From Thiohalocapsa sp. (lineage in GTDB: Bacteria; Pseudomonadota; Gammaproteobacteria; Chromatiales; Chromatiaceae), in assembly GCA_021736785.1 (NCBI GenBank), contig JAIPFF010000003.1, forward strand, positions 1 to 64,000: 64,000 nt of DNA. Direction: 5' to 3'. Positions within the stretch are counted from its first letter, which is position 1; every line of letters starts with the position of its first letter. Below are positions 1 to 64,000 of the stretch, piece by piece. The position numbers and the translations under genes are program-made. The notes beneath the pieces are model-generated. The model was given only the letters and a program-made list of their open reading frames with translations, was not told where the DNA came from and did no database searches.

Positions 1-74
1 GCCGCGGCGTCTACCCGGAAATACCGCGCTGACTTCGCCATCTGTGATTGCGGCCACGACGCGGCAACGCGTTT

Positions 75-90
75 TGGCATAGCATCTGCG
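75..90 (+). promoter_or_regulatory. Weak candidate sigma-54 promoter
   Basis: TGGCATAGCATCTGCG has the GG-N10-GC spacing of a -24/-12 promoter, with GG at 76-77 and GC at 88-89. The -24 element is good and the -12 element is weaker. Transcription would start near 101, which leaves almost no leader before the candidate start codons at 104, 107 and 113, so it is only a possibility. Confidence 0.28.
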
Positions 91-103
91 AAACTCCGAC
101 ATT

Positions 104-2449
104 GTGATGGCCATGTCGACCAAGTCGAGCAAACTGGACGCTATGCCGCCGATTCACGGCATGCCCGAGTCCGAACTGACGGCCACCGCCGCCGAGAGCG
201 GCTGTGTCGGCCGGCTTCCCGATCGGGCTCCCACTGCGGCCGCGACACCGGCAACGCTGGCCGCGCTCGAGCGCACGGTGCTCGAGGCCATGGCGCGCGG
301 CGAGCCTCAGGGCGTCGTGCTCGAGCGACTGTGCCGGCTGGTCGAGCACATCGTGCCGGATTCCATGGCCTCGGTGATGCAACTCGACAGCGTCAGCGGC
401 CAATTGCGCATCCGCGCCGGCCCGTCGTTTCCGCCCGAGGTCGTGCCCTACTTCAGCAACATCGAACCGGGAGCGACCACGGGCTCATGCGGCAACGCCG
501 CCCTCTGCGGCGAGACCGTCATCGTCGACGACGTCGCCAATGACCCGCGCTGGAGCGCGCTGCGGGAGCTCGCCGCGCGTTTCGGCATCGGCGCCTGCTG
601 GTCGACGCCGCTTTTTACCGACCAGCGCAGCGTCGCCGGCACCTTCGCCATTACTTCGCTGCGGCCCCGCTCACCGACCGCCGAGCAGCTGCGTGCCCTC
701 GAAACCGCGTCCTGGCTCGGCGGCCTAGCGCTGCGCAACGAGCAGAACGAACAGCGGCTGCGGCTCTGGACCACGGCCATGGAGCACGCCTCCGAAGGCG
801 TCATCATCGCCGACGCCGACGGCATCATCGTCGACAGCAACCGCGCCTGCGCCGAGATCACCGGATTCCCCCTCTCTCAGCTGCGCGGGCGCAACTTGCA
901 TGCGGTGAAGCTGGCGGCCCAGGACGACGCCATGTGCCGGGCTATCTGGAGCGCCGTCGAGAGCTCCGGGCATTGGCGCGGCGAGCTCTGGATGCAGCGT
1001 CAGAACGGCGAGACCTACCCGGAGTGGCTCAGCATCAGCGCCGTGCTCGGCGACGGCTCGCTGCCCTGCCATTATGTGCTCGTCTTCTCGGACATCAGCG
1101 CGCTGAAGGCCTCGGAGCAGCGGCTGTTCGAGCTCGCCCATCACGACTCGCTGACCCGGTTGCCGAACCGCCTGCGGCTGATGCAGATGCTCGAAGGGGC
1201 GGTCGCGCGCACGGCGTCCGCCGATCAGACGCTGGCGGTCCTGTTCATCGACTTGGACCGGTTCAAAAACATCAATGATTCCCTCGGCCATTCCGCCGGA
1301 GACGCGCTGCTGATCGAGGCCGCGGCGCGACTGCTCGACCATGCCGGTCCGCAAGGCACCGTTGCCCGACTCGGCGGCGACGAATTCGTGCTGCTGATCG
1401 AAGGGGCCGGCGACAAAAGCGACATCGAGGCGCGCACCCACCGCATCGTCGCGGACATGGGCGCGCCGTTCGTCATCGACGATCATGAAGTGGTCGTCAC
1501 CGCGAGCATCGGCATCAGCCGCTTTCCGCAGGACGGCACCGAGCCCGACCGCCTACTGCGCAATGCCGATATTGCCCTTTATCGCGCCAAGCGCGACGGC
1601 CGCAACCGCTACGCCTTTTACCGTCCCGGCATGGGGCAGCGCGTGCGCCGGCGCCTGTCGCTGGAGAGCGGGGCACGGCATGCCTTGCGACGCGACGAGC
1701 TGGTGCTGCACTACCAGCCGCAAGTGGACAGCTTCAGTGGCTTGATCGTCGGCACCGAGGCATTGCTGCGTTGGCAGCATCCGCAGCTCGGGCTGCTGCA
1801 TCCGGCGCAGTTCCTGCCAATCCTGGAAGATACGCGCCTGATCGTCGACTACGGTGAATGGGTCATGCAAGGGGCCTGCGAGCAGGCCGCCGCCTGGGAG
1901 GCCGCCGGCGCGGGTGCGCCCCGGATCGGCGTGAATCTGTCGCGCCTGCAGTTATTGCCGGGACGGCTGGCAGCGGCGTTGCGGGGCATCCTCGATGCCA
2001 GCGGTGTCGACCCGGCGCGCATCGAGCTGGAGATCACCGAGCACGGTGTCATCGAGCAGGGCGACGCGGCCATCGCCTGTCTGCGCGAGCTGCGCGAGGT
2101 CGGCGTCGGTCTGGCCATCGACGACTTCGGCGCCGGCTATTCTTCGCTGGCGAGACTCAAGCAGCTGCCGGTGGATCGGATCAAGATCGACCGCTCGCTG
2201 GTGCACGACGTCGGACTCGACCAAGACGCCGAGGCCATCTGCGCCGCCGTCGTCGCGCTGGGTCATGCGCTCGGCGTCAGCGTCACTGCCGAGGGCGTGG
2301 AGACCGAGATCCAGGCTTCGTTGCTGCGGCTCATCCATTGCGACGAGCTGCAGGGCTTCCTGTACGGACGCCCGGTCTCGGCCGCCGCGTTCGCCGAATT
2401 GCTGTTCGAGCAGGAAGGCGTCCCGCGCTTATCGGGCTTCCCGAGGTAA
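104..2449 (+). CDS. GAF-PAS-GGDEF-EAL cyclic-di-GMP signalling protein
   Basis: This is a predicted cytoplasmic bifunctional diguanylate cyclase/phosphodiesterase of 781 residues. A GAF domain (about 45-205) and a PAS domain (about 215-335) come first, then GGDEF (about 340-500) and EAL (about 520-765). The GGDEF active site is intact at residues 424-428. The EAL motif (552-554, in EALLRW), DDFGAGYSSL and EGVET are also intact, so both activities look possible. The usual RxxD product-inhibition site just before GGDEF is absent. The start is uncertain: GTG 104, ATG 107 and ATG 113 are all in frame, and no clear Shine-Dalgarno is visible. No membrane segment is seen, so the signal is probably a cytoplasmic ligand or redox/light state. 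The partner and target are unknown. Confidence 0.93.
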   Translation: MMAMSTKSSKLDAMPPIHGMPESELTATAAESGCVGRLPDRAPTAAATPATLAALERTVLEAMARGEPQGVVLERLCRLVEHIVPDSMASVMQLDSVSGQLRIRAGPSFPPEVVPYFSNIEPGATTGSCGNAALCGETVIVDDVANDPRWSALRELAARFGIGACWSTPLFTDQRSVAGTFAITSLRPRSPTAEQLRALETASWLGGLALRNEQNEQRLRLWTTAMEHASEGVIIADADGIIVDSNRACAEITGFPLSQLRGRNLHAVKLAAQDDAMCRAIWSAVESSGHWRGELWMQRQNGETYPEWLSISAVLGDGSLPCHYVLVFSDISALKASEQRLFELAHHDSLTRLPNRLRLMQMLEGAVARTASADQTLAVLFIDLDRFKNINDSLGHSAGDALLIEAAARLLDHAGPQGTVARLGGDEFVLLIEGAGDKSDIEARTHRIVADMGAPFVIDDHEVVVTASIGISRFPQDGTEPDRLLRNADIALYRAKRDGRNRYAFYRPGMGQRVRRRLSLESGARHALRRDELVLHYQPQVDSFSGLIVGTEALLRWQHPQLGLLHPAQFLPILEDTRLIVDYGEWVMQGACEQAAAWEAAGAGAPRIGVNLSRLQLLPGRLAAALRGILDASGVDPARIELEITEHGVIEQGDAAIACLRELREVGVGLAIDDFGAGYSSLARLKQLPVDRIKIDRSLVHDVGLDQDAEAICAAVVALGHALGVSVTAEGVETEIQASLLRLIHCDELQGFLYGRPVSAAAFAELLFEQEGVPRLSGFPR

Positions 2450-2573
2450 CGCGGCGCCGTCGCCGGCCCCGACCGCGGCCCCAATCGGGGCCGATGAATC
2501 CGCGGGCGCGTGCTAGCGCGGCGCCGACATCGCGCCGAGAAAACACTCGGCGGCCAGCCGGCCGGGCGTGCCC

Positions 2574-3452
2574 TCAGCAGCCCACTTCGTGGGCGGCCGG
2601 AATCAGCTCTTCGTCGGCGACACCGGCGGCACGCAGCAAGTCCGGTATGTCCGCCTCGATCACCTCGATGCCCTTGCCCTCGCAGTAGCGCAGTTCCTTC
2701 TCGGTGGGCTCCGGAATCAGCGCCCAGCCGGTGGGCTCGCCCGCACCGTAGACCAGATCCGACAGCACCATACGCTCGGTGTCGCGGGTCAAGCGCAGCC
2801 CCAGAAACAGATAGCGGCAACCGAGCCGATAGGACTTCACGAACGCGGGAACGCCGAAGCCGCCCATCAACTCGGTCAGGTAGTCGACGAAGTCCGCGTC
2901 GGAGGCGATATAGGTCGCATCCGGCCGCGGACTGCCCAAGGGCTTAAACAGAATCGGCAGGGACGGGTCGACCTCCGCCTGCTCCACTTCCCGATAGCGC
3001 CCGTCGTCATAGCTATGGACGCGGAAGCGGTAGTCGGTACCGCCGACACGGGCGATGCCGCGGATCAAGGTATGCGGACAATGCGCGTAGGAGTCCTGCA
3101 ACTGGGTATCGCGGTTAATATCGATGACGTAGGGCGGCGCCGCGCCGGCGATCCAGTCGTGCAGCGGCGAGCGCGTCCAACTGCGCTGACCGTAGGTGGC
3201 GTCGAGGAAGCGGTGCAGCGCCCCCCGCCCGCGCTTAAGCTCCACATCCATCGCCGCCCGGGGAAACTCCCACATCAACCGCGGCGACATGGGCCGGCCA
3301 TTGTTCATCGCCAGGATCATACTGTCGCTGTCGGCCGGTATCGGCTCGCCGGTGGTCGCGTCGATGGCACCGGTCAGTGCACCCGGACCGAGATACGGAA
3401 CCAGTTCGCCGCGCTGCACGGCCGCGGCGAGATCGCTGAGCTCGATGGACAT
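2574..3452 (-). CDS. SIR2-like domain protein divergent from nifE
   Basis: This 292-residue protein resembles the SIR2_2 family of NAD-binding, sirtuin-related proteins. The N-terminal ELVPYLGPGAL matches the nucleotide-binding glycine loop. YVIDINRDTQLQ sits where the family has its TTNxD segment, and LFKPLGS followed later by ASDADFVDYL resembles the KLHG ... DY segment. The catalytic His expected in KLHG appears to be Leu, so deacylase activity is doubtful. The start is set at 3452 because AGGAA lies about 10 bases upstream; a frame 12 codons longer has no such site. A near-perfect sigma-54 promoter lies 45 bases upstream on the same strand and the gene is divergent from nifE, so co-expression with nitrogen fixation is likely. 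Its function there is unknown. Confidence 0.75.
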   Translation of the reverse strand: MSIELSDLAAAVQRGELVPYLGPGALTGAIDATTGEPIPADSDSMILAMNNGRPMSPRLMWEFPRAAMDVELKRGRGALHRFLDATYGQRSWTRSPLHDWIAGAAPPYVIDINRDTQLQDSYAHCPHTLIRGIARVGGTDYRFRVHSYDDGRYREVEQAEVDPSLPILFKPLGSPRPDATYIASDADFVDYLTELMGGFGVPAFVKSYRLGCRYLFLGLRLTRDTERMVLSDLVYGAGEPTGWALIPEPTEKELRYCEGKGIEVIEADIPDLLRAAGVADEELIPAAHEVGC

Positions 3453-3496
3453 CTGGGTTGTTCCTGTTGCTTTGCTGCGGGGATGCACTGCAGGCT

Positions 3497-3512
3497 AGCA
3501 AGGCGGGTGCCA
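3497..3512 (-). promoter_or_regulatory. Sigma-54 promoter of the SIR2-like gene
   Basis: On the minus strand the sequence TGGCACCCGCCTTGCT matches the -24/-12 consensus (TGGCAC-N5-TTGCW) at every defined position, with exact GG-N10-GC spacing. It predicts a start near 3487, giving a leader of about 35 bases to the start codon at 3452. Confidence 0.85.
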
Positions 3513-3793
3513 TGGCCAAGCGGAGACGGCGGCGCGGACAGCGCCGGCCGGCTCCTACGGCAGCGGGCAGAGGACGGAAATGCCGCGCGAACGGGCCGCC
3601 ATGGCGGCTCGCCGCGCGCCGCCGACCCCGCTCATCGGGATTGATTACAACAGCTTAGTGACAGCGGCAACCCGACGACGCCAGCGCCTGCCGACGCACC
3701 CGGCCGAAGACCCGACGCGTCCCGCGCTCGTTGTCGGATCACCGCACGAATATCCCGGCGGTGCCTGTGGCAAACCCGTCAACACGCCGGCAT

Positions 3794-3809
3794 TGTCGAG
3801 TTTCCGACA
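3794..3809. promoter_or_regulatory. NifA upstream activator sequence
   Basis: TGTCGAGTTTCCGACA is a perfect TGT-N10-ACA, the known NifA binding site. It lies about 200 bases upstream of the nifE sigma-54 promoter and about 285 bases from the opposing promoter of the SIR2-like gene. No second perfect copy was found in the intergenic region. Confidence 0.8.
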
Positions 3810-3939
3810 AGTGCCCGGCCGGTCGCCGCCTACGGGGACCGAAAAAGGCATTTTCCCGCCAAATCAGTGACCTGCTTCACACCCTGCACAATCCGCAAAT
3901 CAGGCCGCCAAAAAAACATAACCCATTCATTTTAAAATT

Positions 3940-3951
3940 CAATTTCTTGTC
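3940..3951. promoter_or_regulatory. Possible IHF site between NifA site and promoter
   Basis: CAATTTCTTGTC matches the reverse IHF consensus YAANNNNTTGATW at all but the last two positions. It sits in the only strongly AT-rich tract of the region, between enhancer and promoter, where a DNA bend is normally needed. The match is imperfect. Confidence 0.4.
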
Positions 3952-3995
3952 TTCTCGCGGTGCGGCCGCATCCTGCGGAGACGCCCCGAGACCGC

Positions 3996-4011
3996 TGGCA
4001 CAGCTTCTGCT
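3996..4011 (+). promoter_or_regulatory. Sigma-54 promoter of the nifE operon
   Basis: TGGCACAGCTTCTGCT has GG at 3997-3998 and GC at 4009-4010 with exact N10 spacing, and a full TGGCAC -24 element. The -12 element is CTGC rather than TTGC. The predicted start is near 4022, and nifE begins at 4047. Confidence 0.88.
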
Positions 4012-4046
4012 TTAAGCCCCCAAAGCCAAGTCTTACGGGAGCCCGC

Positions 4047-5585
4047 ATGAAGCAGAAAGACATCGCCGCGCTGTTGGACGAGCCGGCCTGCGCCCACAAC
4101 AGCAAGGCCAAGACCGGCTGCGCCAAGCCCAAGCCCGGCGCCACCGCCGGCGGCTGCTCCTTCGACGGCGCGCAGATCGCGCTGCTGCCCATCGCCGACG
4201 TCGCCCACATCGTGCACGGCTCCATCGCCTGCGCCGGCAACTCCTGGGACAACCGCGGCGCCCGCTCCTCCGGCCCCAAGCTCTACAAGCTCGGCATGAC
4301 CACCGACCTGACCGAGCAGGACGTGATCATGGGACGCGGCGAGAAGCGACTGTTTCATGCCATCAAGCAGGCCATCGACAGCTACCAACCGGCGGCGGTG
4401 TTCGTCTACAACACCTGCGTACCGGCGCTGATCGGCGACGATGTGGACGCCGTCTGCAAGGCGGCTACCGAGCGCTGGGGCACGCCGGTGGTCTCCGTGG
4501 ACGCCGCCGGCTTCTACGGCACCAAGAACCTGGGCAACCGCATCGCCGGCGAGTCGATGGTGAAGCAGGTCTGCGGCACCCGCGAGCCGGACCCGGTCCC
4601 CGAAGGTATCGAAAAGGACGGATTCAAGGTCCACGACGTGACCCTGGTCGGCGAATACAACATCGCCGGCGAGCTGTGGCACGTGCTGCCGCTGCTGGAC
4701 GAGCTGGGCCTGCGCGTGCTCTGCACCCTGTCCGGCGACGGGCGCTTCCGCGAGGTGCAGACCATGCACCGCTCGGAAGTGAACATGATGGTTTGCTCCA
4801 AGGCCATGATCAACGTCGCCCGCAAGCTGCAGGAGGCCTTCGGCACGCCCTGGTTCGAGGGCAGCTTCTACGGCGTCGCCGACGTCTCCCAATCGCTGCG
4901 CGACTTCGCCCGCATCATCGGCGACCCGGACCTGAGCACGCGCACCGAGGCCCTGATCGCCCGTGAGGAGGCCCGCATCGACAAGGCCCTGGCGCCTTGG
5001 CGCGAGCGCCTGGCCGGCCGCCGCGTGCTGCTCTACACCGGCGGCGTCAAGAGCTGGTCCATCGTCGCGGCGCTGCAGGATCTGGGCATGACCGTGGTCG
5101 CCAGCGGAACCCGCAAGTCCACCGAAGAAGACAAGGCCCGCATCCGCGCGCTGATGGGCGAGGACGCGGTGATGCTCGACGAGGGCAACCCGCGCAAGCT
5201 GCTCGACATCTGCCGCGAGCAGAACGTCGACATCCTCATTGCCGGCGGGCGCAACATGTACACCGCGCTGAAGGCGCGCATCCCGTTCCTCGACATCAAC
5301 CAGGAGCGCGAATTCGGCTATGCCGGCTACGACGGCATGCTGGAGCTGGCGCGCCAGCTCTGTCTGACCATGGAGAGCCCCATCTGGCCCGCCGTGCGCT
5401 CGGCGCCGCCGTGGCAGATCCCGCAACAACCACTCGACGAAAAGCGGCTGCCGGAGCCGATGGCCACCCAGGCTTCGACCCCGGCCCCGACTCCGACCGC
5501 GTCCGCCGCGACCGCTTCGCCGTCTGCCTCCGCCGAACAGACCGCCGCCGCGCCGAGCGACGAGGAGCCCGCGACCCATGCCTGA
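4047..5585 (+). CDS. nifE: Nitrogenase FeMo-cofactor assembly scaffold NifE
   Basis: NifE pairs with NifN as the alpha-like subunit of the scaffold on which the NifB-derived cluster matures into the FeMo cofactor. The 512-residue protein begins with the family pattern [10 protein letters not shown]. It keeps cysteines at 37, 62, 124 and 250, the same numbers as the cluster-ligand cysteines of Azotobacter NifE. The start at 4047 follows ACGGGAG; a longer in-frame start at 3960 would lie upstream of the predicted transcription start. After about residue 460 the protein ends in a tail of some 45 residues rich in Ala, Pro, Thr and Ser, which makes it longer than the usual 450-480 residues. The stop overlaps nifN by 8 bases, which indicates coupled translation. 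Confidence 0.97.
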
Positions 5586-6999
5586 GCCAACCGATATGCA
5601 CACCGCGGCAGCCCGCCCCGCCCCCGAGATCGTCAAGCGCAACAAGGCCCTGTCCGTCAGCCCGCTGAAGGCCAGCTCGACGCTGGGTGCGACTCTGGCC
5701 TTCCTCGGCATGAACCGCTGCATGCCCATGCTGCACGGCTCCCAGGGCTGCACCGCCTTCGGCAAGATCTTCTTCATCCAGCACTTCCGCGACCCCATGC
5801 CGATCCAGACCACGGCGATGGATCAGGTCAGCACCATCATGGGCGGCGACGCTGCGGTGGTCGAAGGGCTCGCCACCATCTGCGAGAAGCAGCACCCTGC
5901 CCTGATCGGCATCCCCACCACGGGCCTGGTGGAGACCCAGGGTGCCGATGTCCGCCGGGCCGTGCGGCAGTTCCGCAGCGCGCATCCCGAATACGACGAC
6001 GTCGCCGTCGTGCCCGTCTCGACGCCGGACTACGTCGGCTGCCTGGAGACCGGCTTCAACGCCGCGGTCAAGGCCATCATCGAAGAGCTGGTGCCGAAGG
6101 CGACTGTCGCCGGCACCCGCCCCGGCCGACGCAAGCGGCAGGTAAACATCCTGCCCGGCTCGCACCTGACCGTCGGCGATATCGAATTCCTGAAAGACCT
6201 GCTCGAGCGCTTTCGGCTGCGCCCCGTGCTGCTGCCGGACATCTCCGACTCGCTGGACGGCCATCTGGTGGACGCCGACTACAGCCCGATCACCATCGGC
6301 GGCACCTTGCTCGAAGAGCTCGCGACCCTGGGCGACGCCGCGGCCACACTCGTCATCGGCAACTCCATGAACGGCGCCGCGGACGCGCTGAAGGCCCGCA
6401 CCGGCGTGCCCGACTACCGCTTCCCGCACCTGATGGGCCTGGACGCTGTCGACCGGCTGGTCATGACCCTGGCCGAGATCAGCGCCGAGCCCGTGCCCGA
6501 GCGCATCGAGCGCCAGCGCTCCCAACTGCAGGACGCCATGCTCGACGCCCACTTCTCCGTCGGCCAGGGACGCTTCGCCATCGCCGGAGATGCGGACCTA
6601 TTGGTCGCGCTGTCGGACCTGGTCGCATCGATGGGGGCCGAGACCGTCGCCGCCGTCGCGCCGAGCAACGCGCCGGCGCTGAAGCAGGTGCGCACCGCAC
6701 AGGTCAAGATCGGCGATCTCGAAGACCTGGAGCAGGCCGCCCGCGCCAACGGCGCCGAGGTCATGATCTGCAACTCCCACGGCACCCATACCGCCGAGCG
6801 CCTCGGTATCCCGCTGCTGCGCGCGGGCTTCCCTCAGTTCGACCTGGTCGGCGGCTATGCCCGCTGCTGGATCGGCTACCAGGGCACCCGCAACACGATC
6901 TTCGAACTGGCCAACACCATGCTCGGCCTCGAAAAGGGCGAGATCCACCCGTACCGCTCGACGCTCAAGCAATGGCCGGAAGCCGAGCGCGCCGCTTGA
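5578..6999 (+). CDS. nifN: Nitrogenase FeMo-cofactor assembly scaffold NifN
   Basis: This is the beta-like subunit of the NifEN scaffold, 473 residues, homologous to NifK. The N-terminal region carries the conserved segment around [19 protein letters not shown], which includes the cysteine region that holds the P-cluster-equivalent [4Fe-4S] cluster with NifE. The C-terminal half shows the nitrogenase component fold with a conserved [13 protein letters not shown] segment. The gene overlaps nifE by 8 bases and nifX follows after 41 bases, so all three are one operon. Length and motifs are normal for the family. Confidence 0.97.
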
Positions 7000-7040
7000 G
7001 GGATGTTCATTCGCGGCCTGCATCGAAGGGAGAACCATCA

Positions 7041-7526
7041 ATGACGCTGCAACGTAAGCTCAAGCTGGTCGGCGACGACAGTACATCGGCGGGCGCCGCA
7101 CCTTCCATCAAGGTCGCCTTCGCCAGCGCCGACCGCCGGCGCGTGGATCAGCACTTCGGCGCAGCCGAGGGTTTCGTGATCTACCGCATCGATCCCGGTA
7201 GCTACGAGCTGCTGGAGGTGGCGCAGTTCGGCCGGCTCGACATGGACGGCAACGAAGACAAGCTCGCCGCCAAGATCGAGGCCTTGACCGGCTGCATCGC
7301 GGTCTACTGCCAGGCCGTCGGCGCCTCCGCCATCGGCCAACTGCGCGCCAAGGGCATCCAGCCCATGAAGGTCGCGCCCGACACCCTGATCAGCGGCCTG
7401 CTGCGCGAGCTGCAGCGGGATCTGCGCGAAGGCCCGAGCGCCTGGCTCACCCGTGCCATCGCGGCCCAGTCGCCGGCCAGCAAGAGCCGCTTCGACACCA
7501 TGGAAGCGGAGGGCTGGAGCGAATGA
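7041..7526 (+). CDS. nifX: FeMo-cofactor carrier protein NifX
   Basis: NifX belongs to the dinitrogenase FeMo-cofactor binding family (with NafY and the NifB C-terminus) and carries cofactor precursors between NifB and NifEN. The 161-residue product contains the typical VAFASADRRRVDQHFG start of the fold and the GCIAVYCQAVGASA segment. GGGAGAA lies 7-13 bases upstream of ATG 7041. The last four bases overlap the start of the next gene (ATGA), so the RseC-like protein is translationally coupled to nifX. Confidence 0.95.
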   Translation: MTLQRKLKLVGDDSTSAGAAPSIKVAFASADRRRVDQHFGAAEGFVIYRIDPGSYELLEVAQFGRLDMDGNEDKLAAKIEALTGCIAVYCQAVGASAIGQLRAKGIQPMKVAPDTLISGLLRELQRDLREGPSAWLTRAIAAQSPASKSRFDTMEAEGWSE

Positions 7527-8008
7527 TCGAGCAGCAAGCCACCGTCATCGCCGTCGCCGACGGCTCCGCCCTGGTCGAAGTCCAGCGCCAGACCGGCTGC
7601 AGCGCCTGCGGCGTCGGCGACCGGTGCGGCACCTCCGTGCTCGCCAAACTGTTCGGCAGCGGCGCCAGCGCCCGGCTTCGGGTCGCCGACCGCATCGGAC
7701 TGGTGCCCGGCGAGGCGGTGCTTATCGGCATCCGCAGCGACACCCTGGCGCGGGCCTCCCTGGCCGCCTATCTGCTGCCCCTGATCGCCATGATCGGCGC
7801 CGCTTTCTTCGCCGATCAGGCCGGACTGGGCGACGCCGGCGCCGCCGGGCTCGGCCTCGCCGGGCTGCTGCTCGGCCTCGGCGTGACCGGCTTCCTTACC
7901 GGCGGCACCGGCGCCAAGGCCCGTTTCCGCCCGGTGCTGCTGCGCCGGCTCTCCGCCGCACGGCCCATCGTCACCCTGGACCCCGTCCACCCCGCGGTGG
8001 GCGGCTGA
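7523..8008 (+). CDS. RseC/SoxR-reducing-system family membrane protein
   Basis: This 161-residue protein has the features of the RseC (SoxR-reducing system) family. A cytoplasmic N-terminal domain carries the cysteine cluster CSACGVGDRCG (C-x2-C-x5-C, about residues 26-35), and two hydrophobic segments follow (about 75-95 and 105-130). Family members are linked to the Rnf/Rsx electron-transport complex. Placement inside the nif operon, overlapping nifX by four bases, suggests a dedicated role in membrane electron supply or redox protection for nitrogenase maturation. That role is inference. The C-terminal end is less conserved in appearance. Confidence 0.82.
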   Translation: MIEQQATVIAVADGSALVEVQRQTGCSACGVGDRCGTSVLAKLFGSGASARLRVADRIGLVPGEAVLIGIRSDTLARASLAAYLLPLIAMIGAAFFADQAGLGDAGAAGLGLAGLLLGLGVTGFLTGGTGAKARFRPVLLRRLSAARPIVTLDPVHPAVGG

Positions 8009-8046
8009 CACGACACTAATCGAACAAGAACAGAGGTAGATCCCGC

Positions 8047-8520
8047 ATGACCGAAGCGTCCCCCAGCATCGCGGCCGACGATCCGATTCTGACCTCCGAC
8101 TTTGCCGTCGAGATGGTCCGCCAGATGCGCGCCATCGATCCCTACGGCAGCTACGACAACATGACCTCGGCCGAAATACTGGAGCCCTTCGTCCTGACCA
8201 AGGAGAAGAAGCGGGAGATCCCCATCATCGGCGATCCCGACGAAATCATCGTCGCCCGCATCAAGGTCTTCTACAACGCCATCTCGGCGCTGATCGAAAA
8301 GGAATGCGGCCTGATGGCCGTGCCGCTGATCAACCTCACCCACGAGGGCTTCGGCCGCGCGCTGATCACCGTCGGCAAGCTGGTGGTCATGGACAAAACC
8401 CTGCGCGACGTGCACCGCTTCGGCTTCGCCAGCGTCGGCAAGATGAAGGACGAAGGCGACAAAATCCTGTCCGTGGCACTGGAACTGATCGGCAAGCATT
8501 CGGACGTGGCCGGCCTCTGA
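8047..8520 (+). CDS. NifX-associated nitrogen fixation protein (DUF269)
   Basis: This 157-residue protein matches the NifX-associated DUF269 family found downstream of nifX in most nif operons. Recognisable segments are ITSDFAVEMVRQMRAIDPYGSYD-like near the N-terminus and the run LINLTHEGFGRALITVGKLV. The biochemical role is not known; the position between nifX and the DUF683 gene is the standard one. Start ATG 8047 follows AGAGGTAGA. No membrane segment or metal motif is evident. Confidence 0.93.
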   Translation: MTEASPSIAADDPILTSDFAVEMVRQMRAIDPYGSYDNMTSAEILEPFVLTKEKKREIPIIGDPDEIIVARIKVFYNAISALIEKECGLMAVPLINLTHEGFGRALITVGKLVVMDKTLRDVHRFGFASVGKMKDEGDKILSVALELIGKHSDVAGL

Positions 8521-8566
8521 GGCGCCGCGACACAGCGCCCGTCGCCGACCAAACAGGAGAACCCAC

Positions 8567-8779
8567 ATGAGCACCGAAGAACTGAAGGCACTCGAAAAAG
8601 CCGTCAAAAAGGCCAAGCGCATCGCCAGCGAGCGCGCTAGCGAGCTCCACGATCTGGTGGAAGACCGCCTGCCCGCCGCCTACGAAGAAATTCCGGCCAT
8701 CGCCCAGGCCACCTACGACGCCTGCCAAGCCTGGGCCGAGGCCACCGCCAAACTCAAGGAAGCCGAAACGACGGCCTGA
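8567..8779 (+). CDS. Small helical nif-associated protein (DUF683, CCE_0567 family)
   Basis: This 70-residue, highly charged, all-helical protein begins MSTEELKALEKAVKKAKRIA. It matches the small DUF683/CCE_0567 proteins encoded next to DUF269 in nif operons; members studied elsewhere form helical hairpins that can bind metal. CAGGAG lies 8-9 bases before the start codon. It lies 46 bases after the DUF269 gene and before the nif ferredoxin, and probably belongs to the same transcript. Confidence 0.9.
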   Translation: MSTEELKALEKAVKKAKRIASERASELHDLVEDRLPAAYEEIPAIAQATYDACQAWAEATAKLKEAETTA

Positions 8780-8877
8780 CGCCGCAGCACCCGAACGGGC
8801 AACCGCGGCAACCGGCCACACCGACGCGCCATCGGCCACCCATCTTCCCACCGGCAATTCCACACCGGAGCATCGCC

Positions 8878-9186
8878 ATGACCACGACCACCAACCTGAC
8901 CCGCGGCGGCACCCCCTGGACACCCGCCTTCATCGTCGACCTCAACCAGCAAAACTGCATCGGTTGCGGACGCTGCTACAAGGTCTGCCCCCGCGACGTC
9001 TTCGAGCTCATCGACCGTGACGACCTCGACCTGGACGACGACGACGACTTCGACGACGACTTCGACGAAGCCCCCGGAATGGTCATGAACCTGAAAGACA
9101 CCATGGACTGCATCGGCTGCGAAGCCTGCTCCCGCGTGTGCCCGAAGGGCTGCCTAACCCACGAGACGCAAGCCGCTGCTGCTTGA
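8878..9186 (+). CDS. fdxB: Nif-specific 2[4Fe-4S] ferredoxin (FdxB / ferredoxin III type)
   Basis: This ferredoxin of 102 residues has two cluster motifs: CIGCGRCYKVCP starting at Cys27 and CIGCEACSRVCPKGC near the C-terminus. It is expected to hand electrons to cofactor biosynthesis or nitrogenase. Between the motifs (about residues 47-61) lies a strikingly acidic stretch of almost only Asp, longer than in typical homologues. It is the last gene of the nif operon here; a UUCG-loop hairpin follows 50 bases downstream. Confidence 0.93.
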   Translation: MTTTTNLTRGGTPWTPAFIVDLNQQNCIGCGRCYKVCPRDVFELIDRDDLDLDDDDDFDDDFDEAPGMVMNLKDTMDCIGCEACSRVCPKGCLTHETQAAAA

Positions 9187-9237
9187 GCGGCACGGGCTCC
9201 GCCCAACGCTGCCAGCCAACTCGTGACCCGCAACCCC

Positions 9238-9253
9238 GGCGGCTTCGGCCGCC
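9238..9253 (+). terminator. UUCG-loop hairpin after the nif operon
   Basis: GGCGGC-TTCG-GCCGCC is a perfect 6-bp stem with a very stable UUCG tetraloop, 51 bases after the fdxB stop. There is no T-tract, so it may protect the 3' end rather than terminate by itself. Confidence 0.5.
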
Positions 9254-9262
9254 GGCGGCGTT

Positions 9263-9379
9263 GCTCGCCCGTCCCTCCTACCTTGCAGTCCGTCCCTGCA
9301 TTACTGCCCCTTCAGAGCTGCCCCCGGCAAACTTCATACAAGCATCCGACCGGTGACTGTCAGCTTGGACATTGACGCC
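9263..9379 (+). repeat. Intergenic repeat, copy A
   Basis: About 115 bases from GCTCGCCCGT to ACATTGACG align with copy B (9860-9972) at roughly 70 percent identity by eye. The most conserved part is TTCATACAA ... GGACATTGAC. It lies directly upstream of the Doc toxin gene. Confidence 0.6.
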
Positions 9380-9408
9380 CAAGGAAACGCACTCCATGAG
9401 CTTGCCAA

Positions 9409-9801
9409 GTGAAAGAGCCCGAATGGGTGATGCCGGAGGTGGTACTGGCCGTACATCAAATGCTCGTTGCGGAGCACGGCGGGTTACCGGGCATTCGCGA
9501 TCAAGCGCTGTTGGATTCGGCTTTGGCTCGGCCGCGGCAAAAAGCCGCGTACGAGAGCGACGCAAGCATCTTCGAACTGGCCGCCGGATACAGTGACGGG
9601 CTTGCCCGAATCCACCCATTCATGGACGGGAACAAACGCATCGCACTCACCATTGCAGCCGTTTTCCTTGAGCTGAACGGATTGACATTGAATGCACCCG
9701 AAGCGGACGCGGTCATCGTATACCAACAACTTGCCGCAGGTGAGCTTGAAGAAGAAGCACTCGCTGAATGGATGCGCGATTCGAGCATTGCTCACGCCTA
9801 A
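9409..9801 (+). CDS. doc: Death-on-curing (Doc) family toxin of a type II system
   Basis: This 130-residue Fic-fold protein carries the Doc signature HPFMDGNKR (His69 onward). In phage P1 Doc the same motif phosphorylates elongation factor Tu. The N-terminal segment with ALLDSALARPRQ is also typical. The start is GTG 9409, a little before MPEVVLAVHQML. The usual small antitoxin gene directly upstream is not visible; the upstream 150 bases are intergenic repeat copy A. The toxin may therefore be orphaned, or held in check by an unlinked antitoxin. It opens a low-G+C accessory island. Confidence 0.88.
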   Translation: MKEPEWVMPEVVLAVHQMLVAEHGGLPGIRDQALLDSALARPRQKAAYESDASIFELAAGYSDGLARIHPFMDGNKRIALTIAAVFLELNGLTLNAPEADAVIVYQQLAAGELEEEALAEWMRDSSIAHA

Positions 9802-9833
9802 CACTCCAATCCAGCCGACGCCGAAAAGAAGAG

Positions 9834-9976
9834 CCCTACGTGTCAGTGTCGAAGCCGACGCTCGCCCGTGCCTCTTGCCTGGCGGTCGGTGTCTGAGTTC
9901 CTGCCTCACCAGAGCTGATCCCGGCACGCTTCATACAACAATCGAGCACGACTGTCGGCGTGGACATTGACAGGTC
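9834..9976 (+). repeat. Intergenic repeat, copy B, with inverted ends
   Basis: This copy has its own imperfect terminal inverted repeats: TGTCAGTGTCGAAGCCGAC at the left and its near reverse complement (ending ACATTGACAGG) at the right, 16 of 19 bases matching. Its left 26 bases (9834-9859) are also an inverted copy, with one mismatch, of the right end of copy C (10803-10828). The structure resembles a short non-autonomous mobile element. Confidence 0.6.
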
Positions 9977-10001
9977 GGCTGGCGCCGGACTGACGGGTGG
10001 G

Positions 10002-10268
10002 TTACGTGCTTTTTGACTGGAGCGGAAATCGCTCTGGATGCTCAATGATTTCCCTGGTTAAATCAACATCCAAATCAGGCCAGTAGAAATGACCCGGCGA
10101 TTGCTCCTCCACATACACAATTGCCTTCACAGTCTTGTCTTTAAACCATGGAAAATCATCATACGACATAAAATACTCTGTTCCATGAGCCAAAAGCCAC
10201 ACGCCATGTGCAGAAATATTAGTCACTTCCACTTCTGAAATGCTGTTGCCATGCGCTAACGAGCTCAT
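10002..10268 (-). CDS. DUF2442 domain protein
   Basis: This 88-residue protein has the DUF2442 pattern, with ISAHGVWLLAHGTEYFMSYDDFPWF in the first half and a PDLDVDLTREIIEHPERFP end. DUF2442 and DUF4160 genes often occur as a pair, and the linkage is widely suspected to be a toxin-antitoxin-like unit; no activity is proven to my knowledge. It overlaps the 3' end of the DUF4160 gene by 50 bases on the same strand. Local G+C is clearly below the rest of the window, which suggests acquisition. Confidence 0.82.
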   Translation of the reverse strand: MSSLAHGNSISEVEVTNISAHGVWLLAHGTEYFMSYDDFPWFKDKTVKAIVYVEEQSPGHFYWPDLDVDLTREIIEHPERFPLQSKST

Positions 10269-10467
10269 TGTAATGAACCTCGACTAGTGTCTCTATTTGC
10301 TTCAGTTGCTTTCGTGAATATTGATGGTTGCGTGCAAGCTCAATTTCGGGCGCACGCCAAAATTTCGCTTCTCCCTCGCCAGATACCACATGGACGTGCA
10401 TCCTTTCTTCTTCTCTTGAGAAGAAGAAAAATCGATATCCACTTTCCTTGAATATTGTAGGACTCAT
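10219..10467 (-). CDS. DUF4160 domain protein
   Basis: This 82-residue protein shows the DUF4160 hallmarks GYRFFFFSREEERMHVHV and AKFWRAPEIELARN. It is the first gene of the two-gene unit, with AGGTG just before the start codon. The partner DUF2442 gene overlaps its end. The gene begins within two bases of the end of a transposase remnant, so the pair may have arrived with, or been exposed by, an insertion event. Confidence 0.83.
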   Translation of the reverse strand: MSPTIFKESGYRFFFFSREEERMHVHVVSGEGEAKFWRAPEIELARNHQYSRKQLKQIETLVEVHYNELVSAWQQHFRSGSD

Positions 10468-10468
10468 T

Positions 10469-10744
10469 TCACCTGCTGCCTATCCGCCATCGGAACGCCG
10501 GTTGCCGGCCGCCGCCGTCGGCGCAGTCCCGGACTGTGCGGCTCTCCCACATCCGGCTGCTCGGCGAGCAGCCCTGCGCCGTGGGCCGAGCTATGCGCCA
10601 TAGAGTCCGTTGCGCCGCAGCCAGGCGCCTTGCTCGCCGCGCGCCAGCCTCGGCCAGCAGGCGCTGCTTCTCGGCGGCGGAGAACCGCCGGCGCGTGCGT
10701 CGCTCGAGCGTCGGCTCGGTCAGTACCTCGTTGGCGTCGCTCAC
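10469..10744 (-). pseudogene. Transposase (OrfA-type) remnant
   Basis: The N-terminal part, with VLTEPTLERRTRRRF and SAAEKQRLLAEA, matches the start of small helix-turn-helix transposase subunits of the IS3/IS66 type. The frame then shifts: a neighbouring frame carries the expected RRNGLYGA segment and ends in a stop at once. The rest of the element is missing. It is therefore a decayed fragment without activity, useful as a marker of past transposition beside the toxin-antitoxin-like genes. Confidence 0.65.
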
Positions 10745-10776
10745 GGTCGTTGTCTCCTGCGCCGACCCTTGGAATC

Positions 10777-10828
10777 GTTATACAAGAATCCGACGGGCGC
10801 CTGTCGGCTTCGACATTGACACGTAGGG
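10777..10828 (+). repeat. Intergenic repeat, copy C (right part)
   Basis: TTATACAAGAATCCGAC and the following GTCGGCTTCGACATTGACAC align with the right third of copies A and B. A CCGAC/GTCGG stem is visible inside. The last 26 bases (10803-10828) are an inverted copy of 9834-9859. Confidence 0.55.
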
Positions 10829-10876
10829 GGCGGTTACGAACAAGCATTTACAGATGTAAAAATCGCGTGAATGGAT

Positions 10877-11185
10877 TTAGTCGTCTGCGAAGCTCAGCGC
10901 CCGCGTATCTCGGGCACCATGGACAACGCGCACGAGAATGACGTCGATGTCGGAATGACGGTAATAGAGCGCGTCATCACGGTAGAAATGCACGCGCAGT
11001 CCCTCGGCGAGATGATCACGGCGGGAGCCGATTTGCGGATCGGCAAGCAAGGGCTTGAAACGTTTTTCGATCTCTCGGACAAAGCGCGTTGCCGCATCCG
11101 GATTGTCCTGTGCAATGAATGCCCAGATATCCGAAAGGTTCTGTTCTGCGGTCTCCGTTATTCGGAGGGTTCGATGCTTTGCAAT
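10877..11185 (-). CDS. parE: ParE-type toxin starting at ATT
   Basis: This 102-residue protein is a clear RelE/ParE-family toxin, expected to act on gyrase. Typical segments are TETAEQNLSDIWAFIAQ, the ADPQIGSRRDHLAEGLRV core and the HFYRDDALYYRHSDIDVILV end. There is no ATG, GTG or TTG at a sensible place. An ATT codon at 11185-11183 gives the normal N-terminus (I/M-AKHRTLRITE) and has AGAGGAG six bases upstream. The gene overlaps the end of parD by 28 bases. A rare ATT start would keep toxin synthesis low relative to the antitoxin. Confidence 0.85.
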   Translation of the reverse strand: MAKHRTLRITETAEQNLSDIWAFIAQDNPDAATRFVREIEKRFKPLLADPQIGSRRDHLAEGLRVHFYRDDALYYRHSDIDVILVRVVHGARDTRALSFADD

Positions 11186-11445
11186 TGTTGTTCTCCTCTT
11201 CGGATAATACGCTCCGCGTCGAAGTCGTTGATACGCCCGGCCTCGACGTCCGACACGCCTTCCCGGACGTTGGCGCGCAGTTGCGCCAGCTCTTGGTCGC
11301 GCAAGGCGCGCTTGTGCTTCCAGTCGCGCAACGCCTCGCGGACGATCTCGCTGCCCGAGGCATACTCGCCCGCCTCGACGGCGCCGCGCACAGCCTCGGC
11401 GATCTCGGCGGTCAGGGTGACGGTCATGCGTTCGAGTGTGCTCAT
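11158..11445 (-). CDS. parD: ParD-type antitoxin
   Basis: This 95-residue protein has a ribbon-helix-helix N-terminus (MTVTLTAEIAEAVRGAVEAG) followed by SEIVREALRDWKHKRA. That is the pattern of ParD/CC2985-family antitoxins, which bind the operator as dimers and wrap the toxin with their C-terminus. The start may be Met1 or Met7. Its stop lies inside the parE coding region, so the two are translationally coupled. The pair is oriented opposite to the nif operon within the accessory island. Confidence 0.9.
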   Translation of the reverse strand: MSTLERMTVTLTAEIAEAVRGAVEAGEYASGSEIVREALRDWKHKRALRDQELAQLRANVREGVSDVEAGRINDFDAERIIRRGEQQLQSIEPSE

Positions 11446-11649
11446 GAGTATGAATTTATCATATTAGCTGACGATTCCAAGCAGTCTCCCGACCCGCTCA
11501 TCGGAGAACGACGGCGCCCTCGGGCGGCACGAGTTTGTCGTCGAGTCGCGTGGGCGACTCACCGGGGAGCAACACGCGGGAATCGTCAGTCGACCGGGTC
11601 GTCGTCGAAGCTGCGGACCCGCGCCCCGAACTCGCTGCTTGGTCCTTAT

Positions 11650-12861
11650 CTAGTGTTGCTCCGGAAACAGACCGGGCATCCAGCGTGATGCCAGCTTGGC
11701 CGGGAAGGCAAGCCGTAGCGGTGCGCGCGTGCTCTGCGAGACGACGACGCCACGGTCGCTCAGGGCGGCGACGACCCGGCGTGAGTGGCGGTCGCTTGCG
11801 CCAAGCAGTTCCGGGACGTCGGCGCGCGGTAGTTGTCCGCGATACAGGATTGCTTCGAGGATGCGCCCGGCCTTTTGCGGCAGAGCGTCGACGCGGATTT
11901 CTTCCTCGACCCAACGCAGGACGCGGTCCCGCAGGCGGTTCGGTTGGACCAGTTCTTCCATGAACTTCACCTGGTCGAGACAGGTTTCAAGAAAGAATCC
12001 TGTAAACGAGGCGAGGCATTCCTCGCTCAGGTTGCCGCGACCGTCGAGATCGTTACGGCGCGGAAGATCACATTGCGCCAGGTGGCTCTTGTAAGAACTC
12101 TCGTTCCTTGCAAGACCACGGGCAACGGACCAGATACCGCCCCTATCAAGCGTCTCAATCAGCATCGAATGCGACATGAGCCGCGCTACGCGTCCGTTGC
12201 CGTCCAAGAACGGGTGTATCCACAGCAGCCGGTGGTGAGCCGCCGCCGTCGCTATGATCGTTTCCGCCTTGCCGAGCCCGCCGTATCTGCGCTCGAACTG
12301 CCCCAGAAATCGAGGAAGCGCGCCGGGACTGACCGGGATGTGCTCACCGACCCTGACATCACGGTCACGAAGAGCGCCGGGAATGACCTGCATCCTTTCG
12401 CCGTTGCCGGGGTTTTCGACCCACAGAAGTTCGGGCGGCAGGAGTTTGCAGAACCGTCGATGGATCTCGCGGATACCGTCCGCCGTGACCGTGCACCCGC
12501 GCAGTCCGCCCCCGTCGATCCATTCTTGAACCGCAATGTGCGCTTTGGCTTCGAGTTGCAGACTGCGCTTTTCCGTGTCGGCGCTGTAATCGTTTTTCAG
12601 GGCGCGTTCAATGTCGACCGGGTGGGTGTCATGGCCTTCGATGAGGTTGCTGTAGTAACAGTTCATCGCCCGGACCAGGTCCGCCAGGGCTGTCATGACA
12701 CCCTCGGGGAGGCTCCGGCGAAATCCTGCAGAATGTGCCGCCAGTTCGAGGGCCAGTTCGTTGAGGTCCCCGCGATGACGAGCGCTTTCGGAGATCCTCA
12801 TCGGCTCCATCAGCGACACGGGTTCTCCCCTGTCGACAGGCGCTACTGCGTCCGGCTTCAT
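11650..12861 (-). CDS. Fic-domain protein (class II, AMP transferase)
   Basis: This 403-residue Fic protein is expected to transfer AMP from ATP to a protein hydroxyl. The active-site motif HPFLDGNGR starts at His216 and is complete. The inhibitory motif of class II Fic proteins, S-x3-E-G, is present at Ser71, Glu75 and Gly76 (SNLIEG), so the enzyme is probably self-inhibited by Glu75. A winged-helix segment near the C-terminus (ADVPELLGASDRHSRRVVAALSDRG) may bind DNA. The start Met12861 was chosen because family similarity begins right after it, and because a TATAAT box lies about 30 bases upstream; a much longer open frame upstream has no family resemblance. Confidence 0.87.
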   Translation of the reverse strand: MKPDAVAPVDRGEPVSLMEPMRISESARHRGDLNELALELAAHSAGFRRSLPEGVMTALADLVRAMNCYYSNLIEGHDTHPVDIERALKNDYSADTEKRSLQLEAKAHIAVQEWIDGGGLRGCTVTADGIREIHRRFCKLLPPELLWVENPGNGERMQVIPGALRDRDVRVGEHIPVSPGALPRFLGQFERRYGGLGKAETIIATAAAHHRLLWIHPFLDGNGRVARLMSHSMLIETLDRGGIWSVARGLARNESSYKSHLAQCDLPRRNDLDGRGNLSEECLASFTGFFLETCLDQVKFMEELVQPNRLRDRVLRWVEEEIRVDALPQKAGRILEAILYRGQLPRADVPELLGASDRHSRRVVAALSDRGVVVSQSTRAPLRLAFPAKLASRWMPGLFPEQH

Positions 12862-12889
12862 GGCCGCTATCTTATCCGCATCGGAAGTA

Positions 12890-12919
12890 ATTATAAAGCC
12901 TATAATATCAGAACGATAA
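12890..12919 (-). promoter_or_regulatory. Candidate sigma-70 promoter of the fic gene
   Basis: Minus strand TATAAT (12895-12890) is a perfect -10 element, with a poor -35 (TTATCG, 18-base spacer). It lies in a short AT-rich stretch about 30 bases before the start codon. Confidence 0.4.
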
Positions 12920-12943
12920 GTGAAAAAGAATCCGGTTTTACAG

Positions 12944-12973
12944 AAAACTGGCCGGCAATATGGCCGGTTTTTT
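12944..12973 (+). terminator. Hairpin with T-tract
   Basis: AAAACTGGCC and GGCCGGTTTT form a nearly perfect inverted repeat around a short loop, followed by a run of T on the plus strand. The A-run on the other side could let it work in both directions. No plus-strand gene ends just before it, so it may insulate the fic promoter region. Confidence 0.4.
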
Positions 12974-13509
12974 GGCCGCTTTAAATGAGGCTGTCGAACG
13001 ATGTCGGGGAGGGTCTCACTTTTCCGCATCGCAACAGTGAGTGGCCCCGGCGTCTTCCTCGTCGGCAACAAGCAGGAAGCCGGCGCCCGCCCGCAGGGCT
13101 TCGTATGGTTCGCGGCCGAAGGATCGGCATTGGCGGCAAGAGGCACGGCAGCAACCGTTGCCCCGCGCATGGCTGCTCTATTCACGATGTTGCCTTCGAG
13201 TCGGGTCATATTCACATACAGCGCAACTCCGGGGCGCCTAGACTCAGAGTCCGGCAACGCGTCGCAGGCCGAGCGGCAGGCTCGTCGGTCCACAGCGGCG
13301 ATGTCGGGCGTGTGTCGGAAATATGTTGCCCGGTTGCCCGGTCCTTCCGGGGTAGGAACGACTGGTCCGCAGCATCGCCGCGCGCTCGCCCGGGGCGCGC
13401 AGCCGGTGGACCTCGTTAAGCACCATGCCCCGGGGTGGTCGATGTCGAATCCGGCAGCGGCGAAAGGCGGCATCGGGATGCGGGTGAAGACCTCTTTTGG
13501 TTGCTCACG
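12974..13509. other. Non-coding stretch before the sigma-54 activator
   Basis: About 535 bases hold open frames on both strands, but none resembles a protein family and none has a ribosome binding site. No repeat or promoter stands out. It may be decayed sequence at the edge of the accessory island. Confidence 0.4.
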
Positions 13510-15525
13510 ATGACCAACGCTCTTATGCAGATGTCCACGGCGGCGCACTCGGAGCTCTCCGCGTTGCGCGAGCGATTGTCCGCCCTCGAGGTGGCGATCG
13601 CGAACGAGTCAACGGCGCCGGCGCCGGCGCCCCACGCGCGCATGCAGATGCGCGGGCCCGGAGACACCCTGACGCTGCTGCGAGGCCTGCTCGAAGGGAC
13701 TATCGACAGCACCGGCGACGAGTTCTTCCGTGCGCTGGTTCGCCACTTGGCGTCGACGCTGAAGGTGCGGGACGCCTTTGTCGCCGAGGTGCTCGAAACC
13801 GAAGGACGCGTCCGGACGCTGGCGTACTGGAGCGGCGACGGCTACGTCGACAACGTCGAGCTCGACGTCGCCGATACGCCCTGCGAGCGCGTCCTGCAGG
13901 GCGAGTCGGCCTTTTTTCCGGAGCGTGTCGCCGAGCACTTTCCGCGCGACGCGCAGACCATCGAGCGGCTCGGAATCGAAAGCTATCTCGCGATCCCGAT
14001 GACCGATCGCAACGGCAGGGTCATCGGGCACCTTGCCGCCATGGATGATGCCCCCATGGATGTCCCGGAAGCGGCAATGTGGGTGTTCAAGGCGTTCGGT
14101 TCCCGCGCCGCCGCCGAGCTGGCGCGACAGCGGACGGAGGCGGCGCTGGCGCAGAGCAGGGCCCGGCTCGCGGGTGTCTTCGATTGCGCCATGGATGCCA
14201 TCATCGGCATCGATTCGACGCTGCGCATCACGCTGTTCAATCAAGCCGCCGAGGAGGTCTTCCGCTGCACCGGCGCGCAGGTGATCGGGACATCTTTCGA
14301 GCGCTTCGCGTCCGAGCGATTCGCCCGCTTGATTCGGGAATCGATCCAGGCCTTCGAGCGCAGCGGCTGGCGCAAGCACTTTCTCTGGGCGCAGGGGCTG
14401 GCGGCCTTTCGCGGCGACGGCGACGCCTTTCCGGCCGACGTCAGCCTGTCGCCGTTTGCCGTCGGGCGGGAACGGCACGTCGCCATTATTCTGCGTGACG
14501 CGCTGATCAGGCTGCGGGCGGAGTCGGACATGGAGCGGCTGCGCGACGAGAACGTGCAGCTCCAGGGCCTGATCGACTCGAGCCGGGAAGATTCGGGCAT
14601 CATTGCGGTGTCCGCGCCCGTTCAAAAGGTCTTGGACGCGGTCGAGCGGGTCGCCGCCACCAGTACCACCGCGCTGATCATCGGCGAGACCGGCACCGGC
14701 AAGGAACTGATCGCCCGCGCGGTGCACCGTGCGAGTCCGCGCCGGGACAAGCCGCTGGTCAAGGTCAACTGCGCCGCGCTGACGCCGTCGCTGATCGAGA
14801 GCGAGCTGCTCGGTCACGAGCGCGGCGCCTTTACAGGCGCGCACGCGCGCAAGCTCGGGCGCTTCGAGCTCGCCAACGGCGGCACGCTGTTTCTGGACGA
14901 GATCGGCGAGCTGCCGCTGGATCTGCAGGCGAAGCTGTTGCGGGTGCTGCAGGAGGGCGAGCTCGAGCGCGTCGGCGGCACCGCCAGCATCCGGGTCGAC
15001 GTGCGGATCATCGCCGCGACCAACCGCGACCTCGAGAAGTGCGTCGAGGAAGGCAGCTTCCGCCAGGACCTGTACTACCGGTTGAACGTGTTCCCGCTTC
15101 GCGTGCCCCCGCTGCGCGAGCGCCCGGAGGACATCGAGGTGCTGATCCGGCACTTCGTCGCCAAGTTCGGTAAGCAGATCGGCCGACCGATCCGGGCCAT
15201 CAGCCGTGCGGTCATCGACGCACTGACGGCCTACGAATGGCCGGGCAACGTCCGCGAGCTGGAGCACGTCATCGAGCGCGCGGTGATCCTGGCACCGGGG
15301 GACCGCTTGGAGCTCGGCGACTGGCAGCCGCGTGCCTCGTCGCCCCGGCTCGACGCCCGCACGGATCAGACCCTGGAGGCCGTCGAGCGCGCGCACATCC
15401 TGTGCGTGCTCGACAAGACCGCCTGGCAGGTCAGCGGACAGCGCGGTGCCGCGCGCATTCTCGGTCTCAAGCCCACCACCCTCGAGTCCCGCATGAAGAA
15501 GCTCGGAATCCGGCGCTCGCGCTGA
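13510..15525 (+). CDS. Sigma-54-dependent transcriptional activator (GAF-PAS-AAA-Fis)
   Basis: This enhancer-binding protein has about 671 residues. It has a GAF domain (about 60-215), a PAS domain (about 220-345), the AAA+ domain (about 375-615) and a Fis-type helix-turn-helix at the end ([25 protein letters not shown]). Walker A (GETGTGKE), the sigma-54-contact loop GAFTGA and Walker B ([11 protein letters not shown]) are all intact. It is not a response regulator; the signal is probably sensed by GAF/PAS. The start is unclear: ATG 13510 is preferred, GTG 13435 is possible, and neither has a good ribosome site. The sigma-54 promoter and paired palindromes at 15960-16107, close downstream, are its likely target. 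Confidence 0.92.
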
Positions 15526-15553
15526 TCACCCGTCCCCGCGCGGGCTTTGCCGG

Positions 15554-15826
15554 CTAGTCCTCCGAGGTCGGCTGCAACGTCGTATCGATGCGGGAGATCC
15601 GCGTCGTCGGGAACCCGCACTCGTCCGAGACCCTTCGAATCAGCTCCTCGTCGATCGCGACGTACATGCAGTAGATCTTGTCGTCGGCGACGAAGCTCTG
15701 CAGCCACTGAATCCCCGGATCCGCCTGCACGATCGTGCTCTCGAGGCGCCGGCACATGCTGTCCAGATCCTCCTCCGAGAGCTCGCAGGCACGCGGCAGC
15801 TCTCGTTCGACGATGTACTTGGGCAT
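15554..15826 (-). CDS. DUF4242 (SCO4226-like) small protein
   Basis: This 90-residue protein begins MPKYIVERELPRACELSEEDL and contains the DUF4242 pattern (SFVADDKIYCMYVAIDEELIRRVSDECGFP). A Streptomyces member of the family binds nickel, but the general role is not established. GAGGAG lies close upstream of the start codon on the minus strand. The gene converges with the sigma-54 activator, with only 28 bases between their stops, and its promoter side faces the palindromes at 15960-15993. Confidence 0.8.
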   Translation of the reverse strand: MPKYIVERELPRACELSEEDLDSMCRRLESTIVQADPGIQWLQSFVADDKIYCMYVAIDEELIRRVSDECGFPTTRISRIDTTLQPTSED

Positions 15827-15959
15827 CGCTCATTGTCTCCTCGTAGACCACCGAAATGTACCGCCCTGCGTCGGCGCACGACGGCATCGAACCGGGCGTC
15901 GTGATCGTCGTCCGGGGCGCCTCGTCAACGAAATGGGGCAAGTCTTGCCGGCTACCAGT

Positions 15960-15993
15960 TCCCGATCCCTCGGGAGATCCCGAAATATCGGGA
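15960..15993. promoter_or_regulatory. Two tandem palindromes, probable activator binding sites
   Basis: Two perfect copies of TCCCGA-N4-TCGGGA lie at 15960-15975 and 15978-15993, centres 18 bases apart. They are about 110 bases upstream of the sigma-54 promoter at 16092. Paired dyads at this distance are the standard arrangement for an enhancer-binding protein; the activator gene at 13510-15525 is the obvious candidate. Confidence 0.75.
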
Positions 15994-16091
15994 AGACACA
16001 GGCACGGCGACACCACGCCGGAAATTGTCGCAAAGCCCTTTAATGATTAAAAAACAGCGCTTTAAAAACACAAAAAGGCATCTGTCATGGT

Positions 16092-16107
16092 TGGTACGCC
16101 GGTTGCG
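16092..16107 (+). promoter_or_regulatory. Sigma-54 promoter of the beta-propeller gene
   Basis: TGGTACGCCGGTTGCG has GG at 16093-16094 and GC at 16105-16106 with exact N10 spacing. It differs from TGGCACG-N4-TTGCW at only two positions. The predicted start is near 16118, giving a leader of about 150 bases. Confidence 0.75.
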
Positions 16108-16271
16108 CTATGGGATGCGGGCCGCGGCGGCGGACACCGACGAGGTGTCCTCACCCGGCTCGCGGAGCCCGTCTTCGGTGCTCCATCGCTCTTTCAACGG
16201 CCAGCCTCGCGAGCGCCCATCGCGCCCTCGCGACCACGGCCTCGATCGATCCCTTAATGAGGACATATCCC

Positions 16272-17420
16272 ATGCGTAAGCACGATTCGAAATTCCACCT
16301 CGACCAGCGCCTGCTCGCCGGTTTGACACTCGCTGTCGGCCTCGGTCTCTCCGTTCCGGCATCCGCGGTCGTCTACACGGCCTCCAATGAGGTCACGGCC
16401 AACGAGATTATCGCCTTCGACGTCGAAAGGGACGGCACGTTGAGCGAAATCGGCCGCTTCGATACCCAAGGCGCCGGCACCGGCACGCCGCTGGGCAACC
16501 AGAGCGCGCTGGCCACCGATGCGAGCGATCGCTGGCTCTTTGCCGTCAATCCCGGAGACGGCACGCTGACCAGCTTCCGCCTGCAGGAGAAGGGCCTGCA
16601 GTTCGTCGACCTGGAAGACTCGGGCGGTTATCGGCCCATCAGCGTGACGGTCTTCGGCACCCTGGTCTATGTGCTGAACGAGGGCGACGGTGCCAGCACG
16701 GACCCCTACTACCGCTACGACAACATCAGCGGCTTCCGCTTCACGGCCGGCGGTCTGCTCGAGCCGATCCCCCACTCGACCCGCATTATCGACGATACCC
16801 AGCTCACGGCTCCGGCCCAGGTGGGCTTCAACAAGTCGGGCACCGTGCTGCTGATCACCGAGAAGGCCACGGATACGCTGACGACCTTCGTCATGCAGCA
16901 GGACGGCACACCGGCCGCCACCCCGTTGAAGCGCCCGTCCGCGGTACCGACGCCGTTCGGCTTCCAGTTCGGCGACCGCGATTTCGTGTTCATCACGGAG
17001 GCAAACGGCGGCGCGCAAGGCGTCACCGCCAGCTACCGCATCGACCGCGAAACCGGCGCGGTGTCCGACGCGGTGGGCCTGGTCCAGCAAGAAGACGCCA
17101 CGTGCTGGACCGTGCTCAACGCGGATCAAACCCTCGGCTACTCCACCAACACCGCCAGCGGCACGGTGTCGATCTATCGCATCGGCTTCGCCGGTAACCT
17201 CAATCCGTTCTTCCAGAGGTTCCAGCAAAACCGGGTCTCGTCCGTACCCACGGGCGCGGGGGTACGCGACGCGGTGCTGTCGCAGAACAACCTTCATCTG
17301 TTCACGCTCAATAACGGTGACGGCGAACTGCGCTCGTTCAATCTCAACCGGCGCGGCGCCATTCGTCCCGTGAATGCCGTCTCGATTCCGGACAGCGCAA
17401 CCGGCCTGATGTCTCGTTGA
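16272..17420 (+). CDS. Exported beta-propeller (lactonase-fold) protein
   Basis: This 382-residue protein carries a clear signal peptide (residues 1-32, ending PASA before VVYTASNE). The mature part is built of repeated blades such as VVYTASNEVTANEIIAFDV, LATDASDRWLFAVNPGDGTL and GTLVYVLNEGDGAS. This matches the seven-bladed lactonase/YVTN-type propeller group; no catalytic residues can be assigned. AGGA lies 9-12 bases before ATG 16272. The sigma-54 promoter and paired palindromes upstream point to tight, inducible control. It may bind or process a small molecule in the periplasm. Confidence 0.85.
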   Translation: MRKHDSKFHLDQRLLAGLTLAVGLGLSVPASAVVYTASNEVTANEIIAFDVERDGTLSEIGRFDTQGAGTGTPLGNQSALATDASDRWLFAVNPGDGTLTSFRLQEKGLQFVDLEDSGGYRPISVTVFGTLVYVLNEGDGASTDPYYRYDNISGFRFTAGGLLEPIPHSTRIIDDTQLTAPAQVGFNKSGTVLLITEKATDTLTTFVMQQDGTPAATPLKRPSAVPTPFGFQFGDRDFVFITEANGGAQGVTASYRIDRETGAVSDAVGLVQQEDATCWTVLNADQTLGYSTNTASGTVSIYRIGFAGNLNPFFQRFQQNRVSSVPTGAGVRDAVLSQNNLHLFTLNNGDGELRSFNLNRRGAIRPVNAVSIPDSATGLMSR

Positions 17421-17487
17421 TAAGCCCGCCCGGCGGGGCCGTCGGTCTCGCCGGGCGCCTCCCCCTCTCCAGCCGATTGCCGCTCCC

Positions 17488-20400
17488 TCAGTCCGACTTG
17501 TCCGTACCGGATGCAGGTGGCGGCGGTCGGCCCGCCCGCCCTTCGCCCGAGGATCGGGTTGCGGCGGTGGTTCTCGCTGCCGCCTTCTTCGCTGCCGTCT
17601 TCTTCGTCGCGGCTTTTGACGCCTCCGCCTTCTTCCCGGCCGGTGATCTTGCGCCCGTTTTTTCGGCAGGGGACTTGTTCGCTGCCGTTTTCCGTGCTGC
17701 CGTTTTCTTTGCGGCCGTCTTCTTCGACGCTGTCTCACTCGCCGGCGACGTCTTGGCCGAAGCCCGCTTGACGGCAATCTTCTTGGCCGTCCGCGAGCGC
17801 GCGGTCGACTGCGCCGGAGTTGCGTTGGCGTTGGCATTGGCCTTGACGGGATGCTCGTCGGTCGCTCGCCGGTCGGCGACCTGATTCGCGGCTGCCCCGC
17901 TCGGCGGTGCTGCCGGCGCCGGGCTGCCCGCCGGCGGCCCCGGCGGACCGGCACGCCTGCTGCCCCCTGCCCCGTCCTCGTCCCCGCCCCCATTGTTCTC
18001 GCCGCCGTCGCCGTCGTCGCCCCCCTGCTTTCCGTCCCCTTCGATTTCTCCGTAGCGGTCGGACAGGACGATTTCGCCGGTGTCGGTCTCGATGAGATAG
18101 AACTGCTTGCGCAGCGAAATGCAGCCCAGCGGAATGACGATAACGGCCATCAGCGTCGCCACGCCGGCTCCGAACAGCAGGCTGACGGCCATGCCCTGGA
18201 AGATCGGATCCTGGATGATGGCCCAGGCGCCGGCCATCAGGGTCAGCGAGGTGATCAGGATGGGGCGCATGCGAATCTCTGCGCCGGCGACGGCCGCTTC
18301 GTGCACGGGCTTGCCCTTGGCCACTTCGAGCTTGACGAACTCGACGATCAGGATCGATTGACGCACGATGATGCCGCCCAGCGCGATCAGGCCGATCATG
18401 GACGTCGCCGTGAACTCCGCCCCCATGATCAGGTGGCCCGGGATGATGCCGATCAGCGTCAGCGGGATCGGCGACATGATGAGCCCGGCCACCGCAAAGT
18501 TGCGGAACTCCCAGACGATCAGCCCGTAAATCAGGACCAGCGCCGCCATGAAGGCGAGGCCCATGTCGCGGAAGGTCTCGTAGGTGACGGTCCACTCGCC
18601 GGTCCATTCGAAATCGGCAACCGCCTCGGTCTTCGGCGGGCCGATGAGGCCGTCGGGCATGCCGCTCATGGACTCGCCCGGCCCCGGCGGGTCGTAGTCT
18701 TCGAGTCGATCTTCGACGCCGAGCATGCCGTAGATCGGTGCGCCCAGGCGCCCTTCCATTTCGCCGACGACGTATTCCATCGGCCGCAGGTCCTTGTGAT
18801 AGATGATGTGATCGGCGGGCTGCCGCACGAAGCGCCCGACCTCCGCCAGCGGCACCATCTGCCCGCTCGGCGACTGCAGCGGCAGGCTGCCCAGCGTGGC
18901 GATCTCGGAGCGGTAGGACAGCGGCACTTGGATGACGATATAGGTCGGCTCCTGCACGGTGCCGCGCTTGACGTCGCCGATCTTGTAGCCGCCCATTGCC
19001 ATGGCGATATTGCGGTTGATGACGTCCACCGAGATCCCCTGCCGCACGGCCTTCTCGGTGTCGACCTCGAAGCGCCAGTCGGAATGGGGCTCGATCATGT
19101 AGTTGTCGACGTCGACAATGCCCTCGGTGCGCTCGAACATCTCGGTCAGGTCGGCGGCGACCTCGCGGCGGATCTCAGCGGTCGGCCCGTAGACCTCGGC
19201 GACGACGGTCTGCAGCACCGGCGGCCCGGGCGGCATCTCGACGACGGCGATGGTGGCGCCGAGCCGCTGCGCGAGCGGCGCCAGCAGCTCGCGGGCGGCC
19301 ACCGCCAGCGCATGACTGCCGCGCTCGCGCTCGTTCTTGTCCTTGAGGATCACCAGCAGGTCGCCCTGCCACGGGCGGTCGCGCAGGTAGTAGTGGCGCA
19401 CCAGGCCGTTGAAGTTGAACGGCTGGGCGGTGCCGGCGTAGGTCTGGACCGCGACCACCTCGGGTAGCTCGCGCAGCTTCTCGGCAAGCTGGCGCACCAC
19501 ATTGGCCGTCTCCGGCAGGGCCGTGCCCTCGGGCATGTCGACGACGACGCTGAACTCCGGCTTGTTGTCGAAGGGCAGCATCTTCACCGGCACCACCTTG
19601 AAATAGAACAAAGTGCAGACCAGCGCCGTGGCCGCGATGGTGCCGACCAGGAACAGGATGCCCAGGCTGCGGTTGCGGATCAGCGGCATCACCAGCGGCC
19701 GGTAGATGCGCCCGACCACCCGGCGGGTCACTTCCTCGCGGCGCTCGGCGCGCTCCAGCGCCTTCAGCCGCGGGCGCACCCGCAGCGCGAACCAGGGGGT
19801 GAAGACGAAGGCCGCGACCAGCGAGAAGAACATGGCCGATGAGCCCAACACCGGGATCGGGCGCATGTAAGGCCCCATCAGGCCGCTGACCCAGCCCATC
19901 GGCAGCAGCGCCGCGATGATGGTGAAGGTGGCGAGGATGGTGGGATTGCCCACCTCGTCGACGGCGGCCACCGCCTCGGAGATCGACGTCTGGCCGATCT
20001 CGAGCCAATGCCGGAAGATGTTCTCGACCACCACCGTGGCGTCGTCGACGAGTATGCCGATGGCGAAGATCAGCGCGAACAGGCTGACCCGGTCGATGCT
20101 GTAGTCGACCATCCAGGCCCACCAGATGGTCAGCAGGATGACCACCGGGATCACCGAAATCACGACCACAGCCGCGCGCAGCCCGAGCCCGATCAGGCAC
20201 AGCAGCGAGACGATGGCTGCTGCCTCGAACATGGCCTGCAGCAGCTCGTTGACCTTGTCGTTGGCGGTCCGGCCATAGTTGCGCGTGACCATCACCTCGA
20301 CATTGCTCGGGATCATGCGCTGCTCGAGGGTGTCGAGCTTGGCCAGCACGGCCTCGGCCACGGTGACGCCGTTGGCGCCCTCCTTCTTCGCGATGGCCAG

Positions 20401-21330
20401 CGTCACTGCCTGAGCGCCGCGGGCCTGCGGCCCATCGCTATGGGCCGGGCCGGTGAAATGGGTGACCAGCTGGCTGGTCTCCTCCGGCATCCGCAGCACG
20501 CGCGCCACGTCGCGCACATAGATCGGCAGGCCGCCCTGGCTGCCGACGACCAGCCGGCCGATGTCGTCGGCGTCCTCCAGGAAAGAACCCGAGTAGACGT
20601 TGTAGGCCTGCCCGCCCCCTTCCACTTCGCCGGTCGACATCTCGGCGTTGGCGCCGCGGATGGTCTCCGCGATGCGATCGAGCGTGATGCCGTAGCCGGC
20701 GAGGCGCTCCATCATCACCTCGACGCGGATCTGCTCTTCCCGCCCGCCGACGATGAAGCCCTCGCCGGTGTCGGGCACGGCGCCGAGCTCCTGCAGGACG
20801 TCCAGGGCCAGCGTGCGCAATTGGGCGTCCTCGACCTCGTCCGACCACAGCGTCAGCGTGACGATGGGCACGTCGTCGACGCTGACGGGTCGTACCAGCG
20901 GCGGCTTCACGTCCGGCGGCACGCGATCCATGTTCGACTGCAGCTTGTCGTGCACCTTGACGATGGAGGCGCCCATCTCCTGCCCGACCAGGAAGCGCAC
21001 CGTGACGATGGCTTCGCCGCGGCGGGTCGCCGAGTAGACATGGCGCACGCCGGGAATCTCCATCATCAGCCGCTCGAGGGGCTCGGTGACCAGGCTCTCC
21101 ACCTGTCGGGCCGACGCACCGGGGTACTCGATGAAGACGTCGATCATCGGCACCGAGATCTTCGGATCTTCCTGGCGGGGGGTGAACAGCAGGCCGAGCA
21201 GGCCGACGCAGAGCGCGCCGATCAGCAGCATCGGCGTGACGGGGGTATTGATGAATGTTCGGGCGATGCGCCCGGCGAGGCCGGTGGCGGCCGACCCGGA
21301 GTGCTCCGGTCGATGCTGGGCGCTGTCCAT
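17488..21330 (-). CDS. RND-family efflux permease with histone-like C-terminal tail
   Basis: This inner-membrane proton-driven pump has about 1,280 residues. The first 1,090 form a normal RND permease: a first membrane helix (PVTPMLLIGALCVGLLGLLF), a porter segment (QEDPKISVPMIDVFIEYPGA), then two further clusters of helices. After SDRYGEIEGDG comes a Gly/Asp-rich linker, and then about 110 residues dominated by Lys, Ala and Thr with repeated KKTAAKK-type units like bacterial histone H1-like proteins. That tail should lie in the cytoplasm. The start at 21330 (MDSAQHRPEHSG) was chosen over an upstream frame that lacks family similarity. No membrane-fusion or outer-membrane partner gene is adjacent. 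Confidence 0.9.
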   Translation of the reverse strand: MDSAQHRPEHSGSAATGLAGRIARTFINTPVTPMLLIGALCVGLLGLLFTPRQEDPKISVPMIDVFIEYPGASARQVESLVTEPLERLMMEIPGVRHVYSATRRGEAIVTVRFLVGQEMGASIVKVHDKLQSNMDRVPPDVKPPLVRPVSVDDVPIVTLTLWSDEVEDAQLRTLALDVLQELGAVPDTGEGFIVGGREEQIRVEVMMERLAGYGITLDRIAETIRGANAEMSTGEVEGGGQAYNVYSGSFLEDADDIGRLVVGSQGGLPIYVRDVARVLRMPEETSQLVTHFTGPAHSDGPQARGAQAVTLAIAKKEGANGVTVAEAVLAKLDTLEQRMIPSNVEVMVTRNYGRTANDKVNELLQAMFEAAAIVSLLCLIGLGLRAAVVVISVIPVVILLTIWWAWMVDYSIDRVSLFALIFAIGILVDDATVVVENIFRHWLEIGQTSISEAVAAVDEVGNPTILATFTIIAALLPMGWVSGLMGPYMRPIPVLGSSAMFFSLVAAFVFTPWFALRVRPRLKALERAERREEVTRRVVGRIYRPLVMPLIRNRSLGILFLVGTIAATALVCTLFYFKVVPVKMLPFDNKPEFSVVVDMPEGTALPETANVVRQLAEKLRELPEVVAVQTYAGTAQPFNFNGLVRHYYLRDRPWQGDLLVILKDKNERERGSHALAVAARELLAPLAQRLGATIAVVEMPPGPPVLQTVVAEVYGPTAEIRREVAADLTEMFERTEGIVDVDNYMIEPHSDWRFEVDTEKAVRQGISVDVINRNIAMAMGGYKIGDVKRGTVQEPTYIVIQVPLSYRSEIATLGSLPLQSPSGQMVPLAEVGRFVRQPADHIIYHKDLRPMEYVVGEMEGRLGAPIYGMLGVEDRLEDYDPPGPGESMSGMPDGLIGPPKTEAVADFEWTGEWTVTYETFRDMGLAFMAALVLIYGLIVWEFRNFAVAGLIMSPIPLTLIGIIPGHLIMGAEFTATSMIGLIALGGIIVRQSILIVEFVKLEVAKGKPVHEAAVAGAEIRMRPILITSLTLMAGAWAIIQDPIFQGMAVSLLFGAGVATLMAVIVIPLGCISLRKQFYLIETDTGEIVLSDRYGEIEGDGKQGGDDGDGGENNGGGDEDGAGGSRRAGPPGPPAGSPAPAAPPSGAAANQVADRRATDEHPVKANANANATPAQSTARSRTAKKIAVKRASAKTSPASETASKKTAAKKTAARKTAANKSPAEKTGARSPAGKKAEASKAATKKTAAKKAAARTTAATRSSGEGRAGRPPPPASGTDKSD

Positions 21331-21624
21331 CCGGTTGCCCTGGCGCTCGTCGTTGCGGGAAACGGCCCCGCAGCGATCGGCGCTCGGCCGGCAGAGATCG
21401 AGCGGCAGCGCGTGCACCGCAACAATCGCCGGCGGCGCCGAGGGGTCGACGCTCGGCAAGGCCTCGGTACTGCTATTGAAGCTAGTCCAAGCCAGCGGCA
21501 ACGACAAGCCGGTGCGCAAAGCCGCGCGCGGCGGAGCGCCCCCGAGTCATTGCCGCGGACGTCGTCTCCGGGCAGGGCCAATCGATGCCCGGGGGCGCAT
21601 CCCGAAAACCGAGTGCTTGCGCGA

Positions 21625-21653
21625 TTGATCTGAATATCAGTGTTCGGTAATAT
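21625..21653 (+). promoter_or_regulatory. Candidate sigma-70 promoter
   Basis: TTGATC and TAATAT are separated by 17 bases, in an AT-richer stretch 50-75 bases upstream of a small open frame at 21701. Each element matches the consensus at four of six positions. Confidence 0.35.
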
Positions 21654-21700
21654 TCCCGCAAACCGAAACACCAGATCGGAAACCGATCCGGAGCGCCTGT

Positions 21701-21916
21701 ATGATCTTCGACAGCCTCACGCTGGCGGGCCTTGCCGCCGCCGCACCGTTTCTGTTGATGCCGTTACTGATGGGCCGCGAATTCCTTCGTGTGGACGAAT
21801 CGTCCGCGTTGCAGCCGATCTCGGCGCAGTCCGTCCAAGCTTCCGAGTCGGACCTCCGGGCACGGCACCCGGATCTGCAGGCCGGCTCCGTCGCGGACAG
21901 CCGCCGGCCGGCTTGA
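21701..21916 (+). CDS. Possible small membrane protein
   Basis: This 71-residue frame starts with a hydrophobic stretch (SLTLAGLAAAAPFLLMPLLMG) and continues with a polar tail. GGAG lies seven bases before ATG 21701 and a weak promoter candidate lies upstream. No family is recognised. It sits divergent from the RND permease gene, in a region otherwise without genes, so it could be a real small protein or chance. Confidence 0.35.
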   Translation: MIFDSLTLAGLAAAAPFLLMPLLMGREFLRVDESSALQPISAQSVQASESDLRARHPDLQAGSVADSRRPA

Positions 21917-22271
21917 TCGCCGCACCCGGCCGACGACGCTCCCGCACTCCTCGGCGCCGGCACGGCTTGGGCCGAACCGCTTCTGCCGTGCCGACACCGT
22001 GCCACTCACCCCGACCCCGGGCGTGACCTCACCTGATGCCGGCGCGCATCGCCCGCCCCGACCGGAATCGACCGGTCCCGACGGAAATAGAGCCCACCGC
22101 GTCGAACCGCATGCAGCCGCGGTGGCCCGCATGCCGGCCGACCCGCCTAATCCGCCCCCTCATCGGACTCGGACGAGCCGGGTCGGATAAGGCGGGTCTG
22201 TAGCCTCGACACGGCCGACACAGGTCCTTGCAGCGCTGCCGCCGGAGCCCCGTCATCGAACGCCCGTCACC

Positions 22272-22300
22272 TTGCAACCCCGTAAACTTTTTATTATTCT
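22272..22300 (+). promoter_or_regulatory. Candidate sigma-70 promoter for the small RNA
   Basis: TTGCAA (22272-22277) and TATTCT (22295-22300) are separated by exactly 17 bases. Each matches the consensus at four of six positions. Transcription would start near 22307. Confidence 0.35.
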
Positions 22301-22306
22301 CTACAA

Positions 22307-22421
22307 AGGTGGCGGTTGAGCCATTGCTCCCGAACTCGGCTGCGGCGGTCACGGCCGACGCGGCAGATAAAGATCCCTAGCTGTGCGTCCTTTGGCGGCC
22401 CCATGTGGCCGCTTTTTTTTT
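22307..22421 (+). ncRNA. Candidate small RNA of about 115 nt
   Basis: A promoter-like sequence just upstream and a textbook intrinsic terminator at the end frame a non-coding segment of about 115 bases. No open frame of note lies inside, and the flanking genes (an RND permease and an antiporter) are both on the other strand, so the terminator has no neighbouring plus-strand coding gene to serve except possibly the small frame at 21701. No known RNA family is recognised. Confidence 0.3.
22394..22421 (+). terminator. Intrinsic terminator
   Basis: GCGGCC-CCATGT-GGCCGC is a perfect 6-bp GC stem (22395-22412) followed by nine T residues (22413-22421). Confidence 0.75.
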
Positions 22422-22659
22422 CGCGTTGCCCATTTGTCGCTTGGTTTCCGACCGGTTATCGGCCGGTTTCCGTCCAGTGCTTGCCCGATTCCCGCCCCGT
22501 TCCCGCGCTCGCCTTACCGCGGCCGGGCAGGCCGATCCCCACACGCCCCTCGGTCACTCGGCGCCGGCCGACGCCTGACCGCGTCACCACATGCCGCGGA
22601 GCAGAGCAACACCCCGCGCGAACCCGACGCCGCTTCGTCGCCGACAGGCCCGCGCGTGC

Positions 22660-24249
22660 TCACGACGACACGCTGCCGGTGACGCCGGAACAGACGTGCT
22701 GGGCGAAGCCGGCGCCCGCTTCCGCGTACAGGTTGAACACCTGGTGCACGCCGGCGCGGCGCAGCGCCTCTTCGTCCTCCGGAAATTTGGCGATCGCTCC
22801 GATGGCCCCCGTGAAGCCCTCCTTGGCGAGATGCTCCGCCGCGAACACGTTCTCGGAGACCTGAGGCATGGCCAGCAGCACAAGCTTGATGTGCCCGTCG
22901 TCGAGATGCAGCCGGTGCCAGAAATCGGCATCGGTGGCGCTGCCCTGGACGACGTGGCGGCCGTGGGCGACGTGCTGGGCGACGGCATCGGGGTCGGCGT
23001 CGATGCCCACCGGGTTTCGCCCCTTGTCCAGGCGCAGCGTGTCGAAGGCGCCGGTACCGACGCGCCCCATGCCCACCACCATCGCATCCGCTTCGCCGGG
23101 ATCGATCTCGCGCTCCTCGATGATGCGCCTTTTGCGCTCCTGGCGGCGCAGCCGCGGACTGAAGAATTCGTAGAGCGCATGCGAGCGCGCATTCAGTGGC
23201 GAGGCGACGACGAACGACAGCGCCATCACCATGGCGATGATCACCAGCCATTCGACCTCGAGCCAGCCGTTGGTCGCGGCGATCGCGGCAACGATCAGGC
23301 CGAACTCGCTGTAATTGGCAAGCGTCAGGCTGCCCAGGAAAGCGGTGCGCGCGCGCAGCCTGAAGGCCAGCAGCAGCTGCTCGAACAGAAAGCCCTTGAA
23401 CACCAGACCGACCACCAGCAGCAGCACCAACGGCACCATATCCAAATCAGGTGCGCCCTTGAGTCCGATGCTGAGGAAGAAGCCGACCAGGAACAGATCT
23501 TTCAAGTCGAGCAGCGACTTCGACAATTCACCCGCCTTCGGATGCGAGGCGATCAGCACGCCGAGCAGCAGCGCGCCCAGATCGCCCTTCATATGCACGA
23601 GCTCGAACAGCTCCGCCCCGCCAAGCCCGACGGTCAGCCCGAACAGCAGCAGCAGCTCGCCGTGCCCGGCCCGCTCCAGCAACCGAAAGATATAGGGCTT
23701 CGCGGGGATCAGCAGCAACAGCAACAGTGCCCAAGGGGTCGGGACCTTACCGGCCGAAATGCCGAGAAAAATCACCGCTGCAAGATCCTGGATGATCAGA
23801 ATGCCGATGGCGATGGTGCCGTACAGGGAGCCCATTTCGCCCTTTTCCTCGAGCACCTTGACGGCGAAGACGGTGCTCGAGAAGGTCAGTGCGAACGCAA
23901 CCACCAGCGCCGAGCCGTACTCCAAGTTGCCGAGGTAGGGAAAGCCGAGATCGCCCAGAGACAGCAGCAGCGGCGTGAAGATGGCCACGATCGCGATCAT
24001 GTGCAGGCTCGCAACGCCCCACACATGCGGTGCGGCGAGACTCTTCAACTTCAACTTCAGGCCGATACTGAACAGCAGCAGCGTGACGCCGAGGTCCGAC
24101 AGGGTCGTGATCAGCGCGGTCTCCTGCACGCCGAACGCGTGCAGCACGAAGCCCGCGAGCAGGTAGCCGACCAGCGGCGGCAGACCGACCTGGCGAGCGA
24201 CGACCCCCAGCGCGAAGGCGAGCGCGATCCAGCTGATGGCGTCGAGCAT
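22660..24249 (-). CDS. Monovalent cation:proton antiporter, CPA2 (KefB/KefC type)
   Basis: This 529-residue protein is an inner-membrane cation/proton exchanger. About twelve hydrophobic segments fill residues 1-370, with typical CPA2 stretches such as GYLLAGFVLHAFG, FSSTVFAVKVLEEKGE and GILIIQDLAAVIFLG. The Asp in IIQDLAA is the expected transport residue. A cytoplasmic TrkA-N type nucleotide-binding domain follows (about 400-510, VVGMGRVGTGAFDTL), suggesting gating by NAD(H) or a related nucleotide. It is divergent from the EF-G paralogue. Confidence 0.92.
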   Translation of the reverse strand: MLDAISWIALAFALGVVARQVGLPPLVGYLLAGFVLHAFGVQETALITTLSDLGVTLLLFSIGLKLKLKSLAAPHVWGVASLHMIAIVAIFTPLLLSLGDLGFPYLGNLEYGSALVVAFALTFSSTVFAVKVLEEKGEMGSLYGTIAIGILIIQDLAAVIFLGISAGKVPTPWALLLLLLIPAKPYIFRLLERAGHGELLLLFGLTVGLGGAELFELVHMKGDLGALLLGVLIASHPKAGELSKSLLDLKDLFLVGFFLSIGLKGAPDLDMVPLVLLLVVGLVFKGFLFEQLLLAFRLRARTAFLGSLTLANYSEFGLIVAAIAATNGWLEVEWLVIIAMVMALSFVVASPLNARSHALYEFFSPRLRRQERKRRIIEEREIDPGEADAMVVGMGRVGTGAFDTLRLDKGRNPVGIDADPDAVAQHVAHGRHVVQGSATDADFWHRLHLDDGHIKLVLLAMPQVSENVFAAEHLAKEGFTGAIGAIAKFPEDEEALRRAGVHQVFNLYAEAGAGFAQHVCSGVTGSVSS

Positions 24250-24337
24250 AAGAAGCAGCCCCTGTTCGTTGTTGTCTATCCGTACCCCGGGCGATGCCGC
24301 CCGGGGCCGTGGCGCGGCCCGTTATGGTACCGGCGCG

Positions 24338-24369
24338 GTTGATCCAAAGCACAGTTGATCCAAAGCACA
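24338..24369. repeat. Perfect 16-bp tandem duplication
   Basis: GTTGATCCAAAGCACA occurs twice in direct tandem with no spacer. It lies between the antiporter start (24249) and the EF-G start (24500), upstream of a TATACT box at 24421. It could be a doubled operator or a recent slip duplication. Confidence 0.75.
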
Positions 24370-24499
24370 GGGCAGGCCAATTGCAGCGGGCGCCCCCAGC
24401 GCATTAACGAGGGGTTACGGTATACTCGGGGCCGTCGTCAAAACCGCAGCTCCCGCCGCGGCGACACACCTGAAAACGCAAGAGATAAAGGGTCGATTC

Positions 24500-26548
24500 A
24501 TGTCTGACTACAATGCCGAGGACGTCCGTAACATCGCCCTCGTCGGCCACGCCGGAGCAGGCAAGACCACGCTCGTCGAGGCCTTGCTCGCCCTCGCGGG
24601 CTCCGTCAAGGAGCCCGGCAGCGTGATCAAGGGCACGACCGTGTGCGACAACGACGACCTCGAAAAAGAGCTGCAGCATTCGCTCGACGTGGCCATTACC
24701 GGTTTCACCGGCCACGGAAAGCACGTCAATCTGATCGACACCCCGGGCTTCCCCGATTTCCTCGGCCGCGCCATCTCGGTACTGAGCGCGGTCGAAACGG
24801 CGGCGATCGTGATCAACGCGGACAGCGGCATCGAGCCGGTGACGCAGCGGATGTGGAAGTCGGCCGACAACCGCAACCTCTGCCGCATCATCGTCGTTAA
24901 CCGCATCGACTCCAACGAGGCCGATCTCGGTGCACTGACCGAGCAGATCCGCGAAGCCTTCGGCAGCGAGTGTCTGCCCATCAACCTGCCGGCCGACGGC
25001 GGCGAGCGGGTCATCGATTGTTTCTTCAATCCGTCCGGCGAGGGTGCGGACTTCTCGTCGGTCGAAGAGGCCCACAGCCAAATTATCGACCAGGTGGTCG
25101 AAGTGGACGAGGCGCTGATGGAGCTCTACCTCGAACAAGGCCAGGAGCTCAAGCCCGAGCAACTGCACGATGCTTTCGAGGAAGCCCTGCGCGAGGCGCA
25201 CCTGATTCCCATCTGCTACTGCTCCGCCGAAACCGGCGCCGGCATCCCCGAGTTGATGGAGGTGCTGGTGCGCCTGATGCCGAACCCGGCGGAGGGCAAT
25301 CCGCCGCCGTTCCTTTTCGGCGAAGGCGCCGATGTAAAACCGGTGCAGGTCTCGCCCGACCCGTCGAAGCACGCCATCGCACACGTCTTCAAGATCATCA
25401 ATGACCCATTTCGGGGCAAGATCAGCATTTTCCGCATCCATCAGGGGCGCATCACACCGAACACCCAGCTCTTCATCGGCGATGCCCGCAAACCGTTCAA
25501 GGTCAACCACCTGTTCCGGGTGCACGGCAGCGAGATGACCGAGGTGAACGAAGGCGTGCCCGGCGATATCCTGGCCGTCTCGCGTGTCGACGACATCCAC
25601 TTCGATGCGGTGCTGCACGACTCCCACGACGAAGATCACTTTCACCTCAACAGCATCGAGTGCCCGATGCCGCTATTCGGGCTTGCCGTCAACGTCGCCA
25701 AGCGCGGCGACGAGCAGAAGCTGACCGACGCGCTGCATAAGCTGGAGTCCGAAGACCCCTGCTTCCATGTCGAGCACAACGCCAGCGCCAACGAAACCGT
25801 CATGCGCGGCCTCGGCGAGTTACACCTGAAAGTGCTGATGCGCCGATTGTCCGAGCAGTTTCACGTCGATATCGAGACGCACCCGCCGAGCATCCCCTAT
25901 CGCGAGACCATTACCGCGCCGGCGGAAGGGCATCATCGCCACAAGAAGCAGACCGGCGGCGCCGGTCAATTCGGCGAGGTCTACCTGCGTATCGAGCCCC
26001 TGCCCTATGGCGGCGGATTCGATTTCGTCGATGCCACGGTCGGCGGCTCGATTCCCGGGCAGTTCATCCCGTCGATCGAGAAAGGCGTGCGTCAGGTGCT
26101 GCAGGAAGGTGCCGTCGCCGGCTATCCGCTGCAGGACGTGCGAGTGACGGTGTACGACGGCAAGTTCCACCCGGTGGACTCCAAGGACATCGCCTTCGCG
26201 ACGGCGGGCAAGAAGGCCTTCCTCGAGGCCGTGGAGAAGGCCAAGCCGGTGGTGCTGGAGCCTGTCGTCAAGATCCGCATCGTCTCCCAGGACAGCGCCA
26301 TGGGCGATCTCGCCGGCGACCTCTCGTCCCGGCGCGGCCGCATCCTCGGCAGCGAGTCCAAGAGCCGCGGACGCATCGCCATCGATGGCGAGGTGCCGCT
26401 GGCGGAGCTGGAGGGTTACGAGTCGCGGCTGAAGTCCATCACCGGCGGCGAGGGCACCTACTCCATCGAGCTGAGTCATTACTCGGCGGTGCCGGGCAAT
26501 ATCCAAAAGCAGTTGAGCGACGCGTTCCAGCGCGCCGCCGACGACTGA
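24500..26548 (+). CDS. Elongation factor G paralogue (EF-G2 type)
   Basis: This translational GTPase of 682 residues has the EF-G domain order: a G domain with GHAGAGKTTL (P-loop), IDTPGFPDF (G3) and NRID (G4 instead of NKxD), then domains II-V including the domain IV segment KKQTGGAGQFGEVYL. It lacks a neighbouring str operon (rpsL, rpsG, tuf), and its sequence differs from the housekeeping type. It is therefore probably the accessory EF-G that works in ribosome recycling or under stress rather than the main translocase. A TATACT box lies about 75 bases upstream of ATG 24500. A perfect hairpin follows the stop. Confidence 0.9.
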   Translation: MSDYNAEDVRNIALVGHAGAGKTTLVEALLALAGSVKEPGSVIKGTTVCDNDDLEKELQHSLDVAITGFTGHGKHVNLIDTPGFPDFLGRAISVLSAVETAAIVINADSGIEPVTQRMWKSADNRNLCRIIVVNRIDSNEADLGALTEQIREAFGSECLPINLPADGGERVIDCFFNPSGEGADFSSVEEAHSQIIDQVVEVDEALMELYLEQGQELKPEQLHDAFEEALREAHLIPICYCSAETGAGIPELMEVLVRLMPNPAEGNPPPFLFGEGADVKPVQVSPDPSKHAIAHVFKIINDPFRGKISIFRIHQGRITPNTQLFIGDARKPFKVNHLFRVHGSEMTEVNEGVPGDILAVSRVDDIHFDAVLHDSHDEDHFHLNSIECPMPLFGLAVNVAKRGDEQKLTDALHKLESEDPCFHVEHNASANETVMRGLGELHLKVLMRRLSEQFHVDIETHPPSIPYRETITAPAEGHHRHKKQTGGAGQFGEVYLRIEPLPYGGGFDFVDATVGGSIPGQFIPSIEKGVRQVLQEGAVAGYPLQDVRVTVYDGKFHPVDSKDIAFATAGKKAFLEAVEKAKPVVLEPVVKIRIVSQDSAMGDLAGDLSSRRGRILGSESKSRGRIAIDGEVPLAELEGYESRLKSITGGEGTYSIELSHYSAVPGNIQKQLSDAFQRAADD

Positions 26549-26555
26549 CCCGCCT

Positions 26556-26581
26556 GCAAAGCCGGCCTCGGCCGGCTTTGC
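26556..26581 (+). terminator. Perfect 12-bp hairpin after the EF-G gene
   Basis: GCAAAGCCGGCC and GGCCGGCTTTGC are exact reverse complements separated by two bases, eight bases after the stop codon. The tail is TTTGC rather than a long T-run. Confidence 0.7.
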
Positions 26582-26700
26582 GCCCGAGCCGGCCCCGAGC
26601 CCGGAGCCTCGAGCCCCGAGCCCGGAACCCCGAACCCGCAACTGCGGAATCCCGAGCCCCGGAATCCCGGACCCCTGAGCCCCCGAACCGGTGCGCCGGA
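26582..26700. repeat. Low-complexity GC-rich repeat tract
   Basis: About 120 bases consist of degenerate units of the type CCCGAGCCCCGGAA repeated with small changes. No coding potential is seen. It lies between the EF-G hairpin and the end of apbE. Confidence 0.6.
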
Positions 26701-26788
26701 CAAGCGGCACCGGAACCGGCCCCCGGTCGGCCCCTCCCTCGAAGACCTTCCGCGATGCCGCGACGGCGTTGCCGGTGGCGTCAAACGC

Positions 26789-27853
26789 TCACTCGGCCGC
26801 GGTCGCGGCCTCGAATGCGGCAGTCGCCTTTGCCTCGTAGCCATCCTCGCCGCGCACGATAAACAGCGCGGCCAGCCCCTGCGACTGCGCCAGCGCGAAG
26901 CCCCGCTCCGGTCCGAGCACCAGCAGCGCGGTGGCCCAGCCGTCGGCCCACATCGTCGACGGGGCCAGCACCGTCACCGACGCCAGTTCGTGGGTGACCG
27001 GCCTGCCGGTGATCGGGTCGATGCTGTGGGAATAGCGCTGACCGTCGAGCTCGAAGAAATTGCGGTAGTCCCCGGAGGTCGCCATGCCGATATCGTGCAG
27101 CTCGACGACGCGAAAGACGCTGCGCCGCGAGGCCTCCGGGCGCTCGATGGCAATGCGCCAGGCGTCGCCCCGCGGGCTGCTGCCGCGCCCGCGCAGCTCG
27201 CCGCCGACCTCGACCAAGTAATCCGAGATCCCTTCCTGCTCCAGCAGTGTGGCGACGCGGTCGGCACCGTAGCCTTTGGCAATGGCGGAGAGGTCGACAT
27301 AAATGTCCGGCGCCGACTTTCGCAGAGCCGCCGGATCATCGCGCAGGTGCAACTTTTTCCAGCCCACGCGGGCGCGCGCGGCGTCGATGTCGATCTGCGT
27401 CGGCAACTGGTCGGCGGTGATGTCCGGCCCGAATCCCCATAGGTTCACCACCGGCCCGACGGTGACGTCGAAGGCGCCATCACTGAGCGCGCTGATCTCT
27501 CTGGCCGCGGCGACCACCCGCGCCAGATCCTCGGAGACGCCGATCCAGTCGACCGATGCGGATGCATTGAAGCGGGAGAGCTCCGAGTCCTCCCGATAGG
27601 TGGACATCAGCGCGTTGACCTCGTCGAGCACCGCGTCGATGCGTTGCTGCAGCACTTCGCCCTCATCGCCGCCGTCGGGCAGCCGGGTGATGGTCACGCT
27701 ATAGGTGGTGCCCATCGTCGCGCCGCTCAGCATCAGCGCATTCGCGCCCCGCTGCCGATCGCAACCGGCGCAGAACAGCACAACCAGCAGCAAGAGCGCC
27801 GGGACGAGCGCCGCGGCGCGGCATAAAGGTAAAGGGGTCATTGGAAGGCGCAT
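26789..27853 (-). CDS. apbE: FAD:protein FMN transferase ApbE
   Basis: ApbE attaches FMN covalently to threonines of membrane redox proteins such as the Nqr and Rnf subunits, using FAD and magnesium in the periplasm. The 354-residue protein has an N-terminal signal ending in LLLVVLFCAGC, a slightly atypical lipobox that suggests lipid anchoring. Family motifs are the early MGTTYSV, the IAKGYGADRV segment, TSGDYRNFF and HSIDPITGRP. The start may be Met1 (27853) or Met5 (27841). No Rnf or Nqr gene is adjacent. Confidence 0.95.
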   Translation of the reverse strand: MRLPMTPLPLCRAAALVPALLLLVVLFCAGCDRQRGANALMLSGATMGTTYSVTITRLPDGGDEGEVLQQRIDAVLDEVNALMSTYREDSELSRFNASASVDWIGVSEDLARVVAAAREISALSDGAFDVTVGPVVNLWGFGPDITADQLPTQIDIDAARARVGWKKLHLRDDPAALRKSAPDIYVDLSAIAKGYGADRVATLLEQEGISDYLVEVGGELRGRGSSPRGDAWRIAIERPEASRRSVFRVVELHDIGMATSGDYRNFFELDGQRYSHSIDPITGRPVTHELASVTVLAPSTMWADGWATALLVLGPERGFALAQSQGLAALFIVRGEDGYEAKATAAFEAATAAE

Positions 27854-28050
27854 GCAATGTAAGGTGTCGGTGGCTTAACCGGATCGGCGCTCGGCGGCAT
27901 CGCGGCGACTCACGGCCCGCGGGGCAAGCGTATCGGCATCCCGATACGCGGCATGCGGGTAGACAAGGACGGCGACATGCGATTGACTGCCCGCTCACGC
28001 GGTCGTCGGCCACCGGCAGGTGCGCCCGCGCGGATCAGCAGTACGCGGCC

Positions 28051-28473
28051 ATGCTCAAGATCACACCCGACATCCAAATCGACGAAGATGAGTTGGAGGA
28101 GCGTTTCGTGCGCTCTCCGGGCCCCGGCGGCCAGAACGTCAATAAGGTCGAGACGGCGGTCCAACTGCGCTTCGATATCCGACGCTCCCCGTCGCTGCCG
28201 CCGGCGGTGCGCAGCCGGCTGTTCAAGCTCGGCGGCAGCCGCGTCGACAGCGAAGGCGTCATGACCATCCACGCGCACCGCCACCGTACCAGGGAACGCA
28301 ACCGCGCCGACGCCCGCAAGCGCCTGGCGGAGTTGATCCTCCAAGCAAGCCGAATACCGAAGGCACGCGTGCCCACGCGACCGTCCCGCTCGGCAAAGGC
28401 GCGGCGGGTGGACGACAAAAAACAGCGCGCCCGCACCAAGCGGCTGCGCGGCCCCGTGGGAAGCGGAGACTGA
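28051..28473 (+). CDS. arfB: Alternative ribosome-rescue factor ArfB
   Basis: ArfB (YaeJ) releases peptides from ribosomes stalled on mRNA without a stop codon. The 140-residue protein starts MLKITPDIQIDEDELEE, carries the catalytic GGQ in SPGPGGQNVNKVET, and ends in a basic, probably disordered tail that in the family enters the empty mRNA channel. Length and motifs are standard. Start ATG 28051 fits the family N-terminus; a longer upstream frame has no similarity. Confidence 0.94.
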   Translation: MLKITPDIQIDEDELEERFVRSPGPGGQNVNKVETAVQLRFDIRRSPSLPPAVRSRLFKLGGSRVDSEGVMTIHAHRHRTRERNRADARKRLAELILQASRIPKARVPTRPSRSAKARRVDDKKQRARTKRLRGPVGSGD

Positions 28474-28616
28474 GCGCGCCGGCCGGCGGCAGGCGCGCTC
28501 GCCGCCGCCTGCGCAGCGCCTGTCGCGATTGCGACCGGCTTTTCTCCGGCTCGCAGGCCGCATCGACATGAACCGACGCGCGATCGCGGACGACCAAAGG
28601 CGCCCGCTGTCGCGGC

Positions 28617-30869
28617 TCAGTCGGTGATCTCCTCGACGATGTCCATGGACTCGAGCTCTGCGACCCGCTCCGGCGGATAGCCCAGGGCGTCGAAGTCGAG
28701 GATGCCGTCGGGCGAATGGCAGGCGGTGCAGTCGTGCCCCTCGCGCTGTATACCGTGGTTGACCATCAGCGTGCCCATTTGGCGCATCCAGTTCGCCTCC
28801 ACGTTACGCAGCGAGCCGTCGTCGGCAATGGGATACTCGGTCTTCCAGCCCCCCTCGACGCCGAAGTAGGCCATGAATTCGTCCATCATGTAGAGCTTGA
28901 ACGGCTCTTGGTACATGCGCTTGACGATGGGATCCTGGATGGCCGTCTTCATCGCCGCCAGACTGTCGCCGGTCTCGTAATAAGTGGCGTAGTCGTAGGG
29001 CAGGATCATGGCCCCGAACGGGCCCTGGTTGGCCATGTCCTCGTACATCATGGCGTTGAAGGGCTTGAATGGATAGATGCGGCTCTCGCCGTCGGCCATG
29101 GCCTGCTTCAGGTTGGCGTCGATCATTGCGCGGCGCTTCTCGAGCATTTCCGGCGAGAGCTGCGAGAGGGGCTGCGTGGCGGCCTTCACGTAGGCGTCCA
29201 CGTCGATGTCGGGATACTGCTCTTTGAGCCGCTCTGCACGGGCGCGCACCGCGGCGATGACCTCCGGGTCGGTGATCTCGGCGATCTGCTGCATCAGCGG
29301 ATCGTAGCTGCCGTCGCCTTCCGGATTATCGCCCAGCGCATTGGCCAGGAAGGTGCCGTTGCCGTTGAACCAAAGATAGATTAGCCCCTTGCCGGGCTCG
29401 CCGGAGCGATAGATGTCGGTCGGCTCCCAGAGGCCCTCTTCCGCGTCCCAGGTCGGGTGCACCCAGTCGCGCAGGACGACGTTGTTGTCTTCCAGGCTCG
29501 GGATGTGGCAGGTCTCGCAGGCCATGCGGGCGATATGCCCGTTCAGGATGGCCCGATGCTCGGAGGCCGTATGCGGCGCCTTGGAATGGCAGCCCTCGCA
29601 GGCGACTTCCTTGCCGGGCAGATCGTTGGCGACCAAGTCGACGCCCTTCAAGCCGCGCGGGATCTTGTGCCCTTCGGGGACATGGCAGTCGGTGCATTGG
29701 ATATCGGCGGCGGCGTGGGCATCGTTCTGCGGACTGAACGGATTGCCCCGCTTGGCGCCGGTGTGCAGCAGCCTCGGGTGCTTCTCGCCGAGGCTCTTGG
29801 CGGCCATGTTGTGCACATAGGCGTCGCCGCCCATGTTGTGCTGGTGGCAGTTGAGGCAGTTCTCGTTCGACGTGCGCCCCACCGCCATGGCAGCGCGCAT
29901 GCTCCGGTCCTGATTCCAGCGCAGGCCGACTTCGTCGCGAATGACGTAGCGCTGGTTCATGTCGTATTGGTCAGAATGACAGATCAGACAGTCGATGCCC
30001 TCCTTCGCGGTATCGGGCACGTCGCCGACCGGCATCATCTTCTCGGTGGCCGGATGGTAATTGCCGCCGATATGGCACTGCCCGCAGCCCTCGCTGCGCA
30101 GCAGGACGCCGTCCTCGCCGGCGAGCGCCGCATGCTCGATGGGCGCCTCGGAGACCGGGCCCGTTCGGTCCAAGGTCTCGATACGTTCGTGCGATCCGTC
30201 ACCCTCCGGGTGCGTCTCGACCAACGCGGCCCAGCCGGTCCAGGAGAAACTGCCGGGGATGCCGCAGGCGCGGTTGATCTTGCCGACCGGAATCTTGCGG
30301 CTGTCCTCCGCGTTCACGCGCCGGCCGTCGTAACCGAAGGTGGAGAACCCGCCGGTATTGCTCTGGAACTTGAAATGCACCGTGTTGACGATGTCCTCGA
30401 GCGTGTCGACGGTGGTCACTGTGCCGTCGGCGTGGGTGACGTCGATGGTCGCGTGGCATTGCAGACAGGTCTCCGGGCCCTCGTAGCGGCGGATGCCGGC
30501 GTCCCGGAAATACTTGATGTGATCGTAGCCGCCGTCGGCGATGACCGAGCGCGTGTTCATCAACATCTCGATCTTCAGGTCGCGCGCGAAGCTGTCCTGA
30601 TCCTCGTCCACCACGGCAGCGGCCTGTCGGTAGCGGTCCTCCTCCGTGAGCTCCAACGCAAGTTGCTCGAACTCGGCATCGGTGAGTTTTCGGCTCGACT
30701 CGTAGGTCAGCGGCGCGTTTCGCACACCAGTGTAGGCGTCGAACACCACCGGGTAGACCACGGTATACAGCAGCGCCGGCACCAGCAGCACTGCGAGCAC
30801 GATGGCCACGCGCTTGGCCGTTTTGGAGCGCAAGGGCTTGTCGGGTTTGGGTTGCTTCTGTTGGGTCAT
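28617..30869 (-). CDS. Octahaem c-type cytochrome, membrane anchored
   Basis: This 750-residue protein carries eight CxxCH haem-binding motifs: CLQCH, CGQCH, CLICH, CLNCH, CTDCH, CEGCH, CETCH and CTACH. A single hydrophobic segment near the N-terminus (KRVAIVLAVLLVPALLYTVV) should export and anchor it, with the haem domain in the periplasm. It recalls octahaem tetrathionate/nitrite/hydroxylamine-type cytochromes in haem number, but it is longer and I cannot assign a substrate. It lies 145 bases downstream of the cytochrome b gene, and with the heptahaem gene it makes a three-part electron-transfer module. Confidence 0.87.
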   Translation of the reverse strand: MTQQKQPKPDKPLRSKTAKRVAIVLAVLLVPALLYTVVYPVVFDAYTGVRNAPLTYESSRKLTDAEFEQLALELTEEDRYRQAAAVVDEDQDSFARDLKIEMLMNTRSVIADGGYDHIKYFRDAGIRRYEGPETCLQCHATIDVTHADGTVTTVDTLEDIVNTVHFKFQSNTGGFSTFGYDGRRVNAEDSRKIPVGKINRACGIPGSFSWTGWAALVETHPEGDGSHERIETLDRTGPVSEAPIEHAALAGEDGVLLRSEGCGQCHIGGNYHPATEKMMPVGDVPDTAKEGIDCLICHSDQYDMNQRYVIRDEVGLRWNQDRSMRAAMAVGRTSNENCLNCHQHNMGGDAYVHNMAAKSLGEKHPRLLHTGAKRGNPFSPQNDAHAAADIQCTDCHVPEGHKIPRGLKGVDLVANDLPGKEVACEGCHSKAPHTASEHRAILNGHIARMACETCHIPSLEDNNVVLRDWVHPTWDAEEGLWEPTDIYRSGEPGKGLIYLWFNGNGTFLANALGDNPEGDGSYDPLMQQIAEITDPEVIAAVRARAERLKEQYPDIDVDAYVKAATQPLSQLSPEMLEKRRAMIDANLKQAMADGESRIYPFKPFNAMMYEDMANQGPFGAMILPYDYATYYETGDSLAAMKTAIQDPIVKRMYQEPFKLYMMDEFMAYFGVEGGWKTEYPIADDGSLRNVEANWMRQMGTLMVNHGIQREGHDCTACHSPDGILDFDALGYPPERVAELESMDIVEEITD

Positions 30870-31014
30870 GGCTTTATCCGCTGTGATTCGCTCGTGGCGC
30901 GGGCCGGGTCGGCCGGCGAACCGCCCGGCCGTTCCCGAATGCCGCGTCTATCGGCGACGGCCGGCAGGCGGAGCGTGCTGCCCGCCGGACCTGGCAAGAC
31001 ATGGCTGGCCCGGG

Positions 31015-31659
31015 TCACCCCGCATCGTCGCCGGCGCGCTCCGGCTGCGGGCCGCGCTCGCGATGCCACCCGGTCAGCATCGCCCTCATGTTGGTCATCA
31101 CCGTCTCGCCGGTGGTGATGATGTAGACATGAACGATCAAGAACAAAAGCAGCATCCAGCTCAGCACCAGGTGTGTCATGGCGACGATCCAGATAGTGCC
31201 GATGCCGAGCACGGTCTCCGGCAGAGACGGCGACAACAGGAACGCCCAGCCGCTCAGGATCAGCAGCGGCATCAGCACATACATGACGCCGACGTAGCTC
31301 ATGGTCTGCAGCGCATTGAGCTTGTGCTCTTCGCTGACGTGAAACGGGTGCGGGGCGTTGACGAATATCCCGTAGACGTAATAGCGGGTCTGGCGGAACA
31401 GATCCATCGGCAGCGAGCGCAGGTTGATCAGGTAATGCTTGCCGTTTCCGCTGACCCAGTTACCGATGATGAACGCCACCCAGGACACCGTCAGCACGAT
31501 GCCGGAGGCGTTGTGCACCGGCACGGCGACTTCGAACGGAATCAGCCAACCGAGGCTGAAGTGCATGCTGATGCCGGTGACCAGAGACACAAGGAAGATC
31601 AGCGCGTTCAGCCAGTGCCAGGCCCGCAGCCAGACGGGATAGAGGTAGAGCTCAGTCAT
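31015..31659 (-). CDS. Cytochrome b-type membrane subunit
   Basis: This 214-residue integral membrane protein belongs to the cytochrome b561/b6-like domain group used by formate dehydrogenases, hydrogenases and thiosulfate reductases to exchange electrons with quinones. Four to five hydrophobic segments and several helix histidines are visible (RAWHWLNALIFLVSL, VPVHNASGIVLTV, MTHLVLSWMLLLFLIVHVYI) that can ligate two haems b. Its start overlaps the stop of the heptahaem cytochrome gene by four bases, so the two are translationally coupled. Confidence 0.88.
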   Translation of the reverse strand: MTELYLYPVWLRAWHWLNALIFLVSLVTGISMHFSLGWLIPFEVAVPVHNASGIVLTVSWVAFIIGNWVSGNGKHYLINLRSLPMDLFRQTRYYVYGIFVNAPHPFHVSEEHKLNALQTMSYVGVMYVLMPLLILSGWAFLLSPSLPETVLGIGTIWIVAMTHLVLSWMLLLFLIVHVYIITTGETVMTNMRAMLTGWHRERGPQPERAGDDAG

Positions 31660-32687
31660 CGCGATGCCCTCTGCTTGCGGTAGGCCAGATAACGGCCGAA
31701 GCCGTGCGCGATGACGCCGAGGACCATCAGCGCCGCCAATGCCAGTCCGATCCTGTCGATCAGCGGGCTTCGGCTCATGCCGACGATGTAGGCGTCGTTA
31801 TAGAGAGCCTGCGCGAAGAAGCCCTCTTGCTCGCGCTGCTCGGCGGCGCGGTAATTGTAGAGTTGGCTCAGCAGCTCCGAGCCTTGCGTATGGCATTCGA
31901 CACAGTTGCGGTTGCTCTCCGGGGCGCCGAGCAGCGCATGCGAAGGCTGGTACATATCGCGCCCCTCGACCGGCGTATGGCACTCGATGCAGCGCACCGA
32001 AGCCCAGTGCTCGCGCGGCTTCGGCAGCCATTCGTGCCCCTTCGGTACAGGCGTGTCGAGCTTGGTGTGGCAGTCGAGGCAGAGGCGGTTGGTCGTCGCG
32101 ACGACGGCCTCCACGGGGGCGCCGTCCTCGACAGGTCGGAACGTATGCGGGTTGTGGCAGGAGAAACAATCGAAGGGGCGGGACGCCTCGATTGCGTGCA
32201 CGCTCTCCTGGAACTCCAGCGAGATGTCGGTCAGATCCGGCGCGCCGTCGTCGCCGCGCTCGGCGTGGCAGCCGACGCAGTGCAGGGCCTCGTCGGCGCT
32301 GCTGGTTCGGTGCGGGTAATGCTTGTAGCCGCGCGCGTGGCAGTCCCGGCAGGCGAGGTCCGCGTGCACGGAATGCCTGTAGACGTCCCGATCGATGGAC
32401 AGATCGACGATCTTGCGAGTGTCCCGATCGCGGTAGGCCATGGTTTCCATCCAATGGCAACGCATACACTCGGGACTGTCGTCGCGCTCGATGCCGGGCA
32501 CTTCCTCGGCGGTTTCGCCGGCCGGCTCGAGGGCTTTCGCCGCGTCCCCGGGCGCTGCCCCCGAGACGGCGGGAACGGCGAGCCAGAGCACGAGCAGGGC
32601 GAAGACCGCGAGACCGGCGGCCGGGCGGCGGATTGCCGCGTCCGCTGCCGGGCGACTCGGATCGGGGCACGAATAGCGGTTGCTCAT
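31656..32687 (-). CDS. Heptahaem c-type cytochrome with C-terminal anchor
   Basis: This 343-residue exported cytochrome has seven CxxCH motifs (CMRCH, CRDCH, CVGCH, CFSCH, CLDCH, CIECH, CVECH). A signal sequence covers about residues 24-44, and a membrane helix lies near the C-terminus (RIGLALAALMVLGVIAHGFG). It is the first gene of the module. By analogy with NrfH/NapC-like and cytochrome c3-type partners it probably relays electrons between the membrane cytochrome b and the octahaem protein. Direction and substrate cannot be told from sequence. Confidence 0.88.
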   Translation of the reverse strand: MSNRYSCPDPSRPAADAAIRRPAAGLAVFALLVLWLAVPAVSGAAPGDAAKALEPAGETAEEVPGIERDDSPECMRCHWMETMAYRDRDTRKIVDLSIDRDVYRHSVHADLACRDCHARGYKHYPHRTSSADEALHCVGCHAERGDDGAPDLTDISLEFQESVHAIEASRPFDCFSCHNPHTFRPVEDGAPVEAVVATTNRLCLDCHTKLDTPVPKGHEWLPKPREHWASVRCIECHTPVEGRDMYQPSHALLGAPESNRNCVECHTQGSELLSQLYNYRAAEQREQEGFFAQALYNDAYIVGMSRSPLIDRIGLALAALMVLGVIAHGFGRYLAYRKQRASR

Positions 32688-33017
32688 GGTTGCGGTCTAC
32701 CTGCTTTCCGGTTGAGTTAGAGACAGGCGGGCGCTGCCGAGTTTCAAACTAGTCGCATCGATCGGCGGAAGTAATGACTTACCGCAACGACCTCCGCTCC
32801 CGGACACCGGCGACGCCGGGCCAAGCCGGATACGCGCGCTGCCGGGGGCATGCGCCGAAAGTATCCGCGCTGCCCGTGCGCAGCGGAAAAGTCCTCGCGG
32901 ACCAACCTGCCGGCATCGGCAAAACAGGGCGCTCGGTCCGCGCGTGCGAAGCACTGATTTTTCATGTCGATTCGTGGCCGGCAGAGCCGATCGACCCACA
33001 TCTCCGGCCAAGGGGTG
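32688..33017. other. Intergenic region upstream of the cytochrome module
   Basis: About 330 bases contain no convincing gene. It must hold the promoter of the minus-strand cytochrome operon, but no FNR box, sigma-54 promoter or clear sigma-70 pair could be seen. Confidence 0.4.
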
Positions 33018-33827
33018 TCAGGGCGCGCGCGTGCGCTCCCGAGGCTCGCGGCGGCGCTGCCCGCGGCGCCGACGCAGACTGCCGACGGTGAAAACGGGTC
33101 CGGACACTGCGTAGGCCATGAACAGCAGGAACAGCACGATGGGCGGGTCGAGCACCACCAGCGCGAAGCCGAGCATGACGACGACGATAAACATGAACGG
33201 CACACGACCGTGCAGATCCAGTTCCTTGAAGCTGTGATAGCGGAAATTGCTGACCATCAGCAGCCCGCCGGCCGCCGTCAGCAGGGCGATGATCAGGCTG
33301 ACATCGGAGCCCTCGATGGCGTTGTCGGCACCGATCCAGATCGCACCGGCGATGATGGCCGCGGCGGACGGGCTGGGCAGCCCCTGGAAATAGCGCTTGT
33401 CGGCGATGCCGATCTGCGTGTTGAAGCGCGCCAGGCGCAGCGCCGCGCCGGCGGTGTAAATAAAGGCCGCCAGCCATCCCAGTTTGCCGAGGCTCGCCAG
33501 CGCCCATTCGTAGGCGATCAGCGCCGGGGCGACGCCGAAGGCCACCATGTCCGACAGACTGTCGTACTCGGCGCCGAAGTCGCTCTGGGTGTTGGTCATG
33601 CGGGCAACGCGCCCGTCGAAGCCGTCGAGAATCATCGCGGCGAAAATACCGAGCGCCGCCGCCTCGAAGCGCCCGGCATTGGCTGCGAGAATGCCGTAGA
33701 AACCGGCGAACAGCGCTGCCGTCGTGAACAGGTTCGGGAGCAGATAGATGCCCCGTGCGCGATTGGCTTTCGACTCTGGCCGAGCACCTGCCATGCTGTT
33801 GCGGGGTGTGTCGTCTGGGTCTGACAT
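33018..33827 (-). CDS. pssA: CDP-diacylglycerol-serine O-phosphatidyltransferase
   Basis: This integral membrane enzyme makes phosphatidylserine, the precursor of phosphatidylethanolamine. The 269-residue product shows the CDP-alcohol phosphotransferase signature D-G-x2-A-R-x8-G-x3-D-x3-D as DGRVAR ... GAEYDSLSD, within about seven hydrophobic segments. The start at 33827 (MSDPDDTP) is chosen because GGGG lies closely upstream; an in-frame start ten codons earlier is possible. The end is strongly basic (RRRRGQRRREPRERTR). It is divergent from the hox operon. Confidence 0.93.
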   Translation of the reverse strand: MSDPDDTPRNSMAGARPESKANRARGIYLLPNLFTTAALFAGFYGILAANAGRFEAAALGIFAAMILDGFDGRVARMTNTQSDFGAEYDSLSDMVAFGVAPALIAYEWALASLGKLGWLAAFIYTAGAALRLARFNTQIGIADKRYFQGLPSPSAAAIIAGAIWIGADNAIEGSDVSLIIALLTAAGGLLMVSNFRYHSFKELDLHGRVPFMFIVVVMLGFALVVLDPPIVLFLLFMAYAVSGPVFTVGSLRRRRGQRRREPRERTRAP

Positions 33828-33924
33828 AAGCCCCAGTATAGTCCCCCGCCATCGCACAAAAGAAGTGCAATCCGACCCGATCGGAGACGTTGCTGCACCA
33901 TGACAGGGTCATGAAATCTTTATT

Positions 33925-33953
33925 TTGACTTCGCGGCCGAGCGCGTTTAAATG
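33925..33953 (+). promoter_or_regulatory. Candidate sigma-70 promoter of the hox operon
   Basis: TTGACT (33925-33930) and TAAATG (33948-33953) are separated by 17 bases, about 50 bases upstream of hoxE. The -35 is good and the -10 is poor. No FNR or sigma-54 site was found here. Confidence 0.4.
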
Positions 33954-34006
33954 AGCGCGCACGACCGTCGCCCAGCGGGGACACGGTACACCAAAGGGGC
34001 CAGTAT

Positions 34007-34501
34007 ATGCAGCGACAGCGACCCGACCTGCCGAGCAACGACAAGCGATGGAAGCTGGTGAACGCCACGATGCGGCGCAACGGCTATGCCGAGCATGCAC
34101 TGATCGAGGCGCTGCACAGCGTCCAGGACGCCTTCGGTTTCCTCGACGAGGAAGCCATGACCTTCGTGGCCGACTCCCTTGATCTGCCCCTGAGCAAGGT
34201 CTACGGCGTCGCTACCTTCTACCACTTGTTCATGCTCAAGCCCCAGGGCCGCCATGCCTGCGTGGTCTGCACCGGCACCGCCTGTTACATCAAAGGGGCG
34301 GGAGGCCTGATCGACGGCATCCGGCAGCACTTCGATGTCGCCCCGGGCGAGACCACGGAAGACAAGGCGCTGTCGGTGCTGACCGCGCGCTGCGTCGGCG
34401 CCTGCGGCTTGGCGCCGGCGGTGGTGCTGGACGGCAGCCTCGTCGGTAAGCTCGGCGCCGAGCAATTGATCGAGCGCATTAGCCGGGAGATTGCCGAATG
34501 A
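34007..34501 (+). CDS. hoxE: Bidirectional NAD-linked hydrogenase diaphorase subunit HoxE
   Basis: HoxE is a NuoE-like [2Fe-2S] subunit of the soluble Hox hydrogenase, linking the complex to further electron partners. The 164-residue protein shows the thioredoxin-like 2Fe-2S fold with cysteine pairs in VCTGTACYIKGA and ARCVGACGLAP. AAGGGG precedes ATG 34007. The stop overlaps hoxF by four bases (ATGA). Gene order hoxE-F-U-Y-(orf)-H-W is that of purple sulfur bacteria and cyanobacteria. Confidence 0.95.
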   Translation: MQRQRPDLPSNDKRWKLVNATMRRNGYAEHALIEALHSVQDAFGFLDEEAMTFVADSLDLPLSKVYGVATFYHLFMLKPQGRHACVVCTGTACYIKGAGGLIDGIRQHFDVAPGETTEDKALSVLTARCVGACGLAPAVVLDGSLVGKLGAEQLIERISREIAE

Positions 34502-36132
34502 ACCTGGATGACCTTGAAGAGTTGGCGGTCAAGTATCGCGAAGAACAGGGCGAGACCGACCGTGAAGTTCGGGTCTGCGTCGCCACCGCCTGCCATTCCT
34601 CCGGTGCGCCGGCCGTCATCGAAGCGCTCGAAGCCGCCGGCGCCGAGCCGGCCGCCGACGGCGCACGTCGCTGCAAGGTCAAGGGCGTCGGCTGCATGGG
34701 GCTTTGCTCCGTCGGCCCGATGGTCGCGGTGGCGGAGCCGGGCGCGGACCTGCGCGAGTCCGACTTGTACAAATCCGTGACGGCGGACGACGCCGCCGAA
34801 ATCATGGCCAGCGCCCGCAGCACCGACGATGCCACCGTCGAGCGCTTGCACTGCCCGAACGATATGCCGTTCTTCACACGCCAGCGCTGGATCGTGCGCG
34901 AGAACTCCGGCATCGTCGACCCGGACAGCTTCAGGGGCTATGTCGCCGTCGGCGGCTACGCGGCCATGGTTCAGGCGTTGTCGGAGATGACACCGCAGGA
35001 AGTCATCAACGAGATCAGCACCAGCGGTCTGCGCGGGCGCGGCGGCGGTGGCTATCCCACCGGTCTGAAATGGTCCACCGTGGCGAAGATGCCCGCCGAG
35101 CAGAAATACGTCATCTGCAATGCGGACGAGGGCGATCCCGGCGCGTTCATGGATCGGGCTATCTTGGAGTCGGACCCCCACCGGGTGCTGGAGGGGATGG
35201 CGATTGCGGCCTATGCCATCGGCGCCAACAAGGGCTACATCTACATCCGCGCCGAGTACCCGCTCGCGGTCGAGCGGCTCAAGACGGCTATCCGCAAAGC
35301 GAAGCGCTCCGGATTTTTGGGTAACCATATCTGCGAGACCCAGTTCAATTTCGATATCGAGATCCGGCTCGGCGCCGGCGCCTTCGTCTGCGGCGAGGAG
35401 ACGGCGCTGATGGCCTCCGTCGAGGGCGGACGCGGCCATCCGACCCCGCGTCCGCCCTACCCGGCCGAGTCCGGACTGTGGGGCCGGCCGACGCTGATCA
35501 ACAATGTCGAGACCTTCGCCAATATCGCGCCCATCGTCAGCAACGGCGGCGCCTGGTTCGCCGGCATCGGCACCGAGAAATCCAAGGGAACCAAGGTGTT
35601 TGCGCTTGCCGGGAACATCCTCAACGGCGGCCTCATCGAAGTGGACATGGGCATGACGCTGCGGGAAATCATCTTCGACATCGGCGGCGGCATCCCCGAA
35701 GGAAAGGCGTTCAAGGCGGTGCAGACCGGCGGACCGTCCGGCGGTTGCGTACCCGACGCACATCTGGACATCGGCGTCGACTACGACAGCCTGAAGACGC
35801 TGGGCACCATGATGGGCTCCGGCGGCATGATCGTGATGGACGAAACCTCGAGCATGGTCGATGTGGCGCGCTATTTCATGGAATTCTGCATGACAGAGTC
35901 TTGCGGAAAGTGTGTACCCTGCCGCACAGGGACTTATCAAATGCACGGGCTGCTCGACAAGATCGCCCGCGCCGACGCGACCCATGCGGACTTGGCACTG
36001 CTCGAGGAACTGTGCGAGGTGGTGCAGGCGACGAGTCTGTGCGGCCTCGGACAGACAGCGCCGAATCCGGTCCTGAGCACACTGCGCTATTTCCGCGAAG
36101 AATACGAAGAGAAGCTGGCAGGCAGCCGGTGA
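34498..36132 (+). CDS. hoxF: NAD-linked hydrogenase diaphorase subunit HoxF
   Basis: HoxF is the NuoF-like subunit that binds FMN and NAD(P) and carries out the pyridine nucleotide half-reaction. The 544-residue protein has an N-terminal 2Fe-2S thioredoxin-like domain (CVATACHSSGA and KGVGCMGLCSVGP), then the FMN/NAD domain with the glycine-rich GLRGRGGGGYPTGLKW and NADEGDPGAFMDR. The C-terminal 4Fe-4S motif ESCGKCVPCRTGTYQM comes with a later Cys in SLCGLGQTAPNP. Length and motif order are normal. Confidence 0.96.
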   Translation: MNLDDLEELAVKYREEQGETDREVRVCVATACHSSGAPAVIEALEAAGAEPAADGARRCKVKGVGCMGLCSVGPMVAVAEPGADLRESDLYKSVTADDAAEIMASARSTDDATVERLHCPNDMPFFTRQRWIVRENSGIVDPDSFRGYVAVGGYAAMVQALSEMTPQEVINEISTSGLRGRGGGGYPTGLKWSTVAKMPAEQKYVICNADEGDPGAFMDRAILESDPHRVLEGMAIAAYAIGANKGYIYIRAEYPLAVERLKTAIRKAKRSGFLGNHICETQFNFDIEIRLGAGAFVCGEETALMASVEGGRGHPTPRPPYPAESGLWGRPTLINNVETFANIAPIVSNGGAWFAGIGTEKSKGTKVFALAGNILNGGLIEVDMGMTLREIIFDIGGGIPEGKAFKAVQTGGPSGGCVPDAHLDIGVDYDSLKTLGTMMGSGGMIVMDETSSMVDVARYFMEFCMTESCGKCVPCRTGTYQMHGLLDKIARADATHADLALLEELCEVVQATSLCGLGQTAPNPVLSTLRYFREEYEEKLAGSR

Positions 36133-36207
36133 TCCGACAAGACCGCGCCGCGGCCCGCGCGGCGCGGCAACCGGTTCCGTTTCGACGAACGTCACCAGGA
36201 GCACACA

Positions 36208-36939
36208 ATGCCCCGCACCCCACCAGCGACCCAGGTCCGCGTCGTCACGCTGACGATCGACGGGCAGGCTTTGTCGGCGCGCGAGGACGAGACCATCATC
36301 GAGGTCTGCCGAGAGAACAAAATCCCGATCCCGAGTCTGTGCTGGATGGACGGCCTCTCCATCGTCGGCGCCTGCCGCCTGTGCGTCGTCGAGATGGCCG
36401 GCAGTCCCCGCTTGTCCGCAGCCTGTTCGACGCGGGTCGCGGAGGGGATGCAGATCACGACCAACTCGGAGCGGCTGCAGCGCTACCGGCGCACGCTGGT
36501 GGAAATGCTGTTCGCCGAGCGCAACCATGTCTGTTCCGTCTGTGTCTCCAACGGCCACTGCGAATTGCAGTGGCTGGCGCAGACCTGCGGCGTGGACCAT
36601 GTGCGCATGCCGTACCGCAACCACGCCTATGACGTCGACAGCTCGCACGAAATGTTCCGCGTCGACCACAATCGCTGCGTGCTCTGCACCCGCTGCGTGC
36701 GGGTCTGCGACGAGATCGAGGGCGCGCACACCTGGGACGTCATGGGCCGGGGCAGCGACTGCAAAGTCATCACCGACCTGGCCCGGCCCTGGGGTGACAG
36801 CGACACCTGTACCAGTTGCGGTAAGTGCGTCCAGGTCTGCCCGACAGGCGCACTGGTCAAGCAGGGCACTTCGGTGGGCGAAATGGTCAAAGACCAGCAG
36901 TTCTTGCCCATTCTGGCCCGCAGGAGGCATATCCGATGA
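36208..36939 (+). CDS. hoxU: NAD-linked hydrogenase iron-sulfur subunit HoxU
   Basis: HoxU is the NuoG-N-terminal-like electron-wire subunit between the diaphorase and the hydrogenase halves. The 243-residue protein has a plant-type 2Fe-2S domain (SLCWMDG ... [12 protein letters not shown]), a His/Cys 4Fe-4S region, and two 4Fe-4S motifs ([13 protein letters not shown] and [16 protein letters not shown]). AGGAG lies eight bases before ATG 36208, 75 bases after hoxF. It overlaps hoxY by four bases. Confidence 0.95.
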
Positions 36940-37475
36940 GCGGCAATAGAGTGACGGTGGCCACGGCTTGGCTGGACGGCTGCTCGGGATGCCACATGTC
37001 GTTCCTCGACATGGACGAGCGCTTGGTCGAGTTGGCCGACAAGATCGACATCGTCTATAGCCCGCTGGTCGACAGCAAAACACTGCCCGAGCAGGTGGAT
37101 GTCGGCATCCTGGAAGGCTCCATCAGCAACGAGGAGGATCTGCACAAGGCGCAGGAATTCCGCCGTCACTGCAAACTGCTGGTCAGCTTGGGCGACTGCG
37201 CGGTCAACGGCAACGTGCCCGCGATGCGCAATCCGTTCAAGCTGGATGCCGTCTTCGAGCGCTCCTATCGCGACAACGTCGATACCCAGCCGCAGATCCC
37301 GACCGAAGGGGTTCCGTCGCTGTTCAAGACGGTACGCCCGATTCACGGCGTGGTGCAGGTGGACGTCTTCGTGCCGGGCTGCCCGCCGCACGCGGACACC
37401 ATTTACTACATCCTGAGCGAGTTGATCGGCGGCCGGACGCCGGACCCGAGCCAAGTCACGCGGTTCGGCGCCTGA
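36936..37475 (+). CDS. hoxY: NAD-linked [NiFe] hydrogenase small subunit HoxY
   Basis: HoxY is the small hydrogenase subunit, with a single proximal [4Fe-4S] cluster. The 179-residue protein has the CxxC ligands at Cys16 and Cys19 ([10 protein letters not shown]), a later Cys in [10 protein letters not shown], and the last in [10 protein letters not shown] strong CAGGAGG lies upstream of ATG 36936. The stop overlaps the next start by one base (TGATG), so the unknown exported protein that follows is translationally coupled to HoxY. Confidence 0.96.
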
Positions 37476-38125
37476 TGCGCGCTCACCGGCATCGCGATCG
37501 CACCCGAGTTTCCGCGAGCGTGCAACGACGCGCCGTCGTCGCCGCGCTCGGTGCGGCGCTCGCGCTCGGCGCGGTAACTGCGCCCGTCATGCCGGCGCGC
37601 GCGCAGACGCCCTCGGGCGGGGCGAGCGCCGCCGAGACGCAGGCAAATCCGGCAACCCTACCCGCGGTCGCCGATGATGAACGTTTTCTCGAGCTCGAGC
37701 GCCGGCTGCAGGCCCTGAGCCGGCGGATCGCCATCCTCGAGCAGCGCACCGGGGCATCCGACCCCGCGCAGCCCGTCAACGCGGGTGGCGGGCCGGTTTG
37801 GACATTCGACAGTTACATCGACGACACGCCGTTCAAAGTCACCCATCACGCGCTCGACGAGGCCCGCGGAACCGTGGATCTGCTGCTGCGGGTCACCGCG
37901 CCGCTTGCGGACAAAGCGGCCTGGTCTTCAGCCGGTACGGCGCTGCCGATCGGCGTCACACTGCGCGCGGCGGACGGCGTCGAAGGTTACGCGGCCTTTG
38001 CGCTGATGCGTGCGACGCGGGTCGAGCCGGGAGCGCACCTGCACGTGCGCGCGACCTTCGACCCGGCGCTGGCCGCGGCCGCCGGGCAATTGCTGGTCGG
38101 ACGGACTGCTCCCGGCGAGCAGTGA
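37475..38125 (+). CDS. Exported protein of unknown function inside the hox operon
   Basis: This 216-residue protein has a long basic N-terminus with RR before a hydrophobic stretch (QRRAVVAALGAALALGAV) and a likely signal cleavage near PARAQ, so it looks like a Tat- or Sec-exported protein. A short heptad-like segment (about 65-90, ERFLELERRLQALSRRIAILEQR) suggests a coiled coil, followed by a small beta-rich domain. No family is recognised. It starts one base before the end of hoxY and lies 157 bases before hoxH. Hox enzymes are cytoplasmic, so a periplasmic partner is unexpected. Confidence 0.75.
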   Translation: MRAHRHRDRTRVSASVQRRAVVAALGAALALGAVTAPVMPARAQTPSGGASAAETQANPATLPAVADDERFLELERRLQALSRRIAILEQRTGASDPAQPVNAGGGPVWTFDSYIDDTPFKVTHHALDEARGTVDLLLRVTAPLADKAAWSSAGTALPIGVTLRAADGVEGYAAFALMRATRVEPGAHLHVRATFDPALAAAAGQLLVGRTAPGEQ

Positions 38126-38282
38126 GGGGACGCGAGGCGCACGACCGCGACTGCCTTGAAGTCGGCGTGCGCGGCGCGCGCAACAGCGACGCGCGGCCTC
38201 CAGGCGCCCGCAGCGCCGCGGCTTCGGTTCGACGACGACAACTCTTCTTCCACATCGTTACGCTTGCCACGGGACTACGACC

Positions 38283-39713
38283 ATGAGCCGCACCATCAGC
38301 ATCGAACCGGTCACCCGCATCGAGGGTCACGCCCGCATCACGCTGCAACTGGCGGACACGGGCGAGGTGGAGGACGCCAAGTTCCATCTCACCCAGTTTC
38401 GCGGTTTCGAGAAGTTCTGCGAGGGCCGGCCATACCGAGAGATGCCGGCGCTGACGGCGCGCACCTGCGGCATCTGCCCGGTCAGCCACCTGCTGGCCTC
38501 GAACAAGGCCTGCGACGACCTGCTCGCGGTGACCATCCCGCCCACGGCGGAGAAACTGCGGCGGGTGATGAACCTGGCGCAGTTGGTGCAATCCCACGCG
38601 CTGTCGTTCTTCCACTTGTCGTCGCCGGATTTGCTGCTGGGCTGGGACTCGGACCCGGCCACCCGAAACATTTTCGGCGTCATGCGCCAAGACCCGGAGC
38701 TCGCGAAGAGCGGCATCAGGCTGCGCCAGATCGGCCAGAGCATTATCGAGACCCTGGGCGGCAAGAAGATCCACCCCACCTGGGTCGTTCCCGGCGGCGT
38801 CAACGAGCCGCTGCCCGAGGACAAGCGCGACGTGATGCTGGCGATGCTGCCCGAGGGCCTGCGCATCGCCAAGGACACCTATGCCTTCTTCAAGAACCTG
38901 GTGCCCAAATTCAAGGACGAGGCCAGCCACTTCGGCACCGCGCCGACCATGTTCCTGAGCCTGGTGACGCCGAAGGGTAATCTCGAGCACTACGACGGCC
39001 TGCTGCGCATCAAGGATGCACAAGGCCGAATTGTCGAGGACATGGTGCCGCCGCGCGACTACCGGCGCATCATCGGCGAGGCGGTCGAAGACTTCTCGTA
39101 CATGAAGTTCCCCTACTACAAGCCCCAGGGCTACCCGCGCGGCATCTACCGCGTCGGGCCGCTGGCGCGGCTCAACAACGCGGAGGCCTGCGGGACGCCG
39201 TTTGCCGACGTGGCGCTGGCCGAGTTCCGCACGCTGCAGGACGACACCGGCCCTGTCACATCGAGCTTCCATTACCACTATGCCCGCCTGGTGGAGATCA
39301 TCTACGCGCTGGAGGCCATGCAGCGCCTGCTGAAGGGCGAAGATATCCTCGACAAGCGCGTACGCGCCCGGGCCCGCGGCAACCGTTACGAGGGAATCGG
39401 TGTAGCCGAGGCGCCGCGCGGCACGCTGATGCACCATTACAAGATCGACGACGAAGGCCTGATCGACTGGGTCGACCTGATTATCGCCACGGGCCACAAT
39501 AACCTGGCGATGAACCGCAGCATCAAGGAGGTGGCCGACGCCTATGTGGAAGGCAACAACCTCCAAGAAGGCATGCTGAACCGGGTCGAGGCGGTGATCC
39601 GCTGCTACGATCCCTGCCTGTCCTGCGCATCCCATGCGTTCGGCCAGATGCCGCTGGCCATCGAGCTGAAGGACGCCTCCGGACAAGTCGTCGACCGCCT
39701 GGTGCGGGAGTGA
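38283..39713 (+). CDS. hoxH: NAD-linked [NiFe] hydrogenase large subunit HoxH
   Basis: HoxH holds the Ni-Fe active site where H2 is split or formed. The 476-residue protein has the first ligand motif at Cys62 and Cys65 (RTCGICPVSH) and the second at Cys445 and Cys448 (DPCLSCASH). A 25-residue extension after His451 (from AFGQMPL) should be removed by the protease HoxW once nickel is inserted. Start ATG 38283 gives the normal N-terminus (SRTISIEPVTRIEGH). The 157-base gap upstream is unusual for this operon but shows no clear promoter. Confidence 0.97.
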   Translation: MSRTISIEPVTRIEGHARITLQLADTGEVEDAKFHLTQFRGFEKFCEGRPYREMPALTARTCGICPVSHLLASNKACDDLLAVTIPPTAEKLRRVMNLAQLVQSHALSFFHLSSPDLLLGWDSDPATRNIFGVMRQDPELAKSGIRLRQIGQSIIETLGGKKIHPTWVVPGGVNEPLPEDKRDVMLAMLPEGLRIAKDTYAFFKNLVPKFKDEASHFGTAPTMFLSLVTPKGNLEHYDGLLRIKDAQGRIVEDMVPPRDYRRIIGEAVEDFSYMKFPYYKPQGYPRGIYRVGPLARLNNAEACGTPFADVALAEFRTLQDDTGPVTSSFHYHYARLVEIIYALEAMQRLLKGEDILDKRVRARARGNRYEGIGVAEAPRGTLMHHYKIDDEGLIDWVDLIIATGHNNLAMNRSIKEVADAYVEGNNLQEGMLNRVEAVIRCYDPCLSCASHAFGQMPLAIELKDASGQVVDRLVRE

Positions 39714-39858
39714 GCGCGGAAGCGGTGCGCGCCCAGTGCACGCCCGGCCCCGGGCGAACGACTTTGTCGATCCCGCTTCCGGGCATCGACCGCGCCGCGG
39801 CTCCTTGCCATACCGCCTACCCGCGGCACGATCCCGACCGGCCGACGGAGAACAACCA

Positions 39859-40473
39859 ATGCAACAGCATGCACTGATCGTCGGCTACGGCAGTCCGATC
39901 CGCGGCGACGACGCCATCGGGCCGCTGGTGGCGGACCGCCTCGCCGAGATGGCGCTGCCCCACGGCATCGAAGTCCAGGCCAGGCACATCCTGACGGCAG
40001 AGCTGGTGGACGACCTGCACCGCGTTTCCCGCGTCATCTTCATCGACGCCGCCGCCGACACGCCGCCCGGCGAAGTCCGCTGCCGCCGGCTGCAGCCGGA
40101 TGCCACCGCCATGTCGACGATGGCGCACTTCCATGACCCGCGGGAACTGCTTGCCTGGTGCGAGGCACTCTACGGCGAGGCCCCCGAGGCCTGGCTCGTC
40201 TCCGCCGGCGGCGCCGAGTGGGGTTACACGAGCTACGAGCTGAGCGACACCGCCCGTGCGGCGGTAGAGCCGATGATTGCCTGCGTGCTGTCGCGGCTCG
40301 GTCTCGGGCCCGGGGCGGAGCTTGGGCCGGAGCTTGGGCGGAATTGGGCGCCCGAGGACACCGCCGGCGCGGCGGCCGGCAACAACGCTGCGTCGCTCGC
40401 GCGCCCGCACGGCAGCTGCAACCCGAGCGACAATCCGCGGGATAGCGGGCGCCCCGACGCCGACACCGGCTGA
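39859..40473 (+). CDS. hoxW: Hydrogenase maturation protease HoxW
   Basis: HoxW is the nickel-dependent endopeptidase that trims the C-terminus of HoxH. The 204-residue protein shows the family start ALIVGYGSPIRGDDAIGPLVAD, with Asp17/Asp18 in the nickel-sensing region, and VIFIDAAADTPPGEV. GGAG lies ten bases before ATG 39859. Typical members end near residue 160. Here about 45 further residues follow (after LGLGPGAELG), rich in Gly, Ala, Asn and Asp and probably disordered. Confidence 0.92.
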   Translation: MQQHALIVGYGSPIRGDDAIGPLVADRLAEMALPHGIEVQARHILTAELVDDLHRVSRVIFIDAAADTPPGEVRCRRLQPDATAMSTMAHFHDPRELLAWCEALYGEAPEAWLVSAGGAEWGYTSYELSDTARAAVEPMIACVLSRLGLGPGAELGPELGRNWAPEDTAGAAAGNNAASLARPHGSCNPSDNPRDSGRPDADTG

Positions 40474-40581
40474 GGTTTCCGTGCCCGCGGTTGATCCGTT
40501 CGCGGCCGTTCGCCGGCGCCGTTGCACAGGTACGGCCGGCACGTCATCCTGCGCTGCCCATTGCAACCCATCCGGACAACG

Positions 40582-41805
40582 ATGCGCGAAATCGTTTTGA
40601 TCGACATCTCCGGGCGCGACCGGCCCGGTATCACCGTCGCACTGACCGAAGTGCTGGCCCGCTACGACGTCACCGTCCTCGATATCGGCCAGTCCGTCAT
40701 CCACAACACGCTGGCGCTCGGCCTGCTGGTGGAGTTACCCGACGATGCCGGTGCCTGCCCGGTCTTCAAGGAGCTGCTGTTCGCGGCCCACCGCCTCGGC
40801 CTCGATGCCCGCTTCACGCCCATCGAGCCCGCCGCCTACGAGGCCTGGGTACGCGAGCAGGGACAGCCCCGCCATATCGTGACCCTGCTCGGGCGTGAAA
40901 TCAGCGCCCGGCATATCGCCCGTGTTGCCGCGGTCGTTAGCGGCAACGGCCTGAACATCGAGCAGATTTCGCGCTTGTCGGGCCGCATCTCCCGCAGCGG
41001 CCGGGAGGCCGGACGGCCCGCCAGCGTTCAGCTCTGGATCAAGGGCCCGGTGGCGGACATCAGCGCGCTGCACGCAAGCTTCCTCGAGCTCGGCAGCGGC
41101 ATGGACGTGGACATCGCCATCCAGGAAGACGACATTTTCCGCCGCAACCGCCGCCTCGTGTGCTTCGACATGGATTCGACGCTGATCCAGACCGAGGTCA
41201 TCGACGAACTGGCCGCCGCCGCCGGCGTGCGCGAGCAGGTGGCCGCCATTACCGAGGCGGCCATGCAGGGCGAGATCGATTTCTCGGAGAGTTTCCGCCG
41301 ACGCATGGCGCTGCTGACGGGGATGGAGGAATCGGTGCTGGCCGACATTGCCGAGCGCTTGCCCATCACCGACGGCGCCGAGCGGCTGATCGCGACACTC
41401 AAGCAGCTCGGCTACAAGATCGCAATCCTATCCGGCGGCTTCACCTATTTCGCCGAGCACCTGCAGCGGCGTCTGGGCATCGACTATGTTCACGCCAACC
41501 GGCTGGAGTTCGATAACGGCCGGCTGACCGGGCGCGTCAGCGGCCCGATCGTGGACGGCGCGCGCAAGGCGGAGTTGCTGCGCGAGATCGCCGTCGCCGA
41601 GGGGATCCGCTTGGAGCAGGTCATCGCCGTCGGCGACGGCGCCAACGACCTGCCGATGCTCTCCATCGCCGGACTCGGCATTGCCTTCCAGGCCAAGCCG
41701 CTGGTCAAGGAGCGGGCGCGCCATTCCATTGCCAACGTCGGACTCGACGGGATTCTGTATTTGCTGGGGATGCGCGAGCGCGAGGTGCTCGAACTGGCGC
41801 CCTGA
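40582..41805 (+). CDS. serB: Phosphoserine phosphatase SerB
   Basis: SerB hydrolyses L-phosphoserine, the last step of serine biosynthesis. The 407-residue protein begins with two ACT-like regulatory regions (about 1-185), then the HAD phosphatase domain with the nucleophile motif FDMDSTL and the later GDGANDLPML. Start ATG 40582 (MREIVLIDISG) matches the family; a start twenty codons upstream is less likely. A terminator hairpin follows. Presence directly after hoxW seems to be chance. Confidence 0.95.
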   Translation: MREIVLIDISGRDRPGITVALTEVLARYDVTVLDIGQSVIHNTLALGLLVELPDDAGACPVFKELLFAAHRLGLDARFTPIEPAAYEAWVREQGQPRHIVTLLGREISARHIARVAAVVSGNGLNIEQISRLSGRISRSGREAGRPASVQLWIKGPVADISALHASFLELGSGMDVDIAIQEDDIFRRNRRLVCFDMDSTLIQTEVIDELAAAAGVREQVAAITEAAMQGEIDFSESFRRRMALLTGMEESVLADIAERLPITDGAERLIATLKQLGYKIAILSGGFTYFAEHLQRRLGIDYVHANRLEFDNGRLTGRVSGPIVDGARKAELLREIAVAEGIRLEQVIAVGDGANDLPMLSIAGLGIAFQAKPLVKERARHSIANVGLDGILYLLGMREREVLELAP

Positions 41806-41887
41806 CCCGCCGACGATGCGCCGTACGGATCAGCGGAGCCCGGCCCGGATAAAGGCGCAATGCCCGTCTGGATGCCGGGAACGACAA

Positions 41888-41908
41888 AGGGCCGCTGATC
41901 GCGGCCCT
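41888..41908 (+). terminator. Terminator-like hairpin after serB
   Basis: AGGGCCGC and GCGGCCCT form a perfect 8-bp stem around TGATC, about 80 bases past the serB stop, followed by CTGTG and no T-run. Confidence 0.5.
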
Positions 41909-42052
41909 CTGTGCATGCATGCCGTGCCCCGGCGGCGCGCTCTGCAGGCACCTGCGGCTCGATAGCCGTGGGTGCCGGCAATCGCTTCGGGCCGGCGGCG
42001 GAACGCCTTCGGTGCGCGGCGTGCAAAGACGCCCGGCACCGGCCTTCTCGTG

Positions 42053-42307
42053 CTACTGCAGGCGCCCCGGCAGCCAAGCTGCGATTCGGGAGCGCTCAGC
42101 GGCGACGTCGATATCGAAGAAGCGATTCAGCACGCCGAGTGCCTCGTCGATATCGGCACATCCGTAGTCGTCGACGACGACGTGGTTGTTCCAATCTTCG
42201 ACATGGTAGGCATGCTCGATGCCGGCCGCGTCGTACCGCAGCCGATAGCCTGATCCCGTCCAGGCGTCCCACTTGTATCTGATGACCTGATCTTGCTCGT
42301 CGAACAT
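42053..42307 (-). CDS. Small protein of unknown function
   Basis: This 84-residue protein has a balanced, protein-like composition (FDEQDQVIRYKWDAWTGS, then ADIDEALGVLNRFFDID). No family is recognised. AAGG lies five bases before the start codon. It is encoded alone, convergent with serB, next to a gene-free, AT-richer stretch. It probably folds as a small acidic cytoplasmic domain. Confidence 0.55.
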   Translation of the reverse strand: MFDEQDQVIRYKWDAWTGSGYRLRYDAAGIEHAYHVEDWNNHVVVDDYGCADIDEALGVLNRFFDIDVAAERSRIAAWLPGRLQ

Positions 42308-42603
42308 TGTGACCTTCTAGCGCCCTGCGCTGAGTCTTAAGGTCGGGTGCGGGGGGTGGCTCCTGCCCCGACATTAGGGTTTACCCAAATGTCGAAACCG
42401 CTCATGTCGCAAAAACGCTGAAAACGGTCTCTTACAACAAAGTGTAGGGCCGCTTTCCAAACTTGACAAGCCGAATTCCAACCAACGTTTGAGACAGAAC
42501 AAGTCCTGAAGGATGTAGATTTTTCGGTGTACCCGTGGCCAAAGTGCAGCAAATGTGCAAATTTTGTCGCAGCAGCCGGACAAAACAACAACAGCTTGTT
42601 GCC
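42308..42603. other. AT-richer gene-free stretch
   Basis: About 300 bases are clearly lower in G+C than the flanks and contain no credible frame. No terminator, repeat or recognised regulatory site could be assigned. It lies downstream of metA and upstream of the small gene at 42053-42307. Confidence 0.4.
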
Positions 42604-43710
42604 TTATCGACGAAAATCCGGCAGATCAGGCGTCTTCGACTGACCGTGCAACCCCAGCGGGTCGTTCGGATCGATGCCTTCCATAAATGGGACGGAACGC
42701 TCGTTATGGGTGATTCGATAGATCAAGCCCATCCAATTCCCGACAACCCCTTCTGCCGTATCCCGCCACGTGTTGTCCAGGCTGGCGGCAATGCGCGCCT
42801 CGGGCAGTTCGGGCGGCGTGCGGCCGCGGTCGAGCGCGCGCTGCGCCATGTGCCGGTGCTCATCGAGCAGCGCACGCGTCTTGAGTCCGAAGATATTCTC
42901 GGGAAACGGCGGATAGTCCTCGCGCTCGCCACCGATGTAGCGATTGACCTCGCGCTTGTACTCCTTCAGTAGCGAAATGGTGTCGTACTCCGGATGCCCC
43001 TGGAACATCACCTGACGAAAGCCGTCCGGGCTGACCGCCAAGTGCACGCCGGCGGACTCGCTCTCGGCAAGCACCTGGGCGCCCGCGGCCTCGAACTGAG
43101 CCCGCGAGACGTCGTTGAAACGCGAGTGCGGCACGTCGAACAGCGTATTGACGCTGCTGACCAGCGGATGGCCGCGGTCGACGACGCGATGGGCGTAGAC
43201 GCCCCAGCGCTTGGCCGGCAACGGCCGCCGTAAATGGCCGTAGCGGAACTGCATCACTGCATGGGTCGCCAAGCACGAGCACAGCGTCGAGGTGACATTC
43301 TCCCAGGCCCAGTCGACCACTTCGATCAACGGCTCCCAGAATGGCTGCGCCGCGAGATCGCTGCCGGCGACATTGGCGCCGGTGATGATCAGCGCATCGA
43401 GCCCCTGCGAGCGGATTTGCTCGAAGGTTTGGTAGTAGCGCGCCACATGGGCGCGTGCCTTGTCCGAGCGCGGCAGCACGTCGAGCGTGAACGGATGCAC
43501 GTAAAACTGCGCGATCTGGTTGCTTTGGCCGACCAGCCGGAAGAACTGCCGCTCGGTAGCGGCCAGCGCGGCGTCGGGCATCATGTTCAGCAAGCCGATG
43601 TGAAGCTCGCGAATATCCTGATGCAGGGCTTTGCGGGATTCGAGGATGTTCTGACCCTCGGCGCGCAGCCGCTCGAAGGTCGGAAGATCATTGTGGGCGA
43701 CGATGGGCAT
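42604..43710 (-). CDS. metA: Homoserine O-acyltransferase, MetA family
   Basis: This enzyme activates L-homoserine with succinyl- or acetyl-CoA for methionine synthesis. The 368-residue protein matches the MetA (homoserine transsuccinylase) family: IGLLNMMPDAALAATERQF near the start, the nucleophile segment LCSCLATHAVMQF, and FQGHPEYDT with the conserved His-Pro-Glu. It lies 17 bases before the end of the P-loop ATPase gene, with which it probably forms an operon. Which acyl group it uses cannot be read off with certainty. Confidence 0.92.
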   Translation of the reverse strand: MPIVAHNDLPTFERLRAEGQNILESRKALHQDIRELHIGLLNMMPDAALAATERQFFRLVGQSNQIAQFYVHPFTLDVLPRSDKARAHVARYYQTFEQIRSQGLDALIITGANVAGSDLAAQPFWEPLIEVVDWAWENVTSTLCSCLATHAVMQFRYGHLRRPLPAKRWGVYAHRVVDRGHPLVSSVNTLFDVPHSRFNDVSRAQFEAAGAQVLAESESAGVHLAVSPDGFRQVMFQGHPEYDTISLLKEYKREVNRYIGGEREDYPPFPENIFGLKTRALLDEHRHMAQRALDRGRTPPELPEARIAASLDNTWRDTAEGVVGNWMGLIYRITHNERSVPFMEGIDPNDPLGLHGQSKTPDLPDFRR

Positions 43711-43727
43711 GGGCTCGGGTACTACGG

Positions 43728-44600
43728 TCAGTCGTTCTCGGAAGGCGCCGCCGACAGCGGCTTGCGCGCGATCGCGGCCTCGATCAGTGCAAGAAAATCC
43801 CGCTCGTCGCGGACCGCGGCCACCTCGGTGGACTCCACCGTATAGCCGTGCGGACGCGCGATGGCCTCGTAGCGCGGCACCCTCGAATGGAATAGGCGCG
43901 GGAAAACCCAGCGCGTGAAACTGTTTGGGTCGATGTCGGCAACATAGTCGAGCCCCTCCTCGATCAGATAGTCCTTGACGGCGGACTTCAGGAACTCGGG
44001 CCGGAAGTACAGCGGCTTCGGGTCGGCTTGGGCCCGCTCGATGAGCTTGATCTCATCCGCTTCGGGCACGCGGATGTACAGGATCAGCGTGTGCCTGGCC
44101 AGCGAGTCGATGACGGACGGCTCGTCCAGCTCGCACAGGCTGCCGCCGACGTCATTGACGAAATGCTGGTAGCCGTAGATGCGCCGCGCCTTGTCGATGA
44201 ACGCCGGCACGTCCCGCATGGCCTGGATCTCTGCCTGGCGATACATGGCCTGGCGGCGGTTGAATTCCGGCAGCGACAGCCCGTTCTTTTCGGGATCGCC
44301 GAGCTGGCCGACGAAGCTCAGCACCGGGCCGAGATTGTCCACCTCGATCTTATTGGCGATGGAGATCCAGTCGCGCCGGAGCAGATCCCGCAGGAACGGG
44401 ACTTCCATCGCTTTCGACTTGACCAGATCCAGGATCGGCTCGTAGAGATAACGCGTGCCGATCCGGTAATCACCGGAATAGTGGAACCAGTCCTGACGGC
44501 GCAGCACGCCGGACAAGTAGGTCTTGCCGACGCCGGACATACCGAGCAGCGTCACGTTGCGGTTGTTCCAATTGCGGAACTCCTCGACGGTCAATAGCAC
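43728..44600 (-). CDS. P-loop ATPase next to metA
   Basis: This protein has a Walker A motif early on (LLGMSGVGKTYLSG) and looks like a small cytoplasmic P-loop NTPase of about 290 residues; similar genes sit beside metA in other gammaproteobacteria. No defined role is known. GGAG lies eight bases before the GTG at 44600, which decides this start over the TTG six codons earlier (44618). A sulfotransferase gene of the same strand lies upstream. Confidence 0.8.
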   Translation of the reverse strand: MLLTVEEFRNWNNRNVTLLGMSGVGKTYLSGVLRRQDWFHYSGDYRIGTRYLYEPILDLVKSKAMEVPFLRDLLRRDWISIANKIEVDNLGPVLSFVGQLGDPEKNGLSLPEFNRRQAMYRQAEIQAMRDVPAFIDKARRIYGYQHFVNDVGGSLCELDEPSVIDSLARHTLILYIRVPEADEIKLIERAQADPKPLYFRPEFLKSAVKDYLIEEGLDYVADIDPNSFTRWVFPRLFHSRVPRYEAIARPHGYTVESTEVAAVRDERDFLALIEAAIARKPLSAAPSEND

Positions 44601-44794
44601 AACAGGCACTCCGAGCAATGGTCGGCCGGAAACGGCGAGACCCCGCGGCGGGCGGGGTCTCGGGGATCATAAGACATCGCGGCGCCGACCCGCCAGGGAA
44701 GGTCCGCGCCCGCGCGCCCGGGCGGATCGGCGATCGGCCGCGATGCGTCAAGAGGGGATTGATCGATGCTCGGCCGAACGGCGGCCGGCCCGGA

Positions 44795-45411
44795 TTACGA
44801 CGTTGCGGCCCGAAGGCGCCGAATCAGCTGTCCCGGCATGCGCGCGATGCGATAGCCGAGCCCCTCGTCGAGCTCGGCGCGATCGAGATGCCGCGGAAAG
44901 CGCTGCGCCGGCACCGGCAGCGACAGGAAGGCGCACAACGGTTGCCAGGCATCGCCCGCGTCGATATCGATCTCCAGCAGACGCTGCGGGCGATCGGCGA
45001 AGTGTGCCCGTACGGCGGCCGTATGCGCTTCGAAGGCCGCGATACAGCGCTCCCGATCACAGCGGTCGGTCCCGTAGAGGTCGCGGTGCAGGCGCGCCGA
45101 GAATCCATCCAGGCCGCCGATGCCGAAGCGGGCCTCGAACGAGCTCAGCCAGCGCCGCGGATCGCGAACGCTGAGGATGAAGCGGGCATCGGAATAGCCC
45201 GCATCCAGTTCCCTGAAGATGCGTGCCATCGGTGTATCGGCAAACGCGTCGTGGCGCTCCAGCAACGGCCAATTGATGTCGATGCCGCTGCCGCCGTAGC
45301 GCAAGGCGTGCCGGGTCACGTGCCAGTGCACGGCGTCGAAGCCCAGCGTGCGAAGCGCGACGGTCAAGCTTGTCGTGCCGGTGTTGGATAAACCGACGCA
45401 AAACACCTTCA

Positions 45412-45412
<1 letters not shown>
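44795..45412 (-). CDS. Sulfotransferase family protein
   Basis: This 205-residue protein starts MKVFCVGLSNTGTTSLTVAL, the 5'-phosphosulfate-binding loop of PAPS-dependent sulfotransferases, and later has the 3'-phosphate segment FILSVRDPRRWLSSF. It should transfer sulfate to an unknown acceptor. AGGAG lies six bases upstream, fixing the start at 45412. The start overlaps the uup stop by one base, so both are likely one transcript. Confidence 0.85.
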
Positions 45413-47367
<1,955 letters not shown>

Positions 47368-47575
47368 TGCAAAGAACCTCGGAAGGAATAGTGACGGGAA
47401 TCAATCGCCGCGAATGCGACGGCGGCGGCATGGTGCCGGGACCGGGTGCGCCCGGTCTCCCGGCGCGCGGCACTGCATCGGCTGCCGCGAGCGGCTGCCG
47501 ACAACGCAACGGCGAATCGAGTAAACTTCGGAGACTGTCATCATTGACACTCAGATTCGGAGATCGAGACATCCT

Positions 47576-48283
47576 ATGGCCAAGACCGTGACGTTGCGCG
47601 AGGCCTGGTCGGGGGAAGCAGATTGCCGCAATTGCGCACTGCGCACCACCGTATTGTTTGCCGGCCTCGAGGCGGAGGACTTCGATCGAATCCATGATCC
47701 CATCGATCAGTTCAACCTCAAGCCGGGCACGCCGCTGTACCAAGCAGGCGATCACGGAGACTATATGTACACCGTGCGCAGCGGATCGCTGAAGCTGGTG
47801 CAGTACCTGCCGGACGGCAGCCAGCGCATCGTGCGTATCGCACGCGGCACCGATGTGCTCGGTCTCGAGGCCCTGCTCGGCGAGACCTATCAGCACGATG
47901 CGGTCGCACTGCAGCGCTGCGAGGTCTGCCGTTTTCCCACCCGCGTCGTCAAGGAGTTGGGCCGCGAGAGCCCGAAGCTGCATCAGGAACTGATGAGCCG
48001 CTGGCAGCGGGCGCTGCAGGAGGCCGACGCCTGGCTGACGGAGCTTTCCACCGGGTCGGCCCGCCAGCGGGTCGCGCGACTTCTGCTGCGCTTGGTGCGG
48101 GATCGCGAAACCAGCGAGTGCGAGTTGTTCAGCCGCGAGGATATGGGCGCGATGCTCGGCATCACCACCGAGACCGCGAGCCGCACCATTGCCGGTTTCA
48201 AGCGCGAGAGCCTGTTGGTGGAATCGCGCCCCAACAGCTTCCTGCTGGACATCCCGAACCTGCGCCGTATCGCCGAGGACTGA
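47576..48283 (+). CDS. Crp/FNR-family regulator, FNR-like with an incomplete cysteine set
   Basis: This 235-residue regulator has an N-terminal cyclic-nucleotide-binding-like fold and a C-terminal winged helix. The recognition helix TTETASRTI keeps the E-x2-S-R pattern of FNR, which reads TTGAT-N4-ATCAA. Cys17 and Cys20 (CRNC) and Cys118 (in CEVCRF) match three of the four FNR iron-sulfur ligands. The fourth, five residues after Cys20, is missing (Val26). It may therefore hold an unusual cluster or sense redox by thiols. An FNR box lies before the next gene (48515-48528), which is its likely target. Confidence 0.9.
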   Translation: MAKTVTLREAWSGEADCRNCALRTTVLFAGLEAEDFDRIHDPIDQFNLKPGTPLYQAGDHGDYMYTVRSGSLKLVQYLPDGSQRIVRIARGTDVLGLEALLGETYQHDAVALQRCEVCRFPTRVVKELGRESPKLHQELMSRWQRALQEADAWLTELSTGSARQRVARLLLRLVRDRETSECELFSREDMGAMLGITTETASRTIAGFKRESLLVESRPNSFLLDIPNLRRIAED

Positions 48284-48514
48284 GCGTTTCCGCAACGGCG
48301 CGTGCTCACCGCGTCGCCGCGGCGCTCCTGTCGCACCGCGCACCTGCTCGGCAGAGGCCATGCTGCCGGCACATCGGCACCGGCAGCAGCCAGCACGCCG
48401 AACCAGCCACTTTTGCCGTGCGACTGCATGCCGCCGCCGCGCCGCCGGGCAGTCGCCGAAGCGCCGCGGCGTTGCGCCCGCGGACTGCTTCGATACTGAC
48501 CGAACAACACCCTA

Positions 48515-48528
48515 TTGACTGTTTTCAA
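48515..48528 (+). promoter_or_regulatory. FNR-type box upstream of the anion-channel gene
   Basis: TTGACTGTTTTCAA keeps the TTGA-N6-TCAA core of an FNR site and differs from TTGAT-N4-ATCAA at two positions. It is centred 65 bases before the start codon at 48586, in the gap after the FNR-like regulator gene. Confidence 0.65.
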
Positions 48529-48585
48529 TGCTTGGGACTTTGTCTCGGTCCTAAGCTGCTCACCTTGTCAAGAGGCCTTGCCACC

Positions 48586-49596
48586 ATGACCACCATCGCA
48601 TCCCCGGAACCCCCGGGAGACGCAGACAACAAGCAGCGCATCAGCAACTTCCCGGTCGCTTTTTTTGCCATCGTGATGGGCCTCACGGGCGTCTCCATCG
48701 CTTGGCACAAGGCGCAGGCGGTGTTCGGAATGCCGCTGGACGCGGCATCGGCGCTGCGCTGGCTCTCCGTCGCGCTGTTCGCGGTGTTCTCGGCGCTGTA
48801 TCTCTATAAGCTCGCGCGCTTCCGCAAAGCGGTTGCCGAGGAGTTGGCGCACCCGATTCAGCTCAATTTCTTTCCCACCATCTCCATCAGCATGATCCTG
48901 CTCGGCATCGCGCTGCTGCAGTCGTTTCCCGGCACCGCCGCGGTGCTTTGGATCGTCGGCACCGCGCTGCATCTGCTGTTTACGCTGTACGTCATGGGGG
49001 TCTGGATCCACCACGAGCACTTCGAGATCCAGCATATCAATCCGGCCTGGTTCATCCCGATCGTCGGCAATGTGCTGGTGCCCATTGCAGGCGTGCCGCT
49101 CGGCTATGTGGAACTGTCCTGGTTCTTTTTCAGCATCGGCATCGTGTTCTGGCTGATCCTGTTTACGATCATCGTCTACCGGATGCTGTTCCACCATCCC
49201 CTGCCGGACCGGCTGATGCCGACCTTCTTCATTTTGATCGCCCCGCCGGCGGTGGGTTTCATCGCCTACGCCCAACTCGCGGGCCTGCTGCAGGCGGGTG
49301 AGCCGGATGCCTTTGCCAGGGTGCTCTACTACAGCGGGCTGTTTCTGACGCTGTTGCTATTGACGCAACTGGGCCGTTTCGTGCGGCTGCACTTCTACCT
49401 GTCGTGGTGGGCCTATTCGTTCCCGTTGGCTGCGATCACCATCGCAACCCTGATCATGTACGAACTGACAGGTCTTCGGACGTTCGCGATCATCGGCTGG
49501 CTCCTGCTCAGCCTGGTGACGCTCGTCGTCGTCTTCCTGCTCTTTCGGACCGCGCAGGCAGTGGGCAGTCGCAGTATTTGCGTGCCGCACATGTAA
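48586..49596 (+). CDS. TDT/SLAC1 (TehA-type) anion channel
   Basis: This 336-residue membrane protein has about ten hydrophobic segments. It shows the family features ISNFPVAFFAIVMGLTGVSIAW at the N-terminus and a central GVWIHHEHFEIQHINPAWFIPIVGN segment. TDT proteins move small anions such as tellurite, nitrate, chloride or sulfite. In a sulfur-metabolising cell, sulfite or nitrate export is an attractive but unproven guess. Start ATG 48586 matches the family N-terminus. The FNR box upstream points to oxygen- or redox-linked expression. Confidence 0.88.
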   Translation: MTTIASPEPPGDADNKQRISNFPVAFFAIVMGLTGVSIAWHKAQAVFGMPLDAASALRWLSVALFAVFSALYLYKLARFRKAVAEELAHPIQLNFFPTISISMILLGIALLQSFPGTAAVLWIVGTALHLLFTLYVMGVWIHHEHFEIQHINPAWFIPIVGNVLVPIAGVPLGYVELSWFFFSIGIVFWLILFTIIVYRMLFHHPLPDRLMPTFFILIAPPAVGFIAYAQLAGLLQAGEPDAFARVLYYSGLFLTLLLLTQLGRFVRLHFYLSWWAYSFPLAAITIATLIMYELTGLRTFAIIGWLLLSLVTLVVVFLLFRTAQAVGSRSICVPHM

Positions 49597-49623
49597 CCCA
49601 AGCGACCGAGGATCACCCTTCCG

Positions 49624-50031
49624 ATGAAACAGACCCTGCTGCACGAAAAATACCCGCTGTTCGTGATGGAGCTGTCGCGCGAAGAAACCCCGTTCGGCTC
49701 CGTCGACGAGATCTGCGCCTACTTCCGCGAGCGCATCGAGCACCATCGCTGCGGGCATTTCATCGCCATCTTCGATCACTACGCCCACACCTGCGGGCTC
49801 CCGGAAGGCGACGTCGCAGCGAACATCCTCGCCGCGAAGAACGTCATCTTCTGCTTCGGTATCGCGCTGCCGAGTCCGCAGGTGCTGGCCGTGCGACCGC
49901 GCTCGATCGGCGTCGCGGAAACCTCGCAAGGCTTCGTCGTGACCTTCATGGAAGCGCCGATGCCCATTGCCAACGCCGCAATGGAGGATTGGGCCGAGGG
50001 TCTGCGCAACCCGATCCAGCAGCCCCTTTAG
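49624..50031 (+). CDS. Protein of unknown function downstream of the anion channel
   Basis: This 135-residue cytoplasmic protein has several His and Cys residues in a short span (HHRCGHFIAIFDHYAHTCG), which could bind a metal or haem. No family is recognised with certainty. It lies 27 bases after the anion-channel gene and 133 bases before the NifX-like gene, so the three probably act together. No signal peptide or membrane helix is seen. Confidence 0.75.
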   Translation: MKQTLLHEKYPLFVMELSREETPFGSVDEICAYFRERIEHHRCGHFIAIFDHYAHTCGLPEGDVAANILAAKNVIFCFGIALPSPQVLAVRPRSIGVAETSQGFVVTFMEAPMPIANAAMEDWAEGLRNPIQQPL

Positions 50032-50164
50032 GAACACCCGAACAGTCGCCGCCGCACGCAGGTACTGCGGCGGCGCCGATCGATCCAGAGCGCGTCGCCG
50101 CAGCGCCTTCCAAGCCGACCGACCGCTTTCAATCAACCGCCACCCGAAACCGAGGAACGCCTGC

Positions 50165-50548
50165 ATGCGCGTCGCCGTTACCAGTCAGAATTTCCGCTCC
50201 ATCACCGGTCACGCCGGCAAGAGCCGCCGTTTCGTCATCTTCGAATGGCAGGAAGGAAGCAAGCCAGCCGAAATCGAGCGCCTGGATTTGCCCAAGGACA
50301 TGTCCTTGCACGAGTACCATGGCGAGGATCATCCGCTGTATCGCCTATCGCTCGATGCAATCATTACCGGCGGTGCCGGCGAGCACTTCGTGCAGCGCAT
50401 GGCCCGCCAGGGCATCGCTGTTCTCGCCACCGGCGAAACCGACATCGCCGCGGCCGTCGATGCCGTCGCCGCCGGTCGGCCCCTGCCGCCGGCCGCACCG
50501 CACGAGCATGGACACGACCACACACACGTGCATCTCGACAACCAGTAA
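50165..50548 (+). CDS. NifX/NifB-like FeMo-cofactor-domain protein with His-rich end
   Basis: This 127-residue protein belongs to the dinitrogenase FeMo-cofactor binding family (VAVTSQNFRSITGHAGKSRRF and AIITGGAGEHFVQRMARQGI). In nif clusters such domains hold metal clusters. Here it stands apart from the nif genes, downstream of the FNR-box-controlled channel. The last 15 residues are rich in His (HEHGHDHTHVHL), a likely metal-binding tail. Its function outside nitrogen fixation is unknown. Confidence 0.87.
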   Translation: MRVAVTSQNFRSITGHAGKSRRFVIFEWQEGSKPAEIERLDLPKDMSLHEYHGEDHPLYRLSLDAIITGGAGEHFVQRMARQGIAVLATGETDIAAAVDAVAAGRPLPPAAPHEHGHDHTHVHLDNQ

Positions 50549-50729
50549 CGCGCCCGCGCCGGCCCGGGCCGGCCGACGTCGAGGCCGCGCGAGTACCGCG
50601 GCTGCTTGACGCTCGCGTCGAGGCTCGGCGACTATACGCCGGCGCGCGCGAGCGGCCTCGCTCGGCCGGTCGCCGACGCGAATACGCCCGAGCGCGGCTT
50701 GCCGCTGCGGTCCTGTCGGAGAATCACCG

Positions 50730-51101
50730 TTGCGCCACCGCCCACTGACCCTCGCGCCACCGGCCCTGCTGGTTGCCGCCCTCATGCTCGCCGGCTGTGC
50801 CGGCGGACGCTTGGGGCCGATGCCCGTGTTGAAATCCCCCGGCGCCGCTGCCGAAGTCACCGTGGTCCGAAGCAACTCCCTGCTCGGCGCGCCGGCCACC
50901 ATGCTGGTCACCGTCGACGGTCAGCGCGTCTGGGGCCTTCGGCTGGGGCAGAGCTTCTCGCTGCGGCTCGATCCCGGTTTGCATAACCTCGGTTACGATC
51001 TCGGCTTCAATCATTGCCGCGAGCGCATCGAGGTCGAGTCAGGCCAGCGCTACTGGATTCGTTTGACACCGGTTTGCCGCATCGACGTGCGGCGCTACTG
51101 A
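50730..51101 (+). CDS. Small lipoprotein of unknown function
   Basis: This 123-residue exported protein has a typical lipobox (LMLAGC), so it should be lipid anchored. The mature part is a small beta-rich domain (TVVRSNSLLGAP, then LRLDPGLHNLGYDLGFN). The start is TTG 50730, with GGAG about ten bases upstream; no ATG fits. It is convergent with the OmpA-domain gene. Confidence 0.75.
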   Translation: MRHRPLTLAPPALLVAALMLAGCAGGRLGPMPVLKSPGAAAEVTVVRSNSLLGAPATMLVTVDGQRVWGLRLGQSFSLRLDPGLHNLGYDLGFNHCRERIEVESGQRYWIRLTPVCRIDVRRY

Positions 51102-51228
51102 TCCTTCTCACCGCCGGTGATCCCCGACCGCCGGTGATCCACGCGGCGCTCGCCGGACCGCGCCTTGCCGGCGCACGCGCCGACGCGGCACGGTTACGCC
51201 CGGCATGCACCGGACCGGACGCCTCAGG

Positions 51229-51930
51229 TCAAGTCGCTTCGCCCGCGACGATCGGCTCGATCGTAATTTCCACGCGCCGGTTCAGCGTGCGGCCGTAATC
51301 GGTCTCGTTGCTTGCGATGGGCTGCGCCTCGCCGTATCCAAAGCTGCTCAGGCGCTGCGGCGCGATGCCGTCCGCCAGCAGATACGACTCAACCGCCTGC
51401 GCCCGCCGTTCGGAGAGCCCCTGATTGTACTCGGCGCTGCCGGTATCGTCGGTGTAGCCCGCGATCAGCAACTCGGTCTTGCCGTATTTGTTCACGACGC
51501 CGGCGATCTTGTCCATGGTGCTGTAGAAGCCGGGCTTGATGCTGGAGGAATCCACGTCGAACGTGGTCGCGCTGGTCATGCCCACCAGCAGCCGGTCCTC
51601 GGGCAGTTTCTCGACGCGAATGTCGCCGCGCGCGATCTCATCGGCGAGCACGCGCTCGAAGTCTTTGCGCTGCTGTTCCATGTAGTTGCCCACCAGTCCG
51701 CCGATGATGGCACCGCCGACGGCGCCGATCGCCGCCCCTTTGCCGGCATCGGCACTCCTCGAGCCGATCAGCGCACCGGCAGCGGCGCCGGCCGCGGCAC
51801 CGATGCCGACGCCCTTTTCGGTCTCGGTCGCTTGGCGCGGCGCGCCGTATTCGTCGGTCGAGGCGCAGCCGACCAGCGACGCGGCGATGGCGACGCCGAG
51901 CAAGGGCTTGGGCAGTGAGTGAAATCGCAT
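51229..51930 (-). CDS. OmpA-domain lipoprotein with glycine zipper
   Basis: This 233-residue envelope protein has a lipobox (SLVGC), a glycine-zipper segment (GAAAGAAAGALIGSRSADAGKGAAIG split by short polar steps), and a C-terminal OmpA peptidoglycan-binding domain (IAGYTDDTGSAEYNQGLSERRA). It should anchor the outer membrane to the cell wall. The start at 51930 was chosen because the signal sequence begins there; a longer upstream frame has no similarity. Confidence 0.88.
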   Translation of the reverse strand: MRFHSLPKPLLGVAIAASLVGCASTDEYGAPRQATETEKGVGIGAAAGAAAGALIGSRSADAGKGAAIGAVGGAIIGGLVGNYMEQQRKDFERVLADEIARGDIRVEKLPEDRLLVGMTSATTFDVDSSSIKPGFYSTMDKIAGVVNKYGKTELLIAGYTDDTGSAEYNQGLSERRAQAVESYLLADGIAPQRLSSFGYGEAQPIASNETDYGRTLNRRVEITIEPIVAGEAT

Positions 51931-52095
51931 CGAATCATTCTCTTGCTTAGTTGACGAATGTCGAACGCAGGACGAGGGTCGCCCCCGCGCTGCCGTTCGA
52001 CGGGCCGCGGCAATGCTATCACCGCCGCCGGGGGCACTTGTGAAACTCGATCGCTTCCTCAATCTTTCCACGTACAGACACTATGTGAGTCAAGC

Positions 52096-52734
52096 ATGTT
52101 CAAAACCCGGACAACCATGTCCACCGCGCCCAATCGACACGACACGGCCGAGCGCGGGTGGAAACCGGTCGTATTGAATTTCGTGATCTTTCAAGCCTGC
52201 TGGCTCGCCTGCGTGATGTCGGGCGCCGGCGGCATGCCGATCCTCGGCATTGCCGCGGTTGCCGCCGCGGCGACCTATCATCTGCGCAACGCACGGCTGC
52301 CGTTGCGAGAAGGGATGCTACTGCTCGCGGCGGCAGTGATCGGCATGTTGTGGGACGGTCAGCTCGCGGGCTATGGCTGGCTGATTTATCCGTCGGGGAT
52401 GTTCCATCAATGGCTCGCCCCGACCTGGATCATTGCGATGTGGGTCTCGTTCGCGACCACGCTGAACGTCTCCCTGCGCTGGCTGCACGGTCGATTCGCG
52501 CTGGCGGCGGCCTTCGGTGGCATGGGTGGCCCCTTGGCGTACTGGGCCGGCACCCGCCTCGGTGGCGTGACATTCAGCGACCCGGTCATCGCCCTGTCCG
52601 CCCTCGCCGTGGGCTGGGCGCTGATCACGCCGATGCTTGTGGCGTTGGCGATGCGCTTGGACGGTTTCGCCGCGACGTCCGCCATCGCTCGGGGAGACGG
52701 CAAAACCCTATCGGAGGTCGAACAGCATGTTTGA
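52096..52734 (+). CDS. DUF2878-like membrane protein
   Basis: This 212-residue membrane protein has about five hydrophobic segments and resembles the DUF2878 family. It opens a tight gene set with a DUF1295 membrane enzyme, a DUF6134-like protein and a lipocalin. Similar sets occur with cyclopropane-type fatty acid or photo-oxidative stress genes in other proteobacteria, so a role in lipid modification or repair is plausible. The start is ATG 52096 or 52117. The stop overlaps the next gene by eight bases. Confidence 0.78.
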   Translation: MFKTRTTMSTAPNRHDTAERGWKPVVLNFVIFQACWLACVMSGAGGMPILGIAAVAAAATYHLRNARLPLREGMLLLAAAVIGMLWDGQLAGYGWLIYPSGMFHQWLAPTWIIAMWVSFATTLNVSLRWLHGRFALAAAFGGMGGPLAYWAGTRLGGVTFSDPVIALSALAVGWALITPMLVALAMRLDGFAATSAIARGDGKTLSEVEQHV

Positions 52735-53506
52735 CCTGACCAGCTACGCCGGCGGGCTCAGCGTCGCAATGGCGCTGGCCGTCGCCGGCTGGCTGATCAG
52801 CATCCCGAGACGCGATGTCAGTATCGTCGACTCGCTGTGGTCGCTCTACTTCCTGGCAATGCTGTTGACGTATCTGGCCATGGCGCCGGCTGTCGTCGAG
52901 CGCGCCTACCTCGTGCTGTTCCTGGTCACGCTGTGGGCGGTCAGGCTGACGGTCTTCATCACGCTGCGCAACTTCGGCGAGCCCGAAGACAGACGCTATC
53001 GGAAGATGCGCGCCGACAACGAGCCCGGGTTCCCGATGAAGAGCCTGTACCTCATCTTCGGGCTGCAAGCCGTGTTGGCGTGGATCATCTCCCTGCCCCT
53101 GCTTGGCGCCGTGCTGGGCGGCACACAAATCGGATGGCTCGACTTTGCGGCCGTGGCGCTGTGGCTGGTCGGCTTTGGCTTCGAGGCCGTCGGCGACCAA
53201 CAACTGGCCAGCTTCAAGGCCGACCCGGCCAACAAGGGCAAAGTGCTCGACAGCGGGCTATGGCGTTACACGCGCCATCCGAACTATTTCGGCGAAGCCT
53301 GCATCTGGTGGGCCTATTACTTGTTCGCGGTGGCGGCCGGTGCCTGGTGGAGCATCCCGGGGCCGCTGCTGATGACCTTACTACTGCTGCGGGTCTCGGG
53401 CGTCGCACTGCTGGAGAAGGACATCGGCGAGCGGCGGCCAGCCTATCGCGGCTATACCGAGCGCACCAGCGCATTCGTGCCCTGGCCGCCGCGGGGGCAG
53501 GGCTAG
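52727..53506 (+). CDS. DUF1295 membrane protein (steroid-reductase-like)
   Basis: This 259-residue membrane protein has seven or so hydrophobic segments. It carries the C-terminal pattern of the DUF1295/isoprenylcysteine methyltransferase-like group (SGLWRYTRHPNYFGEACIWWAYY), where His and Asn line a NADPH- or SAM-related site. A lipid or steroid double-bond reductase role is commonly inferred for the family. GGAGG lies close to ATG 52727, within the end of the DUF2878-like gene. Confidence 0.85.
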   Translation: MFDLTSYAGGLSVAMALAVAGWLISIPRRDVSIVDSLWSLYFLAMLLTYLAMAPAVVERAYLVLFLVTLWAVRLTVFITLRNFGEPEDRRYRKMRADNEPGFPMKSLYLIFGLQAVLAWIISLPLLGAVLGGTQIGWLDFAAVALWLVGFGFEAVGDQQLASFKADPANKGKVLDSGLWRYTRHPNYFGEACIWWAYYLFAVAAGAWWSIPGPLLMTLLLLRVSGVALLEKDIGERRPAYRGYTERTSAFVPWPPRGQG

Positions 53507-53578
53507 CGCGAATATGTTCCCGATTACCCGTCGCGACCGCTATGCGGCCCCGACCCGAACCATAGCGAGATACATTTC

Positions 53579-54223
53579 ATGAGCACGCCATTCCTCGCCG
53601 CCGCCGGCGCCATCGCGGGCCTGTTGCTGTCGCTGTCCGCGCAGGCAACGGGCAAGGACGAATTGCTGCGCTTTCAGGTCTACCTGAACGATAAACCGAT
53701 CGGAGAGCATACCTACCGCATCGACCGTGACGGTGACACCAAGCATGTCTCCAGCCGTGCCGCCTTCGACGTGGATTTCCTGTTCATCAATGCCTACCGC
53801 TACCGCCACCGCAGCAACGAGACGTTCCGCGGCGATTGTCTCGAGCGCATCCTCGCCAGCACCGACGACAACGGCGAGCGTTACAGTATCAGCGGCAGCG
53901 CCACCGGCGACGGCTTCCGGCTCAGCCGCGACGAAGCCACCGAGCGCGCGGACGGCTGCATCGCCACCTTCGCCTACTGGGACCCGGAGCTGCTCCAGCG
54001 CGGCCGGCTATTGAACCCGCAAACCGGCGAGCTCGAGCCGGTCAAGGTCCGCCGACAAGGCCCGGAGCGGTTTTCGCTGGGCGATCGCGAAGTACAGGCG
54101 ATCCGCTACGCGCTCGATACCGATGAGCTCAGCATCGATCTCTGGTACAACGACGACCTCGGTTGGGTCGGCCTCGCCAGCGATGTGGGCAAAGGCCGGC
54201 GACTCATCTATCGCCGCATCTAG
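53579..54223 (+). CDS. Exported protein, DUF6134-like
   Basis: This 214-residue protein has a signal peptide (SLSAQATG cleavage region) and a beta-rich body with LLRFQVYLNDKPIGEHTYRI and LSIDLWYNDDLGWVGLAS. The pattern resembles DUF6134 proteins that accompany lipocalins and DUF1295 genes; the assignment is moderate. It lies 72 bases after the DUF1295 gene and 11 bases before the lipocalin, which suggests one operon. Confidence 0.72.
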   Translation: MSTPFLAAAGAIAGLLLSLSAQATGKDELLRFQVYLNDKPIGEHTYRIDRDGDTKHVSSRAAFDVDFLFINAYRYRHRSNETFRGDCLERILASTDDNGERYSISGSATGDGFRLSRDEATERADGCIATFAYWDPELLQRGRLLNPQTGELEPVKVRRQGPERFSLGDREVQAIRYALDTDELSIDLWYNDDLGWVGLASDVGKGRRLIYRRI

Positions 54224-54234
54224 TGCAACGTTCA

Positions 54235-54783
54235 ATGACCAAGCGCTTGACCTCGACTTTGACCTTGGCAGTCCTCGCGACTGTCGCTTTGCTGACGACG
54301 GGCTGTGAAGAAACAGGTGGAGACCCGATGCAAACCGTTCCCTACGTGGACCTCGATCGATTCATGGGCGACTGGTACGTGGTCGCCAACATCCCGACGT
54401 TCGTCGAAAAAGGGGCGCACAATGCCGTCGAGTCCTACGCGCTGAACGATGACGGGTCCATCGCCACCACCTTCACCTTCAATAAAGACGCCTTCGACGG
54501 CGAGCTCAAAACTTATCACCCCAAGGGCTTCGTCCTGGACCACAAGACCAACGCCCGTTGGGGCATGCAATTCATCTGGCCGATCAAGGCCGACTACCGG
54601 GTGATCTACCTCGACGACGACTATCGCCTCACGGTCATCGGCCGCAGCAAGCGCGACTACGTCTGGGTCATGTCGCGCGAGCCCCAATTCAGCGACGACG
54701 AAATGCAGCGTATGCGCGACTTCATCGCAAGCGTCGGCTACGATCCGAAGAAGCTTCAGCGAGTGCCGCAGCAAGGGGGTTGA
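54235..54783 (+). CDS. Lipocalin lipoprotein (Blc family)
   Basis: This 182-residue lipoprotein (lipobox LLTTGC) has the lipocalin signature early on (DLDRFMGDWYVVANIPTF). It should bind lipids or other hydrophobic molecules at the outer membrane, as Blc does under membrane stress. Start ATG 54235 gives a normal signal peptide. A strong inverted repeat follows its stop. Confidence 0.92.
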   Translation: MTKRLTSTLTLAVLATVALLTTGCEETGGDPMQTVPYVDLDRFMGDWYVVANIPTFVEKGAHNAVESYALNDDGSIATTFTFNKDAFDGELKTYHPKGFVLDHKTNARWGMQFIWPIKADYRVIYLDDDYRLTVIGRSKRDYVWVMSREPQFSDDEMQRMRDFIASVGYDPKKLQRVPQQGG

Positions 54784-54788
54784 GAGCC

Positions 54789-54839
54789 CCGGGGACCGCA
54801 AGACGGCACAAGCCCAAACGAGTGTTTAGCGGTCCCCGG
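54789..54839. terminator. 11-bp inverted repeat between convergent genes
   Basis: CCGGGGACCGC (54789-54799) and GCGGTCCCCGG (54829-54839) are exact reverse complements with a 29-base loop. The structure starts six bases after the lipocalin stop and lies between the lipocalin and the convergent permease gene, so it may terminate or stabilise transcripts. Confidence 0.5.
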
Positions 54840-54935
54840 CCCTCATCGAGCGCCTTCATCTTCAGTGCGAGAGTGGGGGCCGCAAGGCGAGAGCACCAGA
54901 CGCTCGCGTCCCCGGCTCGCCGACCGAGAAAACCC

Positions 54936-56207
54936 TCAGCCCTTTTCCACCCCTTTCACCTGAAAGCCCGCTTCTTCGACGACGCGTGCGAGTGCGGAGG
55001 CGTCAAGCCTTCCGCCGCGAATGCGCACTTCGCCGGAGGCGAGATCCGGGGTCGCTTCGTCCACCGCGGCAACGGACTCCAGCGAGCGCTTGACGCTCGC
55101 AACGCAGTGCTGGCAAGTCATGCCCTCCACCTGCAGCAGCATATCGCCGGACGGCGGCGGCGCTGCGGATGCCGCGCGCCGCGCCTGCACCCGCCGCCAG
55201 CCTAGCCAGCCCAACAGTGCGACCAGTACCAATGCCGAGAGCACGGACCACCACGGCGCGCCGTGCTCGTGGGCAACTGCGGCCCCGCCGGCGGTGCCGA
55301 CCACGTTCTCGAACAACAACCCGAACGCCAGGCTCATGAAGACAACCGTGCCGAGGTAGAGGCTCAGTACCCGGCCGCCCATGACCCGGTACACGGCGCC
55401 GATGGTGGCGACGTTGGTGGCAGGCCCGGCCATCAGAAAGACCAACGCCGAGCCCGCCGGCATGCCCGCCGCGATCAGCGAGGCCGCGATCGGCACGGAG
55501 GCGGTGGTGCAGACATACAGCGGCAGGGAAATCGCCAGCACCACCAGCATCCCCACCAGCCCCTGACTCCAAACCCGGTCGGCGAAATAGTCGGGCGGCG
55601 TCAGCGTCGTCACCAGGGCCGCCGCCAGCACGCCGGCGATGAGCCAGAGATCGATCGCGGCCAGCAGGTCGAAGACCGCGTAGCGCACGGCGCCGAGCAA
55701 CCCGCCGCGGCCCTCGCTCGGGGCATTGCCGCCGCAGCCCGCGGCCGGGACCGCCGCCTCGTCCGACGCGGGCTCGGATCCCCGCTCCGGGGCCGTGCGC
55801 GAATCGCCGAAGCGGTTCACCAGCGCGCCGCCCACGAGCCCGCTGACGAACGCGGCGGTCACTTTGAACGCCACGAAGGGCCAGCCAAGGAAGGCCGCAT
55901 TGACCAGTATCGAGTCGACGCCGGTTTGCGGCGTGCTGATCATGAAGGCCGTCGTTGCGCCCGGCGATGCGCCCTGCTTGCGCAGACCGAGCGCGGTCGG
56001 AATCACGCCGCAGGAGCACAGTGGCAGCGGAACGCCGAACAGCGAGGCCCGCGCCACGCTTCGCATATCCGGGCGATTCAGTCCGCGCCGGATGAGGTCC
56101 GGCGGCAAGTAGACATACATCAGCCCGGCGATAAACAGCCCGAGCAACAACGAAGGTGAGAGCTCGAGCAGAATCCGCCAGAGCTCGTTGAGATACAGCT
56201 CGATCAT
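54936..56207 (-). CDS. Metal-efflux permease with fused HMA domain (SO_0444 type)
   Basis: This 423-residue protein has eight or more hydrophobic segments of the DUF318/SO_0444 permease type (FGVPLPLCSCGVIPTALGLR and AGPATNVATIGAVYRVMGG), linked to Cu/Zn efflux. A heavy-metal-associated domain is fused at the C-terminus (about residues 355-420, GMTCQHC). The cysteines in PLCSCG probably bind metal. The start at 56207 has AGGA upstream; a start 16 codons earlier lacks it. Confidence 0.87.
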   Translation of the reverse strand: MIELYLNELWRILLELSPSLLLGLFIAGLMYVYLPPDLIRRGLNRPDMRSVARASLFGVPLPLCSCGVIPTALGLRKQGASPGATTAFMISTPQTGVDSILVNAAFLGWPFVAFKVTAAFVSGLVGGALVNRFGDSRTAPERGSEPASDEAAVPAAGCGGNAPSEGRGGLLGAVRYAVFDLLAAIDLWLIAGVLAAALVTTLTPPDYFADRVWSQGLVGMLVVLAISLPLYVCTTASVPIAASLIAAGMPAGSALVFLMAGPATNVATIGAVYRVMGGRVLSLYLGTVVFMSLAFGLLFENVVGTAGGAAVAHEHGAPWWSVLSALVLVALLGWLGWRRVQARRAASAAPPPSGDMLLQVEGMTCQHCVASVKRSLESVAAVDEATPDLASGEVRIRGGRLDASALARVVEEAGFQVKGVEKG

Positions 56208-56503
56208 AATGGCATCCTGAAGCGGGTCGAAGCCGCGGCGCAGTCCAGAGGACATGGGCCTCGACGGTATCGTTTTCGACCATCGCCATCGCGGCAGGAT
56301 CCGCAGCAGGGGTGGCGCAGGAACAATCGGGAGACTACGTCAGAGATGCGGCCGCGATCAACTGCACGGCGACAAGGGTGGTCGCCGCCGTCGGCCGATG
56401 GAGCAGATGGCCGGGCGGCCCGGCGCGGTGATGGCGCCGGGCCGCAGCGGGACCGCGTACGCGGATGCGAAGGCAGCCGCGCCGGGGAGCCGCGACGCCG
56501 CGG

Positions 56504-56731
56504 TCAGTCGATATTTCCTTTCTCGTGCTGATCGACCAGAAAGCCGCCGAGCGCACCGACACCGGCGCCGATCAGCGCGCCCTTGCCCGCATTGGCGCTC
56601 AGCGAGCCGATCAAGGCGCCGCCGGCCGCCCCCATCGCCGCGCCGCTGCCCGAGCGCTGACCGGTCGTCGTTCCGCAGCCCGCGGCAGCGAGGCTCGCAA
56701 CGATCATCATCGCAATCGCGTACTTCTTCAT
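56504..56731 (-). CDS. Small glycine-zipper lipoprotein
   Basis: This 75-residue lipoprotein (lipobox LAAAGC) consists mostly of a glycine zipper (GAAGGALIGSLSANAGKGAL and further repeats). Such short proteins sit in the outer membrane. GGAG lies before the start codon. The glycine-zipper region resembles that of the OmpA-domain lipoprotein at 51229-51930. Confidence 0.83.
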   Translation of the reverse strand: MKKYAIAMMIVASLAAAGCGTTTGQRSGSGAAMGAAGGALIGSLSANAGKGALIGAGVGALGGFLVDQHEKGNID

Positions 56732-56808
56732 GGAATCACTCCGCATATTGAATCGAAGGACATCCGTACGGACGCCACGCCTGAACCGGGCTGTCCGCAG
56801 CGGGCCCT

Positions 56809-57207
56809 TTATCGGCAAGGATATTTGGCGGCGAGCGCCCGCACCAATCCGACCACGGGCATTTCCGCCATCGCCTCGGCATTGCCGGCATTGGCTTGCG
56901 CCCAAGCGACAAAAGCGATCCGCCCTTGCTCGACCGTGGCATTGTCCGGATAGCAGATCAACCGCTTCATTTTCTTCCGGTCGCTGACGGCATCGTGGTA
57001 TTGCACCGTCGCCTCGATGAATGCCCGGCAGGCGATCAACGCGGTCAGGTAAGTCGGCGCATCGGCCGAGATCGAGCAGACCTGATAGAGATCCTCGGTC
57101 GTGTCGAAGTTGAAGTCTTCGTCCTCGACGGCGACGGCCGCGGCGCAGACCGTGAAACCGAGCGCGGCAATCAGCATCCTCGCGGAAAAGGCACGCGTGG
57201 CAGGCAT
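56809..57207 (-). CDS. Rap1a/Tai-like exported protein
   Basis: This 132-residue protein has a signal peptide and a cysteine pattern (DLYQVCS, IACRAFIEA, LICYPDN, AAKYPC) that matches the Rap1a/Tai immunity-protein fold. Members neutralise peptidoglycan-degrading effectors of type VI secretion. No secretion gene lies nearby, so it may be an orphan or serve another role. GAGGAG precedes the start. Confidence 0.78.
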   Translation of the reverse strand: MPATRAFSARMLIAALGFTVCAAAVAVEDEDFNFDTTEDLYQVCSISADAPTYLTALIACRAFIEATVQYHDAVSDRKKMKRLICYPDNATVEQGRIAFVAWAQANAGNAEAMAEMPVVGLVRALAAKYPCR

Positions 57208-57398
57208 CGGAAACTCCTCGTCGTTGTGTCATGCAAAGGCGGCGCTTGCCGCCCTGTCGTAGAAACCCGGACAATCGCCCGCTTCCCGCACTGATTCTAG
57301 CAACCCCGTCGCCTGCGCGAGCGATGTTCGCTCGCGGCGCATGCGCCGCCGCACGGCCACTGCAATCACCGCCGAACCGAGGACGCCCGCACGCCGCA

Positions 57399-58758
57399 CT
57401 AAGCGTCGTCGCGCATCTGCGCGGCGCTCTGCCCTTGATCGAGCAGCCGGCGAAGCAAAGTCATGTCGTCGATAACCCGCTGCGCATAGCCGGACGCGAC
57501 GGCGATCAAGGCATTGGCGTGCGTCTGCAACCGCGCGGCCATCGCTTTCTCGAAACGAGCCGATCGCCGGTCGCCCCGCGCATGGGCAAGCGCCAGCGCC
57601 TCGCCGCAGGCCGCCGCATACTCGGCGAGGCGCCGGCCGGGGTGTTTGCGCGCCAGCACCACGTCCTGCGGATCAAGCGCGGCCCGGGCATGATGGCGCG
57701 AGCGCACCAGCCAATGCCTTCCCTCCCACAGCGCCTCGTCCAGCACGAGGTCGGGGCAGCGCTGCATCAAGCGCTGGCAATCCACGGTGAGGTGGGCCGG
57801 ATTGAGGCGATTCACGGGGCTGATGTCCGGAAACCGGAACAGGGCCGAGGCCGGACGCTGCAGCTTGACCTCGACGACGTGGCATAGCGGCAGGTCGGCG
57901 GGACCTGCGAAGTCCTCGGGACCGACGAGCAAGTAGAAGCGCTCCAGGTTCACCGAGGCGGCGCACCACGTCCAACACGTCATCGTCCACATAAGGCCGG
58001 AACGCATGGCGAACGGCTTCGGCACGCTCCGGGTCGAGCCGCGCGAAGCGATCCGGGCGCTCGCGGAAGTGCGGCCGCTGCGCCTGCGTGTCCACCTCTT
58101 TCGCCAACGTGCTCTTGGTCTCGAACTCGCGTCCGCCTGCCGCGCGCCGGCGTGCCTTGCGAAACGCGCGCCCGAGTACATGCCGCTTTTTGAAGCCGCG
58201 CAGGGGTTTCGAGCGCCGCTCGGGGTCGCCGACGCAGGCTTTGCAGGTCAGGGCGTAGGCGCACAGGAAGGCCTCGGCAGCCCGCTCGGCATCCGCCGGC
58301 GATGCCGCCTTCAATTCGGCCTTGTCGGGGATGTCGTCGCCGTCGTAGCGCCCTGCGAGGATGCCGCGGCCATACTCGGCGGCCAGCATGAGGCTCAACA
58401 CGAACCGGGCCAAGTCCCAGACCGCCGGGCCCACGCAGGCATCATCGTAATCGTTCGGGCAGAAGACGACGCGATCGCCGAAGGAGCCTTGCTCGGTGAT
58501 GAAGCCGAAATTGGCCATGTGGCAGTCGCCCATCAGCGTCGTCGGCGGCGGCAGCTCCAGCAGCGCGCGCGGCAGCGCCAGCGTGCCTTGGGCGATGTCG
58601 GTGTAGTAGAGCTGCGCAGACCCGCGCAGAAAGCGAAACGGATCCTCAGCCATTTTGCGGTGTTTTGTGCAGGATGGGTCGAGCGCCGGGTCGCGATGGT
58701 CGACCCGGCGAAGCTCGCTACGGATGAGCCGGGAGCGAAAATCATTTTCCTGTGCCAT
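57399..58758 (-). pseudogene. DUF2252 family protein, frameshifted
   Basis: The first part (from 58758, MAQENDFRSRLIRSELRR) runs in one frame through DPFRFLRGSAQLYYTDIAQG and MGDCHMANFGFITEQG to DDDVLDVVRR. The expected continuation (SVNLERFYLLVGPEDFAG to the end at 57399) lies in another frame. The break is near 57955, where a few residues usually found after VVRR are also missing, so a small deletion is more likely than a single-base reading error. DUF2252 proteins have an aminoglycoside-kinase-like fold of unknown role. Confidence 0.8.
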
Positions 58759-58951
58759 AGCGCTTGATCGTACCTCGGCGCCGGTCTTCGCGACAGTCGC
58801 CGGCGTCGGCGTGCAACGCCTGAAACACCGCTGCCTCCATCGGCCATGCGCGCTCGTCGTGATGAGAAATTCCCGCTGCGCTTCGACCCGATAATCGTTG
58901 TCCGTTAGACTCCCCGAGCGTGATTGAATACGAGTCCCTTCATTTGCACTG

Positions 58952-61900
58952 ATGTTTCTTTTGCGATCTGCAGCCACCGTGGCGAGGCGCCGCGCCGCTC
59001 GGGCCCATCCGACACTCGGCCATATGCTGTCGGCGGCCCTGCTTTTGGCCGTCTCGACGGTGTCCGCCGATGTGACGGTCCCGGATCTGCGCGACATCGA
59101 GCGCGAGAACACCCGGCTGGAACGACTGATCGAGCAAGTCGAGGCCGGGCAGGTGCGCCGCGAGGCACGGCACCAAAGGCTCGCGGAACAGCTCGCGCAC
59201 GAAGAGCTCAACCTGTCGAGCAGCGACATCTCCGCGGAGACGTTGCGCGAGGCGCGCTTGGAGCTCGACGCCGTCGAGTCGGCATTGGCGGTGGTCGAGG
59301 GGCGGATCGAGCAACGACTGCTGGCAACCGAGCGGATCCGCAAGCAGATCGACCGGCTCGAGCGCGTTATCGCAGACGCGGACGGCGATATCGACGACCT
59401 GCGCAACGAGGTCGCCCGGGACCTGCTCACGAGCCAGCTGGCACTGACCCAAAGCGTCATCGGCGCCTACAAACAGGCCATGCGGGTTGGCGAGAGCAAT
59501 CGCGCGCTACTGCGCGCACGCTTGCGCCTGCTGCAGAGCCGTCTTGAGCTGGACACCCTGGAGACCGCCGGACTGTTCACGCCCGACCCACGCATATCGA
59601 TGCTGGAGTCGGTGATCACCGACCACTTGCAGCGTGCGGTGCAACTGCGCACCCGGCTCGATGCGGACGCCGGCGCAGACGAGACGCTACAGGCCCGGCG
59701 GCCCGAGCTTGCGGCGCGTGCCGACGACGCGCTGGTGCGCAGCGTGCTGCGTCAGAACGATTTGGAACTGCTGCTGACCGAGAATGCCCTCGATGACTTC
59801 GTGGCCCTGCGACGAGACGATTTGATGCCGTTGCACGTCCTGGAAGGAGCCAAGGCGCAGATCGCCGAACTTGCCGACGGGCTGAGCCGGCTCCAGTCCT
59901 CGCTGGACGCCCAGCGCCGCGTGTTGCAGTCCAAGCGCACCGCGCTGGAAAAGCAGCCAACCGGGGCCGAGCTGGCGCTGACCTTCCTCGACGATCTGAA
60001 CATCGCGGTGGGATTCCAGCAAGCCGACATCGACGCCTTGGGCGAACGTCTGCGCACCGAGCAGGACGTTTATGCGCGGGTCATCAGCGAGCGGCATGCC
60101 GCCTCGCTGCGCCAGCACCGCCGACTGCCGGATACGGCCGCTGCATGGCAGCGCCTGACGGACAACGCCGCACAGTTGCCGCGCCTGCTCGGGGCAGAGC
60201 TGGGCGCCGTCGGCAGCCAGCTCGGCACCGCCGCGCAAAACGCGGGCAACTTCCTGCAAGGGCTCGCCGTCGGCGGTGCGGTCTTGGTGCTGGTGCTTTT
60301 TGCCTGGGGCGCCTACGCGCTGCGACGCTGGTCCGCTCGGCAGCCGAACGACAGTAAGCTGGCGCTGTTCGGACGCGTGCTCGCCAAGACACTGCCCGCT
60401 GCCATCCCGGCGGCACTCTGGATGCTTGGCGGATTGCTGTTCGGCGTCTCCGGCGCGCAGGTAGGCACCGTCGAGATGCTGCTCCTGCTGCTACCTGCTT
60501 TGGTTTTCGCGCTGTCGCTGGCGCGCGAGCTGCTTTTCGCCGCGGAGACGGCGCCGACATCGCCGCCGGCGGCAGCTGCCGACGACGGCGGCGGCGATCC
60601 CGAAACGCCCGTGCGGGAAGCAACGTCGGCAAGCAAGTCTCCGGCGCCCCTGCCGTCGCCCGATGCGTTGTCGCGGACAGCGGATCGGGCAGACGCCCCG
60701 GGCGATGCAGATGCCCCCGCACAGGCGCAGACGCGACTGCCGCATTTCGTGACCGGCGGTCCCGAGCGGTTCTACCGCAGGCTGCGCCTTGGGCTGCTGC
60801 TGGCCACGGCCGTTGCCGCGCTGTATATCCTTGCACGGACGCTGCCGGTGGCGCCGATCCTCGCCGACCTCATCGACCGGCTCGCCATGCTCGGTGTGCT
60901 GGCGCTGGCCATTTCGGCGTTCGCGCTGCGAAGTCTGTTCCGGCGCTTCGCGCTTCACGACCGGCACCGCCGCTGGGCTGCCGTCATGGCGCCCATGTCC
61001 CGACTGCTCCCGGCCTTCCTGCTCGGTGTCGGTCTGCTCGGTCTGGCGGGCTTCATCAACCTCGCCTGGGCGCTGCTGACTTATCTCGCGTGGGCCGTGG
61101 TCGTGGGCCTTTTGCTGCTGTTCGTCATCGGTCTGCTATCGGATGTCCGCGACCACTTCGTGCAGCAGCTGACGACGCCGGAGCCGCCGCAGGACGCCGC
61201 GGCCGTGCCGCTGCAAAGCGCGGCGCACGCGGACGACGAGACGCTGCCGGATGAGCAGGCCGATGCCGCGGATGCCGAGCCGCCGCCGCGCCCGGCGAAC
61301 GGCATGGCCGACTTCTGGCGGACCCATTTCGTCGAGCCGGGCTATCGGCTCGGCGTGCTGTTGTCGTTGTTCGCGGCCGGCTGGCTACTGCTCTATCTCT
61401 GGGACTGGCACCGCGACACGCCGGTCGTGCGCTGGTTCCTCGGGGTGGTCAATACCGGTCTGTTCGAGCTAGGCGAGTCCAGTTTCGCAATCGCCGACAT
61501 CCTGCTCGCCGTCGTACTCGTGGGCAGCGTGTTCTATATCGGCGGCTGGAGCCAACAGGTGAGTTACAACCTCGCTTACCGCGGGGTGCGCGACGCCGGT
61601 TTGCGCCAGGCGCTGGCGACCTTCACCCAATACGTCGTCATTGTCGCCGGCGTGCTGCTGGCACTGAAGATTATCGGCTTCGATTTGACGACCTTGACGG
61701 TGTTCGCGGCGAGTCTCGGCGTCGGCATCGGCTTCGGGCTGCAGAACATCATCAACAACTTCGTCTCGGGGATCCTGCTGCTGGCGGAGCGACCGCTGCG
61801 CGTCGGTGATTTCGTCAGCATCGGCAACAATTTGGGCAACGTCACGCGCATCGGCATCCGCTCGTTGACGATGCGCACGCTGGACAAGCAGGAAGTGATC

Positions 61901-62299
61901 ATCCCGAACGGCTCGGTGATCAGCGGAGAGTTCACCAACTGGACCCGAAGCGATGACCTATTGCGCAACGTGCACTACATCGGCGTGCATTACGACGACG
62001 ACATCGAGCTTGCCATCCGGATTATCGAGGGTGTCCTGCGCGCCCACCCGCATGTGCTCGCGGACCCGGCGCCGGGCGTCTTCCTGTGGGAGTATGCGGA
62101 CTCGTCGGTGAATCTGCGGGTGCAGTACTGCTTCCGCATGAACGAAGGCCCGGGCGGGCTCGTCATTCGCTCCGAGGTGCTGCTCGCCATCGGTAAACGC
62201 TTCCGCGAGCGCGCGATCCGCATTCCTTACCCGCAGCGCGACATCACCATGCATGTGGAGCGGGATGATCCGCCGATGTTTGCGGAGAAGCCGGCCTAG
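58952..62299 (+). CDS. Large MscS-family mechanosensitive channel (KefA/MscK-like)
   Basis: This 1,115-residue inner-membrane channel has an N-terminal signal segment, a long periplasmic coiled-coil region (about 50-420, IERENTRLERLIEQVEAGQV and similar), multiple hydrophobic segments, and the MscS pore and beta domains at the C-terminal end. The pore region is recognised by SLGVGIGFGLQNIINNFVSG near residue 930, followed by ERPLRVGDFVSIGNNLGNV. It should open under membrane tension to release solutes. It is divergent from the broken DUF2252 gene. Confidence 0.92.
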   Translation: MFLLRSAATVARRRAARAHPTLGHMLSAALLLAVSTVSADVTVPDLRDIERENTRLERLIEQVEAGQVRREARHQRLAEQLAHEELNLSSSDISAETLREARLELDAVESALAVVEGRIEQRLLATERIRKQIDRLERVIADADGDIDDLRNEVARDLLTSQLALTQSVIGAYKQAMRVGESNRALLRARLRLLQSRLELDTLETAGLFTPDPRISMLESVITDHLQRAVQLRTRLDADAGADETLQARRPELAARADDALVRSVLRQNDLELLLTENALDDFVALRRDDLMPLHVLEGAKAQIAELADGLSRLQSSLDAQRRVLQSKRTALEKQPTGAELALTFLDDLNIAVGFQQADIDALGERLRTEQDVYARVISERHAASLRQHRRLPDTAAAWQRLTDNAAQLPRLLGAELGAVGSQLGTAAQNAGNFLQGLAVGGAVLVLVLFAWGAYALRRWSARQPNDSKLALFGRVLAKTLPAAIPAALWMLGGLLFGVSGAQVGTVEMLLLLLPALVFALSLARELLFAAETAPTSPPAAAADDGGGDPETPVREATSASKSPAPLPSPDALSRTADRADAPGDADAPAQAQTRLPHFVTGGPERFYRRLRLGLLLATAVAALYILARTLPVAPILADLIDRLAMLGVLALAISAFALRSLFRRFALHDRHRRWAAVMAPMSRLLPAFLLGVGLLGLAGFINLAWALLTYLAWAVVVGLLLLFVIGLLSDVRDHFVQQLTTPEPPQDAAAVPLQSAAHADDETLPDEQADAADAEPPPRPANGMADFWRTHFVEPGYRLGVLLSLFAAGWLLLYLWDWHRDTPVVRWFLGVVNTGLFELGESSFAIADILLAVVLVGSVFYIGGWSQQVSYNLAYRGVRDAGLRQALATFTQYVVIVAGVLLALKIIGFDLTTLTVFAASLGVGIGFGLQNIINNFVSGILLLAERPLRVGDFVSIGNNLGNVTRIGIRSLTMRTLDKQEVIIPNGSVISGEFTNWTRSDDLLRNVHYIGVHYDDDIELAIRIIEGVLRAHPHVLADPAPGVFLWEYADSSVNLRVQYCFRMNEGPGGLVIRSEVLLAIGKRFRERAIRIPYPQRDITMHVERDDPPMFAEKPA

Positions 62300-62461
62300 G
62301 GAGGCGCGGAACTAGTCAGCGCTTCACGCGCGGGGCAGGATGCCCCGGCCCGGAGACGCGGCACGGACCTGTTGCGCATGGTGCAAGGGATTGAATGAAC
62401 ATCTGTGCAGCGCCGATCGCCAGACCGGCCGCCGACGCGAGGCCGCGACCAACGGCCACGC

Positions 62462-63256
62462 TCAGTAACGGCGGATCAAGGCCGCATGCTCGCCCAGCCA
62501 CTTGCGCCGGATGCGCTCGAAGACACCATTGATGTGGATATCGGCAACCGCACGATCGAACAGCCTGCGCAAGCCCTCGTTCTCCTTGCCCACCGCGACC
62601 GCGTTTCCATAACCGAGCCAGCGCGGATCATCGACGGGCGGCCCGACGAGCTCGAACTCTGCACCGTAGTCTGTACCGAGAAAAGTGATCTGAAGCGTGA
62701 CTTCGTCGGCTAGAACGGCGTCGATGCGCCCGACGAGCAGGTCGAGCAGCGCGCCCGGCTGGGTGCTGTAGCGAACGATCTGCGAATTCGCGGCATAATT
62801 GTCCTCGAGATAGCGATCGAACGTTGTATCGCGCCACACGCCGATACGCTTTCCGGCCAGCGCCTCGGGATCGATCGCATCGAAGCTGTCCCGGCGCACC
62901 ACGAAACGCGCCGCCGAACTGTAGTAGGGGCGCGTGAAGGCCACCAGCGCGCGGCGGGCGTCGGTCACCGCCACCGAAGCCACGACAACGTCGAGCCTGC
63001 GCTCGACAAGCCCGGGCAGCAACGCCGACCAATCGGTCTGCACCAGTTCGCACTCGAACTTGACGGCCTCGCACAAGGCCCGCGCGATGTCGATATCGAA
63101 GCCGACCAACTGGCCTTGCGCATCGACGAAGCTCATTGGCGGGTCCTGCCCGAACACGCCGACCCGCAGATCCGCCGCGGCCGGACTCCCGGCCAGCACC
63201 AGCACAAGCAGACCAGATGCCGTTTTACGGCGCAGGCGTGAAACGATGCGCATCAT
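62462..63256 (-). CDS. Periplasmic amino-acid-type solute-binding protein
   Basis: This 264-residue exported protein matches the family 3 solute-binding proteins (ArgT/HisJ type): a signal peptide ending SPAAA, FDIDIARALCEAVKFECELV, the YYSSAARFVVRRDS segment and GKRIGVWRDTTFD. No ABC permease or ATPase genes are adjacent, so it may feed a distant transporter or act as a sensory partner. It lies 49 bases downstream of another solute-binding protein gene on the same strand. Confidence 0.88.
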   Translation of the reverse strand: MMRIVSRLRRKTASGLLVLVLAGSPAAADLRVGVFGQDPPMSFVDAQGQLVGFDIDIARALCEAVKFECELVQTDWSALLPGLVERRLDVVVASVAVTDARRALVAFTRPYYSSAARFVVRRDSFDAIDPEALAGKRIGVWRDTTFDRYLEDNYAANSQIVRYSTQPGALLDLLVGRIDAVLADEVTLQITFLGTDYGAEFELVGPPVDDPRWLGYGNAVAVGKENEGLRRLFDRAVADIHINGVFERIRRKWLGEHAALIRRY

Positions 63257-63305
63257 GCTTTCAATAACCGTCTGCCGCTAAAGAGAGATGCAAGATCATG
63301 GCGCC

Positions 63306-64000
63306 TCAACGGGCACGGCGGTCATGGCCGAGGCGCTGCAAATCGTCGGCCAAGGCAGAGAGCGCCGTCTCCGCGTCCGCACTGCCGGCGAGGATGTCTT
63401 GGACGGTGACTTGGAACAACTCGCTGAGCGTTTCGTAGCGCGCGCCGGCAACGGTCGACGGCCGGGCCACCAGCGCTAGGTCCTCGCGATCAATCAGCGC
63501 CAAGTAAGGGTGCAGTTCGCGCAGGGCCGGCTCGGCAGCCAGCGCCGGGCGCGAGGGGATATAGCCGCCTCGCAGGGCACGCTCGCGCTGGATCTCGCTG
63601 CCGGTCAGATAGCGCACCAAATCCGCCGCCAGTTCCGGGTGCTCGGAGTGCTTCGAGACGGCGAGCTGCCAGCCGCCCAGCGTCGCGGGGTGGACGCCCC
63701 GGACGCCGCCCTTCGGCAGCAGCGCCACGCCGACCTTGCCGCGCACGGATGAGTCGTCGGCGCTCAGCTCGGCCCACGCATAGGGCCAGTTACGCATGAA
63801 GGCCGCATTGCCGGCGGCAAACTGCTGCAGCGATTCGCGCTCGGTCTGGGTCAGTACCGCGCTCGGAGAAATAATGTCGATCCAGTCGCCGGCCCGCTGC
63901 AGAGCGAACCGGGCATGCGGATTATCGACGCTGACCCGCCCATCGGGCTCGACGACACTGCCGCCGCCCCAGCTGGCAAGCCATTCCATGGCATTGCAGG
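63306..64000 (-). CDS. Extracellular solute-binding protein (sugar type), partial
   Basis: The frame stays open to the window edge; Cys-Asn-Ala precede the first visible Met (63989), which fits the middle of a family 1 (sugar/maltose-type) solute-binding protein. Visible segments are LASWGGGSVVEPDG, AAFMRNWPYAWAEL and TLGGWQLAVSKHSEHPELA. Only the C-terminal part is present. Its substrate is unknown. Confidence 0.85.
   Translation of the reverse strand, partial: CNAMEWLASWGGGSVVEPDGRVSVDNPHARFALQRAGDWIDIISPSAVLTQTERESLQQFAAGNAAFMRNWPYAWAELSADDSSVRGKVGVALLPKGGVRGVHPATLGGWQLAVSKHSEHPELAADLVRYLTGSEIQRERALRGGYIPSRPALAAEPALRELHPYLALIDREDLALVARPSTVAGARYETLSELFQVTVQDILAGSADAETALSALADDLQRLGHDRRAR

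Follow-up and report, generated by a model that had tools for sequence, protein, structure and literature searches.

The window, a stretch of 64,000 nucleotides of Thiohalocapsa sp. DNA, most likely encodes a local sigma-54 circuit with a single target, in which an activator would bind paired palindromes and activate transcription of a gene for an exported beta-propeller protein. It is very probable that the regulator gene, the adjoining site and the exported-protein gene make up a real local control circuit. The activator gene, the DUF4242 gene, the palindrome pair, the sigma-54 promoter and the propeller gene listed in a first-pass annotation were each re-found by sequence and profile checks (Table 1). 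The anatomy of the circuit was rare, and its order and geometry were conserved over three genomes with diverged site letters. The parts themselves are ordinary and of well-known kinds, and nothing is overturned by them.

Table 1. Features of the predicted circuit (positions in the window)
Feature	Position	Strand	Basis
Sigma-54 activator GAF-PAS-AAA-Fis, 671 aa, intact	13510..15525	+	Pfam, motifs, orthologues, clade support
SCO4226-like (DUF4242) protein, 90 aa	15554..15826	-	PF14026 63 bits, cut-off 28.5
Upstream activator site 1, TCCCGATCCCTCGGGA	15960..15975	no strand	Predicted binding site; paired geometry in L004, L011
Upstream activator site 2, TCCCGAAATATCGGGA	15978..15993	no strand	Predicted binding site
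Spacer, site pair to promoter	15994..16090	no strand	45% G+C vs 66% G+C in the window
Sigma-54 promoter, TTGGTACGCCGGTTGCG	16091..16107	+	-24 GG at 16093-16094; equivalents L004 6840, L011 6795
Lactonase-type beta-propeller, predicted exported, 382 aa	16272..17420	+	PF10282; relatives

In a profile search, the GAF, PAS, Sigma54_activat, AAA lid and HTH_8 domains of the activator all exceeded the Pfam cut-offs, with 239.8 bits for the AAA+ sigma-54 interaction domain (cut-off 20.2) and 26.5 bits for the Fis-type DNA-binding domain HTH_8 (cut-off 22). The Walker A, GAFTGA, Walker B and GTLFLDE motifs were intact. The search for the activator covered 210 genomes of the family as well as those that carry loci L004, L005 and L030. 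Orthologues at L004 and L011 were 61% and 58% identical, respectively, over the PAS-to-Fis part and formed one clade with the window activator (support 98/97). The three genomes reached 912–947 bits with a profile (A4) made from these same three activators, values that are high by construction; the best other protein of the family scored 544 bits, and the best proteins of genomes G130, G171, G404 and G954 scored 369–428 bits. The activator was under the curated cut-off in all 25 NCBIfam families shown (of 36 matched).

Activator, DUF4242 gene, paired palindromes, sigma-54 promoter and propeller gene occurred together in all three genomes with an activator orthologue, and the gene order of the window was repeated at L004 and L011. 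An activator gene unlinked to the propeller in relatives, which the first-pass annotation had named as evidence against its reading, was not seen in these genomes. Its proposed search for the palindrome pair and the same neighbours elsewhere recovered the order and the paired 6-4-6 geometry, but the palindrome letters were not fixed: those of L004 and L011 were TTCCAA-N4-TTGGAA-like, shared the inner tetramer AATR in site 2, and were imperfect in L004 (4 and 5 of 6 pairs). When the intergenic regions of the window, L004 and L011 were each shuffled 300 times with dinucleotides preserved, no shuffle reached the score of the pair, with a site score that was hand-made after the linked trio had been seen and intergenic limits that were picked by hand; the TYCCRA consensus was drawn from the window and L011, which makes the scan circular for those two. 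The recognition-helix region was nearly identical among the linked activators despite the differing arms (TCCCGA vs TTCCAA). The small sample of three linked loci and the divergence of the letters beside a near-identical recognition helix weigh against the circuit reading.

In the window, the site centres are 18 bp apart and about 100 bp upstream of the -24 element, a distance usual for enhancer sites. Across the three loci, the pair lies 98–115 bp from -24 (L011: 115 bp, the others: 98–99 bp). All three have a strong sigma-54 promoter, and the strength ascribed to that of the window was borne out by a score of 18.0/20 (per-site p = 1.6e-5 with the window as background), calculated from a -24/-12 consensus with weights set by hand. 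An integration host factor (IHF) site in the spacer was rejected, the best match agreeing at 7/9 consensus positions. In the proposed mechanism, a signal would be received by the GAF/PAS part of the activator, which would bind the paired 16-bp palindromes as two dimers and assemble an AAA+ ring; sigma-54 RNA polymerase would then be opened at the promoter and the propeller gene transcribed.

The propeller protein scored 51.6 bits with PF10282 (gathering cut-off 21.7) and was 62–72% identical to four relatives. Its N-terminus is signal-peptide-like and ends in ASA, as judged by eye. The open reading frame could begin at 16110, but the ATG at 16272 with the signal-peptide-like start agrees with the relatives. 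An identity as 6-phosphogluconolactonase was rejected (PRK11028: 20.3 bits, cut-off 370). A search of solved-structure sequences with the propeller profile gave a best E value of 0.0009, and an AlphaFold model from three sequences had a mean pLDDT of 44, too low to use. Of 72,556 plasmid records, nine matched, all with <60% identity. The class and phylum searches were samples with the propeller as the only query (E <= 1e-60). Propeller genes with at least 61% identity also occurred without the activator at L005, L012 and, truncated, L014, and there the sigma-54 promoter and the paired sites were both absent. The distant propeller locus L030 had a strong sigma-54 promoter without this activator, and a borderline site pair (10/300 shuffles).

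The description of the circuit as self-contained and dedicated, with one secreted propeller gene as its output, held for the local linkage in the three genomes and for the window, but the propeller as sole output was restricted to the window: at L004 and L011, the propeller gene follows one of PEP-CTERM type in a putative operon. There, a STAS-like gene also lies after the activator. Neither gene was found at the window locus, and the idea that the 164-bp leader of the window propeller holds a relic of the PEP-CTERM gene was rejected, as tblastn gave no match. The profile of the PEP-CTERM partner (A3) was built from the same loci that it detects. With the single exosortase profile used (EpsH, TIGR02602; cut-off 105.55), the best score in the window genome was 21.5 bits, while G151, G130 and G171 were above the cut-off and G404 had no match. 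Ancestrally, the circuit probably controlled a PEP-CTERM-type protein together with the propeller, of which the window copy would retain the propeller only, in a genome that lacks a full-score exosortase. A literature search found nothing joining propeller, PEP-CTERM and lactonase.

Five sister activators (L033–L037) were 46–49% identical. Since four of them carry a homologous GAF domain (44–46% identity), a new gain of GAF by the window activator was rejected and the PAS that stands first in the L004 and L011 activators looks like a replacement. The GAF and PAS domains imply sensing, as the first-pass annotation had proposed, but with different first sensor domains a common signal is not supported across the linked loci. 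A paired 6-4-6 site was present near the activator in four of the five sister loci, which suggests that the site type belongs with the activator clade and, as these sites lie near other targets, that the window circuit belongs to a clade of such local systems. The pair was absent from L033 (142/300 shuffles), where the stretch scored was short and may not be the regulatory region. No sigma-54 promoter scoring >=17.5 was found at L033 and L035 (2/5). For L035 and L037, the intergenic limits depend on where the activator was assumed to start, and the L035 site lies inside the longest possible open reading frame.

The sister activators adjoin an exported MsrA-Trx-MsrB gene (L034, L036) or a membrane-protein/acetyltransferase-like/cysteine-dioxygenase-like cluster (L035, L037), and a methionine-rich peptide, exported as judged by eye, is encoded upstream at L033. 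Tentatively, the clade (GAF/PAS-PAS), with its own envelope or exported targets and arm-varying 6-4-6 pairs, might consist of modular envelope-damage circuits; this branch would control a PEP-CTERM-type protein and the propeller independently of PrsK/PrsR, and the window copy would have shed the PEP-CTERM part with the exosortase, leaving the propeller as the working product. Somewhat more doubtful is that the activator captured the propeller for defence against methionine or thiol oxidation in the envelope, the circuit being an oxidative or reactive-chlorine response. The sister neighbours would fit, as would the link between periplasmic MsrAB and hypochlorite resistance described in the available part of PMC9404787. 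However, the sensor domain is swapped in L004 and L011, no msr gene was recognised near the circuits of L004, L011 or the window, where neighbours were profiled in part, and DUF4242 and the propeller have no established tie to sulfur oxidation. Independent sister cases are also few because L034 and L036 are near-copies. Nothing joining GAF, sigma-54, methionine sulfoxide reductase and enhancer binding protein was found in the literature.

The DUF4242 gene lies between activator and propeller genes, as annotated, but is encoded on the other strand, so that it converges with the activator gene, diverges from the propeller gene and is not in one transcription unit with either. Its homologues at L004 and L011 were 39% and 38% identical, and with its presence in all three linked loci the protein is a conserved companion of the circuit. 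A comparison with solved-structure sequences gave nothing meaningful, and nothing joining DUF4242 and sigma-54 was found in the literature. As the palindromes sit in the divergent intergenic region, they could serve another regulator, for example on the DUF4242 gene, with the neighbouring activator acting elsewhere; the genomes do hold other sigma-54 activators (best 369–430 bits; in the window genome, a first look gave about 60 candidates). This is improbable, since paired sites accompany the activator clade, including four sister loci without a DUF4242 gene (no match in the fetched stretches of all five), and since the distance to -24 is that of enhancer sites. A sigma-54 promoter towards DUF4242 was rejected, the best minus-strand scores being 13.0–14.2/20 across the three linked loci. 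A role of the palindromes as terminator or attenuator is unlikely: the start codon of DUF4242 and the promoter of the propeller gene are both downstream of the pair, and inspection by eye showed no adjoining T-run on either strand. A DUF4242 transcript starting further upstream could still contain the palindromes.

Both window palindromes were perfect, as first described. The exact sequence TCCCGA-N4-TCGGGA was confined to these two sites within the 5.2-Mb genome, which contained no second pair with <=3 mismatches elsewhere. An accidental neighbourhood of unrelated genes and chance palindromes is very improbable: single sites with <=2 mismatches were as frequent in the window as chance predicts (5 observed, 5.0 expected) and adjacent perfect 6-4-6 palindromes with unrestricted arms arose in 23/200 simulated 64-kb windows, but pairs sharing one arm arose in 0/200, and this reading is contradicted by the recurrence of order, sites and promoter at L004 and L011 with diverged DNA, where the flanking genes beyond the circuit shared one weak match only.

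The local circuit resembles the NtrC/NifA/NorR/FhlA-type systems in its AAA+ domain with GAFTGA, its Fis-type helix-turn-helix and N-terminal sensors and, as read from the DNA, in paired palindromes about 100 bp upstream of a -24/-12 promoter. It differs in the site sequence and in the propeller gene as target. As in the PrsK/PrsR system in the available part of Haft et al. 2006 (PMC1569441), a sigma-54 promoter and an upstream activator site precede exported-protein genes, and L004 and L011 have a PEP-CTERM-type gene in the putative operon. In contrast, the sites lie 98–115 bp from -24 instead of at a mean spacer of 62.8 (PMC1569441), the window genome lacks a full-score exosortase, and no Response_reg receiver domain was matched in the window, L004 and L011 activators. 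An identity of the window activator as PrsR was rejected (TIGR02915: 340, cut-off 502.6). The same part of Haft et al. (PMC1569441) anticipates that further PEP-CTERM regulators and motifs are still to be found; if functional, the L004/L011 arrangement would be one such regulator. The compact circuit allows its regulator, site, promoter and product to be tested together, and the TCCCGA, TTCCAA and CCGCGA arms form a small natural series on activator-site drift. The propeller protein is above the profile cut-off of the lactonase-type seven-bladed propellers (PF10282) but differs from them in its signal-peptide-like N-terminus (by eye) and a PRK11028 score under the cut-off. The DUF4242 protein is above the cut-off of the Pfam family of SCO4226, a nickel-binding protein according to the available part of PMC4186839.

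All components named in the first-pass annotation were present in the window: an intact activator, a DUF4242 gene, two perfect palindromes, a sigma-54 promoter and a gene for an exported propeller (Table). The exact palindrome occurred at these two positions only in the 5.2 Mb genome, and the pair occurred once even when three mismatches were permitted. Among 200 simulated windows, adjacent palindrome pairs with the same arm were found in none and pairs with any arm in 23. The best supported reading is that the activator would bind the paired palindromes and, on signal, open the sigma-54 polymerase at the promoter, transcription from which would yield the propeller.

This anatomy was conserved at two further loci, L004 in a Competibacteraceae MAG and L011 in genome G151 of the window's family. 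In both, the activator, the DUF4242 gene (on the opposite strand) and the propeller gene followed the window's order, as expected if activator and propeller are linked in relatives. The PAS-to-Fis part of the activator was 61% (L004) and 58% (L011) identical to that of the window, and the three linked activators formed one clade relative to their nearest relatives (support 98/97). Among ORFs of at least 120 aa in the sequence retrieved for L004 and L011, those outside the cassette had no counterpart in the window, except for one weak match (30% identity). An activator profile scored 912–947 bits in the three genomes, by construction since it was built from them, and 369–428 bits for the best protein in each of four other genomes (G130, G171, G404 and G954, the last holding propeller locus L005). 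Seven of the 210 genomes in a family search passed E 1e-150; only the window genome and G151 exceeded 900 bits, the next best reaching 544. For L031 and L032, two distant propellers, the flanking sequence retrieved contained no activator match. The core of the proposed dedicated activator–propeller circuit was thereby strengthened, while its output, sensor and uniqueness needed correction.

Paired sites of the same 6-4-6 build (two inverted 6-bp arms around a 4-bp inner tetramer) were recovered in L004 and L011, although the arm letters of the window palindromes were not kept. The L011 sites read TTCCAA-TATA-TTGGAA, one base, TCCCAA-AATG-TTGGAA, and those of L004 CTCCAC-TATT-TTGGAA, one base, TTCCAA-AATA-GTGGAA. 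In all three loci AATR formed the inner tetramer of the second site. None of 300 shuffles reached the pair score of the window, L004 or L011. Promoter scores were 18.0, 18.0 and 18.7 of 20, respectively, and the pair lay 99, 98 and 115 bp from the −24 GG, as calculated from coordinates. Among six propeller loci with at least 61% identity, the activator was accompanied by a promoter and paired sites in three, whereas the three lacking it (L005, L012 and the truncated L014) had neither; shuffles at least as good as their best pair numbered 40, 293 and 273 of 300. No sigma-54 promoter scoring >15.0 was found at L005, L012, L014 or the distant loci L013, L031 and L032. Pair scoring of distant loci covered L013 (224 of 300 shuffles) and the propeller side of L030 (10 of 300, borderline). 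The L030 propeller is distant (39% identity) and from another family. It has a CCTCAA-N4-TTGAGG palindrome close upstream and a near-perfect sigma-54 promoter (19.2 of 20) without this activator; its contig also carries a sigma-54 activator from another branch.

The propeller is rare and patchy within the genomes searched, since few genomes contained matches. A contig scan located close propellers at two loci, L004 (70% identity to the window's) and L005, in a Nitrospirales MAG (69%). Matches occurred in 4/194 and 4/210 genomes of the window's family and order, window genome included, and the nine other listed genomes of the genus gave no match. At E ≤ 1e-60, the class sample yielded 4/369 (the window and three at 37–40% identity) and the phylum sample 1/398, the window itself. 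Genome G130 held two copies (L014 and L012) whose upstream DNA was alike by eye; the match of the L014 copy ended at residue 278.

A single propeller output, as first annotated, applied to the window; the propeller gene of L004 and L011 was preceded by a PEP-CTERM-type gene, a pairing also present in L005. The PEP-CTERM signal scored 28.3 in L004 (over the Pfam cut-off of 20.7) and 20.2 in L011 (just under); with TIGR02595 (cut-off 16), L005 scored 25.5 (over) and L004 15.6. In L004 an extra small ORF, without a family match over cut-off, came first downstream of the promoter. A profile of the PEP-CTERM partner had no match in the window genome; it matched 12 of 209 genomes, among them G151 at 1e-133 (the profile being partly built from L011) and, weakly, four of the window's genus (1e-15 to 1e-24). 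Two exosortases were over cut-off in G151 and none in the window genome. The most economical interpretation is a loss of the PEP-CTERM part from the window copy, with the propeller retained; a gain in the relatives, rather than a loss in the window, is a conceivable alternative. A STAS-like gene, with a profile score below cut-off, followed the activator in L004 and L011 and had no match in the window. As first sensor domain the window activator had GAF, whereas those of L004 and L011 had PAS. GAF is likely the older state, because the window domain shared 44–46% identity with the GAF domains of four sister activators.

Five sister activators (L033–L037; 46–49% identical) had other neighbours, and the 3.5–14 kb retrieved around each yielded no DUF4242 gene. 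Four of them had, close to the activator, 6-4-6 sites paired at an 18-bp spacing, with shuffles at least as good in 4 (L034) and 0 (L035, L036, L037) of 300; L034 and L036 are near-copies. L033 showed no paired site (142/300), although the short segment scored there is possibly not the right region. Strong sigma-54 promoters were found near the L034, L036 and L037 activators, and none at ≥17.5 in L033 or L035. By comparison of these loci, the predicted paired 6-4-6 site type is tied to the activator clade. In L034 and L036 the MsrA-thioredoxin-MsrB gene was divergent from the GAF-PAS activator; the region between them held a sigma-54 promoter and the perfect palindrome CCCGCGA-N4-TCGCGGG. L035 and L037 had paired sites of the CCGCGA type; their small membrane protein (no Pfam match in L037) and acetyltransferase-like gene were called by eye, and the cysteine-dioxygenase-like gene by Pfam in L035 and by eye in L037. 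These neighbours, from two or three independent loci, hint at envelope sulfur or oxidation stress. The L033 peptide, exported by eye, had no Pfam match.

Positions of features in the window and at the other loci
Locus	Feature	Position	Strand	Details
Window	Whole circuit	13510–17420		
Window	Sigma-54 activator			GAF-PAS-AAA-Fis, 671 aa, intact
Window	SCO4226/DUF4242 gene			Convergent with activator
Window	Site pair			TCCCGA-N4-TCGGGA twice, both perfect, centres 18 bp apart
Window	Sigma-54 promoter	16091–16107		
Window	Propeller gene			Lactonase-type, product predicted to be exported
Window	RND-type transporter	17488–21519	−	AcrB family, Lys/Ala-rich C-terminal tail
L034	Exported MsrA-Trx-MsrB fusion	7744–9075		By Pfam
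L036	Exported MsrA-Trx-MsrB fusion	8867–10198		By matching start
L035	Membrane-protein/acetyltransferase-like/cysteine-dioxygenase-like genes	4227–6296	+	Adjoining sister activator
L037	Membrane-protein/acetyltransferase-like/cysteine-dioxygenase-like genes	3700–5951	−	Adjoining sister activator
L033	Met- and Lys-rich repeat peptide	60–365		Directly upstream of sister activator
L034	MbnB/TglH/ChrH-type (329.9 bits) and DUF2063 (76.7 bits) genes	1076–2723	−	Few kb from sister activator
L030	Propeller	7311–8486		
L030	Sigma-54 promoter	7185		
L014	Propeller copy	7865–8683		
L012	Propeller copy	2389–3516		

Among the matches listed in a literature search, no paper described this activator–site–propeller arrangement. 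Passages of Haft et al. 2006 (PMC1569441) report sigma-54 promoters and a site proposed for the regulator PrsR ahead of PEP-CTERM genes, and state that further PEP-CTERM regulators are still to be found. The window activator is not PrsR, an identity ruled out by its domain and family profile scores. Dependence of PEP-CTERM expression on RpoN is documented in another study (PMC9850573), and Francke et al. 2011 (PMC3162934) connected sigma-54 with the cell exterior. Elsewhere in the window, the tail of the RND transporter scored 39.8 bits against the histone H1-like HC2 profile, just below the cut-off of 40, an odd case of a histone-like tail on an efflux pump.
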